From contig NZ_CP129613.1 of the NCBI RefSeq assembly GCF_030486405.1, positions 2,294,001-2,358,000 on the forward strand: DNA of 64,000 nucleotides. The letters are read 5' to 3'. Source of the stretch: Mycolicibacterium sp. HK-90. GTDB lineage: Bacteria > Actinomycetota > Actinomycetes > Mycobacteriales > Mycobacteriaceae. Below the pieces are notes generated by a model. The model worked only from the letters and a program-made list of their open reading frames with translations. It was not told the DNA's origin and did no database searches. Numbering within the stretch: the first letter of the stretch is position 1; every line of letters starts with the position of its first letter. Both the position numbers and the translations under genes were made by a program. Positions 1-64,000 of this stretch are shown here, one piece after another.

Positions 1-543
<543 letters not shown>

Positions 544-557
544 TTTTCCCGTCGACT

Positions 558-604
558 GGCCAGTTATTGCACGCAAGCGTTGAAAGCGCGTGCAGTAACT
601 GGCC
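558..604. terminator. Hairpin terminator after ilvC
   Basis: GGCCAGTTATTGCACGC (558-574) pairs with GCGTGCAGTAACTGGCC (588-604). The 17-bp stem has a single G-T wobble and a 13-base loop, and is followed by TTTC. It sits between convergent ilvC and the small leftward gene at 616, so it can serve both. Confidence 0.8.
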
Positions 605-615
605 TTTCGGCTCTT

Positions 616-900
616 TCAGACAATTCGGTAGCCCATCGCGGCGAGCGTTCGGGACACATTCCTGCCGTCGGCGCTGCCGGGAAGCTTCTCGGTGCTGTCG
701 ATCTGCAGAGCCTCACCGACCACGCCGTACAGCTCGGTCGACACCGGATCGTCGGGCTCGGCCGGCTCGATCCGGCCATCCGGGTAGATGCGTTGCGCGC
801 GCATGGCCCACGACTGTTGTGAGGCGGCGACGACGTTGTAGCCGTGCAACGGCGGGCTCACGTGGTACAGCTCCATGTCGCCCACCGCGAACAACTTCAT
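616..900 (-). CDS. Small conserved-looking hypothetical protein
   Basis: A 94-residue protein of unknown function (start MKLFAVGDMELYHV, end AAMGYRIV). I recognise no domain, signal peptide or membrane segment. Composition is that of a normal soluble protein, and the frame is convergent with ilvC. An in-frame GTG at 954 would add 18 residues. I prefer the ATG at 900 because the extra residues are low in character, but neither start has a convincing ribosome-binding site. It is called a gene on frame quality and on the clean intergenic terminator next to it. Confidence 0.6.
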   Translation of the reverse strand: MKLFAVGDMELYHVSPPLHGYNVVAASQQSWAMRAQRIYPDGRIEPAEPDDPVSTELYGVVGEALQIDSTEKLPGSADGRNVSRTLAAMGYRIV

Positions 901-1010
901 GACCGGATCCGTGTGTGGGACCGAACCCACCAAGCGCGCGATACCAGTGCCCACCGCACAAATCTAAATGCCGGCGGAGGGGATACAGCGCAGCAGTTTT
1001 CGGTGGCCGA

Positions 1011-1307
1011 TCAGCTGGCGCAGCCGATGGGCGCGGGTTCGCCCGCTTCTGCGGCGGCCTCACACGCTTCCCTGAACCAGGCACCGCCGGCGTCGCCGGT
1101 CGCGTACCCGCCGCCGGCCTCTCCGCGCGAGTATGCGCCGCCGGCCTCACCGGTCGCGTATCCGCCACCTGCGTTGTCGTTGACGAAACCACCGCCGCCG
1201 GGATCGCCCGGTGCCGCGAGGGCGACCCCCGCCGAGAGGCACAGTCCGGCGAAGGCGAGAGAACCCGCCGCGGCGATTCCACCCAGCGTCGACTTCAGGC
1301 GAGTCAT
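1011..1307 (-). CDS. Small exported Gly-rich repeat protein
   Basis: A 98-residue precursor. Residues 1-31 form a Sec signal peptide: MTRLK, then a hydrophobic core, then a probable cut after ALA in GVALA-APG. The mature protein is about 67 residues. It carries about four tandem 9-residue repeats (AGGGYATGE, AGGAYSRGE, AGGGYATGD, AGGAWFREA) and ends with two Cys (REACEAA, IGCAS) that could form a disulfide outside the cell. Start 1307 is chosen over two upstream ATGs (1319, 1322) because GGAG lies six bases before it. Function is unknown. A Crp-like site sits about 90 bases upstream. Confidence 0.75.
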   Translation of the reverse strand: MTRLKSTLGGIAAAGSLAFAGLCLSAGVALAAPGDPGGGGFVNDNAGGGYATGEAGGAYSRGEAGGGYATGDAGGAWFREACEAAAEAGEPAPIGCAS

Positions 1308-1398
1308 GTTGTGCTCCATCATTGCCAGCCCCCTGGTCGTGGCCCGCTGGTCGATGCCGGGCTTGCCGGCGCGCGGTCAGCGCTTGTGACCGATTTTA

Positions 1399-1414
1399 CG
1401 TGACGTACGTCACA
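1399..1414. promoter_or_regulatory. Putative Crp (cAMP receptor protein) binding site
   Basis: CGTGACGTACGTCACA contains the perfect 14-bp palindrome GTGACGTACGTCAC and matches the TGTGA-N6-TCACA Crp consensus at nine of ten fixed positions. It lies in the 288-base gap 1308-1595, upstream of the exported Gly-rich protein gene (minus strand). No other gene or clear structure is seen in that gap. Binding is inference from the motif. Confidence 0.55.
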
Positions 1415-1595
1415 TGAGACAACCGGGCGAGCAAACATCCGCGACAGCGGTGGCCGCAGGGTCGGAGGGGCCACCAAGGTCGTTTCATCAGCAAATTCCG
1501 GGGCCTGACGCAGGTTGGTCCGGGCGGCGGTCGGTGCGAATGGGCGAACTTTGGTGGGGGAGTCGTGCCGGCCGGCGGGGGCCGTCGGCGTCCCT

Positions 1596-2207
1596 CTACG
1601 CACCCAGCCGCGCAGCGACACCGACCACGCGGCGGGCCAGGTGGTCCAGCGCATCGGTGGTGGTTGCGTCGAACTCGCTGATGTTGTCGTGGTTGGCCAG
1701 CAGACTCGCGCCGTACGGGTTGCCGTCGACGAACTTGAGCGGGTCGGTGTAACCGGGCGGCACGATGATCCCGCCCCAGTGCATCAGCGTGACGTAGAGC
1801 GTCAGCAGGGTGGTCTCCTGCCCGCCGTGTGCAGTGTTGGTCGAGGTGAACCCCGCGTACACCTTGTCGGCGAGCTTTCCTTGCGACCACAGGCCGCCGA
1901 GCGAGTCCAGAAAGCCGCGCAATTGCGAAGCAACAGAACCGAATCGGGTCGGGGAGCCGAAGATCACGGCATCCGCCCACACGATGTCGTCACCGGTGGC
2001 CTTCGGAAGATCCTCGGTGGCTTGGTAATTGGCGGTCCAGGCCGGGTTGTGTGCGAACGACGCCGGGTCGGCGGTCTCGGCGACAGGGCGCAACCGCACC
2101 TCGGCGCCCGCGGCTTCCGCGGTGGCGGTGACGCGCTGGGCCATGGTGGTGCCGTGGCCGGTCGCGGAGTAGTAGATGACGGCGACCTTGGGGGCAGGGT
2201 TGGTCAT
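1596..2207 (-). CDS. wrbA: NAD(P)H:quinone oxidoreductase, flavodoxin-like (WrbA type)
   Basis: A 203-residue cytoplasmic FMN protein expected to reduce quinones by two electrons and so limit redox cycling. The N-terminal strand and loop YYSATGHGTTMAQRV is the FMN phosphate-binding site of the flavodoxin fold. GSPTRFGSVASQLRGFLD and NTAHGGQETTL are the other two FMN-contact segments typical of WrbA. Length agrees with the family (about 200). Its ATG overlaps the TGA of the upstream flavoenzyme gene (ATGA at 2204-2207), so the two are translationally coupled in one leftward operon. Substrate in vivo is not known. Confidence 0.9.
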   Translation of the reverse strand: MTNPAPKVAVIYYSATGHGTTMAQRVTATAEAAGAEVRLRPVAETADPASFAHNPAWTANYQATEDLPKATGDDIVWADAVIFGSPTRFGSVASQLRGFLDSLGGLWSQGKLADKVYAGFTSTNTAHGGQETTLLTLYVTLMHWGGIIVPPGYTDPLKFVDGNPYGASLLANHDNISEFDATTTDALDHLARRVVGVAARLGA

Positions 2208-3640
2208 GGCGTCAGCTTAGGCAGATCCCGTACCCCGAACTCACGTTTCAACACGGTGCGAGCCGCATAGAACCCGGCCATCCCGTGTACCCCGCCGCCG
2301 GGTGGCGTGGCCGACGAACACAGGTATGCCTTGGGAATCGGCGTGGTCCACGGGTCGAGTCGTGGCGTGGGGCCCAGCAGGGCGCTCGCCATGTTGTTGC
2401 CTCCGACGCCGATGTCGCCGCCGACGAGGTTGGCGTTGTGCTCGTCCAGGCGCGATGCCGGAACGCTGCGGGTGGCGACCACGAGGTCACGAAATCCCGG
2501 GGCGAACCTCTCGAAGATGTCCGTCACCGCCTCGGCCATGTCCCGCGTGGAGTTGTTGGGCACGTGGACATAGGTCCACAGGGGTCGGCGTCCGGCGTCA
2601 TCGATGCGGGAGGGATCGGCGATGTGGGGGAGCGCGGCCAGCACCATCGGCCACTCGGCATGGCGGCCCGCGGCGACCTCGGACTCGGCCAGTGCCATCT
2701 GTGCCCGGGTGCCGCCAAGGTGCAGGGTCGGAGCCTGTGCCAGACGCGGGTCGTGCCAAGGAATCTCGCCGCTCAGCACGAAGTCGACCTTCGCCACGCC
2801 CGGGCCGTAGGTGTAGCGGCTCAACGCGCGGGCGTAGCGCGGGGGCAGGCTCTTGCCGTAGATCGACAGCAACGCGGTCGGTGCGGTGTCGTAGATCACC
2901 ACGCCGGCCGGGGGTTCGGTGACCTCCTGCCCGAGAACGAGTTCGCCGCCGTGCGCGGCGAGATCGGCGATCAGTGCATCGGGGATGGCCTGGGATCCGC
3001 CGACCGGGATCGGCCATCCCACCGCGTGTCCCAGCGTCGCCAGCATCAGGCCGGCCCCGCCTGAGACCAATGACGGCATCGTTGAGATCGTATGTGCGGC
3101 AACACCGCTGAACAGAGCGCGGGCGTCCTCGCCGGCCAGTGAGCGCCACAGCGGGGTGCCCTGGGCCAGGAGCCTGGGAGCGACGCGGGCGGCCGCGCCG
3201 AGCGACGGCGGTACCGACCGTTTGTCGCCGAGGATGAGGCCGACGACGCCATCGCAATCGTCGGCGAGCGGGCCCAGCAGCCTTCGCCAGGAATCACCCG
3301 AGTCCAGTTCGGCGCAGGTGCGCTCGATGTCGCGGTACCCGATGGCCGCGGGGCGGTGCTGCAGCGGGCTGGCGTAGGAGATCTCGGGGACGGCCAGTTG
3401 TACGCCGCGGGCGGTCAGGTCGTAGGCGGCGAAGAACGGCGAGGCCAACGCCAGCGGATGCACCGCGGAACAGATGTCGTGGCTGATGCCGGGAAACTCC
3501 GGGTCGGGCAGGGTACGGGCGCCGCCACCCGGCGTCGGCTGCGCTTCGATCACGCGTACCGACAATCCGGCTCGGGCGCAGATGACGGCGGCTGACAGAC
3601 CGTTGGGGCCGCTGCCGACGATTGTGACGTCCACGCCCAT
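2204..3640 (-). CDS. FAD-dependent oxidoreductase, phytoene-dehydrogenase-like
   Basis: A 478-residue flavoprotein. VTIVGSGPNGLSAAVICARA followed by IEAQPTPGGGARTL forms the N-terminal Rossmann FAD-binding motif (GxGxxG ... E ... GG). The C-terminal GGGVHGMAGFYAAR is the second FAD contact of the phytoene desaturase/amine oxidase superfamily. It corresponds by context to M. tuberculosis Rv2997. No carotenoid genes are nearby, so a role in carotenoid synthesis is not supported and the substrate is unknown. The frame stays open far upstream of 3640, but that part is antisense to serA. ATG 3640 is chosen because the FAD motif begins directly after it. It is divergent from serA with only 54 bases between. 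Confidence 0.88.
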   Translation of the reverse strand: MGVDVTIVGSGPNGLSAAVICARAGLSVRVIEAQPTPGGGARTLPDPEFPGISHDICSAVHPLALASPFFAAYDLTARGVQLAVPEISYASPLQHRPAAIGYRDIERTCAELDSGDSWRRLLGPLADDCDGVVGLILGDKRSVPPSLGAAARVAPRLLAQGTPLWRSLAGEDARALFSGVAAHTISTMPSLVSGGAGLMLATLGHAVGWPIPVGGSQAIPDALIADLAAHGGELVLGQEVTEPPAGVVIYDTAPTALLSIYGKSLPPRYARALSRYTYGPGVAKVDFVLSGEIPWHDPRLAQAPTLHLGGTRAQMALAESEVAAGRHAEWPMVLAALPHIADPSRIDDAGRRPLWTYVHVPNNSTRDMAEAVTDIFERFAPGFRDLVVATRSVPASRLDEHNANLVGGDIGVGGNNMASALLGPTPRLDPWTTPIPKAYLCSSATPPGGGVHGMAGFYAARTVLKREFGVRDLPKLTP

Positions 3641-3682
3641 CAGTACACCGCACGCGGTTCGGCTGTGGTAGGGCCCACACAC

Positions 3683-3688
3683 TAGGCT
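3683..3688 (+). promoter_or_regulatory. -10 box TAGGCT of leaderless serA transcript
   Basis: TAGGCT is followed by exactly six bases (GTCCGC) and then the serA GTG, with no ribosome-binding site. This is the layout of mycobacterial leaderless promoters, in which transcription starts at the first base of the start codon. Confidence 0.6.
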
Positions 3689-3694
3689 GTCCGC

Positions 3695-5281
3695 GTGAGT
3701 CTTCCCGTTGTTTTGATTGCCGACAAGCTCGCGGAATCGACCGTCGCCGCCCTCGGTGACCAGGTAGAGGTCAGGTGGGTCGACGGTCCGGACCGCGAGA
3801 AGCTGCTCGCTGCCGTGCCGGAAGCCGACGCGCTGCTGGTGCGTTCCGCCACCACGGTGGACGCCGAGGTCATCGCCGCGGCCCCCAAACTCAAGATCGT
3901 CGCCCGCGCGGGCGTCGGCCTGGACAACGTCGACGTCGATGCCGCCACCGCCCGCGGGGTGCTCGTGGTCAACGCGCCGACCTCCAACATCCACAGCGCC
4001 GCCGAGCACGCCCTGGCGCTCCTGCTGGCCACCGCCCGGCAGATCCCCGCCGCCGATGCAACGCTGCGCGATCACACGTGGAAGCGATCGTCGTTCTCGG
4101 GTGTCGAGATCTTCGACAAGACCGTCGGCGTCGTCGGCCTGGGCCGTATCGGACAGCTGGTCGCCCAGCGCCTCGCCGCCTTCGGCGCACACATCGTGGC
4201 GTACGACCCATACGTCTCGCAGGCCCGCGCCGCCCAGCTCGGTATCGAATTGCTGCCGTTGGACGAACTGCTCGGCCGCGCCGACTTCATCTCGGTGCAC
4301 CTGCCCAAGACCAAGGAAACCGCCGGCCTGCTCGGCAAGGAGAACCTGGCCAGGACCAAGCCGGGCGTCATCATCGTCAACGCCGCCCGCGGCGGCCTGA
4401 TCGATGAGCAGGCCCTGGCCGACGCCATCACCAGCGGCCATGTGCGTGCCGCCGGTCTCGACGTCTTCTCGACCGAACCATGCACCGACAGCCCGCTGTT
4501 CGAGCTGCCCCAGGTCGTCGTGACCCCGCACCTGGGTGCCTCGACCGCCGAGGCGCAGGACCGTGCCGGTACCGATGTGGCCGCCAGCGTGAAGCTGGCC
4601 CTGGCCGGCGAATTCGTCCCGGACGCCGTCAACGTCGGCGGCGGAGCCGTCGGCGAAGAGGTGGCGCCCTGGCTGGATCTGGTGCGCAAGCTCGGGCTGC
4701 TGGCCGGGGCCCTGTCCGATGCGGCTCCGGTGTCGCTGTCGGTGCAGGCGCGTGGCGAGCTGGCCAGCGAAGACGTCGAGATCCTGAAGCTGTCGGCGCT
4801 GCGGGGGCTGTTCTCCGCGGTCGTCGACGAGCAGGTGACGTTCGTCAACGCCCCGACGTTGGCCGCCGACCGTGGCGTGTCCGCCGAGATCAGCACCGCC
4901 ACCGAGAGCCCCAACCACCGCAGCGTGGTGGATGTTCGCGTCGTGCACGCCGACGGCAGCGCGCTGAACGTCGCGGGCACCCTGTCCGGGCCGCAGCTGG
5001 TCGAGAAGATCGTCCAGATCAACGGGCGCAACTTCGATCTGCGGGCCGAGGGCTACAACCTGATCGTCCACTACAACGATCAGCCGGGCGCGCTCGGCAA
5101 GATCGGCACCCTGCTCGGCGGGGCCAACGTCAACATCCTCGCTGCACAGCTGAGCCAGGATGTCGACGGTGACAGCGCCATCGTGATGCTGCGGGTGGAT
5201 ACCGATGTGCCCGAGGATGTGCGTTCCGCGCTCGCCGCTGCGGTCGACGCGACGACGCTGGAAGTGGTCAACCTGTCATGA
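3695..5281 (+). CDS. serA: D-3-phosphoglycerate dehydrogenase
   Basis: A 528-residue type 1 enzyme that oxidises 3-phosphoglycerate to 3-phosphohydroxypyruvate with NAD+, the first step of serine synthesis. The NAD motif GLGRIG is at about 148-153. NAARGG holds the substrate Arg, FSTEP the catalytic Glu and PHLGAST the catalytic His. Then come an intervening allosteric domain (about 315-450) and a C-terminal ACT domain (from about 455, [14 protein letters not shown]) that senses serine. Length matches the mycobacterial form (528 aa in M. tuberculosis). GTG start follows a leaderless -10 box. The stop overlaps the leuB start by four bases (ATGA), so both are on one transcript. Confidence 0.97.
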
Positions 5282-6288
5282 AACTCGCTGTAATCGCCGG
5301 TGACGGCATCGGTCCGGAGGTCATCGCCGAGGCGCTGAAGGTGCTCGACGCGGTACTGCCCGGCGTGGACCGCACTGAGTACGACCTGGGTGCGCGGCGC
5401 TACCACGCGACCGGAGAGCTGCTCACCTCGGAGACCATCGAGGAACTGCGCGGCTACGACGCGATCCTGCTCGGCGCCATCGGCGATCCGTCGGTGCCCA
5501 GCGGTGTCCTGGAGCGCGGCCTGCTGCTCAAGCTGCGGTTCGCTCTCGATCACCACGTCAACCTGCGTCCGGGCCGGCTGTATCCCGGTGTCGAGAGCCC
5601 GCTTTCGGGTGTGACCGACATCGACTTCGTCGTCGTGCGCGAAGGCACCGAGGGGCCCTACACCGGAAACGGCGGCGCGCTGCGCGTCGGCACCCCGCAC
5701 GAGGTGGCCACCGAGGTCAGCGTGAACACCGCGTTCGGTGTCGAGCGTGTGGTGCGTGACGCGTTCGCGCGGGCGCAGTCCCGGCGCAAGCACCTGACCC
5801 TGGTGCACAAGACCAACGTGCTGACCTTCGCCGGCGGCCTGTGGGCCCGTGTGGTGGCCGAGGTCGGCAAGGAGTACCCGGATGTCGAGGTGGCCTACCA
5901 GCACATCGACGCCGCGACCATCCACATGGTCACCGACCCCGGCCGGTTCGACGTGATCGTCACCGACAACCTGTTCGGCGACATCATCACCGACCTGTCG
6001 GCGGCGGTGTGCGGTGGCATCGGGCTGGCCGCGAGCGGCAACATCGATGCGACCCGGACCAATCCGTCGATGTTCGAGCCGGTGCACGGCAGTGCGCCCG
6101 ACATCGCGGGGCAGGGGATCGCCGATCCGACCGCCGCCGTGATGAGCGTGGCGCTGCTGCTCGCCCACATCGGTGAGACCGACGCCGCCGCGCGCGTCGA
6201 CAAGGCCGTCAGTGAGCACCTGGCCACCCGCGGTAACGCGAAGCTGTCGACCAGCGAGGTCGGCGAGCGGATCCTGTCGCTGCTGTAG
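5278..6288 (+). CDS. leuB: 3-isopropylmalate dehydrogenase
   Basis: A 336-residue enzyme of leucine synthesis: NAD+-dependent oxidative decarboxylation of 3-isopropylmalate. [12 protein letters not shown], the catalytic Lys in VHKTNVL, the metal-binding Asp residues in [15 protein letters not shown] and the NAD loop [12 protein letters not shown] are all present. Translation is coupled to serA by a four-base overlap. Its substrate is made by leuCD, which lies 18 kb further on and is transcribed separately. A long palindrome follows the stop. Confidence 0.97.
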
Positions 6289-6296
6289 CTTTCGCG

Positions 6297-6348
6297 TCGA
6301 CTCTGCGCTGAGGGCTTAGGCACTTCTAGGCCCTCGCCGCAGAGTCGA
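6297..6348. terminator. Long interrupted palindrome after leuB
   Basis: TCGACTCTGCG (6297-6307) is the exact reverse complement of CGCAGAGTCGA (6338-6348). Inside it GAGGGC pairs with GCCCTC and TAG with CTA, giving one long stem with small bulges. It lies between convergent leuB and the SDR gene at 6383, so it is likely a bidirectional terminator. It lacks a T run. Confidence 0.7.
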
Positions 6349-6382
6349 TGACGGCTCACGCGTCGGGCTACTCAGCCCGCCG

Positions 6383-7147
6383 TCACATCGGGAACGAGGA
6401 CTGTCCGACGAACCCGAAATCGGCGACGAGGGCGTGTCCGCTGATGGTCGCCGCGGCAGGTGAGGCGAGGAACGTCAGATAACGGGCGATGTCCTCGGGT
6501 TCGTGGATCGGGTACCTGTCGCCGAGATCGGCATCGTCGGACAAACCGATGTCGTTCTTGGGCATTCGGGTGTTCACCACACTCGGGCACACGCAGTTCA
6601 CCCGGATGCCGTCGGCCCGCAGATCCACAGCCATGGCGTTGACCATCATGATCAGCGCGCCCTTGGACGCGCAGTACGGCACGTGCAGAGGTGAGGCGAC
6701 AAGCGCGGAATCCGAGGCGACGATCGTGACCGAGGCCTTCGGGCTGAGGCGCAGGAACGGGAGTGCATGTTTGACCGGCAGCCACTGGCCTTTCACGTTG
6801 ATGTCGAACATGCGGTCCCACTCGCCGGTGCTGATGTCCTCGATCGATCGGCCGTACAGGCCGGAGATACCGGCGCACAGCACCAATGAGTCGAGGCTGC
6901 CAAGTTCGTGGACGGTGGTGGCTACCGCCTCGGCCACCGACTCCTCGTCGCTCACATCTGCCTGTACGGCAATGACTTCGGCGCCTTGTGCGATGAGTTC
7001 CGCCGCAGTGGCCCGGGCGGATTCGATGTGGATATCGGCGACGGCGACGGCCGCTCCTTCGGCGGCCAGCGCCAGCGCCGTGCACCGTCCGATCCCCGTG
7101 CCGCCCCCGGTGACGAAGGCTACCGAGTCGCGCAGACCCGTATCCAT
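6383..7147 (-). CDS. Short-chain dehydrogenase/reductase (last gene of sugar operon)
   Basis: A 254-residue classical SDR. VTGGGTGIGR (about 13-22) is the nucleotide-binding TGxxxGIG motif, ADIH suggests NAD preference, CAGISG replaces NAG, and YCASK holds the catalytic Tyr and Lys with a Ser upstream (VASDSA). GGAG lies five bases before ATG. It is the promoter-distal gene of a leftward operon with an ABC sugar importer, so oxidation of the imported polyol or reduction of a sugar intermediate is the likely role. Substrate is not readable. The second SDR of the operon (12237) is only distantly similar, so the two probably act on different intermediates. Confidence 0.88.
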   Translation of the reverse strand: MDTGLRDSVAFVTGGGTGIGRCTALALAAEGAAVAVADIHIESARATAAELIAQGAEVIAVQADVSDEESVAEAVATTVHELGSLDSLVLCAGISGLYGRSIEDISTGEWDRMFDINVKGQWLPVKHALPFLRLSPKASVTIVASDSALVASPLHVPYCASKGALIMMVNAMAVDLRADGIRVNCVCPSVVNTRMPKNDIGLSDDADLGDRYPIHEPEDIARYLTFLASPAAATISGHALVADFGFVGQSSFPM

Positions 7148-7158
7148 GTGAGCTCCGT

Positions 7159-8097
7159 TCAGACAGTGGTCAGGTGGTCGAGGCGGGCACGCCAGAACCG
7201 CACGCTTTCGCGCAACTCGTCCAGGACCGTCTCGTCGGGGTACTCATTCGAATGGATGACCTCGAAGAACAGATGGACATCACCCGTCCAGCCGGCCAGC
7301 CGCGCCAGCACCGCATCCCGGTCGACGGTGCCGGAGGCATTGGCCGCCGCAGTGAACGGGCCGTGATGATCCGCCCCGACGGGTGACTGCTGAAGCTGAA
7401 CCACCGGGGTGTTGATCCACTCCTCGGTCAACCACGTCAATGGGTCGGCACTGGGCGTCCCGGGCGTCAGCGACGACGGGTGCCCCAGATCCAGGCACAG
7501 CCGCCACGGCACCGCGGTGCCCGCAAGTTCGGTCTCCATCGCGTGTGCCTCGTCGATACTGTGTCCGTACTCCCTTGTCACAGCCAGGTTTTCGAACTGC
7601 ATGTGGTCGAGTCCGGCGTCGGCGGCGGTCTCGGCGAGCCGTCGCATCTGGTCCAGTTCGGTGGCGATGAGAGTTTTTGCCAAGGTGGGATCGGCGGCCG
7701 CCGATACCGACAACGCACCGATGTGCCCGCCGAGTCCGGTCGCCCCGACCGCCGCGGTGAAGGCGATCATCTCCTGGTACCACTCGAACGCCGCGGCGCG
7801 GTCGAACGGGTCCTCGGAGAGCAACAGGGGGGAGGAGTAGGCGGCCAGACCGGTGAACACACTGTGGATGCTGATACCGAAATCGTCGGCCGCGGTGCGG
7901 ACCCGTTCCGCGTATCGCCGGATCGCGTCCCGGTTCAGGCCGAACGGCACCAGGTCCAAGCTGAGCTGGATGGTGTCGAGCCCCAGTTCCTCGGTGACGA
8001 TGCGGGCCCACGCCTCGGGTTGCGGCCACCGTTTGACCGCGAAACAGGTGTTGATGCCGAGTATCAGGTTGGGCCCGTCGGTGGATGTGGTTGTCAT
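7159..8097 (-). CDS. Sugar phosphate isomerase/epimerase-family TIM-barrel protein
   Basis: A 312-residue AP-endonuclease-2-like TIM barrel (xylose isomerase-like superfamily). LGINTCFAVKRWPQPEAW is the first strand. Acidic and His residues expected at the metal site lie in HMQFENLAV, LCLDLGHPSS and LFFEVIHSNEY. Members interconvert keto- and aldo-sugars or epimerise them. The start is ATG 8097, one base past the stop of the ATPase gene. An upstream in-frame start at 8175 is rejected because it would run inside that gene. Its position in an ABC-importer operon with SDRs and an FGGY kinase points to rearrangement of the imported carbohydrate. Confidence 0.85.
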   Translation of the reverse strand: MTTTSTDGPNLILGINTCFAVKRWPQPEAWARIVTEELGLDTIQLSLDLVPFGLNRDAIRRYAERVRTAADDFGISIHSVFTGLAAYSSPLLLSEDPFDRAAAFEWYQEMIAFTAAVGATGLGGHIGALSVSAAADPTLAKTLIATELDQMRRLAETAADAGLDHMQFENLAVTREYGHSIDEAHAMETELAGTAVPWRLCLDLGHPSSLTPGTPSADPLTWLTEEWINTPVVQLQQSPVGADHHGPFTAAANASGTVDRDAVLARLAGWTGDVHLFFEVIHSNEYPDETVLDELRESVRFWRARLDHLTTV

Positions 8098-8098
8098 C

Positions 8099-9151
8099 TC
8101 AGTTGATTCGCTTTCCCGTCGAGTGATCGAAGAAGTGTGCGCTGTCGGGCCGCACTTGCAGGCTGACCGCGGCACCGGGGGTGACCCCGCTGAGGCGAGA
8201 GACCTCGGCCACCGCCGTCAGCTCCACATCGCCGGTCGCGACGGTGACGATGGCGCGCGGTCCCAGCAGTTCGACCAGAGTCACGGTGGCGGTGGCTTCC
8301 GCCGCAGGGGTGAGCAGCAGGTCGTCCGGTCGGACGCCGAGTATGACGGGACCGGCGCTCGGCGCGGTCAGATCGAGGTGCAACCCGGATTCGGTTCGGA
8401 ATCCACCGGTTCCGTTGGATCCGGGGATCAAGTTCATCTTCGGAGACCCGACGAAAGCGGCGACGAAGGTGTCCGCCGGTTTCGAATACACCTCCAGCGG
8501 GGTGCCGGCCTGCGCCACGCTGCCTTCCCGCATCACGACCATGCGATCCGACAGTGTCATCGCCTCTTCTTGATCATGCGTGACGTAGAACGAGGTGATG
8601 CCCAGCCGGCGTTGGATGTGTAGTAGCTCGGTGCGGGTTTCCACCCGCAGTTTGGCGTCCAGATTGCTCAACGGTTCGTCGAACAAGAACACCGACGGCT
8701 CCCGGACGATGGCACGGGCGATCGCGACCCGTTGCTGCTGGCCACCGCTGAGGTCCTTGGGCCGCCGGTCGAGCAGGCTGCCGAGCCCGATCGACTCGGC
8801 GACCTCGCGGGCGCGTCGGTGAGCCTCGGCCTTCTTGACCTTCTTGGCGCGCAACGGGAAGGCGATGTTGCCCAGTACGTTCAGATGTGGATACAGCGCG
8901 TAGTTCTGGAACACCATCGCGATGTCGCGGTCTCTGGTGTCGACGTGCGTGACATCGCGCTCGCCGATGAAGATGTTGCCGGAACTGATCGGTTCCAGAC
9001 CGGCCAGCATGCGCAGGGACGTCGACTTCCCACACCCCGACGGGCCCACCAGGACCGTCATCGAACCGTCGGGCAGGTCGAGGTTGAGGTTGTCGACGAT
9101 GCGTAGGTGACCGTAGTCCTTGCACACATCGCGGAAGGTGATTGTTGCCAT
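8099..9151 (-). CDS. ABC transporter ATPase, MsmK/UgpC/MalK type
   Basis: A 350-residue ATPase energising the adjacent importer at the inner face of the membrane. Walker A is GPSGCGKST (about 37-45), the signature is LSGGQQQRVAIARA, Walker B is VFLFDEPLSNLD and the H-loop is YVTHDQEEAM. The C-terminal third is the TOBE/OB regulatory region typical of CUT1 sugar importers (NLIPG ... VILGVRPDD ... VRPDSAHFFD). GGAG stands five bases before ATG. Unlike many CUT1 loci, which borrow a shared ATPase, this one encodes its own. Confidence 0.95.
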   Translation of the reverse strand: MATITFRDVCKDYGHLRIVDNLNLDLPDGSMTVLVGPSGCGKSTSLRMLAGLEPISSGNIFIGERDVTHVDTRDRDIAMVFQNYALYPHLNVLGNIAFPLRAKKVKKAEAHRRAREVAESIGLGSLLDRRPKDLSGGQQQRVAIARAIVREPSVFLFDEPLSNLDAKLRVETRTELLHIQRRLGITSFYVTHDQEEAMTLSDRMVVMREGSVAQAGTPLEVYSKPADTFVAAFVGSPKMNLIPGSNGTGGFRTESGLHLDLTAPSAGPVILGVRPDDLLLTPAAEATATVTLVELLGPRAIVTVATGDVELTAVAEVSRLSGVTPGAAVSLQVRPDSAHFFDHSTGKRIN

Positions 9152-9176
9152 GTGATCTCCAAAATTGCCGAGGCGG

Positions 9177-9998
9177 CTAGAACTTGACGGCTCCGCCGCC
9201 CATGCCCTGGATCAGGCGTCGCTGCACGAAGAACGCCGCGATGATGACCGGAACGATCGAGATGATGATGGCGGCGCTCATCGAGCCGAGGTCGACGCCG
9301 CGGAACGTATTGAACGACGAGATAGCCACCGGCAGCAGCTGGTTGTTGTTCGGAGCCAGGATGAGCCCGTAGAACATGTCATTCCAGGACAGGATGAAGC
9401 CGAAGATCGCGGAGGCACCGATGCCCGGATAAACCTGGGGGATCATCACCTTGCGGAATGCGGCGAACCGGGTGAGTCCGTCGACGAGAGCTTGCTCCTC
9501 CAGGGACCGGGGAACCGCTTCCCACAGCCCGATCAGGAACCACGTGACGAACGGCAGCACGAAACTGATGTGGGCGAAGATGACCGGGATCAGCGTTCCG
9601 CTGAGATTCATCGCGTACCCGGCGGTGAGGAAGGGAAACACCAAGACCGCCGGCGGTAGCACCTGGGCGGCGAGCATGCCGAATCTCGTTGCCGAACCAC
9701 CGGTCTTGTAGCGGCTGATGGAGTAGGCGGCCATGCTGCCCACAGTGATGCTGACGCCCACCGTCACGAACGCGACGATGGCGCTCCGGATGACGGCGCT
9801 GACGATCGTGCTGTCGAGCACCTGGTTCCAGTTGTCCATCGACGGGGTGAACGCGATGAGCCACGGATCGTTGAGTTGTCCCGGCGTCTTGAAGCTGGCG
9901 AGCGCGATCCACGCCAACGGCAGGACGACGATGGCGACGCCGGCGAGGAGGAACCCGATGCGCAGCGCGCCGAAGGACTTGCGCCGAAAGTCACTCAT
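9177..9998 (-). CDS. Carbohydrate ABC transporter permease, MalG type
   Basis: A 273-residue membrane protein with six predicted hydrophobic segments, the first at about 15-37 (GFLLAGVAIVVLPLAWIAL). The cytoplasmic EAA loop that docks the ATPase is EEQALVDGLTRFAAFRKVMI. ATG 9998 overlaps the TGA of the partner permease (ATGA, 9995-9998), giving coupled synthesis of the two subunits. A longer frame to 10067 is rejected because it would run inside that gene. Substrate specificity lies with the binding protein at 10906. Confidence 0.94.
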   Translation of the reverse strand: MSDFRRKSFGALRIGFLLAGVAIVVLPLAWIALASFKTPGQLNDPWLIAFTPSMDNWNQVLDSTIVSAVIRSAIVAFVTVGVSITVGSMAAYSISRYKTGGSATRFGMLAAQVLPPAVLVFPFLTAGYAMNLSGTLIPVIFAHISFVLPFVTWFLIGLWEAVPRSLEEQALVDGLTRFAAFRKVMIPQVYPGIGASAIFGFILSWNDMFYGLILAPNNNQLLPVAISSFNTFRGVDLGSMSAAIIISIVPVIIAAFFVQRRLIQGMGGGAVKF

Positions 9999-10843
9999 GC
10001 TGTGGACTTCTCCATCCGGCGGTAGACCACGACGATGACGGCCAGCACGAATGCCAGCACAAGGCACGCCATGGCGCTCGCCTCACCGAGCCGGAAGAAC
10101 TGGATCCCGGTCTGGTACATCAGGTACTGGATGGTCTCCGTTTCGGTGCCGGGACCGCCTCGCGTGGTGGCATAGACGTATTCGAATACTTTCAGCGCAT
10201 CGAGCGCACGCAGCATGACCGCGACGGTCAGCACCGGAGACAGCAACGGCAGGGTGACCCGGAACAGGGTGTACAGACCGCTGGCCCCGTCCACCTTGGC
10301 GGCTTCGAGCGGTTGCTTGGGCATCGACTCCAGACCGGCGACCAACAGCAGCACCAGAAACGGAGTCCATTGCCACACATCGATGGCGATGAGCGTGAAC
10401 AGTGCCGAGCCGGAACCGAAGAAGTCGTGGTCGATACCGACCGTGTGTAATGCGCTGGGTATCACGCCGAGTTGGCTGTTGAGCAGGAACCGGAATACCA
10501 GTGCGACGGCGATCGGGGTGATGAACATCGGGATCAGCAGGACCGAGCGGGTCAGGTCCTTCATCCAACGCTGCCGCTGCAGCGCCAGTGCGATGAGCAG
10601 TGCGAGCACCAGTTCGGCAACCACCGCGATCACCACGTAGGTTGCCGTTACGCCCAGCGAGCCGATGAACTTTCCCTGAAACGCCTTGGTGTAGTTGTCG
10701 ACTCCGACGAATTGCGCGGGTCGCTGCGAGGTCAGCTTCTTGTCGACAAAGCTGAGATACACGGCGTACACCAACGGGAAACCGATGGCAACGGCGAAGA
10801 CCGTTGCGAACGGCGCCATCATGCCGTAGCGAAACCTTCTCAT
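9995..10843 (-). CDS. Carbohydrate ABC transporter permease, MalF type
   Basis: A 282-residue membrane subunit with six hydrophobic segments (first GMMAPFATVFAVAIGFPLVY). The EAA loop is LEAAKVDGASGLYTLFRVTL. It pairs with the 9177 permease to form the channel of a CUT1-type importer. A perfect 18-bp stem-loop lies between its ATG and the stop of the binding-protein gene. The ribosome-binding site is a weak AGAGAG run, consistent with lower expression than the binding protein. Confidence 0.94.
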   Translation of the reverse strand: MRRFRYGMMAPFATVFAVAIGFPLVYAVYLSFVDKKLTSQRPAQFVGVDNYTKAFQGKFIGSLGVTATYVVIAVVAELVLALLIALALQRQRWMKDLTRSVLLIPMFITPIAVALVFRFLLNSQLGVIPSALHTVGIDHDFFGSGSALFTLIAIDVWQWTPFLVLLLVAGLESMPKQPLEAAKVDGASGLYTLFRVTLPLLSPVLTVAVMLRALDALKVFEYVYATTRGGPGTETETIQYLMYQTGIQFFRLGEASAMACLVLAFVLAVIVVVYRRMEKSTA

Positions 10844-10858
10844 TGTGCTCTCTCTCGG

Positions 10859-10903
10859 CGGTTTCCGCGGAGCGCTGGAGGGGGGAGCGCTCCGCGGAAA
10901 CCG
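10859..10903. repeat. Perfect 18-bp stem-loop between binding-protein and permease genes
   Basis: CGGTTTCCGCGGAGCGCT (10859-10876) and its exact reverse complement (10886-10903) flank a nine-base loop. In the leftward mRNA this hairpin lies two bases after the binding-protein stop codon and 15 bases before the first permease ATG. There is no T run. As in malE-malF-type intergenic regions, it may protect the upstream message or partly terminate transcription so that binding protein exceeds permease. Confidence 0.8.
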
Positions 10904-10905
10904 GG

Positions 10906-12204
10906 TCAGCGTCCCGTGATCTGGTCGGCCGCAGCCTGCGCGTCGGCCAGTGCCTGATCGATGGACTTGGCGCCGATCACCGCTTCATTGAGCTGGGTGC
11001 CGACCTCCTGCACCATCTGTTCGGCGTTGGGCCCCTGCGCGAACGGGACGGTGTTCTTGAGAATCTCGTCGACCGCGGCGAAGTAGCTCTCACCGTTGCC
11101 CGACTTGCGGACCTCGGGGTCTGCGACCGTCGAGATCCGGGTGGGCGCACCGCCGTTTATGACCCGCTGCTTGTCGGTGTCCTTGTCGGTGATCCAGGAG
11201 ATGAACGCCCAGGCGGCGTCGGAGTCCTTGGAGTTGGCCGGGATCGCCCAGGACCAGACGCCCAGTGCACCGCGACCGCCGGGCATCGGTGCCAGCTTGA
11301 ACTTGCCGGCCAGCTCGCCGGATTCGGGCGAGTTCAGGCTCGACGTCAGCCAGTTGTATCCGACGATGGAGGCCGATCCGCCGGAGGACAACGACCGGAT
11401 GGTCTCGTCCTGTGCCCAGTTGGAGCTGTTGGGCGGTGAGGCGGACTTCAGGGTGTCGATGTAGACCTGCAGCGCCTTGTGGGCGTCCGGGGTGTCGATC
11501 GTCGGATTGCCGTCCTTGTCGAACATCGAACCCCCGGCCGCGGCATACCAGCTCGACCATTCCTCCAGGATCTTGTAGCCGCGCTGCGGGCTGTGGGCGA
11601 TGCCGGCGTGTTGGGGCGTCGTCAGCTTGTTGACGGTCGTCACCAGTTCGTCGAGGGTCGTCGGCACCGGCAGGCCCGCCTGCTGTAGCAGATCGTCGCG
11701 GTAGATGTAGCCCTGCGCGTAGTTGTACATCGGGATGCCGTAAGTGGATCCGTCGATCTCGTTGACCCCGCGTAGCGCCGGGTAGAAGTCGTCGTAGTCG
11801 AGCTTGCTCGCCGTCTCGACCCGGCTGTCCAGTGGCGCCAGGAATCCGGCGTTGACGAAGTCGTCGGTCCACGGGTTGTCGATCATGATCAGGTCGTACG
11901 TGCCCTGCGGAGCCTGGAACGACGCCACGAGCTTGTCGCGCATCGAGTCGTAGGCAAGCTTCTCGATGTCGACATTGATGTTCGGATACGCCTTCTTGAA
12001 GCCGTCGAGCAGCGATTCGACCGCCTCGGTGTCGTGTTCGTCCTCCATGAGGATCTTCACGGTGCCGGCATGGTCGGCGGGAATGTCACCTGCGCCGCTT
12101 CCACTTTCGGTTGCCGGGCCGGAACTCGAACAGCCCGCGAGCGCCAATGTGGTCGCCCCTAACAGCGCGGCGACGGAGGACAACCACTTTCTTGTTCCTG
12201 CCAT
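10906..12204 (-). CDS. Sugar-binding lipoprotein of ABC importer
   Basis: A 432-residue extracellular solute-binding protein (family 1). The N-terminus MAGTRKWLSSVAALLGATT ends in the lipobox LALAGC, so the mature protein is anchored to the outer face of the membrane by a lipid on Cys. DLIMIDNPWTDDF and TYGIPMYNYAQG are typical ligand-cleft segments of sugar binders. GGAAGG precedes ATG 12204; longer frames run antisense or into the neighbour and lack the signal peptide directly at the start. It defines the substrate of the island, which cannot be predicted from family membership alone. Confidence 0.94.
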   Translation of the reverse strand: MAGTRKWLSSVAALLGATTLALAGCSSSGPATESGSGAGDIPADHAGTVKILMEDEHDTEAVESLLDGFKKAYPNINVDIEKLAYDSMRDKLVASFQAPQGTYDLIMIDNPWTDDFVNAGFLAPLDSRVETASKLDYDDFYPALRGVNEIDGSTYGIPMYNYAQGYIYRDDLLQQAGLPVPTTLDELVTTVNKLTTPQHAGIAHSPQRGYKILEEWSSWYAAAGGSMFDKDGNPTIDTPDAHKALQVYIDTLKSASPPNSSNWAQDETIRSLSSGGSASIVGYNWLTSSLNSPESGELAGKFKLAPMPGGRGALGVWSWAIPANSKDSDAAWAFISWITDKDTDKQRVINGGAPTRISTVADPEVRKSGNGESYFAAVDEILKNTVPFAQGPNAEQMVQEVGTQLNEAVIGAKSIDQALADAQAAADQITGR

Positions 12205-12236
12205 ATCCCTTCCAATCCTGTTGATTCGGTGGGTGA

Positions 12237-13010
12237 TCAATCCATGAAGGCGCCGCCGTTGACGGCAAGTGCCTCGCCGGTGATGAACCGGGCGTCCTCG
12301 GAAAGCAGGAAGGTCAGCGCCTTGGCGATGTCTTCGGGCTGCTCGACACGTCCGAGCGGGGTGTCGTCGATCCACATCTGTTTCACCGCTTCGGCAGTCG
12401 TGCCCCGCAATGAGGCCTCCCACTCGAGTTCGCGTTCCTGCATCGGCGTGGCGACATAGCCGGGGCAGATGCTGTTGACGGTGATGCCGTGCTCGGCCAG
12501 CTCGTAGGCCATCGACTGGGTCAGTCCGATGACGCCGAATTTGGATGCGATGTAGTCGCTGAGGAACGGGACCCGGCCCTGCTTGCCGCCCATCGAGGCG
12601 GTGTTGACGATTGTGCCCTTGCTCTTGGTGCGGACCATTGCCCGGGCCGCGGCCTGGCCGCAGATGAACACGCCCTTGAGGTTGATGTCGAAGGTCTTCT
12701 CGACCCGATCCAGCGGCATGTCCAGGAAGCGCTCCATGAACGAGATGCCGGCGTTGCTCACCCAGGCGTCCAGGCCGAGGCGGTCGGCGACGTCATCGGC
12801 CACCTTGGCCGCGCCGGCCGGGTCGGTCACGTCGAGCTGCAGGTGTTCGTGGTGCTGGCCGGCCGTGGTATCGAGTTGTTCGGCACAGGCTTTGGCGGCC
12901 TGCTCGTCGACGTCGGTCACGACGACCTGCCAGCCCCGGCGGGCCAATTCGGTCACCATGGCCTTACCGATGCCGGATCCTGCGCCCGTCACCACAACTG
13001 TCTTCGTCAA
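12237..13010 (-). CDS. Short-chain dehydrogenase/reductase (second gene of sugar operon)
   Basis: A 257-residue classical SDR, probably a polyol or sugar dehydrogenase. VVVTGAGSGIGKAMV at the very N-terminus is the cofactor motif, VTDVD gives an NAD-type acidic residue, NAGIS is the structural motif and YIASK holds Tyr and Lys. It ends with TGEALAVNGGAFMD. I choose the TTG start at 13010 because AGGAAG stands right before it and the protein then begins MTKTVVVTG. A GTG at 13055 overlapping the deoR stop (GTGA) is the alternative and adds 15 residues. Lying directly behind the repressor gene, it is a likely first catabolic step. Confidence 0.88.
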   Translation of the reverse strand: MTKTVVVTGAGSGIGKAMVTELARRGWQVVVTDVDEQAAKACAEQLDTTAGQHHEHLQLDVTDPAGAAKVADDVADRLGLDAWVSNAGISFMERFLDMPLDRVEKTFDINLKGVFICGQAAARAMVRTKSKGTIVNTASMGGKQGRVPFLSDYIASKFGVIGLTQSMAYELAEHGITVNSICPGYVATPMQERELEWEASLRGTTAEAVKQMWIDDTPLGRVEQPEDIAKALTFLLSEDARFITGEALAVNGGAFMD

Positions 13011-13051
13011 TGCTCTTCCTTCTCTTACTGTGATCGATTGGGCCGTCGAGA

Positions 13052-13822
13052 TCACTCGTGTGCGACCCGCACGTCGATGCCTTGCTGTCGGGCGGCCTCC
13101 AGCACCGGGCCATCGTGCGGACCGTCCGTCACGATCGTGTTCACCGCGCTCAGTGGCGCGATGTTGACCAACTGGACGCGTCCGAGCTTGCTGGAATCGA
13201 CAGCGAGGATGACGCGGTCGGCGGACTCCATGGCCGCGCGTTTCACGTCGCTTTCCTCGCTGTGGTAATCGGTGAGTCCGCGCTTGGCATCGACACCGGC
13301 GACACCCATGACATAGGTGTCGCAGTTGTAGCGCCGGTAGGTTGCCTGGGCGTCGGAGCCGATGAGGCTGAGCTCGCCCGGTCTCATTCGGCCGCCGGTG
13401 AGGAAGACGGTGGTGTTGGGTTCGTCGACGAGTTCAAGTGCGGCAAGCACGCTCGGCGTGATCACGGTCAATCCGAGTCCGCGGCCACGGATTTGGTGCG
13501 CCACGGCCAGCGCGGTGCTGCCACTGTCGATGATGACGGTCTCGTGTGGTTCCAGCAGTTCGACGGCAGCGGCGGCGATATGCGCCTTCTCGGCGGTCGC
13601 CGACTCCACCCGGGTGCCGAATGCGGGCTCCTCGGACTTGTGCGAGTAGGCAATCGCACCGCCACGCACCCGGCGTACCGCACCTTGGGCTTCCAGAACA
13701 TCGATGTCGCGCCGAATCGTCATCTCCGAGACCTCGAACATCTCGGCCAACGAGGCGAAGTCCACTTCGCCGTCAGTCCGCAGCCGCTCCTCGATCAGGG
13801 CTCTTCGCTCTTCGACTGACAT
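13052..13822 (-). CDS. DeoR-family transcriptional regulator of the sugar island
   Basis: A 256-residue repressor. Residues about 1-57 form the DeoR winged helix-turn-helix (LAEMFEVSEMTIRRDIDVLE, then VRRVRGGAI). The rest is the sugar-phosphate-sensing domain related to ribose-5-phosphate isomerase (DSGSTALAVAHQI, TVFLTGGRM). It is the first gene of the leftward operon and is divergent from the IMPase-kinase-aldolase operon. Repeated GTGAAT-n-GTT-n-ACAG boxes lie in front of both arms, so autoregulation and release by a phosphorylated intermediate of the pathway are likely. Confidence 0.93.
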   Translation of the reverse strand: MSVEERRALIEERLRTDGEVDFASLAEMFEVSEMTIRRDIDVLEAQGAVRRVRGGAIAYSHKSEEPAFGTRVESATAEKAHIAAAAVELLEPHETVIIDSGSTALAVAHQIRGRGLGLTVITPSVLAALELVDEPNTTVFLTGGRMRPGELSLIGSDAQATYRRYNCDTYVMGVAGVDAKRGLTDYHSEESDVKRAAMESADRVILAVDSSKLGRVQLVNIAPLSAVNTIVTDGPHDGPVLEAARQQGIDVRVAHE

Positions 13823-13844
13823 CGGCTACCCCCTGTGACAATGT

Positions 13845-13910
13845 GTGAATAGTTGACAGTTTTCACTGTGATGTTTCAACTCACGGACGAATGTCGTTAA
13901 TGTTTAACAT
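13845..13910. promoter_or_regulatory. Divergent operator region of the sugar island
   Basis: The gap 13823-13942 holds GTGAATAGTTGACAG (13845-13859) followed by TTTTCAC, which together make an imperfect palindrome. It also holds ATGTTTAACAT (13900-13910), a perfect palindrome with the related half-site GTTTAACA. The first box recurs with 13 of 15 bases identical at 14734 before the kinase gene. These are candidate binding sites of the adjacent DeoR repressor. The stretch is unusually AT-rich for the window. Confidence 0.6.
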
Positions 13911-13942
13911 AACCGGGTGTGAGATGGGAAGAGGTAACAGAG

Positions 13943-14737
13943 ATGGATTCTGAGCAGTGCGGCAGCGCGGCTGGGCCGGCCGCCGAACTCGCTGACGTGG
14001 CGTTGGAGGCGGCCCGTGCGGGTGCGGCGGTCCTGCGTTCACGTCCGCGGGGGAGCGCCAGCGTGACGGTCAAGGGTGAGCGGGGTGATCTCGTCACCGA
14101 CGTGGACGTCGCCGCCGAGCGCGCGGTGCGTGCCGTCTTGGGCAACCGCAGGCCGAATGACCACGTCACGGGCGAGGAGCTTCCCGGTACGGCCCCGGAC
14201 GGAGCGCGCGTCCGGTGGTCCATCGATCCGCTGGACGGTACGACGAACTTCACCAGGGGGATCCCGTATTACGCGACGTCGGTGGGTGCGGTCTGTATCC
14301 GCACCGGGCAGTGGCTCGCGGGCGCGGTCGATGCGCCCGAGCTCGGCAAGACGTACTACGCGTATCGGGGTGGCGGGGCGTGGCTGGCCGACGGCACGGG
14401 GGTCTACCGGCTGACCGGGCCTGCCGCCGGTGTCGACGGTGCCGCGCGCTTGCTCGGTATGGGCTACGCCTACTCGGCCGATGTCCGCCTGGCGCAGTGC
14501 GGCATGACCGCCGACATGATGGCCGGATACACCGACGCCCGGGCCCTCGGGTCGGCCGCTCTCGCGATCTGCGCCGTCGCTGAAGGTGCGCTGGACGGCT
14601 ACGTCGAGAGCCATCTCGGCGAGTACGACTGGGCGGCCGCGGCCCTGGTGGCCGAGGAGGCCGGGTTGGCGGTGCGGCGACCTGCGACGCCGGCCGACGA
14701 GCTCCGGGTCACCGTTCAGGAGCAGGAATTGACGTGA
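13943..14737 (+). CDS. Inositol-monophosphatase-family phosphatase
   Basis: A 264-residue Mg2+-dependent phosphatase of the IMPase/FBPase fold. GEELPG carries the metal-binding Glu, WSIDPLDGTTNF is the WxxDPxDGTxNF metal site, and EYDWAAAALVAEEAG carries the distal Asp. ATG 13943 is chosen over a GTG at 13919 because GAGG lies about nine bases before it. It opens the rightward operon of the island, between the repressor and the kinase. A sugar phosphatase role (removing a dead-end or excess phosphorylated intermediate) fits, but inositol or histidinol phosphate remain possible substrates. Confidence 0.88.
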   Translation: MDSEQCGSAAGPAAELADVALEAARAGAAVLRSRPRGSASVTVKGERGDLVTDVDVAAERAVRAVLGNRRPNDHVTGEELPGTAPDGARVRWSIDPLDGTTNFTRGIPYYATSVGAVCIRTGQWLAGAVDAPELGKTYYAYRGGGAWLADGTGVYRLTGPAAGVDGAARLLGMGYAYSADVRLAQCGMTADMMAGYTDARALGSAALAICAVAEGALDGYVESHLGEYDWAAAALVAEEAGLAVRRPATPADELRVTVQEQELT

Positions 14738-14748
14738 ATTGTTAACAG
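14734..14748. promoter_or_regulatory. Second copy of the island operator box before the kinase gene
   Basis: GTGAATTGTTAACAG matches the box at 13845 (GTGAATAGTTGACAG) at 13 of 15 positions and contains the palindrome GTTAAC. It overlaps the IMPase stop codon and is followed by GGTTGATAGTTCTTCACAC, which resembles the opposite half of the first site. An internal promoter under the same repressor is likely, since 92 bases separate the two genes. Confidence 0.55.
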
Positions 14749-14829
14749 AAGGTTGATAGTTCTTCACACTCTCGGCTAGTGTCAGCGACACGTTGTGCTG
14801 GCATCGGGACTCTGGACAGGAGACAGTTC

Positions 14830-16311
14830 TTGCGGGGCACCTATCTGATCGGCGTCGATATCGGCACCACCGGAACCAAAACGGTTCTGCTGCACGAAAC
14901 TGCCGGCATCGTGGCGCAGGCAACGTTGAGCTCGCCGATCTTCTCGGACGGACCGGCATATGCCGAGGCGGATGCCTCGGCTTGGGTTGCCAACGCGGTA
15001 GAGGGAATTCGGCAGGTTCTTGCCGAATCGGGGATCGACCCGGCGATGGTGGCTGCCGTCTCGGCGACCGGCATGGTTCCCGCGGTGGTCTGCCTCGACG
15101 CCGACCTGAAGCCGGTGCGCCGGCCCATCCTGCAGAACGATGCCAGGGCAACCCGGGAAATCGAAGAGCTGTCGGCGGTGATCGACGGCGCGGACATGTT
15201 GTCCCGCACCGGATCCGCGCTGACCCAACAGTCCGTGGCGCCGACGGTGCGTTGGTTGCAGCGCAACGAGCCCGAATGTTGGTCGGCCACGCGCTATCTG
15301 GTCGGGTCGTACGACTATGTGCTGATCGCGTTGGGGGCGCCGCCACACGTCGAGCAGAATTGGGCACTGGAGTCCGGTCTCTACACCCTGGACGGAAAGC
15401 ACTTCGATCCGGCGCTCGCGGCCGTCGGCCTGCCTTCCTCGTCGCTGTGCGAGATGTACCGGCCCGGCACCCGGGTCGGCACGATCAGTGCATCGATGGC
15501 CGAAACCACCGGTCTGCCGGCTGATGTCGCGTTGGTGGTCGGCGGCGCCGACCATGTGTTGTCGGCCTACGCGGCCGGCGTCGACACAGCCGGTGACTGG
15601 TTGATCAAGTTGGGCGGTGCCGGTGACATCCTCACCGCCTGTGCCGATCCCATCGTCGACGCGCGCCTGTATCTCGATGCGCATCCCCGGCAGGGCACCT
15701 GGCTGCCCAACGGCTGCATGGCCACCAGCGGCAGTCTCATCCGGTGGTTCCAGACCCTCATCGGCGGAACGCCGTTGACCGATCTCGACGCCGAGGCCGC
15801 CGGGCGCCGACCCGCTGCGGTGTTGTGTCTGCCCTACTTCCTGGGTGAGAAGTCGCCGATCCACGATCCGCAGTTGCGTGGCGCGTTCATCGGCCTCGAG
15901 CTGGCCCACACCGGGGCGGACATGTATCGCTCGGTGCTCGAGGCGATCGCCTTCGGGTTCCGGCACAACGCCGAAGTCATGCGATCGGCCGGAATCACGC
16001 TGTCTCGGGCCAGGGTGACGAACGGTGGCAGCAAGTCCACCCTGTGGAAGCAGATCCACGCAGACGTGCTCGGCACCGAGTTGGCGCCCGTGCGTGACCA
16101 TCCCGGAGCCTCGCTGGGCGCCGCGATCCAGGCGGGTGTGGGGGCCGGTGTGCTCGGTCTCGACGATGCCGCGAGATTCCTGCAGTTCGATGCACCCGTG
16201 GTGCCCGACCGTGAGCGGTCGGCGATCTATGAAGAGGCCTACCAGCTGTGGCGGCAGGCCGGCGACGCGCTGGCGCCCATTTCGCACGGGCTGACACGGA
16301 GGCCGCGATGA
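14830..16311 (+). CDS. FGGY-family carbohydrate kinase (xylulokinase-like)
   Basis: A 493-residue ATP-dependent sugar or polyol kinase. IGVDIGTTGTKTVLLHE is the N-terminal phosphate-1 motif, VVGGADHVLSAYAAG carries the likely catalytic Asp, and TNGGSKSTLWKQIHADVLG is the C-terminal FGGY signature with the adenosine motif GASLGAAIQAG after it. The start is TTG 14830, preceded by AGGAG at seven bases spacing; the frame upstream to 14779 has no such site. The stop overlaps the aldolase start (ATGA). It most likely phosphorylates a ketose made by the SDRs. It resembles xylulokinases most, but substrate cannot be fixed. Confidence 0.9.
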   Translation: MRGTYLIGVDIGTTGTKTVLLHETAGIVAQATLSSPIFSDGPAYAEADASAWVANAVEGIRQVLAESGIDPAMVAAVSATGMVPAVVCLDADLKPVRRPILQNDARATREIEELSAVIDGADMLSRTGSALTQQSVAPTVRWLQRNEPECWSATRYLVGSYDYVLIALGAPPHVEQNWALESGLYTLDGKHFDPALAAVGLPSSSLCEMYRPGTRVGTISASMAETTGLPADVALVVGGADHVLSAYAAGVDTAGDWLIKLGGAGDILTACADPIVDARLYLDAHPRQGTWLPNGCMATSGSLIRWFQTLIGGTPLTDLDAEAAGRRPAAVLCLPYFLGEKSPIHDPQLRGAFIGLELAHTGADMYRSVLEAIAFGFRHNAEVMRSAGITLSRARVTNGGSKSTLWKQIHADVLGTELAPVRDHPGASLGAAIQAGVGAGVLGLDDAARFLQFDAPVVPDRERSAIYEEAYQLWRQAGDALAPISHGLTRRPR

Positions 16312-17030
16312 AGATCCGGCACGACTACAAGGTGGCGGTGGCCGACGGCGGTTGGCGAATGGTCGATCTCGGTCTCACCACCGGTCTGGATTCGGGCGAC
16401 ATCACCGTGTTCGACCGGGAGAACGACGTCGTCTACGCGCTGCCGGCGCCATCGGATCGGCTGCCGATCCGGAGCTGGAAAGACGTCCGCCCGGAAGATG
16501 TCGCAGTCGTCGACCCCGATGGCAACACCCTGCCGGAATCACTCACCGACCCGACGGTCGAACTGCCGATGCATCTCGCGATCTATGCGGCCCGGCCCGA
16601 TGTCAACGCCATCGTGCACACCCATGCCGAGGATTCGCAGGTGTTCGCGGCAGCGGAGCGAGATATTCCCACCGCCACCATCGACTCCTACACCCGTGCC
16701 GGATTCGGTCCGATCCGATGTGGAAAATTCGGCGTCGTCGCCTCGAAAGAACTGGGCGACAACATGGTCGAGGTCCTGGCCGGCAGCAGCAAGGCGGCCC
16801 TGATGGCCCGGCACGGTGCGGTGGCACTGGGGCCGGATCTGGCCGATGCAATGTTCACGGCGACGGTCATCGAGAAAGCCGCGCGCCAGGCCATGAAGGT
16901 CGCGTCGCTCGGGGCGACACCCGAACAGCTCACCCTGCACCACATTTTCGACCACGATCTTGCCCGCGACATCGAGGAGGGGCGCGTCCACCTCGACACC
17001 CAGACAGTCACGATTCAGCGCTTGGCCTGA
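16308..17030 (+). CDS. Class II aldolase/adducin-family protein (fuculose-phosphate-aldolase-like)
   Basis: A 240-residue Zn2+ enzyme expected to split a ketose 1-phosphate into dihydroxyacetone phosphate and an aldehyde. The zinc His pair is in IVHTHAED and the third His in MARHGAVALG. GLDSGDIT stands where the phosphate-binding SGN-type loop is in fuculose-phosphate aldolase, and VELPMHLAIY supplies the active-site Glu. The start ATG 16308 overlaps the kinase stop. The direct coupling to an FGGY kinase is the strongest hint at a kinase-then-aldolase pathway. A decarboxylase or epimerase role, also known in this family, cannot be excluded. Confidence 0.88.
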   Translation: MKIRHDYKVAVADGGWRMVDLGLTTGLDSGDITVFDRENDVVYALPAPSDRLPIRSWKDVRPEDVAVVDPDGNTLPESLTDPTVELPMHLAIYAARPDVNAIVHTHAEDSQVFAAAERDIPTATIDSYTRAGFGPIRCGKFGVVASKELGDNMVEVLAGSSKAALMARHGAVALGPDLADAMFTATVIEKAARQAMKVASLGATPEQLTLHHIFDHDLARDIEEGRVHLDTQTVTIQRLA

Positions 17031-17063
17031 GGGACAAGAGGAACAAGAGGAGATAGATAAACC

Positions 17064-17873
17064 ATGCAATGGCTTGACGACGTCTTTGGTGTGCAGAAAC
17101 CGGTGATCGCCATGCTGCACCTCGACGCCTTGCCGGGCGATCCGTCCTTTGACACGGCGGCCGGTATGAGTGCGGTGGTCGACAACGCACGGCGCGATCT
17201 CGATGCACTCCAGTCCGGAGGCGTTGACGCGGTGATGTTCTCCAACGAGTTCAGCCTGCCGTATCTGACCAAGACCGAGCCGATCACCGCGATCTCGATG
17301 GCTCGCGTCATCGGCGAGCTCCTCGACGAAGTCCGAGTGCCGTTCGGCGTCAACGTGCTGTGGGACGGGGTGGCATCGATAGACCTCGCTGCCGCGACCG
17401 GTGCGAAGTTCGTGCGGGAGATCTTCACCGGCGCCTACGGCAGCGATTTCGGCTTGTGGAACACCAACGTCGGGCAGGCGGCGCGGCACCGGCGGCGCGT
17501 CGATGCGGACGGTGTCCGTCTGTTGTTCAACGTGGTCCCGGAGGCGACGGCGTATCTCGGTGACCGGGATCTGGCTGACATCACCCGTTCCACGGTGTTC
17601 AACGCCAAGCCCGATGCGCTGGTCGTGTCGGGGCTGACCGCCGGTGCGCCCACCGACACGTCGGCTCTGTCCACCGTCAAGAACAATGCCGGCGATGTCC
17701 CGGTGTTCGTCAACACCGGAATGCGGGTGGAGACCGCGGAGGCGCAGCTGAGCATCGCCGACGGGGCCGTGGTCGGCACCGCATTCAAGAAGGACGGGGT
17801 GTTCGAGAACCGCGCCGACAGTGAGCGGGTAGAGAAGCTGATGGCGGTGGTCAAGAACTTCCGTCAGAACTGA
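17064..17873 (+). CDS. BtpA/SgcQ-family TIM-barrel protein
   Basis: A 269-residue soluble protein of the BtpA family, named after a cyanobacterial photosystem I biogenesis factor and also found as SgcQ in an E. coli sugar cluster. The sequence shows a (beta/alpha)8 pattern: PVIAMLHLDALPG at the start, DAVMFSNEF, FGVNVLWDG, ADGVRLLFNV, PDALVVSGLTAG, VPVFVNTGM and GAVVGTAFKKDG, the last like a phosphate-binding loop. A photosystem role is impossible here. As last gene of the kinase-aldolase operon it probably acts on a phosphorylated intermediate. AGGAG precedes the ATG. Biochemical function is unknown. Confidence 0.85.
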   Translation: MQWLDDVFGVQKPVIAMLHLDALPGDPSFDTAAGMSAVVDNARRDLDALQSGGVDAVMFSNEFSLPYLTKTEPITAISMARVIGELLDEVRVPFGVNVLWDGVASIDLAAATGAKFVREIFTGAYGSDFGLWNTNVGQAARHRRRVDADGVRLLFNVVPEATAYLGDRDLADITRSTVFNAKPDALVVSGLTAGAPTDTSALSTVKNNAGDVPVFVNTGMRVETAEAQLSIADGAVVGTAFKKDGVFENRADSERVEKLMAVVKNFRQN

Positions 17874-17886
17874 TCGTTCGACATTC

Positions 17887-17926
17887 GGCACCCCCGGGTC
17901 GGGTCGTTCGCGGCCCGGGCGGTGCC
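17887..17926 (+). terminator. GC-rich hairpin after the sugar operon
   Basis: GGCACCCCCGGG (17887-17898) pairs with CCCGGGCGGTGCC (17914-17926) with one bulge and a 15-base loop, 14 bases after the BtpA-family stop. There is no T run, which is common for mycobacterial terminators. It marks the right end of the island. Confidence 0.6.
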
Positions 17927-18013
17927 GGCTCCGGTCGATCGCGCCGATGAGTTTGTCGAGCCTCGCGGGTCTACCTCTCTACCGAGACGATCAACTCAGC
18001 AGGGAGTAGCGCC

Positions 18014-18625
18014 ATGGGCGTCATCGACATCGAACTGTTCGCCACCCTCGACCTCGTCGCGCAGGCGCCGGGCGGCCCGGACGAGGACCCCGAGGGATTC
18101 GCATTCGGTGGCTGGCAGGCGCCACTGATCGACGACGTTTCGGGTGCACAGGTCGGCGCTGCATACGAGGGCACCGATGCTCTCCTGCTCGGGCGCCGGA
18201 CGTACGACATCTTCGCCGCCTACTGGCCACACCAGACGGATGACTTCGGCACGCTGTTCAACAGCATTCCGAAGTACGTGGCGTCACGCGGCACACCTGA
18301 TCTCGCGTGGGCGGGCTCCACTCTGCTCGGCCCCGATCTGGCCGGGGCGGTGCGCGAGGTACGTGACCGGCATCAGAAGGTCAAGGTCGTCGGAAGCCTG
18401 GACCTGGTGCAGACCCTGTTGCGCGAGAAGCTGTTCGACCACATCGACCTGTGGGTGCACCCGATCATGCTGGGCGTGGGAAAGAAAGTATTCGACGGTG
18501 GCGCGGTGCCTACCAACGTCACACTGCTGCAACCGCCGGTCGCCAGCCCGAACGGGATCGTGTACCTGCGCTACGGTCTCGCCGCCGGCATACCGGGAAC
18601 CGGCGATATGAGCGATCACTCATAG
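18014..18625 (+). CDS. Dihydrofolate-reductase/RibD C-terminal-family protein
   Basis: A 203-residue protein of the RibD_C/DHFR-like fold (start MGVIDIELFATLDLVAQAPGG). ALLLGRRTYDIFAAYW is the family's NADPH-binding GRxTY segment, VKVVGSLDLVQTLL replaces the G-G-x-L/V motif, and DLWVHPIMLGVGKKVFDGG is the conserved C-terminal part. Such stand-alone proteins are common in actinobacteria and presumed to be NADPH-dependent reductases, without a known substrate. GGGAG precedes the ATG. It is separated from the island by a hairpin and is convergent with the MFS gene. Confidence 0.85.
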   Translation: MGVIDIELFATLDLVAQAPGGPDEDPEGFAFGGWQAPLIDDVSGAQVGAAYEGTDALLLGRRTYDIFAAYWPHQTDDFGTLFNSIPKYVASRGTPDLAWAGSTLLGPDLAGAVREVRDRHQKVKVVGSLDLVQTLLREKLFDHIDLWVHPIMLGVGKKVFDGGAVPTNVTLLQPPVASPNGIVYLRYGLAAGIPGTGDMSDHS

Positions 18626-18628
18626 GGC

Positions 18629-19822
18629 TCATTGAACCTCGCCAACCGCCGGATCAGCCGGCACCAGCGGCACCGCCAACAACGGCAACAGCGCACACAC
18701 CGCGAATGCTGCCGGATAACCCGCCACACCGATCAGCGCACCGAACAGCGGCGCGGAGCTGGCGGTCGCCAGATGCTGGCTGGTGTTCTGGGTGCCCAAG
18801 GCGCGTCCACTCCAGAACGGCCCGGCGATCTCGGCGATCGCGGTGAACGCCAAACCATTGTCGGACACCGTGATCACCGAGGCGATCACGATCAGCGCGA
18901 CACTGATCGGGGAGTCCAGCCAATCGGTGAGCGCCAGCAGCGCCATCGTCGCCGCGGCGGCCAACGCGATGGTGCGGATGGGCCGAAGGCGTTGCCCCAC
19001 CACATCGGACCATCGTCCTGCGGCGATTCGCCCTGCCGCGCCCAGCAATTGGGCGACGGTCACCAGCGTGCCCGCGGAGGCGGCGGACCAACCTCGATCA
19101 CTCATCAACCACACCAGGGTGAACGTCCACACCATGCCCTGAGGTACCACCAGCAGCACCGAAACGGCGTGGATGCGCCACAACACGTTTGACCCGCGAT
19201 AGGGATTGGCCAGATGTTCGGCCGGCGCCTCATGGCGGGGCGGCCGTGGCGGATCCAGAACGCCCACAGCGCAGATCACCGCCGACACCACGCACACGAT
19301 CGCGGGGAACAGCAATGCGGCTGTCACACCTTGGCTCTCGGCCAGGCGGGGAATCACCAACGCGCCCAAGCCGACACCCAAAGGGGTTGCCGTCTGCCGG
19401 ATTCCCATTGCCAGCCCACGCTGTTCGGGCGGAAACCAACCGACCACCACCCGTCCGCTGGCCGAATTGCTACTGGCCGCGGCCATCCCGCCCAGCAGCA
19501 GGAAGACTCCGACGACCACCAGCGAGTGAGCTGCGGCCGCGCCGAAGGCCGCCGCGGCGGTCAGGGCCGAGCCCACCGTCAGCACGATCCGCTCACCGAC
19601 CCGGTCGACGATGTACCCCCAGGCGATCAGGGTGAGCACCAGACCGAAACTCGGCATCGACGAGAGCAGGCCCGCCTGGGCCAGATCCAGGCCGCGCTCC
19701 GAATGCAGGGTGGGAATGAGAAACGCCGCACCGTTGATGAACACATTCGCGCACGTGGTCGCGGTGAGTGCGATCGCCAGCATCGACCAACGGCGGAACG
19801 TGCTGATCGAGGAATCCGGCAT
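18629..19822 (-). CDS. Major facilitator superfamily transporter
   Basis: A 397-residue inner-membrane permease with 12 hydrophobic segments. The loop between segments 2 and 3, YIVDRVGERIVLTVG, is the MFS motif A (D-R-x-G-x-R-x variant), and GWFPPEQRGLAMGIRQTA is typical of the nitrate/oxalate/drug-type branch. It corresponds in position to M. tuberculosis Rv2994. Substrate unknown. An upstream in-frame start at 19870 would place the N-terminus in the palindrome at 19843-19880, so ATG 19822 is preferred. It is divergent from the lipase gene across that palindrome. Confidence 0.87.
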   Translation of the reverse strand: MPDSSISTFRRWSMLAIALTATTCANVFINGAAFLIPTLHSERGLDLAQAGLLSSMPSFGLVLTLIAWGYIVDRVGERIVLTVGSALTAAAAFGAAAAHSLVVVGVFLLLGGMAAASSNSASGRVVVGWFPPEQRGLAMGIRQTATPLGVGLGALVIPRLAESQGVTAALLFPAIVCVVSAVICAVGVLDPPRPPRHEAPAEHLANPYRGSNVLWRIHAVSVLLVVPQGMVWTFTLVWLMSDRGWSAASAGTLVTVAQLLGAAGRIAAGRWSDVVGQRLRPIRTIALAAAATMALLALTDWLDSPISVALIVIASVITVSDNGLAFTAIAEIAGPFWSGRALGTQNTSQHLATASSAPLFGALIGVAGYPAAFAVCALLPLLAVPLVPADPAVGEVQ

Positions 19823-19842
19823 GAGGCCATCGTTCCACGAAC

Positions 19843-19880
19843 GTCTCAAAATATTGAACTGGGATTCCAATATATGAGAC
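19843..19880. promoter_or_regulatory. Operator-like palindrome between MFS and lipase genes
   Basis: GTCTCAAAATATTG (19843-19856) and CAATATATGAGAC (19868-19880) are inverted repeats with one missing base and an 11-base centre. The core also reads TTGGGATTCC-type on the other strand. It is AT-rich and sits where promoters of both divergent genes must lie, so a repressor site for the transporter is likely. No regulator gene is adjacent. Confidence 0.55.
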
Positions 19881-19895
19881 GCACGAATTGTGTCC

Positions 19896-19901
19896 TAGGC
19901 T
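19896..19901 (+). promoter_or_regulatory. -10 box TAGGCT of the lipase gene
   Basis: TAGGCT is followed by six bases and a GTG at 19908, the same layout as serA (TAGGCT-N6-GTG). This supports leaderless initiation at 19908 rather than at the GTG at 19902. Confidence 0.5.
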
Positions 19902-19907
19902 GTGGCC

Positions 19908-21086
19908 GTGAAGTTGTGGCTGGCGGTAACTGTTTTGCTGATAGGTGGACTCGTGGCAGCGCCGGCGGCGACGGCGGCCGAGCCGAACTGGTCTGGACTC
20001 GACGCCCGTCGCCACGATGCACCGATTCCCATGCCGGGCACGCTGATCGAGGTCGTCCCGCTCGATCCGGCCTTGTCGGTCCCAGGTGCGGCAAGCGCCT
20101 ATCGCATCCTGTACTCGACTGTCGACCAGCATGATTCACCTGCACTCAGCACCGCGGCAGTATTCATCCCGCATGGTGAGGCACCCGAAGGTGGCTGGCC
20201 CACGATCGCCTGGGCACACGGAACCGTCGGCCTCGGCGACGACTGTGCCCCCTCGGCTCAACCCCGCAGCGCGCGGGACGCCGAGTATCTGACGCACTGG
20301 CTCGACCAGGGCTACGCCATCGTCGGCTCCGACTACGCCGGACTCGGCACCCCCGGACTGATGAGCTACCTCAACACCGTGGCCACCGCTCACAGCGTCG
20401 TCGACTCGGTGATCGCGATGCATCAGATGGACCTGCCGCTGTCGGAGAAATGGGCCCTCGTGGGTCAGTCGCAGGGCGGCGGGGCCGCCGTCAACAGTGC
20501 CCGCTGGGCCACGGAATTCAGTCGCGACACCGGACTGGACTACCGCGGCGTGGTGGCCACCGGAACACCGTTCAACGTCGAGAACATCGTCAAGCAAGCC
20601 GGGCCCGACATGGTGCTGCCGCCTAATCTCGGTCCGGCGGCCAACAGCTACACCGCGTACATCCTGGCCGGGGTGCGCGAGGCCAGGCCCGATCTCGACG
20701 TCGACAGCGTGCTCACCCCGGCTGGGTTGGATGCGGTCAACAAAGCCGAGACGCTGTGCAAGCCGCAGCTCGACCAGCAGCTCACCGGCATCACGCCGAC
20801 CGGGTTCTTTCGTGCGCCGTTGGCCGGTCTGCCCGGCGCCACCGAAGCTCTGGACGCCTATCTGGGAACGCCGACCAGCGGCTATGACCGGCCGATCTTC
20901 CTGGGCGTCGGCCTACTGGACCGCGATGTCCCGCCGAGCATGTCGCAGCAACTCGACGATCAGCTGAGGGCCAACGGGCAGGACGTCACACTCAAGGTCT
21001 ATCCCGACGAAGATCACTCCGGAACCGTGCTGGCTTCGATCCCGGACTCCACGCCGTTCCTGGCCGCGGTGTTCGAGGGCGACTGA
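19908..21086 (+). CDS. Secreted lipase/esterase (secretory lipase family)
   Basis: A 392-residue alpha/beta hydrolase. Residues 1-26 form a signal peptide (MKLWLAVTVLLIGGLVAAPA, cut near ATAAEP). The nucleophile elbow is GQSQGGG, the acid is probably the Asp in LDRDVPPS, and the base is the His in DEDHSGT. The pattern fits the LIP secretory lipase family known from fungi and actinobacteria, which release fatty acids from esters outside the cell. Start 19908 is favoured by the leaderless -10 spacing; GTG 19902 would add MA only. It lies alone between a divergent MFS gene and the FAH-family gene. Confidence 0.85.
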   Translation: MKLWLAVTVLLIGGLVAAPAATAAEPNWSGLDARRHDAPIPMPGTLIEVVPLDPALSVPGAASAYRILYSTVDQHDSPALSTAAVFIPHGEAPEGGWPTIAWAHGTVGLGDDCAPSAQPRSARDAEYLTHWLDQGYAIVGSDYAGLGTPGLMSYLNTVATAHSVVDSVIAMHQMDLPLSEKWALVGQSQGGGAAVNSARWATEFSRDTGLDYRGVVATGTPFNVENIVKQAGPDMVLPPNLGPAANSYTAYILAGVREARPDLDVDSVLTPAGLDAVNKAETLCKPQLDQQLTGITPTGFFRAPLAGLPGATEALDAYLGTPTSGYDRPIFLGVGLLDRDVPPSMSQQLDDQLRANGQDVTLKVYPDEDHSGTVLASIPDSTPFLAAVFEGD

Positions 21087-21132
21087 GGTAACCGACCGGA
21101 GGCGTCGACGCTGGTCGTCCGACGCTGCGCAC

Positions 21133-21138
21133 TACCCT
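21133..21138 (+). promoter_or_regulatory. -10 box TACCCT of leaderless FAH-family/gltX transcript
   Basis: TACCCT, then seven bases (GGTCAAA), then ATG at 21146 with no ribosome-binding site. This indicates a leaderless transcript starting the FAH-gltX unit. Confidence 0.55.
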
Positions 21139-21145
21139 GGTCAAA

Positions 21146-21922
21146 ATGCGCTTAGGTCGAATTGCCAGTCCCGACGGCGTCGCTTTCGTCAGTGTCGAAG
21201 GCGACGGTGACGACGCCGTCTGCAAAGAGATCGCCGAGCACCCGTTCGGCAATCCCAATTTCACCGGCCGGAGCTGGCCGCTGGCCGATGTCCGGCTGCT
21301 CGCGCCGATCCTGGCCAGCAAGGTCGTCTGCATGGGCAAGAACTACGCCGCCCACGCCGAGGAGATGGGCGGGGTGGCGCCCGAGGATCCGGTGATCTTC
21401 CTCAAACCCAACACCGCGATCATCGGCCCCAACGTGCCGATCCAGCTGCCGGCCGACGCCAATCCGGTGCACCACGAGGGTGAGCTCGCGATCGTGATCG
21501 GGCGTCCCTGCAAGGACGTCCCCGCCGCGCGCGCCGCCGAGAACATCCTGGGCTACACGATCGCCAACGACATCTCGGCGCGCGACCAACAGGCCAAGGA
21601 CGGTCAGTGGATGCGGGCCAAGGGCCACGACACCTTCTGTCCCGTCGGCCCGTGGATCGTCACCGACCTTGACCCGTCGGATCTGGAGATCCGCACCGAG
21701 GTGAATGGCGAAGTGCGTCAGCGCAGCCGGACCTCGCTGATGATCCATGACATCGGAGCCATCGTCGAATGGGTGTCTGCGGTGATGACGCTGCTGCCCG
21801 GGGACCTGATCCTGACCGGAACCCCCGAGGGCGTCGGCCCGATCGAAGACGGCGACACCGTGAGCGTCACCGTCGAAGGCATCGGCTCGCTCACCAATCC
21901 CGTTGTACGCAAGCAGAAGTAG
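21146..21922 (+). CDS. Fumarylacetoacetate hydrolase-family protein
   Basis: A 258-residue metal-dependent enzyme that cleaves or isomerises a beta-diketo or 2-oxo acid. The metal site is visible: HHEGELAIVIGR supplies the Glu pair and ANDISARDQQ the Asp. KGHDTFCPVGPWIV and LLPGDLILTGTPEGVGP are the family hallmarks. The short N-terminal arm (about 60 residues) then the FAH domain is the layout of the YcgM/HpcE group. It matches Rv2993c and always precedes gltX in mycobacteria, nine bases here, though no link with tRNA charging is known. Oxaloacetate decarboxylase or acylpyruvase activity is possible. Confidence 0.9.
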   Translation: MRLGRIASPDGVAFVSVEGDGDDAVCKEIAEHPFGNPNFTGRSWPLADVRLLAPILASKVVCMGKNYAAHAEEMGGVAPEDPVIFLKPNTAIIGPNVPIQLPADANPVHHEGELAIVIGRPCKDVPAARAAENILGYTIANDISARDQQAKDGQWMRAKGHDTFCPVGPWIVTDLDPSDLEIRTEVNGEVRQRSRTSLMIHDIGAIVEWVSAVMTLLPGDLILTGTPEGVGPIEDGDTVSVTVEGIGSLTNPVVRKQK

Positions 21923-21931
21923 AGGTAAGTG

Positions 21932-23398
21932 ATGACGTCTCCCGCTGGTCCGGTCCGGGTGAGGTTCTGCCCGTCGCCCACCGGAACTCCGCATGTCGGG
22001 TTGGTGCGCACCGCACTGTTCAACTGGGCCCATGCCAGGCACACGGGCGGAACCTTCGTCTTTCGTATCGAGGACACCGACGCCGCGCGCGACAGCGCCG
22101 AGAGCTACGCCGCGATCCTCGATGCGCTGCGATGGCTGGGCCTGGACTGGGACGAGGGTCCCGAGGTCGGTGGTCCGTACGAGCCGTATCGACAGTCGCA
22201 GCGCAGCGAGATCTACCGTGACGTGATCGCACGCCTGCTGGAGGCCGGCGAGGTCTACGAGGCCTATTCCACGCCCGAAGAGGTCGAGGCCCGCCACCAC
22301 GCGGCGGGCCGTAATCCCAAACTCGGCTATGACAATTTCGATCGCACGCTCACCGATGAGCAGCGGGCGGCCTTCGCCGCCGAGGGGCGTAAGCCCGTGC
22401 TGCGCTTGCGGATGCCCGATGAGGATCTCGGCTGGACCGACCTGGTGCGCGGGCCGGTGAGCTTCCCGGCGGGCTCGGTGCCCGATTTCGCGATCACGCG
22501 GGCCAACGGTGATCCGTTGTACACCTTGGTCAATCCGGTCGATGACGCGTTGATGAAGATCACCCACGTGCTGCGCGGTGAGGACATCATGCCGTCGACG
22601 CCGCGCCAGATCGCCCTGTACCGGGCGTTGATGCGGATCGGCGTGGCCGAACGGGTCCCGGAATTCGCCCATTTGCCAAGCGTTCTCGGCGAGGGCAACA
22701 AGAAGTTGTCCAAGCGGGACCCGCAGTCGAATCTGTTTCTGCACCGTGACCGCGGTTTCCTGCCGGAGGGCCTGCTGAACTACCTGGCACTGCTGGGTTG
22801 GGGCATCGCCGACGATCACGACGTGTTCAGCCTCGACGAGATGGTGGCCGCGTTCGATGTGGCCAACGTCAATTCGAACCCGGCTCGGTTCGACCAGAAG
22901 AAGGCCGACGCGATCAACGCCGAGCACATCCGGTTGCTGACGCCCGAGGACTTCACCGCGAGGCTGCGCGCCTATCTCGATGCACACGGACATGACACCG
23001 GCTTGGACGACGCCCGGTTCGCCGAGGCCGCCGCGCTGGTCCAAACCCGGATCGTGGTGCTCGGCGACGCGTGGGGGCTGTTGAAGTTCCTCGACGACGC
23101 CTCCTACGAGATCGACGAGAAGGCCGCCGCCAAGGAACTGCGCGAGGAGGCCGCGCCGGTCCTGGATGCCGCGCTGAGCGCCCTGGACGGCGTCGGGGAG
23201 TGGAGCACCGCCAACATCGAGGCCGCACTCAAGGCGGCGCTGCTGGACGGTCTGGAGCTCAAGCCGCGTAAGGCGTTCGGGCCGATCCGCGTCGCGGTCA
23301 CCGGTGCCACGGTGAGCCCCCCGTTGTTCGAGTCGATGGAACTGCTCGGGGCCGAGCGCAGCCTGGCGCGGTTGCGGGCCGCCCGCGGCCGGATGTGA
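21932..23398 (+). CDS. gltX: Glutamate--tRNA ligase
   Basis: A 488-residue class I aminoacyl-tRNA synthetase charging tRNA-Glu. The HIGH-type motif is [10 protein letters not shown] (about 15-24), the KMSKS-type motif is KLSKRD, and the C-terminal helical anticodon-binding domain begins at about 330. Since no GlnS-type enzyme is seen here and mycobacteria use the amidotransferase route, it probably also misacylates tRNA-Gln. The ATG at 21932 is preferred over the overlapping GTG at 21929 because GAGG is six bases upstream. Two of its tRNA substrates are encoded right downstream. Confidence 0.97.
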
Positions 23399-23539
23399 AC
23401 GCCCGGGCCGGACGGGGCTTGGTAAAAAGCGCCCAAAATCTTTGGTAGTCTGCTCGTCGGCCCGGAAAGCGAAACGGGGGAGCCCCCGCAGAGCCGATCG
23501 GACCGAAATTGCCTGTGACCTGCGGTGATAGGCAATTAA

Positions 23540-23611
23540 TGGGGTATGGTGTAATTGGCAACACAGCTGATTCTGGTTCAGCCATTCTAGGTTCGAGTCC
23601 TGGTACCCCAG
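23540..23611 (+). tRNA. tRNA-Gln (anticodon CUG)
   Basis: The 72-base cloverleaf is complete: acceptor TGGGGTA/TACCCCA, D-arm GTGT...ACAC, anticodon arm GCTGA-TTCTGGT-TCAGC with CTG at positions 34-36, and T-arm CTAGG-TTCGAGT-CCTGG. A CCA end follows the discriminator G (23612-23614). It reads CAG codons. It lies in one unit with tRNA-Glu. Confidence 0.96.
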
Positions 23612-23682
23612 CCATCCGGACTGGTTCAGACGGATTAGGTGAGTACGACCGCCTGAGCTATGCTGACCATCCGGAAGTTCTA

Positions 23683-23755
23683 GCCCCCGTCGTCTAGCGG
23701 CCTAGGACGCCGCCCTCTCACGGCGGTAGCGTGGGTTCGAATCCCATCGGGGGTA
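23683..23755 (+). tRNA. tRNA-Glu (anticodon CUC)
   Basis: A 73-base cloverleaf: acceptor GCCCCCG/CGGGGGT, D-loop with AGCGGCCTAGGAC, anticodon stem CCGCC/GGCGG around CTCTCAC (anticodon CTC), and T-arm TGGG-TTCGAAT-CCCA. CCA is not encoded. It reads GAG codons and is followed seven bases later by a strong terminator. Confidence 0.96.
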
Positions 23756-23762
23756 CAGAGGT

Positions 23763-23796
23763 AAAAGCGCCCAGTTCTCACGAACTGGGCGCTTTT
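23763..23796 (+). terminator. Strong intrinsic terminator of the tRNA unit
   Basis: AAAAGCGCCCAGTTC (23763-23777), loop TCAC, and GAACTGGGCGCTTTT (23782-23796) form a perfect 15-bp stem. It ends in four T and is also A-rich on the other side, so it can stop transcription both ways. The next stretch to 23970 holds no gene I can support. Confidence 0.92.
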
Positions 23797-23970
23797 GCGT
23801 TGTGCGGGTTTCACGTCACGCGTGCCGCCGCGTCGTCCCCTGGCTTCGTCGGGCCGCTTTTCGCGCTGGGGTGACTCTGGGTGTCGAACGTCACTCTGGC
23901 GTGGCGAGGCTGGCCGGCCGGCGACGCCGGCGCGGCTCGCCGACGCTTCGGACCGAGACTGAGATTCGTC

Positions 23971-24672
23971 TCACAGTCGACGGGTGAGGGCGTCGGCGGC
24001 GGCGAGGAGATCGGCGGCCCAGCGGGCGCCGGGTCGCCGGCCCATGCGGTCGATCGGTCCGGATACCGACACGGCGGCGATCACCGCGCCGCGGCCGTCG
24101 CGCACCGGCGCCGAGACGCTGGCCACCCCCGGCTCGCGTTCGGCGGCGCTCTGCGCCCAGCCGCGCTTGCGGACCTCGGCCAGAGTTCGGTCGGTGAACT
24201 TGGCGGCCGGCAGCACCGCCTGCTGGGTGGCCGGGTCGGCATAGGCGAGTAGCACTTTGGCTCCCGAACCGGCCGTCATCGGAAGGTGGGTTCCCACCGG
24301 GACGGTGTCGCGCAGCCCGGCCGGGGGTTCCAGGGCGACCACGCAGACCCGTGACTGGCCCTCGCGCCGGTACAGCTGGACGCTCTCGCCGGTGATCTCG
24401 CGCAGGCGGGGCAGCACCGCGGCGCCGGCCGCCAGCAGCGGATCGTTGACGTGGGAGGCCAATTCGGTCAGTGCGGGTCCGAGGCGCCAGCGGCCGTCGC
24501 CGTCGCGGGCCAGCAGCCGGTGGGTTTCGAGCCCGGCGGCCAGCCGGTGTGCGGTCGCCCGGGGCAGGCCGGTGCGCTCACAGAGTTCGGCCAGCCCGCA
24601 AGGTGACTCGGCCACGGTGTGGAGTACACCCACGGCTTTGTCGAGAACGCCGATGCCGCTATCATTTCTCAC
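23971..24672 (-). CDS. IclR-family regulator (NdgR/LeuR type)
   Basis: A 233-residue regulator. The N-terminal winged helix-turn-helix spans about 8-65 (LAELCERTGLPRATAHRLAA) and the IclR effector domain follows (VPVGTHLPMTAGSGAKVLLA). Divergent placement from leuCD is the conserved context of NdgR, which in Streptomyces and corynebacteria controls leuCD and other amino acid genes. M. tuberculosis Rv2989 is in the same place. The GTG start at 24672 follows a TAGTAT box at six bases, so the message is probably leaderless, and a palindrome overlaps its promoter. Confidence 0.92.
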   Translation of the reverse strand: MRNDSGIGVLDKAVGVLHTVAESPCGLAELCERTGLPRATAHRLAAGLETHRLLARDGDGRWRLGPALTELASHVNDPLLAAGAAVLPRLREITGESVQLYRREGQSRVCVVALEPPAGLRDTVPVGTHLPMTAGSGAKVLLAYADPATQQAVLPAAKFTDRTLAEVRKRGWAQSAAEREPGVASVSAPVRDGRGAVIAAVSVSGPIDRMGRRPGARWAADLLAAADALTRRL

Positions 24673-24678
24673 AGAGAG

Positions 24679-24702
24679 ATACTAGCGTCTCGCATTGTGA
24701 GA
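24679..24702. promoter_or_regulatory. iclR promoter -10 and overlapping regulator palindrome
   Basis: On the minus strand TAGTAT (24679-24684) lies six bases before the regulator GTG. Just upstream TCTCGCATTGTGAGA (24688-24702) is a 15-bp palindrome with one mismatch pair, placed between the -10 and -35 positions. A regulator bound there would repress its own gene and could control the divergent leuCD promoter. Confidence 0.65.
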
Positions 24703-24791
24703 TGACAGTGGAGATGACGCGAGTACCTCCCAGCCCTGGCGGACCCTTGATGCAGCCCCGCATTCGCCGTTAATCGAATCGAGAAGTAGCG

Positions 24792-26246
24792 ATGGACCAA
24801 TCGACACAGACATCCGTGAAGCCGCGCACCCTGGCCGAAAAGGTTTGGGACGACCATGTGGTGGCGCGCGGTGAGGGAGAGGGCGCGGCCAGAGAGCCCG
24901 ACCTGATCTACATCGACCTGCATCTCGTGCACGAGGTCACCAGCCCGCAGGCATTCGATGGTCTGCGCTTGGCGGGCCGGCCGGTGCGACGTCCCGACCT
25001 GACGATCGCGACCGAGGACCACAACGTGCCGACGGTCGACATCGACAAGCCGATCGCCGATCCGGTTTCGCGCACGCAGGTCGAGACATTGCGGCGCAAC
25101 TGCGAGGAATTCGGCATCCGGCTGCACCCGATGGGTGATGTCGAGCAGGGCATCGTGCACATCATCGGACCGCAGCTCGGACTGACTCAGCCGGGTATGA
25201 CGGTCGTCTGTGGGGACAGCCACACCTCGACCCACGGTGCGTTCGGCGCCATTGCGATGGGCATCGGCACGTCCGAGGTCGAACACGTGATGGCCACCCA
25301 GACACTGCCGCTCAAGCCGTTCAAGACCATGGCGGTCAACGTGGACGGCGTTCTGCCGCCCGGGGTGAGTGCCAAGGACATCATCTTGGCCGTCATCGCC
25401 AAGATCGGGACCGGTGGCGGGCAGGGGCATGTCATCGAATACCGGGGCAGTGCGATCGAGGCGCTGTCCATGGAAGGTCGTATGACGATCTGCAACATGA
25501 GCATCGAAGCGGGCGCGCGGGCCGGGATGGTCGCCCCCGACGAGACCACCTTCGAGTTCCTCAAGGGTCGTCCGAATGCTCCCAAGGGCGCCGACTGGGA
25601 TGCCGCGGTCGCCGCGTGGAGCCAGTTGCGCACAGACGAGGGCGCCGAATTCGACACCGAGGTCTACCTGGACGCCGCCACGCTGAGCCCGTTCGTGACC
25701 TGGGGCACCAACCCGGGCCAGGGGGTGCCGCTGTCCGCCGCGGTGCCCGATCCGGAGCTGATGGGGGACGACGCCGACCGTCAGGCCGCGGAGAAGGCCT
25801 TGGCCTACATGGATCTTCGACCCGGGATGGCGATGCGTGACATCGCGGTCGACACCGTGTTCGTCGGCTCGTGCACCAACGGACGCATCGAGGACCTGCG
25901 GGTGGTGGCCGACGTGCTGCGTGACCGCAAGGTGGCCGACGGGGTCCGGATGTTGGTCGTGCCGGGCTCGATGCGGGTTCGATCCCAGGCCGAATCGGAA
26001 GGTCTAGACCAGATTTTCACCGCTGCCGGCGCCGAATGGCGTCAGGCCGGCTGCTCGATGTGCCTTGGTATGAACCCCGACCAATTGTCCCCGGGGCAGC
26101 GCTGCGCCTCGACGTCCAACCGGAATTTCGAAGGCCGACAGGGTAAGGGAGGCCGCACCCACCTGGTCTCTCCGGCCGTCGCGGCAGCCACCGCGGTGCG
26201 CGGAAAGCTGGCGTCCCCTGCCGATCTGCCTGCTGCGTCCCGCTGA
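24792..26246 (+). CDS. leuC: 3-isopropylmalate dehydratase large subunit
   Basis: A 484-residue aconitase-type subunit that, with LeuD, converts 2- to 3-isopropylmalate. The three Cys ligands of the 4Fe-4S cluster are at about 361 (VGSCTNG), 421 and 424 (GCSMCLG). [14 protein letters not shown] is the aconitase substrate motif. AAGT-type spacing with GAAGTAGCG before ATG gives a weak ribosome-binding site. The 119-base leader 24673-24791 contains the shared control region with the IclR gene. Separated from leuD by 13 bases in one operon. Confidence 0.97.
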
Positions 26247-26259
26247 GAGGAACACAAAA

Positions 26260-26853
26260 ATGGAAGCGTTCAGCACTCACACCGGCATCGGCGTCCCGCT
26301 GCGGCGGTCGAATGTCGACACCGACCAGATCATCCCCGCCGTCTATTTGAAGCGGGTAACCCGAACGGGTTTCGAGGACGGATTGTTCGCGGCCTGGCGC
26401 ACCGATCCGTCGTTCATTCTGAATCTCCCGCCATTCGACAAAGGCTCCGTCTTGGTCGCCGGCCCCGATTTCGGCACCGGATCCTCACGCGAACATGCCG
26501 TCTGGGCCCTCATGGACTATGGCTTCCGGGTGGTTATCTCATCCCGATTCGCCGACATTTTCCGCGGCAACGCCGGCAAGGCCGGGCTATTGGCCGCCGA
26601 GGTCTCCCAAGATGATGTCGAGCTCTTATGGAAGCTCATCGAGCAGAATCCCGGGCTGGAAATCACTGTGAATCTTCAAGATCGAAATGTGGTCGCCGGA
26701 ACGGTTGTGGTGCCGTTCAGAATTGACGACTACACGGCCTGGCGACTGCTCGAGGGACTCGACGATATAGGCCTTACGCTGCGGAAACTCGATGCGATCG
26801 AGGATTACGAGAAGCACCGGCCGGCCTGGAAGCCGCGCACTCTGCCGGCCTGA
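26260..26853 (+). CDS. leuD: 3-isopropylmalate dehydratase small subunit
   Basis: A 197-residue swivel-domain partner of Leu[19 protein letters not shown] and [15 protein letters not shown] are the conserved active-site loops. Translation follows leuC after 13 bases with GAGAGGA upstream. A GGGTGC-TTCG-GCACCC hairpin lies 15 bases after the stop. Together with leuB (5278) it completes the window's part of the leucine pathway; leuA is not in the window. Confidence 0.97.
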
Positions 26854-26868
26854 TTCAGGGGCTGTCAG

Positions 26869-26884
26869 GGGTGCTTCGGCACCC
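26869..26884 (+). terminator. Small UUCG hairpin after leuD
   Basis: GGGTGC-TTCG-GCACCC is a perfect 6-bp stem capped by the very stable UUCG tetraloop. It lacks a T run, so it may mainly mark the 3' end of the leuCD message. The remaining gap up to hupB carries the hupB promoter. Confidence 0.5.
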
Positions 26885-26992
26885 GAATTCGCCGCCTGCC
26901 AAACCGGTTCTGGACCCGCCCGGGCGGAGTCCAAGTGGGGCAAGCGGATTGCCGGATTGTTCGCTAGCTACGCCTGAAATTGCGCGTGGCTC

Positions 26993-27022
26993 TTGGAAAT
27001 CAGTGGTCAGAGGGTTTACCGT
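26993..27022 (+). promoter_or_regulatory. hupB promoter with flanking inverted repeat
   Basis: TTGGAA (26993-26998), an 18-base spacer and TACCGT (27017-27022) make a good SigA-type promoter. CAGTGGTC (27001-27008) in the spacer is repeated inverted as GACCACTG (27045-27052) in the leader. The leader also holds a GGTCC-AAGGA-GGACC hairpin (27034-27048) just before the GGAGG of hupB. Regulator or self-binding site is possible. Confidence 0.55.
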
Positions 27023-27068
27023 GTCCTCTAGTCGGTCCAAGGAGGACCACTGGTTTCGGAGGTTTTGG

Positions 27069-27716
27069 ATGAACAAAGCGGAGCTCATCGACGTACTCAC
27101 AACCAAACTGGGCACCGATCGTCGGCAGGCTACCGCCGCGGTCGAGAACGTTGTGGACACCATCGTCCGCGCGGTGCACAAGGGCGACAGTGTCACGATC
27201 ACCGGCTTCGGTGTTTTCGAGCAGCGCCGTCGCGCTGCCCGGGTGGCCCGTAACCCGCGCACCGGCGAGACGGTGAAGGTCAAGCCCACTTCGGTGCCGG
27301 CTTTCCGTCCGGGTGCGCAGTTCAAGGCGGTTGTCTCTGGGGCGCAGCGTCTCCCGTCTGAGGGCCCGGCCGTCAAGCGTGGGGTCACTGCGGGCCCGGC
27401 CAAGCGCGCCGCCGCCAAGAAGACCGTCGCCAAGAAGGCCCCGGCCAAGAAGGTGGCAGCCAAGAAGGCCCCGGCCAAGAAGGCCGCGACCAAGGCTCCG
27501 GCCAAGAAGGCCGCGACCAAGGCACCGGCGAAGAAGGCGGCCGTAAAGAAGGCTCCGGCCAAGAAGGCCGCGACCAAGGCTCCGGCCAAGAAGGCCGCGA
27601 CCAAGGCGCCCGCCAAGAAGGCCGCGACCAAGGCACCCGCCAAGAAGGCCGCGACCAAGGCACCCGCCAAGAAGGCGGCCGCCAAGAAGGCCCCGGCCAA
27701 GAAGGGCCGCAAGTAA
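27069..27716 (+). CDS. hupB: DNA-binding protein HU with lysine-rich tail (HupB/MDP1)
   Basis: A 215-residue nucleoid protein. Residues 1 to about 90 are the HU fold ([10 protein letters not shown] ... [18 protein letters not shown] ... [11 protein letters not shown]). From about 105 a histone-H1-like tail follows, built of repeats of the type PAKKAATKA and APAKKA, very rich in Lys, Ala and Pro. This tail is specific to actinobacterial HU and compacts DNA, binds RNA and is a target of acetylation and phosphorylation in mycobacteria. GGAGG is six bases before ATG. The repetitive tail DNA (27412-27713) is prone to length variation. A hairpin terminator follows. Confidence 0.97.
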
Positions 27717-27728
27717 TTACGGTGAAGG

Positions 27729-27761
27729 CACGTCGTGAGCCCTAGATGAGCTCACGACGTG
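27729..27761. terminator. Bidirectional terminator between hupB and mutT1
   Basis: CACGTCGTGAGC (27729-27740) and GCTCACGACGTG (27750-27761) form a perfect 12-bp stem with a nine-base loop, followed by TCTTTCTCG on the hupB side. The genes on either side are convergent. Confidence 0.85.
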
Positions 27762-27778
27762 TCTTTCTCGTGTTCGGT

Positions 27779-28717
27779 CTAATGCGTCGCGGACAGCGGG
27801 CTGCACATGTGATCGGCGGCCACGACCCGGCCGTCGACCAGCGACAGAACCCAGCTGCTGCCTTTGCGATTTCCCGTCGTGGACGGGCGGACGCCGTCGC
27901 GTTCGCACCACCAGGAAATCAGCCCCGGGATCACCTTGCCTTGTGAGCAGATCACTGGCGTTCCCGCGCGCGCGGCGAGGTCGATCAATCGATGGCGGGC
28001 GGCCTTGTGGTCGTCGGCGTAGGCCTCTTCGGTGAGCGTCGGCTCGTTGTGGATGTCCACGCCGAGTTCCTGGCCCAGAGGTTCCAGCGTCTGGTGGCAG
28101 CGCAGCCGATCGGCCGCGTAAAGCGTTGTGGCACCGAATGCCAGTAGTTGGGCGACCAGTGCCTCGGCCTGAGCCCGGCCCTTCTTGTCCAGTGGCCGCT
28201 TGCGATCGTCGCCTTTGAAACGGGACCGCCGTCCGGCCGTACCGTGCCTGACGATCAGCACCGTCTTTGTGTCGGGCGGGCATTTCATGAAGCGGCGCAA
28301 CACTTTTCGGTCATGCGGGTAAACCATCTGATCCATTGCCGCGGGTACCGGAAGCCAGATGAGCTTGTCCACCTCGTCGTTGGGGGTGAAGTCGCCACCT
28401 GTGGCGCGGGCAGCCCAGTACCAGACCCGTTTGGTTCCCTGGGGGATGTCGTACGAGATCGAGCCGAGCCGGCGGCCGAGCTGTGCGGTGTAACCCGTCT
28501 CCTCGTGAACCTCGCGTACGGCGGCAACAGGTTCGGTCTCGCCGAAGTCGACCTTGCCCTTCGGCAGGGACCAATCGTCGTACCGCGGACGGTGGATGAC
28601 GGCCACCTCGGCGGCCTCCGATCCGGTGGCGTCCCCACTGGGACGCCACAACACGGCCCCAGCCGCGGGCACGAGCCTGGGGCCCGGCTTCTCCGCTGCC
28701 GTGTTGTCTTTGGACAC
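27779..28717 (-). CDS. mutT1: MutT1: Nudix hydrolase fused to histidine phosphatase
   Basis: A 312-residue two-domain sanitiser of oxidised nucleotides. The N-terminal Nudix box GX5EX7REUXEEXGU is intact ([20 protein letters not shown] then TGY), expected to hydrolyse 8-oxo-(d)GTP and diadenosine polyphosphates. The C-terminal half is a histidine phosphatase starting with [10 protein letters not shown] (RHG motif), which removes phosphate from the products. This fusion is the known mycobacterial form. GTG 28717 has GGAG at five bases. It lies downstream of ppk1 on the same strand, 54 bases apart, and probably shares its transcript. Confidence 0.95.
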
Positions 28718-28771
28718 CTCAACTCCTGCAGGTCGTTCACCAGTTGGGCAGCAGGCCCGGGCCGGTCGGGT

Positions 28772-30967
28772 TCAGGGGTGCCGGTGACGTTCCATCAACG
28801 ACACCTGATGGTCGCGAACGGTCTGCCCCTCCTGGGGCAGTGCCGTCCAGTGACCATCGTGTCGCAACTCCCAGCACCTGGTGGCCGGATCCATTGCGGA
28901 CTCGAACACGTCGTTGAGCTGGGCGGTGAGTCGAGGGTCCTTGACCTGAGCCATCACCTCGACACGGCGGTCGAGATTACGATGCATCATGTCGGCACTT
29001 CCGATCCAGAACTCGTTGATGGCGCGGAAGTGAATAATCCGGGAGTGCTCCAGGAAGCGGCCGAGGATCGAACGCACGGTGATGTTGTCGGAATAGCCCG
29101 GCACGCCGGGGCGCAGCGCACAGATACCCCGCACCACGATGTCGACCGGGATACCGGCCTGTGATGCCCGGTAGAGCGCGTCGATCACCTGCTCGTCGAC
29201 CAGTGCGTTGGCCTTCAACCGGATTCCGGTCGTGGCCCCTTCGTGGTGCGCGGCGATCTCCCGGTCGATGCGCTCAATGATGCCCTTGCGCACACCCCGC
29301 GGAGCCACCAACAGATTGCGGTAGGCGTCCTTGCGCGAGTAACCCGTCAGGGAATTGAACAGGTCGGTGAGGTCGGCGCCGATGTCGGGATCGGCCGTGA
29401 GCAAGCCCACGTCTTCGTACAGCCGAGCGGTTTTCGGGTTGTAGTTGCCCGTGCCGATGTGGCAATAGCGCCGGATCGTCGATCCTTCACGCCGCACCAC
29501 GAGGCACGTCTTGCAGTGGGTCTTCAGCCCGATCAACCCGTAGACCACATGCACCCCGGCCTGTTCGAGCGCTCGGGCCCACTTGATGTTGGCCTGCTCA
29601 TCGAAGCGGGCCTTGATCTCGACGAGTGCCACCACCTGCTTGCCGGCCTCAGCCGCGTCGATCAGTGCGTTGACGATCGGCGAGTCACCGGACGTGCGGT
29701 ACAGCGTCTGCTTGATGGCCAGCACGTTGGGATCGGCGGCGGCCTGCTCGATGAAGCGCTGCACGGTGGTGGAGAACGAGTCATAGGGGTGATGCACCAG
29801 CACATCCCCGTCACGCAGCGTCGAGAAGATGCTCTTGGGCGTCTCGCGCTCGCCGAACGCCGGCGGGGTGGCGGGCACGAACGGCCGATCCTTGAGCGCG
29901 GGCCGATCCACGGCATAGATCTGCCACAACGCGGAAAGGTCCAACAGCCCGGGCACCTCGATGACGTCGCCGGGCGCCACATCCAGTTCCCTCAGCAGCA
30001 GTTCGAGCATGCTCTCGGTCATGTCGTCGGACACTTCGAGTCGGACGGGGGAGCCGAACCGCCTGCGCGCCAGTTCACGTTCGAGCGCCTGCAGCAGATC
30101 CTCGTCGCGATCCTCTTCGACCTCGAAGTCGGCGTTACGGGTGATCCGGAAGGCGTGGTGCTCAACGATCTCCAGGCCGGGGAACAACACCGGCAGGAAC
30201 GCTGCGATGAGTTCCTCCATCGGCAGGAACCGCACCACCGCCGATCCATCGGCGGGAGGACTCAGCTCCACGAAGCGACCGACGTTGTCGGGCACCTTGA
30301 TCCTGGCGAAGTGTTGTCCGCCGTCTTCGGGATGTTTGACGGTGATGGCCAGGTTCAGGCTCAGCCCGCTGACGAATGGGAACGGGTGCGCAGGGTCCAC
30401 CGCCAACGGGGTGAGGACCGGAAAGACCTGTTCGTGGAAGTAGGTGGAGAGCTTGGCACGTTCGGGTTCGTCGAGCTGTGCCCAGTTGACGATGACGATG
30501 CCTTCGTCGGCCAGCGCGGGGCGGACCGAGTTGAGGAATACGCTGGCATGACGGCTGGCGATCTGCTGGGTGCGTTCGTTGATTCGGCGCAGCTGCTCGC
30601 GCGGGGACAACCCATCGGCCGAGCGCACCGAAAGTCCCATCTCGTCACGGCGTTTGAGGCCGGCCACCCGGACCATGTAGAACTCGTCGAGATTGGACGC
30701 GAAGATCGCCAGGAATTTCGCCCGCTCGAGCAGCGGCAGCGACGGGTCGGCGGCGAGGGCGAGAACCCGGGCGTTGAAATCCAGCCAGCTCAGTTCGCGA
30801 TTGAGGTAGCGATCGTCGGGCAACGCGTTGTCCACTGCCGGTGAGGTGGCCGCCGGTGGCGCTTCGGGCGTCGATGACCCGACGGACAGCCCCGATGCGG
30901 CTGCGGCGGCCTCCGGTTGGGAGTCGTCCGACCGGGTCCCGGGCTCGGCTTCGGTGGCTTCGCTCAT
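28772..30967 (-). CDS. ppk1: Polyphosphate kinase 1
   Basis: A 731-residue enzyme that makes polyphosphate from ATP and runs in reverse. [13 protein letters not shown] opens the N-terminal domain. The phosphorylated His is in [18 protein letters not shown], and the second catalytic segment is [20 protein letters not shown] of the two phospholipase-D-like C-terminal domains. The first 45 residues are an acidic, Ala/Pro-rich disordered extension. In mycobacteria ppk1 feeds the MprAB-SigE-RelA stress cascade. Location next to mutT1 and fbiD is conserved (Rv2984). Confidence 0.96.
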
Positions 30968-31005
30968 CGTTCAGATCATTCCTTATCCGGCCGGTCCCCG
31001 GCTAC

Positions 31006-32734
<1,729 letters not shown>

Positions 32735-32766
32735 CAGACCTCCGGACCGAGGAGGGCAGGGCAACC

Positions 32767-33873
32767 ATGGACGGCGTGTACGGAGATTCCACCCGGAGCG
32801 TCAAAGCTGTTGGTCTGGAATCGGTTCCGGGACAGCCGGTGGCGCCGATCCCCGTCCCGGCGTCGACGTTTCACCTCTCGCCCGACGAGGCCGAGCCCCT
32901 GGACAGCTACGGCCGCAGCTCCAATCCGTCGTGGCGGCAACTGGAGTCGGCGCTCGCCGAGCTCGAAGGCGCGGCCGCCGCGCTCACGTTCGGTTCGGGC
33001 ATGGCGGCCATCACCTCGGCCCTGCGCGTGCTGGCCAAACCCGGAACCACGCTCGTGGTCCCCGCTGACGGCTACTACCAGGTCCGTCGGTATGCGGCTG
33101 AATACCTTGCCCCGCAAGGAATCACGGTCATCGAGGCGCATGTGGCCGGCATCTGCGAGGCCGCGGCTCACGCCGATGTGGTGCTCGCCGAGACACCGGC
33201 CAACCCCGGGCTCGACGTTGTCGACCTGCACCGGCTCGCGATGACGTGCCGCGGCCGCGGCGCCACCCTCGTCGTCGACAACACCACCGCCACCCCGTTG
33301 GGTCAGCAGCCGCTGTCGCTCGGTGCCGACCTGGTGGTGGCCAGCGCCACCAAATCGTTGTCCGGGCACAGCGATCTGGTGGCCGGCTACGTCGCGGGCA
33401 GCCAGCCCGAGTTGATGGCTGCCGTGGAGCGCGACCGGCTGCTGGCCGGGCCGATCCTTGGCGCGTTCGAGGCCTGGCTGGTGCTGCGCAGCCTCGGCAG
33501 TGCCGGACTGCGTTTCGAACGGCAATGCCAGAACGCCGCCGCGCTGGCGGTGATGCTGCGCAACCATCCGGCGGTGCGTTCGGTGCGGTACCCCGGGCTC
33601 CCCGGCGATTCGGCACACGAGCTCGCCGCCACCCAGATGAAGCGGTTCGGTGGCTTGGTGTCGATCGAGCTGGCCGATGCCGCGGCCGTGCATGCCCTGG
33701 TGGACCGCAGCGCGCTGCTCATCGCGTCGACGAGTTTCGGCGGTATCCACACCTCGGTCGATCGCCGGGCCCGCTGGGGCGACCCGGTGCCTCCGGGATT
33801 CGCCCGGATCTCGGCCGGGATCGAGGACACCGACGACCTGATCGCGGACGTGGAGCAAGCCCTGCGCGGATGA
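32767..33873 (+). CDS. Cystathionine gamma-lyase/synthase-like PLP enzyme
   Basis: A 368-residue member of the Cys/Met metabolism PLP family. The PLP lysine is in SATKSLSGHSD, the phosphate-binding loop is FGSGMAAITS, and SYGRSSNPSWRQLE is the family's N-terminal YxRxxNPT-like motif with Ser for Thr. Expected reactions are beta/gamma elimination or replacement on cystathionine or homoserine esters. Family members are usually 380-400 residues and this one is slightly short at the N-terminus. The physiological reaction cannot be separated by sequence. AGGAGG stands about seven bases before ATG. Confidence 0.85.
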   Translation: MDGVYGDSTRSVKAVGLESVPGQPVAPIPVPASTFHLSPDEAEPLDSYGRSSNPSWRQLESALAELEGAAAALTFGSGMAAITSALRVLAKPGTTLVVPADGYYQVRRYAAEYLAPQGITVIEAHVAGICEAAAHADVVLAETPANPGLDVVDLHRLAMTCRGRGATLVVDNTTATPLGQQPLSLGADLVVASATKSLSGHSDLVAGYVAGSQPELMAAVERDRLLAGPILGAFEAWLVLRSLGSAGLRFERQCQNAAALAVMLRNHPAVRSVRYPGLPGDSAHELAATQMKRFGGLVSIELADAAAVHALVDRSALLIASTSFGGIHTSVDRRARWGDPVPPGFARISAGIEDTDDLIADVEQALRG

Positions 33874-33934
33874 AAGCCCAGTTCAGGATGCGCCGGAGGG
33901 CAGAGTCCGGCCGGGACGGTAGCCTCTCTAGGTT

Positions 33935-35056
33935 GTGACTGCCCGCAATCAGACCGGATCCCGCACCCGCGTCGCCGTCGTCTACGGCGGGCGTAGCTCT
34001 GAGCACGCGATTTCCTGCGTGTCGGCCGGCAGCATCCTGCGCAACCTCGACCCGGAGCGCTTCGAGGTGGTCGCCGTCGGGATCACGCCCGACGGTTCAT
34101 GGATGCTGACCGACGGGCGGCCCGAGACGCTCGCGATCTCCGACGGTCAGCTGCCCGAAGTGACCGAGACATCCGGTACCGAACTCGCGCTGCCTGCCGC
34201 CCCGAACCGCAGCGGCCAGCTGCTGGCGTTGGGTAACGGTCCCGGTGAACTGCTGGCCGCCGTCGACGTGGTGTTCCCCGTGCTGCACGGCCCGTACGGC
34301 GAGGACGGCACCATTCAGGGTCTGCTCGAACTGGCCGGGATTCCGTATGTGGGTTCCGGTGTGCTGTCGAGTGCCGCCGGGATGGACAAAGAGTTCACCA
34401 AGAAACTGCTGGTCGCCGAGGGGCTGCCGATCGGCGATTTCGTGGTGCTGCGCGCGAACGACGTCACGCTGGATTTCGAAGGCCGGGAACGGCTCGGCCT
34501 TCCGGTGTTCGTCAAACCCGCCCGGGGCGGCTCCTCGATCGGAGTCAGCCGGGTCGCGGCGTGGGATGAACTCCCTGCGGCCATCGAACTGGCCCGGCGC
34601 CATGATCCGAAGGTCATCGTCGAGGCGGCGGTGCCGGGCCGCGAACTGGAGTGCGGTGTCCTCGAGTTCCCCGACGGCAGGGTCGAGGCCAGCACCCTTG
34701 GTGAGATCCGGGTGGCCGGGGTGCGCGGACGTGAGGACGGCTTCTACGACTTCGCCACCAAATATCTCGTCGACGCGGCCGAACTGGACGTGCCGGCCAA
34801 GGTCGATGACGACATCGCCGAGGAGGTCCGCCGGCTGGCCGTGCGCGCATTCTCCGCGATCGACTGCCAGGGGCTGGCGCGCGTCGACTTCTTCCTCACC
34901 GACGACGGGCCGGTGATCAACGAGATCAACACCATGCCGGGGTTCACCACGATCTCGATGTTCCCGCGGATGTGGGCGGCCAGCGGTGTGGACTACCCGA
35001 CTCTGCTGACCGCGATGGTCGAAACCGCGCTGGCCCGGGGCACCGGCCTGCGCTGA
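33935..35056 (+). CDS. ddl: D-alanine--D-alanine ligase
   Basis: A 373-residue ATP-grasp enzyme that joins two D-Ala for peptidoglycan and is the target of D-cycloserine. [19 protein letters not shown] opens the N-terminal domain (GGxSxEH-x-S). [16 protein letters not shown], the ATP-binding [14 protein letters not shown] and the terminal [15 protein letters not shown] with metal-binding Glu and Asn are present. GTG 33935 follows TAGCCT at nine bases, so the message has almost no leader. The stop lies in a perfect 14-bp palindrome (35051-35064, CGCTGAGCTCAGCG) that also contains the stop of the convergent gene. Confidence 0.96.
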
Positions 35057-35058
35057 GC

Positions 35059-35637
35059 TCAGCGGGCGGGGGCCGGTACCGGCTCCTGCGCGGGAATCGT
35101 GCGGGCGATCTGGCCCGAGATCTGTTGAATCGGTGTCGGTCCCGAACCGGCAGGCAGAGTCAGCGCGATGTACACCGGGCGGTCGACCGCGTACCAGGTG
35201 CTGCGGCCCAGGTCATCCGCCTCGCCGCCGGGGCTGCCGACGCCCGTTTCCCCCACCCGGAACCACTGGACCTCGTCGACGACCTGCAGTGGAGCGCCCA
35301 CGACGAAATCGGTGGGCTGCTCCACCCCGCAGCGCAGCACCACGGGCTCCGTGTCCGGCTCGGCCCGCCAGGCAGCGGTGCCGGGCGGCGCCGGTTCGAC
35401 GGTGGGGGCGCGCCGGAAGTCTCCGAGTTGTTGGGGGAGTGCGTTCAGCAGGTCGTGGCACTGCTGGCTCTCGGCCTGCGGTGCGGGCACGGATGGGATC
35501 GCGACGGGTTGCTGCTCGGGCGAGCGCTGCCGTGACGCCGCGATGCCCAGCACGGTGATCAGCACCGAGACCGCGACGACAACTGCCGCGATCAGCAGGG
35601 CGCGGGGCGGTCCGTCGACGGCATGCGAGTCGGTCAC
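35059..35637 (-). CDS. DUF3515-family membrane-anchored exported protein
   Basis: A 192-residue protein of unknown function, equivalent to Rv2980. One N-terminal membrane segment (about 10-35, LLIAAVVVAVSVLITVLGI) is followed by an extracellular DUF3515 domain with paired Cys (QQCHDLL and LRCGVEQ), a conserved Arg-x-Glu segment (AWRAEPDTEPVVLRC) and WYAVDRPVYIALTLP. GTG 35637 follows a TAGAGT box at seven bases, so it is probably leaderless, although the box overlaps the stop of the AsnC-like gene upstream. Proximity to ddl may hint at cell envelope work, which is inference. Confidence 0.85.
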   Translation of the reverse strand: MTDSHAVDGPPRALLIAAVVVAVSVLITVLGIAASRQRSPEQQPVAIPSVPAPQAESQQCHDLLNALPQQLGDFRRAPTVEPAPPGTAAWRAEPDTEPVVLRCGVEQPTDFVVGAPLQVVDEVQWFRVGETGVGSPGGEADDLGRSTWYAVDRPVYIALTLPAGSGPTPIQQISGQIARTIPAQEPVPAPAR

Positions 35638-35647
35638 ACCACCAACT

Positions 35648-35890
35648 CTATGGCCGCAGCCCGTTGGCAATGGGACAGGTCAGGGTGCGGGTGATTCCCC
35701 CGACCTGCTGCACCGCGGGCACCACGTCGGATTGCAGCGCCGCCAGGGTGTCGGCACTGATACGCACGACCACGTCGTAGGGACCGGTGACGTATTCGGC
35801 GGACACCACGCCGGCGAGCGCAGCGAGTTGCTTGGCGACGACTTCGGCGCGGCCCACTTCCGTCTGGATCAGCACGTAAGCCTCCACCAC
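35648..35890 (-). CDS. Stand-alone AsnC/Lrp ligand-binding domain protein
   Basis: An 80-residue protein that is only the RAM (ACT-like) domain of Lrp/AsnC regulators: VEAYVLIQTEVGRAEVVAKQ, then YDVVVRISADTLAALQ and GGITRTLTC. It has no DNA-binding helix-turn-helix. Such stand-alone RAM proteins bind amino acids and may modulate full-length Lrp proteins. It starts with GTG and is divergent from thiL with about 107 bases between. Confidence 0.87.
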   Translation of the reverse strand: MVEAYVLIQTEVGRAEVVAKQLAALAGVVSAEYVTGPYDVVVRISADTLAALQSDVVPAVQQVGGITRTLTCPIANGLRP

Positions 35891-35997
35891 CGGCGATCTC
35901 CTCCATCTCGCTGCATAAACTGCTGGCCGCAGGCACCAAACGTACCGCAGGTCGGGTCTGGGTTCTCGGACGCGGCAGCCGGCCGGCAGGAGGCGAT

Positions 35998-36990
35998 GTG
36001 ACCAGGGACATGACCGGCGCGGATTCCGGTGACGGCAACGGCCGCACCCTCGCGGAAGCCGGGGAATTCGTCGTCATCGACCGGCTGGTGGCGGGACGCA
36101 CACAAGCCGCGGCCGTGACGCTCGGACCCGGCGACGATGCGGCAGTGGTGGCGGCGGGCGACGGACGCACCGTGGTCTCCACCGACATGCTGGTGCAGGA
36201 TCGCCATTTTCGGCTCGACTGGTCGTCACCGCACGACATCGGGCGCAAGGCCATCGCCCAGAACGCCGCCGACATCGAAGCGATGGGAGGGCGCGCCACG
36301 GCCTTCGTGGTCGCGTTCGGTGCGCCGCCGGATACCTCGGTGAGCGCCGCGGCCGGCGTGGCCGACGGGCTCTGGGACGAGGCGCGTCTACTGGGTGCCA
36401 GCATCGCGGGTGGAGACCTGGTCCGAGCCCCGCTGTGGGTGATATCGGTCACGGCGCTAGGGGATCTCGAGGGCCGGGAACCGGTGCGCCGCAGCGGTGC
36501 CCGGGCCGGCGATACGGTGGCGGTATCGGGCGAACTCGGTCGTTCGGCGGCCGGTTACGCCCTGTGGGACCGCGGCTTCGAAGGACAGGCCCGCTTCGGG
36601 GAACTGCGGCAGCGGCATCTGACCCCGCAACCGCCCTATGGGCAGGGTGCGTTGGCCGCCGAGGCCGGAGCCACGGCGATGACCGATGTCTCCGACGGCC
36701 TCCTCGCCGATCTCGGCCATATTGCGACGGCTTCCGGGGTCGGCATCGACCTGGACACCAGGCAGCTCGACGGTGATCGGCTGGCGGTCGCCGAGGCCGC
36801 CGCAGCCACGGGCGACGACCCGTGGGAATGGGTGCTGGGCGGTGGGGAGGATCATGCCCTGGCCGCGACCTTCCCCGGCGCACCGCCGCCAGGCTGGCGA
36901 GTGATCGGACGGGTCTTCGACGGGCCGGCGGAAGTGCTCGTCGACGGCGCCACGTGGGCGGGAAACGCGGGATGGCAGTCGTTCGACTGA
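35998..36990 (+). CDS. thiL: Thiamine-monophosphate kinase
   Basis: A 330-residue enzyme that phosphorylates thiamine phosphate to the active cofactor thiamine diphosphate. GPGDDAAVV and STDMLVQDRHF hold the metal-binding Asp residues of the PurM/ThiL fold, followed by KAIAQNAADIEAMGG and GGDLVRAP. TDVSDGLLADLGHIA and GGGEDHALAATFP are the C-terminal nucleotide site. AGGAGG lies four bases before GTG 35998; ATG 36010 is an alternative. It is followed directly by ung. Confidence 0.95.
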   Translation: MTRDMTGADSGDGNGRTLAEAGEFVVIDRLVAGRTQAAAVTLGPGDDAAVVAAGDGRTVVSTDMLVQDRHFRLDWSSPHDIGRKAIAQNAADIEAMGGRATAFVVAFGAPPDTSVSAAAGVADGLWDEARLLGASIAGGDLVRAPLWVISVTALGDLEGREPVRRSGARAGDTVAVSGELGRSAAGYALWDRGFEGQARFGELRQRHLTPQPPYGQGALAAEAGATAMTDVSDGLLADLGHIATASGVGIDLDTRQLDGDRLAVAEAAAATGDDPWEWVLGGGEDHALAATFPGAPPPGWRVIGRVFDGPAEVLVDGATWAGNAGWQSFD

Positions 36991-37014
36991 GTGGCCACGC
37001 TAAGTTGGCTTTCC

Positions 37015-37698
37015 GTGACTGCACGTCCCCTGAATGAACTCGTCGACGATGGTTGGGCCCGCGCACTCGAGCCGGTGGGGGCGCATGTCGCGCAGATGGG
37101 GGAGTTCCTCCGTGACGAACTGTCGGCCGGCCGCCGCTATCTGCCTGCCGGTCAGAACGTGCTGCGCGCCTTCACTTTTCCGTTCGACCGGGTGCGCGTG
37201 CTGATCGTCGGCCAGGATCCGTATCCGACGCCCGGGCATGCCGTGGGGCTGAGCTTCTCGGTGGGTGCCGATGTGCGGCCGCTGCCGCGCAGCCTGTCGA
37301 ACATCTTCACCGAGTACACCGAGGATCTGGGTTATCCGCAGCCGTCGAACGGTGATCTCACCCCGTGGGCCGAGCAAGGTGTGTTGCTGCTCAACAGGGT
37401 GCTCACGGTGTCCCCGGGCACCCCGGCCTCGCACCGCGGCAAGGGCTGGGAAGCGGTGACGGAATGCGCGATCCGGGCCCTGGTGGCGCGTGATCAGCCG
37501 ATGGTGGCCGTGCTGTGGGGGCGGGACGCCTCGACGCTCAAACCGATACTCGCCGACGGCGATTGCGCGACGATCGAATCGCCGCACCCATCGCCGTTGT
37601 CCGCGTCGCGCGGATTCTTCGGGTCACGCCCGTTCAGCCGCGTCAACGAGCTGCTGCAGCAGAAAGGCGCCGACCCGATCGACTGGCGGTTGCCCTGA
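37015..37698 (+). CDS. ung: Uracil-DNA glycosylase
   Basis: A 227-residue family 1 enzyme that excises uracil from DNA. The catalytic water-activating Asp is in [18 protein letters not shown], the uracil-binding Asn in LLLNRVLTV and the Leu-intercalation loop with His is [21 protein letters not shown] 37015 gives the 227-residue length known from M. tuberculosis, and TAAGTT stands eight bases upstream. The frame is open to 36991 but that would only add eight residues overlapping the thiL stop. Confidence 0.96.
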
Positions 37699-37703
37699 GG
37701 TGA

Positions 37704-38054
37704 TCAGGGCCCCGGGATCGGTGGCGGTGACGGGACCGCCGGCGGAGCCGGGATACCCGGCGACGGGATCTCGATTGTCACGTCCCCGTCGCCGTCAGTC
37801 GGTGCGGGGGGCATCGGTGAGCCCGCGGGCGGAGACGTGACGCCGGGCGACACCGTCGGCTCGATGACCGTGGTTTCGGTTTCCGGGGCCTCGGTCTCCG
37901 TCTCGATGAGCGGAGTCTCCGTGGTGGTGCGGGTTTCCGTGGTGGAATCGTCACCGGTATCGGCGTCACCGCACGCGGTCAGCACGGCAGCGCCGACCGC
38001 GACCGCGGCCGCAAATGCGTAGAGCGGTGGATGTGAGGCACGACATATGGTCAT
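37704..38054 (-). CDS. Putative lipoprotein with Thr/Glu/Pro-rich tail
   Basis: A 116-residue exported protein. A signal peptide with lipobox AVLTAC (Cys at about 28) leads into a low-complexity region first rich in Thr and Glu (TETRTTTETPLIETETEAPE) and then in Pro (PSPPPIPGP). No folded domain is visible. An upstream GTG at 38078 is possible. Function unknown; a cell-envelope linker or decoy is conceivable. Codon use is coding-like despite the simple sequence. Confidence 0.65.
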   Translation of the reverse strand: MTICRASHPPLYAFAAAVAVGAAVLTACGDADTGDDSTTETRTTTETPLIETETEAPETETTVIEPTVSPGVTSPPAGSPMPPAPTDGDGDVTIEIPSPGIPAPPAVPSPPPIPGP

Positions 38055-38103
38055 GCCAGCAGGAGATACCCGGCCCACCGCTCAGGTAAACAAAGGGGAC
38101 GTG

Positions 38104-38117
38104 CGCCCGAAAGGGCG
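38104..38117 (-). terminator. Terminator after rpmB
   Basis: On the minus strand CGCCC-TTTC-GGGCG is a 5-bp GC stem starting seven bases after the rpmB stop, followed by CACGTCCCCTTTGTTT, a late T-rich stretch. It separates rpmB from the lipoprotein gene. Confidence 0.55.
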
Positions 38118-38124
38118 GACGACG

Positions 38125-38319
38125 TCAGCCGCGCGAGACCTTGCCGGCCTTGATGCAGGAGGTGCAGGCGTTCACACGCTGCTTGTTGCCACCCGGACGC
38201 GCCACGGCACGCACCGACTGGATGTTCGGATCCCACCGCCGGCTGGTCCGCCGATGCGAGTGCGACACCGACTTGCCGAAGCCCGGCGCCTTTCCGCAGA
38301 TATCGCACACGGCAGCCAT
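38125..38319 (-). CDS. rpmB: 50S ribosomal protein L28 (zinc-ribbon form)
   Basis: A 64-residue ribosomal protein. It keeps both Cys pairs, CDIC at 5-8 and CTSC near residue 52, so it is the zinc-binding C+ form used under zinc sufficiency. [17 protein letters not shown] is the L28 core. GGAG lies seven bases before ATG. It is transcribed away from the DAK2-recG operon across a 275-base gap (38320-38594). Confidence 0.96.
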
Positions 38320-38391
38320 ATCAACAACTCCTCGAAATCAGTTCTTTGGGGGGCCTGGGCCCGCTCGCCGCAAAACGACGGGGCTCGACCC

Positions 38392-38462
38392 GACAACCTG
38401 ATCAGGATACCGGGACGCCAGGGGATCGCCAAAACGGGCCGAGAACACGACCTCAGGTTGTC
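38392..38462. repeat. 10-bp inverted repeat in the rpmB/DAK2 gap
   Basis: GACAACCTGA (38392-38401) and TCAGGTTGTC (38453-38462) are exact reverse complements 51 bases apart. The gap also holds TAGGCT (38506-38511), a plausible -10 for the DAK2 operon. Nothing else is recognised in 38320-38594. Confidence 0.4.
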
Positions 38463-38594
38463 CACAGGCGATGGTGCTCGGATCAGGTTTGTCTCCGCAA
38501 CTGGATAGGCTGACGCCCACGGCGGCAATCGCGTCGCACAGTGGGGATCGCACCGGGGATCAGTTGTGGGATCTGATGGGGATTGGGAGGTCCG

Positions 38595-40220
38595 ATGTCG
38601 GCTCGGCGGCTGGATGCCCCCGCTCTGCGGGCCTGGGCGCATGCCGCCGTCGATGACCTGATCACCCATACCGACGAGATCAACCGGCTGAATGTGTTCC
38701 CGGTCGCCGATGCCGACACCGGCACGAACATGCTGTTCACGATGCGTTCGGCGTGGGCGCATGTGGATGCCGAGCCGGCCGGCAGCGACATCGCCGCAGT
38801 GGCCAGTGCACTGGCCGCCGGGGCGTTGCAGGGGGCGCGCGGCAATTCCGGGGTGATCCTGTCGCAGATTCTGCTCGGACTGGCCGAGGTCATCACCTCG
38901 GCGGCCGCCCGGCGCGACGGTGACCTCTCCGCCATCGACGGTGCGCTGTTCGGCGCGGCGCTGCGACATGCGGCCGCCCTGGCCGTCACCTCGATGGGTG
39001 ATCCCGTGCCGGGGACGATCGTGTCGGTGCTGCAGGCCGCGGCCGAGGCCGCCGAACAGTGCGCGGCGCAGGGCGGTGACGTCGCCGGTGCCGCCGCCGC
39101 TGCCGGTGAAGCCGCGGCCGCCGCTCTGGACCGCACGCCGCAGCAACTCGATGTGCTGGCCAAGGCCGGAGTGGTGGATTCGGGAGGTCGTGGGCTGCTG
39201 GTGCTGCTCGACGCGATGACCGCGACCCTCGTCGGGCAGGTCCCTCGCCGGCCGGTGTACACCCCGGCCCTGCCGCAGGCCGCGCTGACGGCCGCGGTGG
39301 CACCACCCCAGTTCGAGGTCATGTATCTGCTGAGCGGGTGCGGTGCGGCTGCCGTCGAGGGATTGCGTTCCGCCCTCGACCAGATGGGCGAATCGGTTGC
39401 GATCGCCACGTCGGGCAGCGACCAGTACTCGGTGCACGTCCACCTGGACGACGCCGGCGCCGCGGTCGAGGCCGGGCTCGCCGTCGGCTCGCTGACGCGC
39501 ATCCAGATCACCGCGTTGACCGGGGGCGGAGGCGGCAGGCCCGTCGGAGGATTTGCCCGCGAGCGGGCGGTCCTGGCCGTCGTGGACGGCGACGGCGGTG
39601 TGGAACTGTTCGCCGGCGAGGGAGCGAACGTGCTGCGGCCCGACGACGGCGAGCCGATCAACGCCCAGCAGTTGTTGCGCGCCCTGATCGATGTGGGTGC
39701 GGCCCAGGTCATGGTGTTGCCCAACGGATATGTCGCTGCCGAGGAACTGGTGGCCGGCTGCACGGCCGCCATCGGCTGGGGCATCGACGTGGTTCCCGTG
39801 CCGGCCGGCTCGATGGTGCAGGGGCTGGCCGCGCTTGCCGTCCATGACGAGGGCAGGCAAGCCGTCGATGACGGGTACACCATGGCGCGAGCCGCCGCGG
39901 GCGCGCGCCACGGCACGGTGCGGATCGCCACCGAAGAGGCATTGACCTGGGCGGGCAGCTGCAAGCCGGGGGACGGGCTCGGCATCGCCGGCGACGAGGT
40001 GTTGATCGTGGGGCCTGACCTCACCGCCGCGGCCGCCGGGCTGATCGATCTGTTGATGGTCGCCGGCGGCGAATTGATCACCGTGCTGACCGGCGCCGGT
40101 GTGGACGCCGCGGTAGGGGAGGCGCTTCAGGCCCACGTGCATCGGGAACACCTCGGCGCCGAGCTGGTGACGTATCACACCGGCCACCGTGGCGACGCGC
40201 TGCTGATCGGGGTGGAGTAG
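38595..40220 (+). CDS. DAK2-domain protein (FakA-like)
   Basis: A 541-residue protein. The N-terminal DAK2 domain (about 1-200) has the nucleotide and Mg2+ motif NVFPVADADTGTNMLFTM and GARGNSGVILSQILLG. The C-terminal half contains the DegV-partner region (SGCGAAAVEGLRSALDQMG ... LPNGYVAAEELVAGC). In Firmicutes FakA phosphorylates fatty acids carried by FakB; no DegV/FakB gene is seen in the window. In M. tuberculosis the equivalent is split over Rv2975c and Rv2974c, while here it is intact. GGGAGG stands four bases before ATG. Its stop overlaps recG by one base. Confidence 0.88.
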   Translation: MSARRLDAPALRAWAHAAVDDLITHTDEINRLNVFPVADADTGTNMLFTMRSAWAHVDAEPAGSDIAAVASALAAGALQGARGNSGVILSQILLGLAEVITSAAARRDGDLSAIDGALFGAALRHAAALAVTSMGDPVPGTIVSVLQAAAEAAEQCAAQGGDVAGAAAAAGEAAAAALDRTPQQLDVLAKAGVVDSGGRGLLVLLDAMTATLVGQVPRRPVYTPALPQAALTAAVAPPQFEVMYLLSGCGAAAVEGLRSALDQMGESVAIATSGSDQYSVHVHLDDAGAAVEAGLAVGSLTRIQITALTGGGGGRPVGGFARERAVLAVVDGDGGVELFAGEGANVLRPDDGEPINAQQLLRALIDVGAAQVMVLPNGYVAAEELVAGCTAAIGWGIDVVPVPAGSMVQGLAALAVHDEGRQAVDDGYTMARAAAGARHGTVRIATEEALTWAGSCKPGDGLGIAGDEVLIVGPDLTAAAAGLIDLLMVAGGELITVLTGAGVDAAVGEALQAHVHREHLGAELVTYHTGHRGDALLIGVE

Positions 40221-42475
40221 TGGCCGCCCTCGTCGATCGGCTCGATTTCGTGCTCGGGGCCCGTGCGGCCAAGCCCCTCGAAGAGCACTTCGGCATCGTG
40301 ACCGTCAACGACCTGCTGCGGCATTACCCCCGCAAGTACAGCGACGGCATGTCGGTGCGCGGTGAGGGGGAGGCCCTCGACCTGGAAGAGGGCGAGCACG
40401 TCACGTTCATCGAGGTCATCACCGAGACCAAGACCGGTGAGATGAAGCCGGTGTTCAGCAAGAAGACGGGCAGGCCGAAGAGCCGGATGTGGCTGCGCGT
40501 CACCCTGGGTGAGCATCGGCCCGCCGTGACGGCGACGTTCTTCAACGCCGGCTGGATGGCAGACAAGCTGCCGACCGGCACGCGGCTCATGCTCTCCGGT
40601 GAGGTCAAGTACTTCCGCAACAACCTTCAGTTGGATCATCCGGCGTTCCTCGTCCTCGATGCGCCGTCCGGCAAGCAGATCGGGACCAAGTCGCTCAAGA
40701 CCATCGCGTCGGCATCAGGGGCGACCGGTGAGGACATGCTGGCCGAGTTCGAGCGGGACTTCTTCCCGATCTACCCGGCGTCGGCCAAGGTGCAGAGCTG
40801 GGACATCTACGCGTGCGTGCGGCAGGCTCTCGACGTCCTCGACCCGATACCCGATCCACTACCGGAATCCTTTGTGCGTGAACACAATCTGATGTCCGAG
40901 GACGAGGCGCTGCGGGCGATCCACCTTGCCGAGAACACCCTGGAGCGGGAGCGTGCCCAGGAGCGGCTGACATTCGACGAGGCGATCGGTCTGCAGTGGG
41001 GCCTGGTGGCACGGCGCTACAGCGAATTGAGCGAATCCGGTACTGCCGCACCGCGAATCGACCACGGGCTGGCCGCCGCGATGCGCAGCCGGTTGCCGTT
41101 CGAGTTGACCGCGGGGCAATCCGAAGTGCTTGAGGTCATTTCGGGCGACCTGGCGTCGACACGGCCGATGAACCGGATGCTGCAGGGCGAAGTGGGATCG
41201 GGCAAGACCATCGTGTCGGTGCTGGCCATGCTGCAGATGGTCGATGCCGGCTACCAGTGCGCCCTGCTCGCGCCCACCGAAGTGCTTGCCGCCCAACATG
41301 CCCGGTCGATCCGGGATGTGCTCGGGCCGCTGGCGATGGCCGGCCAGCTCGGCAGCGCCGAAACCGCCACCGGGGTGGCGTTGCTCACCGGGTCGATGAC
41401 GGCACCGGAGAAACGCGCCGTGCGCGACGAAGTGGCGTCCGGTCGGGCCGGCATCGTCGTCGGCACGCATGCGCTGCTGCAGGAGGCGGTGGAGTTTCAC
41501 AACCTGGGCATGGTCGTCGTCGACGAACAGCACCGGTTCGGTGTGGAGCAGCGGGATACATTGCGCGCCAAGGCCCGTGACGGCCTCACTCCTCATCTGC
41601 TGGTGATGACGGCGACGCCGATTCCCCGTACCGTGGCGCTCACGGTTTACGGCGATCTCGAGACGTCCACACTGCGTGAGCTGCCGCGGGGCCGCCAACC
41701 CATCACCACCAACACGATCTTCGTCTCGCAGAAGCCGGCCTGGCTGGAACGGGCCTGGGCCCGGATCCGCGAGGAGGTGAGCGCGGGCCGTCAGGCCTAC
41801 GTGGTGGCCTCGCGGATCGACGAGTCCGACAAGCCCACCGACAAGGGCGGCGACGGGCGACAGAACGGCCCGCCGCCGATCACGGTGGTGGAGTTGTTCG
41901 ACCGGTTGAGCAAGGGCCCGCTGGCCGGGTTGCGGCTCGGGCTCATGCACGGTCGGCTGTCCGGCGACGAGAAGGACGCCGTGATGGGTGCGTTCCGGGC
42001 CGGCGAGATCGATGTGCTGGTGTGCACCACCGTCATCGAGGTCGGTGTCGATGTGCCCAATGCGACGATGATGGTGGTGATGGACGCCGATCGCTTCGGC
42101 ATCAGTCAACTGCACCAGTTGCGCGGGCGGATCGGTCGCGGGCAGCATCCCAGCCTGTGCCTGCTGGCGACCCGGCTGCCGGAGACCTCCAAGGCCGGGG
42201 AGCGAATCACCGCCGTGGCCGGGACACTGGACGGTTTCGCCCTGGCCGACCTGGATCTTGATGAGCGCCGCGAGGGAGACGTGTTGGGGCTCAACCAGTC
42301 CGGGCGCACCATCAACCTGCGCTTCCTGTCCCTGCGGGATCATCTGGAAGTGATCCAGGAGGCCCGGGCATTCTGCGAGCAGCGTTACGCACAGAACCCG
42401 CGTGATCCCGGGATGGACCTGTTGGCTGCACAATTCGTGAACACCGACCGCGTCGAATTCCTGGACAAGGCATGA
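40220..42475 (+). CDS. recG: ATP-dependent DNA helicase RecG
   Basis: A 751-residue branch-migration helicase that remodels stalled replication forks and Holliday junctions. The N-terminal wedge/OB domain covers about 60-200. Walker A is GEVGSGKTIV, Walker B VVDEQHRFG (DEQH box), motif III TATPIPRT, and the C-terminal helicase lobe holds TTVIEVGVDVPNATMMVV and QLRGRIGRG. GTG 40220 shares its first base with the DAK2 TAG stop. The stop overlaps the HNH gene (ATGA). Confidence 0.96.
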   Translation: MAALVDRLDFVLGARAAKPLEEHFGIVTVNDLLRHYPRKYSDGMSVRGEGEALDLEEGEHVTFIEVITETKTGEMKPVFSKKTGRPKSRMWLRVTLGEHRPAVTATFFNAGWMADKLPTGTRLMLSGEVKYFRNNLQLDHPAFLVLDAPSGKQIGTKSLKTIASASGATGEDMLAEFERDFFPIYPASAKVQSWDIYACVRQALDVLDPIPDPLPESFVREHNLMSEDEALRAIHLAENTLERERAQERLTFDEAIGLQWGLVARRYSELSESGTAAPRIDHGLAAAMRSRLPFELTAGQSEVLEVISGDLASTRPMNRMLQGEVGSGKTIVSVLAMLQMVDAGYQCALLAPTEVLAAQHARSIRDVLGPLAMAGQLGSAETATGVALLTGSMTAPEKRAVRDEVASGRAGIVVGTHALLQEAVEFHNLGMVVVDEQHRFGVEQRDTLRAKARDGLTPHLLVMTATPIPRTVALTVYGDLETSTLRELPRGRQPITTNTIFVSQKPAWLERAWARIREEVSAGRQAYVVASRIDESDKPTDKGGDGRQNGPPPITVVELFDRLSKGPLAGLRLGLMHGRLSGDEKDAVMGAFRAGEIDVLVCTTVIEVGVDVPNATMMVVMDADRFGISQLHQLRGRIGRGQHPSLCLLATRLPETSKAGERITAVAGTLDGFALADLDLDERREGDVLGLNQSGRTINLRFLSLRDHLEVIQEARAFCEQRYAQNPRDPGMDLLAAQFVNTDRVEFLDKA

Positions 42476-43179
42476 CCCGCCGCCGGGTGTGGTGGTTGGC
42501 CGCGGCCGTCGCCCTGGCGGTGGTGGTCGCAATCCAGGTGACCGGGTCGGCGCAACACCCGGCGCGGTTCGCCGCGCAGGCGCAGGCACCCACCGTGGCG
42601 CCCGGTATCGACCTGTTGGCCGGGTTGTCCGAGATCCCGGTGCGGGTGCGGGCCAACGACTACCGCCGGGCGGCGTTCGGCGACTCGTGGGACGACGACA
42701 ACAGTGCGCCCGGCGGCCACAACGGTTGCGACACCCGCAACGACATACTCAACCGCGATCTCGCGGACAAGACATTCGTCGCGATCAAGCGGTGCCCCAC
42801 CGCCGTGGCCACCGGCACGTTGCGCGATCCCTACACCAACGAAGTGGTGTCGTTCGTGCGCGGCAATCAGGTCGGGGCCTCGGTGCAGATCGACCACATC
42901 GTGCCGCTGGCCCTGGCCTGGGACCTCGGCGCCCGCGACTGGCCCGACGATCTGCGGCTGCGGTTCGCCAACGACCCGGCCAACCTGCTGGCGGTCGCGG
43001 GTAAGGCCAACCAGGACAAGGGTGATCAGGAACCGGCCCACTGGATGCCGCCCAACCGCGCGTTCTGGTGCCAGTACGCGGTGCAGTTCACCGAGGTGTT
43101 GCGTGGCTACGCGCTGCCGGTCGATGCGGCGTCCGCCGTGGTGCTGCGTGAGGCCACGGGCACCTGTCCCACGGGCTGA
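42472..43179 (+). CDS. Exported HNH/DUF1524-family nuclease-like protein
   Basis: A 235-residue protein with an N-terminal membrane or signal segment (RVWWLAAAVALAVVVAIQV) and an extracytoplasmic DUF1524 HNH-type domain. VQIDHIVPLALAWDLGA contains the catalytic His, and NDPANLLAVAGKANQDKGDQ the Asn and Lys of the His-Asn-His fold; two further Cys (NGCDTRND, IKRCPTA) may form a disulfide. Secreted actinobacterial proteins of this type may degrade DNA outside the cell. Coupled to recG by a four-base overlap, as in M. tuberculosis (Rv2972c). Confidence 0.87.
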   Translation: MTRRRVWWLAAAVALAVVVAIQVTGSAQHPARFAAQAQAPTVAPGIDLLAGLSEIPVRVRANDYRRAAFGDSWDDDNSAPGGHNGCDTRNDILNRDLADKTFVAIKRCPTAVATGTLRDPYTNEVVSFVRGNQVGASVQIDHIVPLALAWDLGARDWPDDLRLRFANDPANLLAVAGKANQDKGDQEPAHWMPPNRAFWCQYAVQFTEVLRGYALPVDAASAVVLREATGTCPTG

Positions 43180-43321
43180 CCCAGTCGTCGACGTGGCCTG
43201 GCCGGGCCGATGAGGTTCGGCACGTTCGGCCGCCCTTCGATGCCGACCGCCCGGCGCGTCGCCAAAACGCGCCGCCACCTGCGCCGACCGGTTAGGGTCT
43301 GGTCAAGCATCGAGGTGTGCC

Positions 43322-44872
43322 ATGTATCTGACTCAGGGGTTGCGGCGCGCGGCGCAGATCCGCCCGCGGGCAGAATCCACGGTGTTCGGGCATCGTCGGC
43401 GCACCTGGTCGGAGACGGCCGAGCGGGTTGCGCGGATCGCGGGTGGGCTCAAGGACGTTGGTGTGCGGCCGGGCGATCGTGTCGCGATCCTGGCACTCAA
43501 CAGCGATCGCTATTTTGAACTCCTGTACGCCATCCTGTGGCTGGGCGCTGTCATGGTGCCGTTGAATACCCGGCTCGCCACGCCGGAGATCCGGCACATC
43601 CTCGAAGATTCGGGGGCCCGCGTGCTGTTCGTCGATGGTGCGATGGAGCCGCATGCCACGGTGCTGGCCGGTCCTCCATCAACGGTCGAGACGACGTTCT
43701 ACCTCGACGACGATGCGACGCCGGCGGGCATGCGGTCCTGCGAGGAGCTGACTGCGGGACCAGCTGTGCCCGATGCGGGCGCCGGTGGTGACGCGCTCGC
43801 CGGCGTCTTCTACACCGGCGGCACCACCGGGCAGTCCAAGGGCGTGATGCTCAGCCACAACAACCTGGTGTGGAACGCGATGAACGCCATCGCGGGGATG
43901 TACTACGACCAGGACATGACCTACATCCATTCCGGCCCGATGTTTCATCTCGCTGACGGCAACGCGACCTTCGGTGTCACAGTCTGCGGCGGCCGTCACG
44001 TGTTCGTGCCGCGATTCGATGCCACCGAATGCCTGCGGACCATGGAGAGGGAGCGGGTCACGCACGCCGCGCTGGTACCCACGATGATCAACATGCTGGT
44101 CAACAACCCGGCGGTGGGCGAGGTCGACCTGTCGGAACTCGACTACATCACTTATGGCGCGTCGCCGATGCCGGAGGGGCTGCTGCGCAAGGCACTTGAG
44201 TCCTTCCCGAACTGCAGCTTCATCCATGCCTATGGCATGACCGAGGCCTCGCCGGGGGTCACCCTGCTGCCGCCGCGTTACGCCACCCTCGACGGTCCGT
44301 ATGCCGGCCGCCTCAAGTCCTGCGGGCAGGCGCAACTCACCGCGGAGTTGAAGATCGTCGACGGGGAGCGAAAGACACTGCCGTGCCACGCAATCGGTGA
44401 AGTAGCGGTCAGGGGACCGATGATCATGCTGGGGTATTGGAACAAACCCGATCAGACCGCGGCGGTGCTCGACGGCGGTTGGTTCTACACCGGCGATGCC
44501 GGTTATCTGGACGACGAGGGATTCCTCTTCATCGTCGACCGGTTCAAGGACATGATCATTTCCGGTGGAGAGAACGTGTACCCGGCCGAGGTGGAGAACG
44601 CGATCTCGCTCATGCCAGGTGTCGCCGAAGTCGCCGTGATCGGTATCCCTGACCCGAAGTGGGGCGAGAGCATCCACGCCGTCATCGTGCCGCGCACCGG
44701 AGCCGACCTCACCGCGCAGGACGTGATCGCGCACTGCGGCGCGGTCATCGCCGGCTACAAGTGCCCACGTTCGGTCGAGTTCCGCGACACGCCGCTCCCG
44801 CTGTCCGGTGCCGGCAAGGTACTGAAACGCGAACTACGAGAGCCCTTCTGGAGTGCCCGTCCGGCTGAGTAG
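43322..44872 (+). CDS. Acyl-CoA synthetase (FadD-type long-chain fatty acid ligase)
   Basis: A 516-residue ANL-superfamily enzyme. The AMP-binding P-loop is YTGGTTGQSKGVMLSH, motif A5 is YGMTEASP, A7 is WFYTGDAGYLD, A8 (hinge) is DRFKDMIISGGENVYPAEVE and the adenylation Lys is in SGAGKVLKRE. All catalytic motifs are intact, so it should activate a carboxylic acid to acyl-AMP and acyl-CoA. The substrate is uncertain (fatty, aromatic or sterol-derived). TAGGGT at about 50 bases upstream is a possible -10. Convergent with the aldo-keto reductase genes. Confidence 0.92.
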   Translation: MYLTQGLRRAAQIRPRAESTVFGHRRRTWSETAERVARIAGGLKDVGVRPGDRVAILALNSDRYFELLYAILWLGAVMVPLNTRLATPEIRHILEDSGARVLFVDGAMEPHATVLAGPPSTVETTFYLDDDATPAGMRSCEELTAGPAVPDAGAGGDALAGVFYTGGTTGQSKGVMLSHNNLVWNAMNAIAGMYYDQDMTYIHSGPMFHLADGNATFGVTVCGGRHVFVPRFDATECLRTMERERVTHAALVPTMINMLVNNPAVGEVDLSELDYITYGASPMPEGLLRKALESFPNCSFIHAYGMTEASPGVTLLPPRYATLDGPYAGRLKSCGQAQLTAELKIVDGERKTLPCHAIGEVAVRGPMIMLGYWNKPDQTAAVLDGGWFYTGDAGYLDDEGFLFIVDRFKDMIISGGENVYPAEVENAISLMPGVAEVAVIGIPDPKWGESIHAVIVPRTGADLTAQDVIAHCGAVIAGYKCPRSVEFRDTPLPLSGAGKVLKRELREPFWSARPAE

Positions 44873-44885
44873 CGCCGGATGCCGG

Positions 44886-45728
44886 CTAACCCGTGAAGGT
44901 CGCCGGGTCGGGCCGGAAGCGGGTGCCGTCATCGAGGCCGTCCAGGCTGTCCATCTGCTCGGTGGTCAGCTCGAAGCCGAACACGTCGAGGTTGGACGCG
45001 ATCCGCTCCGGGTTGGTCGACCGGAAGATCACGCTGTTGCCCAGCTGGATGCTCCAGCGGATCAGCACCTGCGCCGGAGTCCGGCCGTGCGCCTGGGCGA
45101 TGGCTGTGACGGCCGGGTTGTCGAGAAGGTTGCCGACACCGAGGGGGCTGTAGGCCTGGGTGGCAACGTTGTACTGGCTGTTGGCGGCGCGCCAGGCACG
45201 CTGGTTCAGCAGCGGGTGCAGCTCGATCTGGTTGATCGCGGGCGTGACGAACGTCAGGTCGACGATCGTCGACAGGTTGTCCGGGCTGAAGTTGGACACA
45301 CCGGTGGATCGGGCCAGCCCCTCCTGCTTGAGGGCCATCAACCCACCCCAGCTGTCGACGTACTTGCCGATGTCGCTGCCGGGCCAATGGATCAGATACA
45401 GATCCACATAGTCCAGTCCGAGTCGCTCCAGGCTGGCCCGCCCGGCGTCCTGCGAGGACTGGAAACCATGGTCGGTGATGGCCAGTTTGGTGGTAACCGA
45501 GAGCTCCTCGCGCGGAATGCCCGACGCCGCGATGGCGCGGCCGACGCCGGCCTCGTTGCCATAGGCGGCCGCCGTGTCGATCAACCGGTGGCCCGCCTCC
45601 AGAGCGGCCGACACCACGCGCTCCGCCTCGGAGTCCGAGAGTCCGCCGACGCCCACGCCGACGACAGGGATCGTACGGTCGTCGTTGAGCGTGACGGTGG
45701 GTATCGCTGCCCCGTCCGAGGAGGTCAT
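44886..45728 (-). CDS. Aldo/keto reductase (Rv2971-type)
   Basis: A 280-residue NADPH-dependent TIM-barrel reductase. [19 protein letters not shown] holds the catalytic Asp and Tyr, VTTKLA the Lys, and YLIHWPGSD the His. [11 protein letters not shown] and the C-terminal [15 protein letters not shown] form the cofactor site. Close in sequence to Rv2971 and the structurally characterised M. smegmatis MSMEG_2407 group, which reduce dicarbonyls such as methylglyoxal; isoniazid-related effects have been proposed. It is the second gene of a leftward pair, five bases after the first. Confidence 0.93.
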
Positions 45729-45733
45729 GTCAC

Positions 45734-46576
45734 CTATCCTGTGTAGTTGAAGGTTCGGGGATCGGGTCCCAGGCGGGTGTCCGTCTCCAACGAGGCGATG
45801 GCCGCCATGTCCGATTCGTCCAGGTCGAAATCGAACACGTCGAAATTGCTCACAATCCGCTCTGGGTTGACCGACTTGGGGATGACGATATTACCCAGAT
45901 GTGTATGCCACCTAATCAGTACCTGTGCGGGGGTTTTACCGTGCTTTTCGGCGATGCCGGCGATCACCGGGTCGGCGAGTAGCGACCCCTGGCCCAGGGG
46001 GCTCCATGCCTCGGTGGCGATGCCCAACCTGGCGTGCACCTCGCGCAGCTCGTGTTGCGGTAGCAGCGGGTGCAATTCGATCTGGTTGACTGCGGGCACG
46101 ATGCCCGTGGAGTCGATGAGAACGTTGAGATGTTCGGGCTCGAAGTTGCTCACGCCGATGGAGCGGACCCGCCCCTGATCGCGCAGGTGGGCGAACGCTT
46201 TGAAGGTGTCGACGTAGGCGTTTTTGGCGGGCACCGGCCAGTGGATCAGGTACAGGTCCAGGTAGTCGACACCGAGCCGGTCCAGGCTCGCGTCGAACGC
46301 GGCGAGCGTCGAGTCATACCCCTGCTCGCTGTTCCACAACTTGGTCACGAGGAAGATGTCATCGCGGGCCACTCCGGAGTTGGCCACGCCGCGGCCGGTC
46401 TCGGTCTCGTTCTGGTAGGCGGCGGCGGTGTCGATGTGCCGGTAGCCGGCCTGCAACGCCGCGGTCACCGCCCGCTCGGTGTCGTCGGCAGGGGTCTGCC
46501 AAACACCCAACCCCACTTGCGGGATCGAATTACCGTCGTTGAGCGTGACACGAGGATTCACAGAGGGAGCAGCCAT
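45734..46576 (-). CDS. Aldo/keto reductase (2,5-diketo-gluconate reductase-like)
   Basis: A 280-residue AKR5-type reductase, paralogue of its downstream neighbour. [19 protein letters not shown] carries the Asp and Tyr, [13 protein letters not shown] the Lys and [14 protein letters not shown] the His. [20 protein letters not shown] is the NADPH-binding end. Its ATG (46574-46576, minus) overlaps the ATG of divergent lipN, both within one CATG, so its promoter must lie inside the lipN coding region. No good ribosome-binding site is seen. Confidence 0.92.
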
Positions 46577-47711
46577 GACTGAAAGTCTGCCAGGCGGACC
46601 GACCCCGGGCGGGCCTGATGGTCACAGCCAGGACCGCATCAAACAGGTCCTGCTCGAGCGGGCGACCAAGTTCACCCTGGCCGCGATTCCCCGGATCTCC
46701 GACCGGCGCAAGCGTCTGCTGCTGGGTGGGCGTTCGATCACCGTCGACGGCAACACGCTCGACACCACGCTGCAGTTCACCCTGGCGGCACAGCAGGCGT
46801 CCGGGCTCGGAGGCCTGGTCGCCGACTTCAGCCCGGAGACCGGCGTCGCCGCATCGCGCGCCGCGCTGCGCGCCACCGCGGCCATGATGAGCCCCCGGAT
46901 ACACGCGGATGTCACCGAGATCTCGATTCCCGGCCCGGCGGGGCCGATGCCGGCGCGACGGTATGTTCCGGACGGCACCGGGGCCGAGACGACGTCGGCG
47001 CTCCTGCTGTACTTCCACGGCGGCGGTTTCGTGATCGGTGACCTCGACACCCACGACAGCTTGTGCCGGCTGATCTGCCGGGACGGCGGCATCCAGGTGG
47101 TCTCGGTCGACTACCGGCTGGCCCCCGAGCACAAGGCGCCGGCCGCGATCGACGACGCCTACGCCGCCTATCGCTGGGCGCTGGACCACGCCTCGGGGCT
47201 GGGGGCCACGCAGATCGTCGTCGGCGGCGACAGCGCGGGCGGCAACCTGGCCGCGGTCGTGGCGCAGCAGGCCCGCGACTCCGAACTGCCGCTGCCCGCG
47301 CTGCAGCTGCTGCTCTATCCCGTCACCGACTGGTCCAGCGACACCCGCTCCAAGACACTGTTCGCCGACGGTTTCTTCCTGACCAAACGCGACATGGACT
47401 GGTTCGCCGCGCACTATCTCGACGGCGCCGAGGTGACGGCCGAGGACCCACTGGTCTCACCGCTGCTGAGCGAGGACCTGTCCGGCTTGCCGCCGGCACT
47501 GGTCCTCACGGCAGGGTTCGATCCGCTGCGCGACGAGGGAAACCGCTATGCGCAGGCGATGCGGGAGGCCGGGGTGGTGGTGGACCTGCGGGAAGAGCGG
47601 TCGATGATCCACGCGTTCGCCAACTTCTTCCCGCTCGGCGGCGGCAGCGCCACCGCGACGAGCGCCATGATCTCCGCGCTGCGCGCACATCTCAGCCACG
47701 CCGAAAGGTGA
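46575..47711 (+). CDS. lipN: Lipase/esterase LipN (hormone-sensitive lipase family)
   Basis: A 378-residue alpha/beta hydrolase of the HSL branch. The oxyanion motif is YFHGGGFVIGD, the nucleophile Ser is in GGDSAGGNLAAV, the Asp in LTAGFDPLRDEG and the His in MIHAFANF. Corresponds to Rv2970c, an intracellular esterase. GGGAG stands seven bases before ATG 46575; its promoter must lie within the divergent AKR gene. The stop codon forms the loop of a perfect hairpin. Confidence 0.92.
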   Translation: MTESLPGGPTPGGPDGHSQDRIKQVLLERATKFTLAAIPRISDRRKRLLLGGRSITVDGNTLDTTLQFTLAAQQASGLGGLVADFSPETGVAASRAALRATAAMMSPRIHADVTEISIPGPAGPMPARRYVPDGTGAETTSALLLYFHGGGFVIGDLDTHDSLCRLICRDGGIQVVSVDYRLAPEHKAPAAIDDAYAAYRWALDHASGLGATQIVVGGDSAGGNLAAVVAQQARDSELPLPALQLLLYPVTDWSSDTRSKTLFADGFFLTKRDMDWFAAHYLDGAEVTAEDPLVSPLLSEDLSGLPPALVLTAGFDPLRDEGNRYAQAMREAGVVVDLREERSMIHAFANFFPLGGGSATATSAMISALRAHLSHAER

Positions 47712-47721
47712 CCTTTCGGCG
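47699..47721 (+). terminator. Hairpin with the lipN stop codon as its loop
   Basis: CGCCGAAAGG (47699-47708) and CCTTTCGGCG (47712-47721) are perfect inverted repeats and the three-base loop is the lipN TGA. The -10 box of the next gene begins five bases later, so it probably separates lipN from the DsbA operon. Confidence 0.65.
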
Positions 47722-47725
47722 CCGG

Positions 47726-47731
47726 TACGCT
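47726..47731 (+). promoter_or_regulatory. -10 box TACGCT of leaderless dsbA transcript
   Basis: TACGCT, seven bases, then GTG 47739 with no ribosome-binding site, in keeping with leaderless initiation of the DsbA-VKOR operon. Confidence 0.55.
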
Positions 47732-47738
47732 TGTCGAC

Positions 47739-48572
47739 GTGGCCAAACCGAAGAAGACCGCGAAGTACGACCTCAAGGCGGCTGATCGCAAGCGCAACCT
47801 GTTCGTTCAGATCGGGCTGACAGCCGTGGTGGTGCTGTTCGCCGTCGGTCTGGTGCTCTACATCGTGATGACCGGCAACAAGCGGCCGGCCTCCGGGGAG
47901 GCCCGGGCCGTGCACGTGGCCGCGCCGACCGTCATCACCAAGGAGGGCACGTCGGAGCCCAAGGTCACGCTGAGCTTCTACGAGGACTTCCTGTGTCCCG
48001 CGTGCGGCCAGTTCGAGCAGATGTTCGGCCCCACGATCAACAAGCTGATCGACAGCGGCGCGGTGGCCGCGGATTACCACATGGTGGGGATCCTGGACAA
48101 GGTCGGCAACGGCTACTCGTCGCGGGCCGGTGGCGCGGCCTACTGCGTCGCCGACGAGTCCGTCGATGCGTTCCGCCGGTTCCACAGCGCGCTGTTCACC
48201 CCGGGAATCCAGCCGGCGGAGGGCGGCGGTGTCTACCCGGACAACGCCAGGATCATCGAACTCGCGCGTCAGTCCGGCGCCGCCGGTGAGGTGCCTGACT
48301 GCATCACCAAGGGCCGGTACGTCGAGATGGTGCAGGGCATGGCCGCAGCCACCGGTATCAACTCGACGCCGACGGTCCAGATCAACGGCGAGGACTACCA
48401 GTGGAGCACGCCGGATGCCCTCATCGCCAAGGTCAAGGAGATCGTCGGTGACCTGCCCGAGCTGAAGGGCCCGGCCCCCGCCCCCGCGGCACCGGGCACC
48501 GCACCCGGGGCTCCGGCCGCTCCCGCACCCGCAGCGCCGGCTCCCGGCGCCCCGGCACCGGCCCAGCCATGA
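47739..48572 (+). CDS. Membrane-anchored DsbA-like thiol:disulfide oxidoreductase
   Basis: A 277-residue exported oxidoreductase (Rv2969c-type DsbA) that makes disulfides in extracytoplasmic proteins. A basic cytoplasmic start is followed by a membrane anchor (about 25-46, IGLTAVVVLFAVGLVLYIV). The thioredoxin-fold domain has active site FLCPACGQF and the cis-Pro loop STPTVQING. One additional Cys pair (YCVAD and DCITK) lies in the helical insert. The last 40 residues are Ala/Pro repeats. The gene overlaps the VKOR gene, its redox partner, by four bases. Confidence 0.93.
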   Translation: MAKPKKTAKYDLKAADRKRNLFVQIGLTAVVVLFAVGLVLYIVMTGNKRPASGEARAVHVAAPTVITKEGTSEPKVTLSFYEDFLCPACGQFEQMFGPTINKLIDSGAVAADYHMVGILDKVGNGYSSRAGGAAYCVADESVDAFRRFHSALFTPGIQPAEGGGVYPDNARIIELARQSGAAGEVPDCITKGRYVEMVQGMAAATGINSTPTVQINGEDYQWSTPDALIAKVKEIVGDLPELKGPAPAPAAPGTAPGAPAAPAPAAPAPGAPAPAQP

Positions 48573-49195
48573 GCGACACCGCAGCGGTCGAGCACGACGA
48601 GTCCCGGACCGACGAGGTCCCCGGAGTGGCCGTCGGCAAGCCCGGTGCGGTCTGGGTACTGATCGCCGGGGTGGTCGGTCTTGCGGCGGCCCTGGCGCTG
48701 ACGATCGAGAAGATCGAGCTGCTGATCGATCCGTCCTATGTGCCGTCGTGCAGTATCAACCCGGTGCTGTCCTGCGGGTCGGTGATGTCGACCCCGCAGG
48801 CCGCGGTCTTCGGATTCCCCAACTCGTTGATCGGTGTGGTCGCCTTCACGGTCACCCTGGTCACCGGCGTCCTGGCTGTCGCCGGGGTGCGGCTGCCCCG
48901 GTGGTACTGGGCCGGGTTCGCCGCCGGTGCCCTGGCCGGTGTCGTGATGGTGCACTGGCTGATCTTCCAGAGTCTCTACACGATCGGCGCCCTGTGCCCG
49001 TACTGCATGGTGGTGTGGGCGGTGACCATTCCGTTGTTCGTCGTGGTGAGCTCCGTGGCGCTGCAACCACTTCACACCAACGCGGTCGCCCGGGTGCTCC
49101 ACCAGTGGCGGTGGTCGATCGTGGCGCTCTGGTTCACCTCACTTGTGCTGTTGATCCTGGTGCGTTTCTGGGAATACTGGTCAACGCTGCTGTAA
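48569..49195 (+). CDS. Vitamin K epoxide reductase homologue (DsbB-like)
   Basis: A 208-residue integral membrane protein with about five hydrophobic segments that reoxidises DsbA and passes electrons to menaquinone. The loop Cys pair is VPSCSINPVLSCGS, and the active CxxC is LCPYCMVV in a membrane helix, matching bacterial VKOR. Coupled to dsbA by ATGA. Mycobacterial VKOR is important for growth and a warfarin-sensitive target. Rv2968c is the equivalent. Confidence 0.94.
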   Translation: MSDTAAVEHDESRTDEVPGVAVGKPGAVWVLIAGVVGLAAALALTIEKIELLIDPSYVPSCSINPVLSCGSVMSTPQAAVFGFPNSLIGVVAFTVTLVTGVLAVAGVRLPRWYWAGFAAGALAGVVMVHWLIFQSLYTIGALCPYCMVVWAVTIPLFVVVSSVALQPLHTNAVARVLHQWRWSIVALWFTSLVLLILVRFWEYWSTLL

Positions 49196-49229
49196 CACTT
49201 CAGAAATAACTCGGCGGTTAGGTCTACCC

Positions 49230-52200
49230 GTGATTTCCAAGCTGTTAGTCGCCAATCGTGGCGAGATCGCGATCCGTGCGTTTCGTGCTGCCTACGAGAT
49301 GGGTATCGCGACCGTCGCGGTCTATCCGTACGAGGATCGCAATTCGCTGCACCGGCTGAAGGCTGACGAGTCGTATCAGATCGGCGAGGTCGGCCATCCG
49401 GTACGGGCGTACCTGTCGGTGGACGAGATCATCCGGGTCGCCAAGCATTCCGGTGCGGATGCGGTGTACCCCGGCTACGGGTTCCTTTCGGAGAACCCGG
49501 AGTTGGCGTCGGCGTGTGCGGAGGCGGGAATCACGTTCGTCGGCCCCTCGGCGCAGGTGCTGGAGCTGACGGGCAACAAGGCCCGGGCGATCGACGCGGC
49601 GCGGGCCGCCGGGCTGCCGGTGCTCGCCTCGTCGGCGCCGTCGTCGTCGGTGGATGAATTGGTCGCTGCGGCAAGGGATATGGAGTTCCCGCTGTTCGTC
49701 AAGGCGGTGTCCGGCGGTGGTGGCCGCGGCATGCGCCGGGTGGTCGAGGCCGACGCGCTGCCGGAGGCGGTCGAGGCTGCCTCCCGCGAGGCCGAATCGG
49801 CGTTCGGCGACCCCAATGTGTATCTCGAGCAGGCGGTGCTCAATCCGCGTCACATCGAGGTGCAGATCCTGGCCGATACCCACGGCAATGTGATGCATCT
49901 GTTCGAGCGGGATTGCAGTGTGCAGCGGCGCCATCAGAAGGTGATCGAGCTCGCGCCCGCTCCGAATCTGGAACCGCAACTGCGCGAACAGATTTGCAGC
50001 GACGCGGTGGCTCTGGCCCGTCAGATCGGCTACAGCTGTGCGGGCACCATCGAGTTTCTGCTCGACGAGCGTGGCAACCACGTGTTCATCGAGTGCAATC
50101 CCCGGATCCAGGTCGAGCACACCGTGACCGAGGAGATCACCGATGTGGACCTGGTCGGTTCACAGTTGCGGATCGCGGCCGGGGAGACCCTGGCCGATCT
50201 GGGGCTGAGTCAGGATTCGTTGGTCATTCGCGGGGCCGCGATGCAGTGCCGGATCACGACGGAGGATCCGGCCAACGGCTTCCGTCCGGACACCGGCCGG
50301 ATCACGGCATACCGCTCGCCCGGCGGTGCGGGCATCCGGCTGGACGGCGGGTCCAACCTGGGTGCGGAGATTTCCGCGCATTTCGACTCGATGCTGGTCA
50401 AGCTGACCTGCCGCGGACGTGATTTCTCCACGGCCGTCTCACGGGCCCGACGCGCCCTGGCGGAGTTCCGCATCCGCGGCGTGTCGACGAACATCCCGTT
50501 CCTGCAGGCGGTTATCGATGATCCGGATTTCCGGGCCGGACGGGTGACCACCTCGTTCATCGACGATCGCCCGCAGCTGTTGACCGCGCACACCCCTGCC
50601 GATCGCGGTACCAAGATCTTGAACTACCTGGCCGATGTCACGGTGAACAAGCCGAACGGGGAGCGGCCGACGGGGGTGTATCCGCAGGACAAGCTCCCGG
50701 TACTGGATTTGTCGGCGGTGCCGCAGGCGGGTTCCAAGCAGCGTCTGATCGAGTTGGGCCCCGAAGGCTTTGCGCGGTGGATGCGGGACAGTTCGGCGGT
50801 CGGGGTCACCGACACGACGTTCCGCGATGCCCACCAGTCGTTGCTGGCCACCCGGTTGCGTTCCACCGGCCTGCTCAAGGTGGCGCCGTACGTGGCCCGG
50901 ATGATGCCGCAGTTGTTGTCCATCGAGTGTTGGGGTGGCGCGACTTACGATGTGGCGCTGCGGTTTTTGAAGGAAGATCCGTGGGAGCGGCTGGCCGCGC
51001 TGCGTGAGGCGATTCCCAATATCTGTCTGCAGATGCTGTTGCGGGGCCGCAACACCGTGGGATACACGCCGTATCCGGAATTGGTGACGTCGGCGTTCGT
51101 GGAAGAAGCGACCCGGACCGGTATCGACATCTTCCGGATCTTCGATGCGCTGAACAACGTGGAGTCGATGCGCCCGGCGATCGATGCGGTGCGCGACACC
51201 GGGACGGCGATCGCCGAGGTGGCGATGTCCTACACCGGAGATCTCAGTGACCCGGGCGAGAATCTGTACACGCTGGACTACTACCTGAAGCTGGCCGAGC
51301 AGATCGTGGACGCGGGCGCGCACGTGCTGGCGATCAAGGACATGGCCGGGTTGCTGCGGCCGCATTCGGCTCATCTTCTGGTCAGTGCATTGCGCAGTCG
51401 CTTCGACCTGCCCGTGCATGTGCACACCCATGACACTCCGGGCGGGCAGCTGGCGACGTATCTGGCGGCCTGGCAGGCCGGGGCGTCGGCGGTCGATGGT
51501 GCGGCCGCGCCGTTGGCCGGCACCACCAGCCAGCCGGCGTTGTCCTCGATCGTGGCCGCGGCCGCGCACACCGAGTACGACACCGGGTTGTCCCTGGGGG
51601 CGGTCTGCGATCTGGAGCCGTACTGGGAGGCGCTGCGCAAGGTCTATGCGCCGTTCGAGTCTGGCCTTCCGGCTCCGACCGGGCGGGTGTACACCCACGA
51701 GATCCCCGGCGGGCAGTTGAGCAATCTGCGTCAGCAGGCCATCGCGCTGGGGCTGGGGGACCGGTTCGAGGAGATCGAGACCGCCTATGCCGCGGCCGAT
51801 CGGGTGCTGGGCCGGCTGGTGAAGGTGACCCCGTCGAGCAAGGTGGTCGGGGATCTGGCGCTGGCGCTGGTGGGTGCTGGGGTCAGCGCTCAGGAGTTCG
51901 CCACCGATCCGGCCCGCTACGACATTCCCGACAGCGTGATCGGATTCCTTCGCGGTGAGCTGGGTGACCCGCCGGGAGGCTGGCCGGAACCGTTGCGCAC
52001 CAAGGCACTTGAGGGACGAGGCCCGGCCAAGCCGATCCAGGAGCTCTCGGCCGAGGACGAGGAACTGCTGGCGGCGCCCGGGCCCAAGCGTCAGGCCGCG
52101 TTGAACCGGTTGCTGTTCCCGGCACCGACCAAGGAGTTCGAGGCGCACCGGGAGACCTACGGTGACACCTCCAGCCTGAGCGCCAATCAGTTCTTCTACG

Positions 52201-52649
52201 GCTTGCGGTACGGCGAGGAGCACCGCGTCGAGCTCGAGCGCGGCGTGCAGTTGTTGATCGGCTTGGAGGCGATCTCCGATGCCGACGAGCGCGGGATGCG
52301 CACGGTGATGTGCATCCTGAACGGGCAACTGCGTCCGATCACGGTGCGAGACCGCAGCATCGCCAGTGAGGTTCCGACGGCCGAGAAGGCCGACCGGAAC
52401 AACCCGGATCATGTCGCGGCACCGTTCGCCGGGGTGGTCACCGTCGGTGTCGCGGCCGGGGACACCGTGGCCGCGGGCGCGACGATCGCGACCATCGAGG
52501 CGATGAAGATGGAAGCCGCGATCACCGCGCCCAAGGCAGGCACCGTCGAACGTGTCGCGGTGGCCGCCACCGCACAGGTCGAGGGCGGCGACCTCCTCGT
52601 GGTGGTCAGCTCGGCGGGCCGGAGCGAGGCGACCGGGGGATCGATCTGA
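49230..52649 (+). CDS. pyc: Pyruvate carboxylase
   Basis: A 1139-residue biotin enzyme that makes oxaloacetate from pyruvate and bicarbonate to refill the TCA cycle. Biotin carboxylase domain about 1-450 ([47 protein letters not shown]). Carboxyltransferase TIM barrel about 530-830 ([31 protein letters not shown]). The C-terminal biotinyl domain has [13 protein letters not shown] with the biotinylated Lys at about 1093. Full length for the family. GTG start. It is equivalent to pca, Rv2967c. The stop overlaps the proposed rsmD start. Confidence 0.97.
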
Positions 52650-53200
52650 CCCGCATCGTCGCGGGGGCACTCGGCGGTCGCCGGATTGCGGTACCCCGCA
52701 GTGGTACCCGGCCGACCTCCGACCGGGTTCGGGAGGCTGTGTTCAACGCCTTGTCGGCGCGCCTGGATTTCACCGGATTGTCCGTGCTGGATCTGTACGC
52801 GGGTTCGGGAGCGCTTGGGCTGGAAGCTGTTTCGCGTGGTGCCGGCTCGGCGATGTTCGTCGAGGCCGACCAGCGCGCGGCCGCCGTCATCACCGAGAAC
52901 ATCGCGGCGCTCGGTGTTCGCGGCGCGACGGTGCGCCGGGGCAACGTCGAGACGGTGCTCGCCGGCGGCGCTACGCGGCCAGTCGATCTGGTGTTCGCCG
53001 ATCCACCGTATGACCTCGATGACGCCGCGGTCGACGCGATGCTGACGCTGTTGGTCCGGGCCGGCTGGGTTCGCAGCGGCACCTACGTGCTGGTCGAGCG
53101 GCGTGCATCGGGGCAACCGGTGCGCTGGCCCGAGGGGTGGGATGCCCTGAGCGCGCGGCGCTATGGGGACACCAGCGTCGAGCTCGCCGAAGTGGGGTAG
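52646..53200 (+). CDS. rsmD: 16S rRNA (guanine(966)-N2)-methyltransferase, likely CTG start
   Basis: A 184-residue SAM-dependent methyltransferase for G966 of 16S r[22 protein letters not shown] is the SAM motif and [11 protein letters not shown] the catalytic DPPY. The conserved N-terminus [16 protein letters not shown] and [16 protein letters not shown] is encoded from 52649 on. No ATG, GTG or TTG in frame precedes it; the first is GTG 52739, which would remove it. CTG at 52646 overlaps the pyc TGA by four bases, exactly where the mycobacterial start is expected, so CTG is the likely initiator. Confidence 0.88.
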
Positions 53201-53238
53201 CGGACACCATCCGGCGGCAGCATGTACCGTCGTCACCC

Positions 53239-53715
53239 ATGAGTGGCGCGGTATGCCCCGGCTCCTTCGACCCGGTGACCCTTGGCCATGTCGACATCTT
53301 CGAGCGTGCGGCGGCGCAGTTCGACGAGGTCGTGGTGGCGGTTCTGGTGAATCCCAACAAGAAGGGCATGTTCGACGTCGACGAGCGCATCGCGATGATC
53401 GCCGAATCGACCGCGCACCTGCCGAATCTGCGGGTCGAATCCGGTCAGGGCCTGGTGGTCGACTTCGTCAAGGCGCGCGGGCTGACCGCGATCGTCAAGG
53501 GTCTGCGCACCGGCACGGACTTCGAGTACGAGTTGCAGATGGCCCAGATGAACAAGCATGTGGCCGGCGTCGACACCTTCTTCGTGGCCACCACGCCGCA
53601 GTACTCGTTCGTGTCGTCGTCGTTGGCCAAGGAGGTGGCTTCCCTCGGCGGTGATGTGTCGGCTCTGCTCCCTGAGCCGGTCAATCGCCGGTTGCAGGAG
53701 AAGCTCGGCGGTTAG
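53239..53715 (+). CDS. coaD: Phosphopantetheine adenylyltransferase
   Basis: A 158-residue hexameric enzyme of coenzyme A synthesis (4'-phosphopantetheine + ATP to dephospho-CoA). [19 protein letters not shown] carries the TxGH nucleotidyltransferase motif and [19 protein letters not shown] the ISSS-type motif. Length fits the family. TACCGT lies eight bases before ATG 53239, so the transcript is nearly leaderless. Longer frames run through the rsmD end and are rejected. Confidence 0.96.
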
Positions 53716-53801
53716 TTCACCGCGGCGGCGGGTATCTGGTTCGGGTGGCGCTCAGCCCTTGCGCCCCGACTTCGAAACTCGATCCCAGCGGAGGTTCCGC
53801 C

Positions 53802-54368
53802 ATGCCGAACACATTCGTTCAATCCACCGATGACGTGGTGAAGTTCCTCAAGGACCAGCACAACCTGATCAAGGACCTGTTCGAGGAGGTGTTCTCCGCC
53901 TCGACAGCCGAGGCTCGTGAGAAGGCATTCGTCGAACTGCGGCAACTGCTGGCGGTCCACGAGACCGCCGAAGAGATGGTGGTGCACCCCCGAGTCCGTC
54001 GTGAGGTCACCGACGGCGACGAGATCGTCGACGCCCGCCTGCACGAGGAACACGCCGCCAAGGAGCAATTGTCCAAGCTGGAGAGCATGGACGTCGATTC
54101 CGACGATTTCATCGCCGAACTCACGAAGTTCCAGCAGGCCGTGGTCGACCACGCCGAGCACGAGGAACACGAAGAGTTCAACAAGCTGCATCGCAAACTC
54201 GACAAGCACGATCTCGAACGGATGGCGAAGGCCGTTCAGGCTGCCGAGGCGATCGCCCCCACGCGCCCGCATCCCGGGGTGGAGTCTGCGGCAATGAACT
54301 TCGCCGTCGGTCCGTTTGCCTCGATGCTCGATCGTGCGCGCGATCTGATCGGTGCGGCGCTGAGGTAG
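53802..54368 (+). CDS. Hemerythrin HHE-domain protein
   Basis: A 188-residue helical protein with a non-haem di-iron site. Candidate ligands are DQHNLIKDLFEE, VHETAEEMVVHPRV, HEEHAAKEQL and VDHAEHEEHEEF. Mycobacterial hemerythrin-like proteins affect SigF and hydrogen peroxide or nitric oxide responses. GGAGG lies seven bases before ATG 53802. The last 50 residues are a separate amphipathic tail (FAVGPFASMLDRARDLIG). It occupies the interval where M. tuberculosis carries the PDIM/PGL lipid locus. Confidence 0.9.
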   Translation: MPNTFVQSTDDVVKFLKDQHNLIKDLFEEVFSASTAEAREKAFVELRQLLAVHETAEEMVVHPRVRREVTDGDEIVDARLHEEHAAKEQLSKLESMDVDSDDFIAELTKFQQAVVDHAEHEEHEEFNKLHRKLDKHDLERMAKAVQAAEAIAPTRPHPGVESAAMNFAVGPFASMLDRARDLIGAALR

Positions 54369-54541
54369 CGATCCCGCACTCACTGTCGCTCGCCGTCGGC
54401 GACGGCGGCGGGGGCCCGCGCGACCATGACCGGGCTCACAGCCGCCGATCGCCGCGGGCGACACACCGCTTGTGCTCCCTAGTCACAGGCGTAACACCAG
54501 GCACACTAGTCACTAACAACGACGACCTGGAGGGTTTTGCC

Positions 54542-55279
54542 GTGTACCGAGTTTTTGAAGCGCTCGACGAGCTCGGCGCGATCGTCGAAGAAGCGCGTGG
54601 TGTGCCGATGACCGCCGGTTGTGTGGTGCCGCGCGGCGATGTGCTCGAGTTGATCGACGACATCAAGGACGCGATCCCCGGTGAGCTCGACGACGCGCAG
54701 GATGTGCTCGACGCGCGTGATTCGCTGTTGCGCGAGGCCAAGGAGCACTGCGAGTCGGTGATGTCCAAGTCCAACGCCGATGCCGACGGCATGCTGAATC
54801 ACGCCCGGGCCGAGGCCGACCGGTTGCTGGCAGACGCCAAGGCGCAGGCAGATCGGATGGTCGCAGAGGCACGTCAGCACAGCGAGCGCATGGTCGGGGA
54901 GGCCCGCGAAGAGGCGGTGCGCGTTGCGACCGCCGCGAAGCGCGAGTACGACGCGAGCGCCGGCAGGGCCAAGGCCGAAGCCGACCGCCTGATCGAGAAC
55001 GGCAACCTGTCGTACGAGAAGGCCGTGCAGGAGGGCATCAAAGAACAACAGCGCCTGGTGTCGCAGACCGAGATCGTCTCGACGGCCACCTCGGAGGCGA
55101 CCCGCCTGGTCGACGCGGCGCACGCCGAAGCCGACCGGCTGCGTGGCGAGTGCGACATCTACGTCGACAGCAAACTCGCCGAGTTCGAGGACTTCCTCAA
55201 CGGCACGCTGCGCTCCGTCGGTCGCGGGCGTCATCAGCTGCGCACCACCGCGGGGACGCACGACTACGCCACCCGCTGA
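54542..55279 (+). CDS. sepIVA: Septum site protein SepIVA (DivIVA-like coiled coil)
   Basis: A 245-residue cytoplasmic coiled-coil protein, essential in mycobacteria for septation and polar growth. YRVFEALDELGAIVEEARG is the N-terminal DivIVA-like segment; about 60-225 is a long coiled coil with Ala/Glu/Asp/Arg heptads (ARAEADRLLADAKAQADRM). GTG 54542 is preceded by GGAGG and gives the same length as Rv2927c. The upstream gap 54369-54541 contains a GC hairpin (CGCCGTC/GACGGCG) that may end the hemerythrin transcript. Confidence 0.94.
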   Translation: MYRVFEALDELGAIVEEARGVPMTAGCVVPRGDVLELIDDIKDAIPGELDDAQDVLDARDSLLREAKEHCESVMSKSNADADGMLNHARAEADRLLADAKAQADRMVAEARQHSERMVGEAREEAVRVATAAKREYDASAGRAKAEADRLIENGNLSYEKAVQEGIKEQQRLVSQTEIVSTATSEATRLVDAAHAEADRLRGECDIYVDSKLAEFEDFLNGTLRSVGRGRHQLRTTAGTHDYATR

Positions 55280-55336
55280 CGGATCGCCTCCGATGCCGGG
55301 CACGCATGTCCGTCGTGGCGCGTTGTGACGCCGCCG

Positions 55337-55342
55337 TAGGAT
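55337..55342 (+). promoter_or_regulatory. -10 box TAGGAT of leaderless yceD-rnc-mutM transcript
   Basis: TAGGAT, six bases (TGATTC), then ATG 55349 without ribosome-binding site. Confidence 0.6.
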
Positions 55343-55348
55343 TGATTC

Positions 55349-55960
55349 ATGGCGACGCATGCGAGATCGGGGAGGCCTGGAGGTCGAAAAGGTGGTTCCC
55401 GATCGCCGCTGGTGATCGACGTCGCGCAACTGGGCCGGCGGCCGGGTTCGTTGTTGACGTACCGGGAGACGGTGCCGAGCCCGGTACGGATCGGTGCCGA
55501 GCTGGTCGCGATCGAGGAAGGGGCGCCACTCGACCTCGACCTGCAGCTGCAGTCGGTGTCCGAGGGCGTACTGGTCAGCGGCACCGTGTCGGCACCCACC
55601 GTCGGTGAATGCGCCCGTTGCCTCACCGAACTCACCGGTGACGTCGAGATCGACCTGACCGAGCTGTACGCCTACCCGGACAGCGCCACCGACGAGACCA
55701 CCGAGGCCGACGAGGTGGGCCGGGTCGGGGCCACCGGCGAGGCCGACACGGTCGACCTCGAACAGCCGATCATCGACGCCGTCGGGTTGGCCTTGCCGTT
55801 CTCCCCGTTGTGCCGCCCCGACTGCCCCGGCCTGTGCCCCGACTGTGGTGTCGCGCTGGCATCCGCCGGGCCCGATCATCACCATGACAAGATCGATCCC
55901 CGCTGGGCGAAGCTTGCCGCGATGCTGCCCGAGGACGAGCGGCCTGGGGGACAGAAGTGA
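55349..55960 (+). CDS. YceD/DUF177-family protein
   Basis: A 203-residue protein of the YceD family, linked in bacteria and plants to 23S rRNA maturation. [21 protein letters not shown] is the core, and [13 protein letters not shown] gives a second Cys cluster, so a four- to five-Cys zinc site is likely. The first 20 residues are basic and flexible. In many bacteria rpmF (L32) follows directly; here rnc does, overlapping by four bases (GTGA). This places it in an RNA-processing operon. Confidence 0.9.
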
Positions 55961-56661
55961 CCGATTCGCATGCGGCGCTGTTGGAGGCGCTGGGCGTCGA
56001 GCTTCCCGCTGAACTGCTCACCATCGCGCTGACCCACCGCAGCTACTCGTACGAGAACGGCGGGATCCCGACCAACGAGCGGTTGGAGTTCCTCGGGGAC
56101 GCCGTGCTGGGGCTGACCATCACCGAAGAGCTCTACCACCGCCACCCCGAACGTTCGGAGGGTGATCTGGCCAAGCTCCGGGCCAGCATCGTCAACACCC
56201 AGGCCCTGGCCGACGTCGGCCGCGGCCTCACCGAATGCGGACTGGGCAGCCACCTGCTGCTGGGCAAGGGCGAGGAGAACTCCGGCGGCGCCGACAAATC
56301 CAGCATTCTGGCCGACGGCGTCGAATCCCTGCTCGGCGCAATCTATCTGGAGCACGGTCTGACCACTGCCCGGGACGTGATCCTCCGGCTGTTCGGTGAA
56401 CTGCTCGACACCGCGCCCACGTTGGGAGCCGGGCTGGACTGGAAGAGCAGCCTGCAGGAGCTGACGGCCGCACGCGGGCTAGGTGCGCCCAGCTATGTGG
56501 TGACCTCCACCGGGCCCGACCATGACAAGGAATTCTCGGCCGCCGTGGTGGTTGCCGACGTCGAGTACGGCAGGGGTGTGGGGCGTAACAAGAAAGAGGC
56601 CGAGCTGAAGGCGGCTGCCGCGGCCTGGAACGCGCTCGACGGTGCCCTCGACAATGCGTGA
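55957..56661 (+). CDS. rnc: Ribonuclease III
   Basis: A 234-residue double-strand-specific endonuclease for rRNA and mRNA processing. The catalytic signature [14 protein letters not shown] is at about 36-49, the second acidic site is [12 protein letters not shown], and the C-terminal dsRNA-binding domain ends with [22 protein letters not shown] start overlaps the yceD stop. mutM follows after six bases. Confidence 0.96.
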
Positions 56662-56667
56662 GGATCG

Positions 56668-57531
56668 ATGCCCGAACTACCCGAGGTAGAGGTCGTCCGC
56701 CGCGGATTGCAGGAACATGTTGCGGGCAAATCGATTTCGGCGGTACGCGTGCATCATCCGCGTGCCGTCCGCCGGCATGAGGCCGGCCCTGCCGATCTGA
56801 CTGCCAGGCTGCTGGGTGCCACGATCACCGGCACCGGGCGCCGCGGCAAGTACCTGTGGCTCACGCTGGGGGAGGACGACGGCGACGACACCGAAGCGTT
56901 GGTGGTGCATCTCGGGATGAGCGGTCAAATGCTGCTGGGGCCCATCCGTGACGACCGTCATCTGCGCATCGCGGCTCTGCTGGACGACGGCACGGCGCTG
57001 AGTTTCGTCGACCAACGCACGTTCGGCGGCTGGCAACTGGCCGATCTGGTGACCGTCGACGGTACCGCGGTGCCGCAGCCGGTCGCGCACGTCGCGCGCG
57101 ATCCGCTCGACCCGCTGTTCGACCGGGACAAAGTGGTTACCGTGCTGCGCCGCAAGCACTCTGAGATCAAGCGCCAACTGCTCGATCAGACGGTAGTGTC
57201 CGGAATCGGCAACATCTATGCCGACGAGGCGTTGTGGCGCACGAAGATCAACGGGGCCAGGTCGGCCGCCGCGCTGCCCCGCCGCCGGCTGGCCGAGGTT
57301 CTCGACGCGGCGGCGGACGTGATGACCGACGCGCTCGGTCAGGGCGGCACGTCATTCGATTCGCTGTACGTGAACGTCAACGGCGAATCCGGTTATTTCG
57401 AGCGGTCATTGGACGCCTACGGCCGCGAAGGGGAGCCGTGCCGGCGGTGTGGTGCGGTGATGCGCCGCGAAAAGTTCATGAACCGGTCGTCGTTCTACTG
57501 CCCGAGATGTCAGCCCCGGCCCCGGGGCTGA
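56668..57531 (+). CDS. mutM: Formamidopyrimidine-DNA glycosylase
   Basis: A 287-residue bifunctional glycosylase/lyase removing 8-oxoguanine and FapyG. PELPEVE directly after Met gives the catalytic Pro and Glu; [10 protein letters not shown] holds the conserved Lys. [13 protein letters not shown] is the helix-two-turn-helix and the C-terminal zinc finger is [13 protein letters not shown] ... FYCPRCQP. The last nine codons and the stop are also one arm and part of the other of a perfect 17-bp terminator hairpin. Confidence 0.96.
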
Positions 57532-57538
57532 CATCTCG
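57503..57538. terminator. Perfect 17-bp terminator hairpin overlapping the end of mutM
   Basis: CGAGATGTCAGCCCCGG (57503-57519) and its exact reverse complement (57522-57538) are separated by two bases. The hairpin includes the last codons of mutM, among them that of the final zinc-finger Cys, and its stop (57529-57531). The convergent repeat-protein gene ends 18 bases away, so it can serve both directions. Confidence 0.85.
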
Positions 57539-57555
57539 TTCGGACTTCTCGTCGA

Positions 57556-58371
57556 TCAGGGGATGCTGGGCATGCCCGGCATGTCGGACATGCAGAGCTT
57601 CCACTCACCGCCCTCCTTGCGGAGGTACAGCTTGCCCGGGCCGGCGCTGCTCGAGATGTCGACGACGGCCTTGTTGCCGGTCACCGTGATCTTGGTGATC
57701 TCCGCCGACCCGCTGGTGTCGGCGGACTTCGGGATGTCGATCGCGTCCAGGCCGCCGACCGACTCGAACAGGTCTTGATCCGCCTGGCAGAAGTAGGGCA
57801 GGGCCTCTTTGAGATCGCTGGTGCTGGCCATCACCTCGTCGAGGAACTCCCGGACCTCTTTCTCGGCGTCGCTCTCCCCGGCGGCCTGTGACGACCCCAG
57901 GCCGTCGCGCCCGCCACTGTCCGAATCTCCCTTGAACACGAAGAACATGAGCCCGCCGAGCAGCGCCAGCACGGCCACGGCCGCCACGGCGATCAGCACC
58001 ACCTTGCCGTTCCCGCCGCGCGGAGGCTGAGGGGTGGGGTAGCCGTAGGGCTGTTGAGGCGATCCGTAGGGCTGCTGGGCCCCGTACGGCGCTCCGTACG
58101 GCTGCTGAGGTGCGCCGTAAGGCTGCTCGGGGGCGCCGTAGGGCGACCCGTAGGGCTGCTGAGGCTGCTGAGGTGCCCCGTAAGGCGATCCGTACGGCTG
58201 CTGAGGTGCTCCGTACGGCTGCTGAGGTGCTCCGTAAGGCGAGCCATACTGCTGCTCCGGATTCCCGGCGGCATCCGGATACCCCTGCTGCCCACCCGGC
58301 TGGTACGGCTGCTGCCAGGGCCCCGGGGGACCTGTCGGCGGGGTGGGCGGATTGCTCGGCGGGTAGGTCAC
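57556..58371 (-). CDS. Membrane-anchored protein with Gln/Pro/Tyr/Gly repeats
   Basis: A 271-residue protein. The first 130 residues are a low-complexity cytoplasmic region with many copies of QQPYGAP and YGSPYGAP. One membrane segment follows (VVLIAVAAVAVLALLGGLMFFVF), then an acidic linker and an extracytoplasmic domain (about 185-271) resembling the DUF4878/Rv0361 group (YFCQADQDLFESVGGLDAI ... LYLRKEGGEWKLC). GGAG precedes GTG 58371. Function unknown. The repeat DNA (58020-58260) is likely to vary in length between strains. Confidence 0.82.
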   Translation of the reverse strand: MTYPPSNPPTPPTGPPGPWQQPYQPGGQQGYPDAAGNPEQQYGSPYGAPQQPYGAPQQPYGSPYGAPQQPQQPYGSPYGAPEQPYGAPQQPYGAPYGAQQPYGSPQQPYGYPTPQPPRGGNGKVVLIAVAAVAVLALLGGLMFFVFKGDSDSGGRDGLGSSQAAGESDAEKEVREFLDEVMASTSDLKEALPYFCQADQDLFESVGGLDAIDIPKSADTSGSAEITKITVTGNKAVVDISSSAGPGKLYLRKEGGEWKLCMSDMPGMPSIP

Positions 58372-58510
58372 GGTGCTCCTCAGCGAAGTCGGTGCACCCG
58401 AGTCTATCGTCGCAGCCTGGTTCGGCGCCGAGCCGAAGTGCGAGCGTGGCGCCCAGACGGCGCCGGTCACCTCCGGAATACCAGCGCGGCGCGCCGTGTA
58501 GAAATACCGC

Positions 58511-58918
58511 ATGACCGAACTTTGGGTTGACCGCACCGGTGTGCGCAGGTATGTCGGGCGCAGTTCGCGTGGTGCAGAGGTGCTCGTCGGCAGTGAAGAC
58601 GTCGAGGGGGTGTTCACCCCGGGTGAGCTCATGAAGATCGCGCTCGCCGCGTGCAGTGGGATGTCGAGCGATCAGCCCCTGCGCCGCCGGCTGGGCGACG
58701 ACTACCCCGCGACGATCCGGGTGTCGGGGCCGGCGGACCGGGAGCAGGAGCGTTACCCCCTGCTGGAGGAGAAGCTCGAGATCGACGTGTCCGGCTTGTC
58801 GGAGAGCGAGGTGGCGCGGCTGCTGACGGTGGTCGAGCGGGCCATCGACCAGGTCTGCACGGTGGGCCGCACGCTGAAATCCGGCACCGAGGTGAAGTTC
58901 GAGGTCGCGACTCGATGA
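58511..58918 (+). CDS. OsmC-family protein
   Basis: A 135-residue OsmC/Ohr-fold protein (Rv2923c type). The peroxidatic Cys would be in ALAACSGMSSDQPL; the second family Cys is in IDQVCTVGRTL. VEGVFTPGELMKIAL is the conserved central helix. Such proteins reduce organic peroxides, though this subgroup is not characterised. Its stop overlaps acyP by four bases. Confidence 0.87.
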   Translation: MTELWVDRTGVRRYVGRSSRGAEVLVGSEDVEGVFTPGELMKIALAACSGMSSDQPLRRRLGDDYPATIRVSGPADREQERYPLLEEKLEIDVSGLSESEVARLLTVVERAIDQVCTVGRTLKSGTEVKFEVATR

Positions 58919-59223
58919 CCGGCCCGGAACTCCCCTCAGACGGGCCCGGCGCCGAGGTGCGGTTGAGTGCCTGGGTGCACGGTCACGTACAGGGCGTGGG
59001 GTTCCGGTGGTGGACCCGGGCGCGAGCGCTGGAACTCGGACTGACCGGGTTTGCCTCGAATCGGCCCGACGGCCGGGTGCACGTCGTGGCCCAGGGGCCA
59101 CGCACCGAGTGCGAGCGATTGCTTGAGCTGCTGCGGAGCGGTCAAACCCCAGGGTCGGTCGACAACGTCGTCGCAGATTGGGCGGATGCCGACGCCCCGA
59201 TGGCGGGGTTTCACGAACGGTAG
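58915..59223 (+). CDS. acyP: Acylphosphatase
   Basis: A 102-residue small enzyme hydrolysing acyl phosphates. VHGHVQGVGFRWWTRARAL carries the phosphate-binding loop with catalytic Arg, and GFASNRPDGRVHVVAQG the catalytic Asn. About ten extra N-terminal residues precede the standard fold. ATG 58915 overlaps the osmC-like stop; the longer frame to 58651 lies antisense to nothing but inside that gene and is rejected. Located immediately before smc, as in other mycobacteria. Confidence 0.94.
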   Translation: MTGPELPSDGPGAEVRLSAWVHGHVQGVGFRWWTRARALELGLTGFASNRPDGRVHVVAQGPRTECERLLELLRSGQTPGSVDNVVADWADADAPMAGFHER

Positions 59224-59249
59224 CCGAGTCGGCGGTAGGGTAAATCGCC

Positions 59250-62200
59250 GTGCACCTCAAGAGTCTGACGCTGAAGGGCTTCAAGTCCTTCGCCTCGCCG
59301 ACGACTCTGCGCTTCGAGCCCGGCATCACCTGCGTCGTCGGCCCCAACGGTTCGGGCAAGTCCAACGTTGTCGACGCCCTGACCTGGGTGATGGGTGAGC
59401 AGGGCGCCAAGACCCTGCGCGGCGGCAAGATGGAAGATGTCATCTTCGCCGGCACGTCGTCCCGGGCTCCGCTGGGTCGCGCCGAGGTGACGCTGACCAT
59501 CGACAACTCCGACAACGCGCTGCCGATCGAGTACTCCGAGGTGTCGATCACCCGCCGGGTGTTCCGCGACGGCGCGGGCGAATACGAGATCAACGGCAGC
59601 AGTTGCCGGTTGATGGACGTGCAGGAGCTGCTGAGCGACTCCGGTATCGGCCGTGAGATGCATGTCATCGTCGGACAGGGCAAGCTCGCCGAGATCCTGG
59701 AGTCGCGTCCGGAGGACCGCCGCGCCTTCATCGAAGAAGCCGCAGGCGTGCTCAAGCACCGCAAGCGCAAGGAAAAAGCGGTCCGCAAGCTGGACTCGAT
59801 GGCGGCCAACCTGGCCCGCCTGACGGATCTGACCACCGAGCTGCGCCGTCAGCTCAAGCCGTTGGGCCGTCAGGCCGAGATGGCACGCCGCGCGGCGACG
59901 ATCCAGGCCGACCTACGTGACGCGCGGCTCCGGCTGGCCGCCGACGACCTGGTCAGGCGGCAGGTCGAGTTCCACAACACCAACCAGGCCGAGACGATGC
60001 TGCGACGCGAGCACGACGAGGCGACCGTCCGGCTGGAAACGTCCACCGTGGAGCTGCAGGCCCACGATGCGGCGGTGGCCGAACTGAGCCGCCGCGCCGA
60101 GGCAGCTCAGCAGACCTGGTTCCGGGCCTCTGCACTGGCCGAACGGGTCAGCGCCACCGTGCGCATCGCGACCGACCGGGCACAGTCTTTCGACTCGGAA
60201 CCCGAGGTGTCCAGCGGGCAGGATCCCGAGGCACTGGAGGCCGAGGCCAACGAGGTGGCCGAGCTCGAGATGGAGCTGCTCGGCGAGCTCGAGGAGGCAC
60301 GCATCGTCCTCGAGAGCGCGCGTGCCGAGCTGGCCGAACGTGAGCAGCAGGCCGCCGAGGCCGAGAAGGCGCACATGGCCGCGGCCCGGGCCGAGGCCGA
60401 CCGTCGCGAAGGTCTGGCCAGGCTGGCCGGGCAGGTCGACACGATGCGCACTCGGGTCGAGTCCATCGACGACGGGGTGATGCGCCTGTCGGTCAGCATC
60501 GAGGAAGCCGCCACCAAGGCCCAACAGACGCAGGCCGAGTTCGAGACCGTGCAGAGCCGGGTCGGGGAGCTCGACGCCGGAGAGGTGGGGCTCGACGAGC
60601 AGCACGACCGTTCGGTGGCCGCTTTGCGCCTCGCCGACGAGCGGGTTGCCGAACTGCAGACCGCCGAGCGTGCCGCCGAACGACAGGTGGCCTCGCTGCG
60701 GGCCAGGATCGAGGCACTGTCGGTCAGCCTGGACCGTCGTGACGGTGCGGCGTGGCTGCAGAAGAACCACAGTGGCGCAGGGCTTTTCGGCACCATCGGG
60801 GAGTACCTGAAGGTGCGGCCGGGTCACGAGGTGGCCGTGGCCGCGGTGCTGGGCGCGGCCGCCGACGCGCTGGCGGCCGAGGATTTCGGTGTTGCCGCAG
60901 CGGCCGTTGCCGCGCTCAAGGAATCCGACGGCGGCCGGGCCGCCCTGCTGCTGGGTGATTGGAAGGTCAACGGCTCGGCACCGTCCGGGGTGCTTCCTGA
61001 CGGTGCGATCTGGGCCAATGACGTGGTCTCCGTTCCGGATCGGTTGCAGGGGGCCATCACCGCGATGCTGGCCGGGGTGGCCGTGGTGTCCGACCTGCCT
61101 GCCGGTGTGCAACTGGTGTCCGCGCGACCGGACCTGCGGGCGGTGACCGCGGACGGCGACCTCGTCGGCGCCGGCTGGATCAGCGGCGGTTCCGACCGCA
61201 AGCCCTCCACGCTGGAGATCAGTTCCGAGATCGACAAGGCCCGCCACGAGCTGGAGGCCGCCGAGCGGCAGACCGGTGAGCTGGCGGCGGCTCTGTCGGG
61301 TGCGCTCACCGAGCAGTCCGCCCGGCAGGAGTCGGCCGAAGAGGCCATGGCCGCACTGAACGAATCCGATGCGGCCATCTCGGCCATCTACGAGCAGCTG
61401 GGCCGCTTGGGACAGGATGCCCGCGCCGCCGGGGACGAGTGGCAGCGCCTGATCCGCCAACGTGACGAGCTCGAGTCCGGACGCACCAAGACGGTCGAGG
61501 AACTCACCGAACTCGAATCGCGGCTGCACAATGCCGAACAACTTCCGATGTTCGAGGCCGAACCGGTGGACCGGCAGGCCTCGGTGGCCGCTGCCGAAGC
61601 GGCGCGTTCGGTGGAGGTGGAGGCCCGCCTGGCGGTGCGGACCGCCGAGGAACGCGCGAATGCGGTTCGCGGACGGGCTGATTCACTGCGCCGTGCCGCC
61701 GCTGCCGAGCGTGAGGCACGAGTTCGTGCGCAGCGGGCCCGTGAGGCCCGCGCACACGCCGCGCAGGTGGCCGCCGCTGTGTCCGAGTCGGGACGCATGG
61801 TGGCCCAACGGTTGAGCGGGGTGGTGTCGGTCGCGTCCCGGATGCGTGACGAGCTCGCCACCGAGCGCCAGTTGCGCGCCACGGCGCTGTCCCAGGCGCG
61901 CGAGACGGTCGCCGAACTCAACGCGAAGATCACCGCACTCACCGATGCGCTGCACCGCGACGAGATGGCCAGGGCGCAGGCGTCACTTCGGATCGAGCAG
62001 CTCGAGGCTCAGGTGCTCGAGCAGTTCGGGATGCCAGCCGCCGATCTGATCGCCGAGTATGGCCCCCAGGTTGCGTTGCCGCCCACCGAGCTGGAGATGG
62101 CGGAGTACGAGCAGGCGCGTGAGCGCGGCGAGCAGGTCATGGCGCCCGCGCCGATGCCGTTCGACCGGCCCACCCAGGAGCGTCGCGCCAAGAAGGCCGA

Positions 62201-62837
62201 ACGTGAGCTCTCTGAGTTGGGACGGGTGAATCCGCTTGCGCTGGAAGAGTTTGCAGCGCTGGAAGAGCGCTACAACTTCCTGTCGACGCAACTTGAGGAC
62301 GTCAAGGCCGCGCGCAGTGACCTGCTCGATGTGATCGCCGACGTCGACACCCGGATTCTGCAGGTGTTCACCGAGGCGTACGTCGATGTGGAGCGCGAGT
62401 TCGAGCAGGTGTTCTCCACCCTGTTCCCCGGCGGCGAGGGTCGTCTGCTGCTCACCGACCCGAGCGACATGTTGACCACCGGCATCGAGGTCGAGGCCAG
62501 ACCACCGGGCAAGAAGATCAAGCGGCTGTCGCTGCTGTCCGGTGGCGAGAAGTCGTTGACAGCGGTGGCCATGCTGGTGGCGATCTTCCGGGCCCGCCCC
62601 TCGCCGTTCTACGTGATGGACGAGGTCGAGGCCGCCCTCGACGATGTGAACCTGCGGCGGTTGATCAGCCTGTTCGAGCAGCTGCGGGAGAAGTCGCAGT
62701 TGATCGTGATCACCCACCAGAAGCCGACCATGGAGGTCGCGGACGCGCTCTACGGTGTGACCATGCGCGGTGACGGCATCACCAGCGTGATCTCGCAGCG
62801 GATGCGCGGGCAGGAACTCGCGGCCAACTCCGGCTGA
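59250..62837 (+). CDS. smc: Chromosome segregation ATPase SMC
   Basis: A 1195-residue condensin subunit. Walker [15 protein letters not shown] is at 31-44. Two long coiled-coil arms (about 165-500 and 665-1020) flank the hinge (about 510-650, [19 protein letters not shown]). The C-terminal head has the signature LSGGEKS at about 1096 and Walker [14 protein letters not shown] at about 1121. GTG start; TAGGGT stands eight bases upstream (59236-59241), so the transcript is nearly leaderless. Full length, no interruption. Confidence 0.97.
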
Positions 62838-62847
62838 ATCCCGTTGG

Positions 62848-63477
62848 CTAGGAATCCGTTCGGTAGATCGACGGCGGTCCCCAGCCGGGCCCGGAGAAGC
62901 AACCATCTGGATTCTGCGCCGCGCAGCCTGTTTGCTGTCCGGGCTGAGGTGATGGCGGTGGTGACGGTGGGTCCAACCGGAAGGCGTAGGACGTCTTCAT
63001 GATTCCCGCGCCCGTCGCGGCTCGCTCCTTGTAGTACGCCTTGACCTCCAGCGGCTGCGGGATCTCGTGGTCGCTGGTGGCTACCACGTTCCACTTGCCG
63101 TCGGTGACATTCGTTGTCGCCGTGAAGATCGGCAGGTGCGCCTTCGGGTCGGTGAGCATCACGCCCACGGCCTCGACGAAGGGATCGGCCGTACCGGAGA
63201 TGCTCAGCTTCCGGCCCGAGTCGCTGAGTATCGGGTCGTCGACGAAAACCCGGTCGTTGCTCTGGCGCTCGCTCATGGGGATGGTCACGGGCCCGGGGTC
63301 GCCGTTCACCATGTCGATCACGGTGGGTACGGCGCCGATCAGCGCCGTCGCGATGGCGCTCATCATGGCGATTTTCGCGACCGACACCTCGCTGGCCCCG
63401 GTGTGTGACCCAGTGTTGGCGTCGGTCGAATTGCGCCGTTTCCACAATTTGTTGATGGGGGGTGAACTCGTGGTCAT
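62848..63477 (-). CDS. Hypothetical membrane-associated protein
   Basis: A 209-residue protein I do not recognise. It starts MTTSSPPINKLWKRRN, has one hydrophobic segment at about 32-55 (VAKIAMMSAIATALIGAVPT), then a beta-rich presumed outside domain (DRVFVDDPILSDSGRKLSIS, FTATTNVTDGKWNVVATSDH) and a Pro-rich tail with two Cys (TGCAAQNPDGCFSG). ATG 63477 has GGAG at seven bases; a longer frame to 63657 is rejected. Convergent with smc, ten bases apart. It sits where ftsY is expected in M. tuberculosis, so this is a lineage-specific insertion. Confidence 0.75.
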   Translation of the reverse strand: MTTSSPPINKLWKRRNSTDANTGSHTGASEVSVAKIAMMSAIATALIGAVPTVIDMVNGDPGPVTIPMSERQSNDRVFVDDPILSDSGRKLSISGTADPFVEAVGVMLTDPKAHLPIFTATTNVTDGKWNVVATSDHEIPQPLEVKAYYKERAATGAGIMKTSYAFRLDPPSPPPSPQPGQQTGCAAQNPDGCFSGPGWGPPSIYRTDS

Positions 63478-63616
63478 GGCAGTGCTCCGTGCTTGGACTT
63501 CATCCTGTTGAGTTGCCGTTTGCCGGTATGCCCGGGTCGGTACACAAATGATCACGCCGTGATCGCAGGCAGCACATGCGTAGTGGACTACCCGAATGGC
63601 GGCACGGTCGGCCAGT

Positions 63617-63662
63617 GTGGGGTGAGGTCCGGATTCCCCCGCGGATCCGGACCTCACCCCAC
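63617..63662. repeat. Perfect 18-bp inverted repeat
   Basis: GTGGGGTGAGGTCCGGAT (63617-63634) and ATCCGGACCTCACCCCAC (63645-63662) are exact reverse complements around a ten-base loop. On the minus strand the right arm contains the TGA of the partial gene to the right, so it is probably that gene's terminator, 140 bases before the next leftward start. No T run. Confidence 0.75.
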
Positions 63663-64000
63663 CGGCTTGACGGGACGGTGCCGCTGTGCCGCATCGGGGC
63701 GGCCGGTGCGGAGGTTGTGCCGCGGATTGCCTTGCGTATCGCGTTGTTTCGCTTTCGTGGCCCTCGATGGCGGTTGCGCAGAATCGGCGTGTGGCCGCTC
63801 GACCCTGCGGACCGGGTGCCGGGCATCGCCGGCGGCATCCACTTTCGGGTCATCGGATGTTGCCGTGGGCGAGAGCGCCTGGCGCAGTGACTGCCGAATA
63901 CGTTCAGGCATCGGCGCGGTCTCGATCTTGGCGGCGCTGACGGGTGCGGCTTTGATCCGTGGACGCGTCGTCTCAGGGGCGGTCGTTCCGGCGTCGATGT
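63654..64000 (-). CDS. C-terminal part of an unidentified protein (right edge cut)
   Basis: A leftward frame is open from the window edge to TGA 63654-63656, 115 codons. The visible sequence (TTAPETTRPRIKAAPVSAAK, then MPERIRQSLRQALSPTATSD, ending RHRPVKPVG) is basic, Pro/Ala/Thr-rich and looks disordered. I see no domain. Support comes from the terminator-like repeat at its stop and the absence of a better frame. It could also be non-coding or a frameshifted remnant. The start lies outside the window. Confidence 0.4.
   Translation of the reverse strand, partial: IDAGTTAPETTRPRIKAAPVSAAKIETAPMPERIRQSLRQALSPTATSDDPKVDAAGDARHPVRRVERPHADSAQPPSRATKAKQRDTQGNPRHNLRTGRPDAAQRHRPVKPVG

Follow-up and report, generated by a model that had tools for sequence, protein, structure and literature searches.

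The rbt/dal operons of Klebsiella for ribitol and D-arabinitol combine an SDR polyol dehydrogenase, an FGGY pentulokinase, a dedicated transporter and a repressor, and operons of this type feed the pentose phosphate pathway directly. The erythritol (ery) pathway of Brucella and rhizobia uses an FGGY kinase, EryC, an ABC importer and DeoR-type control, the threitol and erythritol pathways of M. smegmatis join ABC polyol import to kinases of the dihydroxyacetone-kinase type, and fucose and rhamnose catabolism pairs the kinases FucK and RhaB with the aldolases FucA and RhaD. BtpA is known mainly through a photosystem I phenotype in cyanobacteria. SmoS of Sinorhizobium meliloti is an SDR and the smo importer is of the CUT1 type, the binding proteins of which mostly bind oligosaccharides. 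The smoEFGK-smoS paper describes a broad-substrate polyol ABC importer together with a polyol dehydrogenase (PMC10433430).

The locus described here lies in a window of 64,000 nucleotides, the whole stretch of DNA analysed from the fast-growing Mycolicibacterium sp. HK-90. It resembles rbt/dal in its SDR, FGGY kinase, transporter and repressor, but adds BtpA, a phosphatase, a TIM-barrel protein and an aldolase, and in an NCBIfam profile search its kinase exceeds the cut-off of no characterised pentulokinase model. With the ery pathway it shares the FGGY kinase, an EryC-like TIM barrel, an ABC importer and DeoR-type control; an erythritol operon was nevertheless rejected, as neither an EryB-type dehydrogenase nor RpiB or TpiB is among the twelve genes. 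The threitol route with a dihydroxyacetone-kinase type kinase, which operates in the same genus and likewise starts with ABC polyol import, was discarded since the island kinase belongs to the FGGY family. As in fucose and rhamnose catabolism an FGGY kinase is followed by a class II aldolase with E, HxH and H, whereas an aldose isomerase is missing and the aldolase stays under the NCBIfam cut-off in all 25 best families listed. The sgc region of E. coli and Salmonella also has a BtpA (SgcQ, 62-63% identity to the island protein), a DeoR regulator and sugar transport genes, but imports by a PTS and encodes an RPE-like protein and an M42 peptidase; neither an SDR nor an FGGY kinase was found in that region. 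The ABC importer with a dehydrogenase alongside recalls smoEFGK-smoS, and the terms BtpA and FGGY are absent from that paper (PMC10433430).

Gene content and genomic site

All twelve ORFs, as read from the sequence, are intact and open, eight on the minus and four on the plus strand, diverging at 13823-13942, and profile search confirmed the named family of each. The original prediction of twelve genes in two divergent blocks with their own DeoR regulator is thus borne out by ORFs and profiles.

6383..7147, minus strand: SDRa, short-chain dehydrogenase (Pfam PF13561/PF00106), clade-specific addition
7159..8106, minus strand: TIM-barrel sugar isomerase/epimerase-like protein, EryC-like (PF01261), clade-specific addition
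8099..9151, minus strand: ABC importer ATPase, UgpC/MalK type (NF008653, 430.9 bits, cut-off 432)
9177..9998, minus strand: ABC permease 2, MalG/GlcU type (NCBIfam matches; start read from sequence)
9995..10843, minus strand: ABC permease 1, UgpA type (PF00528, NF007852)
10906..12204, minus strand: solute-binding lipoprotein (SBP) with lipobox LAGC (SBP_bac_1)
12237..13010, minus strand: SDRb, short-chain dehydrogenase (profile match; TTG start read from sequence), core-module member
13052..13822, minus strand: DeoR-family regulator (PF00455, PF08220)
13823..13942, no strand: divergent promoter/operator region with ATGTTTAACAT (13900-13910), nearly invariant across four species
13943..14737, plus strand: inositol-monophosphatase-family phosphatase, IMPase (PF00459, Inositol_P)
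14738..14829, no strand: spacer with TGTTAACA (14740-14747), candidate second operator ahead of the kinase, conserved in four species
14830..16311, plus strand: FGGY-family sugar kinase (PF00370/PF02782, FGGY_N/C), core-module member
16308..17030, plus strand: class II (FucA-like) aldolase (PF00596, Aldolase_II), clade-specific addition
17064..17873, plus strand: BtpA/SgcQ-family protein (TIGR00259, 299.8 bits, cut-off 153.4; PF03437, E 3e-84), core-module member
18014-18625: small gene separating the island from the MFS gene

The start of permease 2 (9998) overlaps the stop of permease 1. The SBP start was corrected to 12204, giving a product of 432 aa, and the kinase start to TTG 14830 by four-species comparison, while the IMPase starts at ATG 13943, as a single inserted base disrupts the longer frame in M. 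peregrinum. In the four islands TGTT-(0 or 1 base)-AACA occurs only in the 13823..13942 spacer and at 14740.

Downstream of leuB the full gene set with its order kept is also found in M. peregrinum, Mycobacterium sp. URHD0025 and M. houstonense, the orthologues having 87-99% identity to the island proteins, and the arrangement is therefore not due to chance. A leuB match was obtained in 56 genus genomes, of which 18 were compared at this site. None of the 18 has an island gene separating leuB from the next landmark; 17 have the MFS orthologue (of 18629) facing leuB at 0-2.1 kb, and in the remaining one the equivalent of the small gene comes after leuB. The small gene gave no NCBIfam match in the profile search. 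The MFS gene at 18629 stands beyond the island here and usually faces leuB directly in relatives. The description as a self-contained island is supported. Some of these 18 genomes carry the core operon at other positions.

A recurrent core operon

About two thirds of the island constitute a core of CUT1 ABC importer, SDRb, FGGY kinase and BtpA, usually with DeoR; in the island, DeoR, kinase, SDRb, SBP, both permeases, ATPase and BtpA all occur together. This core operon is widespread yet undescribed, and roughly one in four Mycolicibacterium genomes has it: 49/198 genus genomes encode a kinase with >=59% identity, BtpA accompanies it in 49/49, and the two lie at most 7.6 kb apart in all 48 genomes with both on one contig (genomes G074, G381, G403, G416 and G435, with kinase matches of 31-33% only, were left out of the count of core carriers). 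Importer, SDRb (relatives at 66-76%), kinase and BtpA were found in 11 of the 12 genus loci read, the twelfth ending with its contig, DeoR in 11 and IMPase in five. SDRa, the TIM protein and the aldolase were found in none of the twelve, an SDRa-type best match being absent from each, and these three are clade-specific additions to the core. A close aldolase orthologue is limited to 3/198 genus genomes; 33/198 have a match at E<=1e-20, 30 of which, at 31-36% identity, were left out as non-orthologues. In the set of loci, L116 and L117 repeat the genomes of L010 and L011.

Outside the genus, DeoR, BtpA, kinase and SDRb are present in all six MAG loci. Plasmid loci were picked via matches to BtpA, kinase, SBP or the TIM protein; an FGGY kinase was found in nine of the 12 plasmid loci with BtpA that were read, and the three with the BtpA nearest to that of the island (62-65%) are without one. 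The nine with kinase and BtpA come from Thermus (two) and from the alphaproteobacteria R. leguminosarum (two), other Rhizobium (two), Shinella, Labrenzia and Salipiger, and within the stretches fetched contain SBP (9/9), an SDRb-like protein, DeoR and ATPase (8/9 each); SDRb and DeoR are absent from L035, ATPase and permease from L034. The phosphatase is an optional part of the module, as IMPase or, in some plasmids, as HAD. The original prediction that the gene combination matches no defined pathway stands in so far as our searches found no characterised operon matching the island; as a combination it is not unique, since BtpA, FGGY kinase, SDR and CUT1 ABC form a recurrent module.

Predicted functions of the encoded proteins

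By sequence and by structure, the top match of the SBP is the EFI protein 5iai, the ligand of which is presumably ribitol. 4rya, named as sorbitol-binding, is third by sequence, second by Foldseek and rank 25 by VIA-align, and maltose/trehalose binders rank directly behind 5iai as structural neighbours. M. smegmatis mc2 155 has an SBP relative at 54%. The two dehydrogenases display the motifs TGGGTGIG and YCASK (SDRa) and TGAGSGIG and YIASK (SDRb).

The TIM protein matches PDB 4k3z (E 6e-27 over 9-310), which we take to be Brucella EryC, and 3qxb (E 1e-23). The deposited name of 4k3z is 'D-erythrulose 4-phosphate dehydrogenase'. Among the plasmid matches listed, TIM relatives have 26-36% similarity. 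The one at 35% lies in an operon with a Zn-ADH, a CUT1 ABC and two FGGY genes, the first nearest to a pentulose-kinase model (394 bits, cut-off 409), the second xylulokinase-like and split across two frames; the one at 28% adjoins triose-phosphate isomerase and RpiB.

The kinase reaches 275.7 bits against the XylB NCBIfam model, under the cut-off of 380.25. Its nearest PDB structure is 3ifr, and XylB GQMHG, whose Met-His we take to be the xylulose-contact motif of E. coli XylB, aligns with TGMVP in the island kinase and TGMLP in 3ifr; V in the place of H argues against a plain xylulose route. Motifs and scores thus mark the predicted kinase as not a standard xylulokinase, and a standard xylitol/xylulose operon was rejected on the XylB cut-off and the missing Met-His motif, the listing of 3IFR among xylulose kinases in a 2011 family study counting to the contrary (PMC3245297).

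In the aldolase, the columns vELpmHL, HTH and ARHG align with FucA-family chains, and E, HxH and H are all kept, presumably with the FucA-type roles of catalytic Glu and, for both HxH His and the third His, zinc ligands. The protein search returned 117 relatives at E<=1e-15, and the fuculose-phosphate aldolase model gave 85.4 bits against a cut-off of 264. The IMPase contains GEE, DPLDGTTNF and YDWAA, which we take to be metal motifs.

For BtpA the predicted structure is a TIM barrel (pLDDT 88.9), the structural neighbours of which are TIM barrels with diverse reactions; 6646 of 8000 scored candidates are relatives at E<=1e-20, and no catalytic reaction of the BtpA/SgcQ family appeared among the papers listed. 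Residues N61, E62, D101, R118, E119, N156, E160 and N217 of BtpA are invariant. BtpA occurs without the kinase in 3/52 genus genomes. The mycobacterial BtpAs fall together with SgcQ and with rhizobial proteins whose loci lack an FGGY kinase, unlike the mycobacterial kinase and SDR, which group with MAG modules; by these groupings BtpA has not strictly followed kinase and SDR.

Proposed pathway and rival explanations

Importer, SDRs, EryC-like barrel, FGGY kinase, FucA-like aldolase, BtpA and IMPase-family phosphatase are assigned from sequence. On balance, and with modest confidence, we read the island as a DeoR-controlled pair of import and catabolic operons that serve a short polyol, a pentitol or several of them being the likeliest substrates. 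The SBP match to 5iai, from an EFI group with a sorbitol binder among its members, and the location of TIM relatives in erythritol- and pentitol-type operons support a polyol; the maltose/trehalose binders that follow 5iai and the prevalence of oligosaccharide binders in CUT1 weaken it. The recurrence of the core and the kept aldolase ligands also speak for the overall reading; the BtpA groupings, the BtpA copies without kinase, the V of the kinase and the neighbours of the core at L018 speak against it. The pentitol operon reading, with putative polyol dehydrogenase and pentulokinase, draws on motifs and gene neighbours. Oxidation by the SDRs would yield ketoses from the polyol, the TIM protein may interconvert ketoses or ketose phosphates, and the kinase would add a phosphate to the ketose, at position O1 if the aldolase acts downstream. 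The aldolase would then split the phosphorylated ketose into dihydroxyacetone phosphate and an aldehyde of 2 or 3 carbons. BtpA may perform another phosphosugar step that the ancestral pathway required. DeoR probably responds to a phosphorylated intermediate, binding at the two conserved candidate sites. The IMPase, the weakest step of the scheme, might remove a dead-end phosphate or make a required dephosphorylation. The island probably derives from the widespread core described above (ABC, SDRb, kinase, BtpA, DeoR and an optional phosphatase) by gain of SDRa, the TIM protein and the aldolase. The predicted succession of import, oxidation or isomerisation, kinase and aldol cleavage has good support as an outline, with catalytic motifs intact and fitting relatives of the binding and TIM proteins.

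That the substrate is instead an aldose, deoxy-sugar or small glycoside, with the SDRs as sugar 1-dehydrogenases or carbonyl reductases and kinase and aldolase working as in fucose, rhamnose and 5-deoxyribose routes, we regard as unlikely. The pairing of FGGY kinase and FucA-like aldolase follows fucose/rhamnose logic, the fuculose-P and ribulose-1-P aldolase models are among the best of the aldolase, though all far under cut-off, SDRb also matches the L-rhamnose 1-dehydrogenase model under its cut-off, and the SBP has maltose/trehalose binders as close structural neighbours. In addition, an ABC importer of the oligopeptide type and a GH20 hexosaminidase stand next to the core at L018, and L015-L017 have ORFs that align; the substrate at L018 may therefore be glycosylated. 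Against this, no FucI/RhaA-type isomerase is among the twelve genes, the presumed ribitol ligand of 5iai points to a polyol, and the aldolase is an addition missing in the 12 other genus loci read. It is similarly doubtful that SDRa, TIM protein and aldolase form a second, separate pathway sharing only importer and regulator with the core, as their absence from the other genus loci and the conserved upstream spacer of the kinase itself could indicate: the aldolase gene is placed between kinase and BtpA with a 4-base overlap with the kinase, SDRa and TIM protein close the importer block, and comparison of the best 25 BtpA with the best 35 aldolase matches suggests, by six apparent cases of shared contigs, that aldolase and BtpA are linked elsewhere.

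We consider it quite improbable that the core serves a nitrogen-containing, nucleoside-like or amide-linked compound whose sugar moiety would be processed by SDR, kinase and BtpA after import or release. The basis of this idea is that core copies of R. leguminosarum, Salipiger and Rhizobium ACO-34A adjoin genes for some of the following: allophanate hydrolase, isochorismatase-like hydrolases, amidase, asparaginase, amidohydrolase, gamma-glutamyltransferase; such neighbours are found neither inside the island nor in the two annotated Thermus loci, and plasmid neighbourhoods may be accidental. A nitrogen-starvation study of M. smegmatis also has the sugar-binding protein MSMEG_0505, a possible orthologue of the island SBP, in a transcriptome table with a value of 4.72 (PMC4222082).

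Returning to the polyol reading, we tentatively propose, at somewhat less than even confidence, that BtpA/SgcQ catalyses a new reaction on a ketose phosphate, either its aldol cleavage or its epimerisation, within a polyol pathway that is widespread but undescribed and extends from Mycolicibacterium to Thermus and rhizobia, and that the island clade has added a dedicated class II aldolase as a second way out of this intermediate. In the M. fortuitum group the island genes are candidates for explaining species differences in sugar-alcohol tests, such as those for mannitol, inositol and sorbitol between M. houstonense and M. fortuitum (PMC4021744). In soil mycobacteria, the tight link of BtpA to a single kinase and a single dehydrogenase provides a small operon for finding the BtpA reaction.

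Structure, control and site of the island

The region at 6383-17873 contains twelve genes in open frames, eight on the minus strand and four on the plus strand with the divergence point at 13823-13942, so that the two divergent blocks of the original prediction stand, and family profiles bear out the label it gave to each of the twelve genes. With its start refined, the binding protein has 432 aa and a lipobox. Two starts on the plus strand are to be noted:

13943, plus strand: ATG, refined start of the gene for the inositol-monophosphatase-family phosphatase (IMPase)
14830, plus strand: TTG, refined start of the FGGY kinase gene, preceded by a GGAGA-containing stretch conserved in four species

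The IMPase start was set at 13943 because one extra base just upstream in M. peregrinum breaks the longer frame. The divergent spacer is almost invariant over the four species, and TGTT-(0 or 1)-AACA palindromes, candidate DeoR sites by their sequence, lie in this spacer and in the one before the kinase gene in all four; the pattern had no further occurrence elsewhere in the four islands. As the G+C content of 62-68% (1-kb steps) equals that of the surroundings, composition gives no sign of a recent foreign origin.

The complete set, with gene order kept and flanked by leuB on one side and the small gene 18014-18625 and the MFS gene (18629) on the other, is present in M. peregrinum, Mycobacterium sp. 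URHD0025 and M. houstonense at 87-99% protein identity, with 1.4 kb extra between the small gene and the MFS gene in M. peregrinum; M. septicum is also among the named sources of aldolase relatives. None of 18 other Mycolicibacterium genomes, chosen from 56 with a leuB match, has an island gene between leuB and the next landmark: in 17 the MFS orthologue faces leuB at 0-2.1 kb, and in the 18th the equivalent of the small gene comes after leuB. Its site, in one species group, is thus the interval from leuB to the small gene. leuB itself (5278-6288) is 98% identical to that of M. houstonense and only 86% to that of M. peregrinum, while the island genes show 87-99% to both; exchange of leuB by recombination may have occurred. 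A tRNA-Gln(ctg) and tRNA-Glu(ctc) pair is located at 23540-23756.

A core module within and outside the genus

The island is real, coherent and incompletely known, and it is an elaborated form of a widespread BtpA/FGGY/SDR/ABC operon rather than a categorically new system; a literature search found no published description of this operon. Across the phylum BtpA is uncommon (6 of 296 genomes at E<=1e-40, the genome under study and five at 40-44% identity), and within Mycolicibacterium 52 of 198 genomes have it and 54 have the kinase at E<=1e-60. With five genomes left out whose kinase match is only 31-33%, there remain 49 with a kinase at 59% identity or more. Every one of these also has BtpA, and the two genes lie 0.9-7.6 kb apart in all 48 that have both on one contig; three genomes have BtpA without such a kinase. 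Gene content was read at 12 of the 49 loci. The importer genes, the short-chain dehydrogenase SDRb, kinase and BtpA occur together in 11, the twelfth ending at a contig edge; DeoR is present in 11 (absent from L113) and IMPase in five, and the second dehydrogenase SDRa, the TIM-barrel protein and the class II aldolase in none of the 12.

On plasmids, nine loci carrying both BtpA and the kinase were read, two each from Thermus thermophilus and R. leguminosarum and one each from Rhizobium sp. 11515TR, Rhizobium ACO-34A, Shinella, Labrenzia and Salipiger. The stretches read contain a binding protein in all nine, and an SDRb-like SDR, DeoR and the ATPase in eight each. In Shinella, Labrenzia, Salipiger and Rhizobium ACO-34A the kinase has a HAD phosphatase as its neighbour, which suggests a dephosphorylation step that recurs without being obligatory to the route. 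Genes for allophanate hydrolase, isochorismatase-like hydrolases, amidase, asparaginase, amidohydrolase and gamma-glutamyltransferase, some per locus, adjoin BtpA-FGGY modules on Salipiger and Rhizobium plasmids (L033, L035, L029, L034), which hints at a nitrogen-containing substrate for these modules.

DeoR, BtpA, kinase and SDRb also occur in six MAG loci, among which the importers vary. In L015-L018 an importer with a tandem pair of ATPases lies upstream, by profile SBP_bac_5 and oligopeptide-type in L018; CUT1-like genes adjoin the module in L014 and lie about 6 kb downstream in L018. Between the oligopeptide-type importer and the DeoR-BtpA-kinase-SDR module, L018 encodes a GH20 hexosaminidase and a GNAT-like protein (5718-8326), to which ORFs of L015-L017 can be aligned, the profile assignments coming from L018 alone.

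Clade-specific additions and likely chemistry

Close aldolase orthologues (at least 94%) exist in only three of the 198 genus genomes, with 30 others matching at 31-36%, and in a sample of 394 genomes of the class only the one under study has the aldolase at E<=1e-30; relatives in the protein database number 117 at E<=1e-15. Six exact contig-length matches between the first 25 BtpA and first 35 aldolase relatives listed are an indirect sign that the two share contigs elsewhere. In an alignment with chains of the FucA family, the Glu, the HTH and the third His of the aldolase fall in matching columns.

The TIM-barrel protein, found in two of 296 genomes at E<=1e-30, matches 4k3z, which we take to be Brucella EryC. 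Among its plasmid relatives with readable surroundings, the nearest (35%) shares an operon with two FGGY genes, one for a kinase closest to the pentulose-kinase model and the other, closest to xylulokinase, split over two frames; a CUT1 importer, a zinc alcohol dehydrogenase and a SorC-like regulator are encoded there too. Further relatives (33-36%) on Amycolatopsis and Streptosporangium plasmids (L031, L032) belong to 7-deazaguanine gene clusters with an RPE-like protein, a HAD hydrolase and an inositol monophosphatase, which possibly make an unusual sugar.

The closest relative of the binding protein, by sequence and structure, is the EFI protein 5iai, whose ligand is presumably ribitol; 4rya, named sorbitol-binding, is third by sequence, second by Foldseek and only rank 25 by VIA-align, after maltose and trehalose binders. 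In SDRa and SDRb the cofactor and YxxxK motifs are intact, and both sequences show an Asp after the second strand, a feature of NAD enzymes. The kinase scores under the xylulokinase cut-off and has Val where what we assume to be the xylulose-contact His would stand; its nearest structure, 3ifr, is placed among xylulose kinases in a 2011 family study (PMC3245297). Taken together, relatives and motifs of binding protein, SDRs, kinase and TIM-barrel protein point to pentitol-type chemistry, with no one substrate named.

The role of BtpA

BtpA is predicted to fold as a TIM barrel (pLDDT 88.9), and the best structural matches of the model, within 2 Z units of one another, are barrels of very different reactions, which we assume bind phosphorylated ligands. 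An alignment of the island's BtpA with 26 others, at 36-82% identity to it, leaves 57 positions invariant over all 27; several of these have an acidic or amide side chain and lie where strands of the model end. BtpA 64-65% identical to that of the island is also encoded on Sinorhizobium and Phyllobacterium plasmids (L022, L028), in a different operon with a PIG-L deacetylase, a Gfo/Idh oxidoreductase, a sugar phosphate isomerase/epimerase and a CUT1-like ABC importer. In trees, genus kinase and SDRb cluster with the MAG modules, whereas genus BtpA, in a tree for which the program warned of long branches meeting, clusters with SgcQ and the rhizobial BtpAs of the deacetylase/Gfo-Idh operon. Because of this different grouping BtpA seems to have changed partners, and a step shared among several sugar routes thus fits better than a kinase-specific protein. 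The point of interest in the island is the reaction of BtpA.
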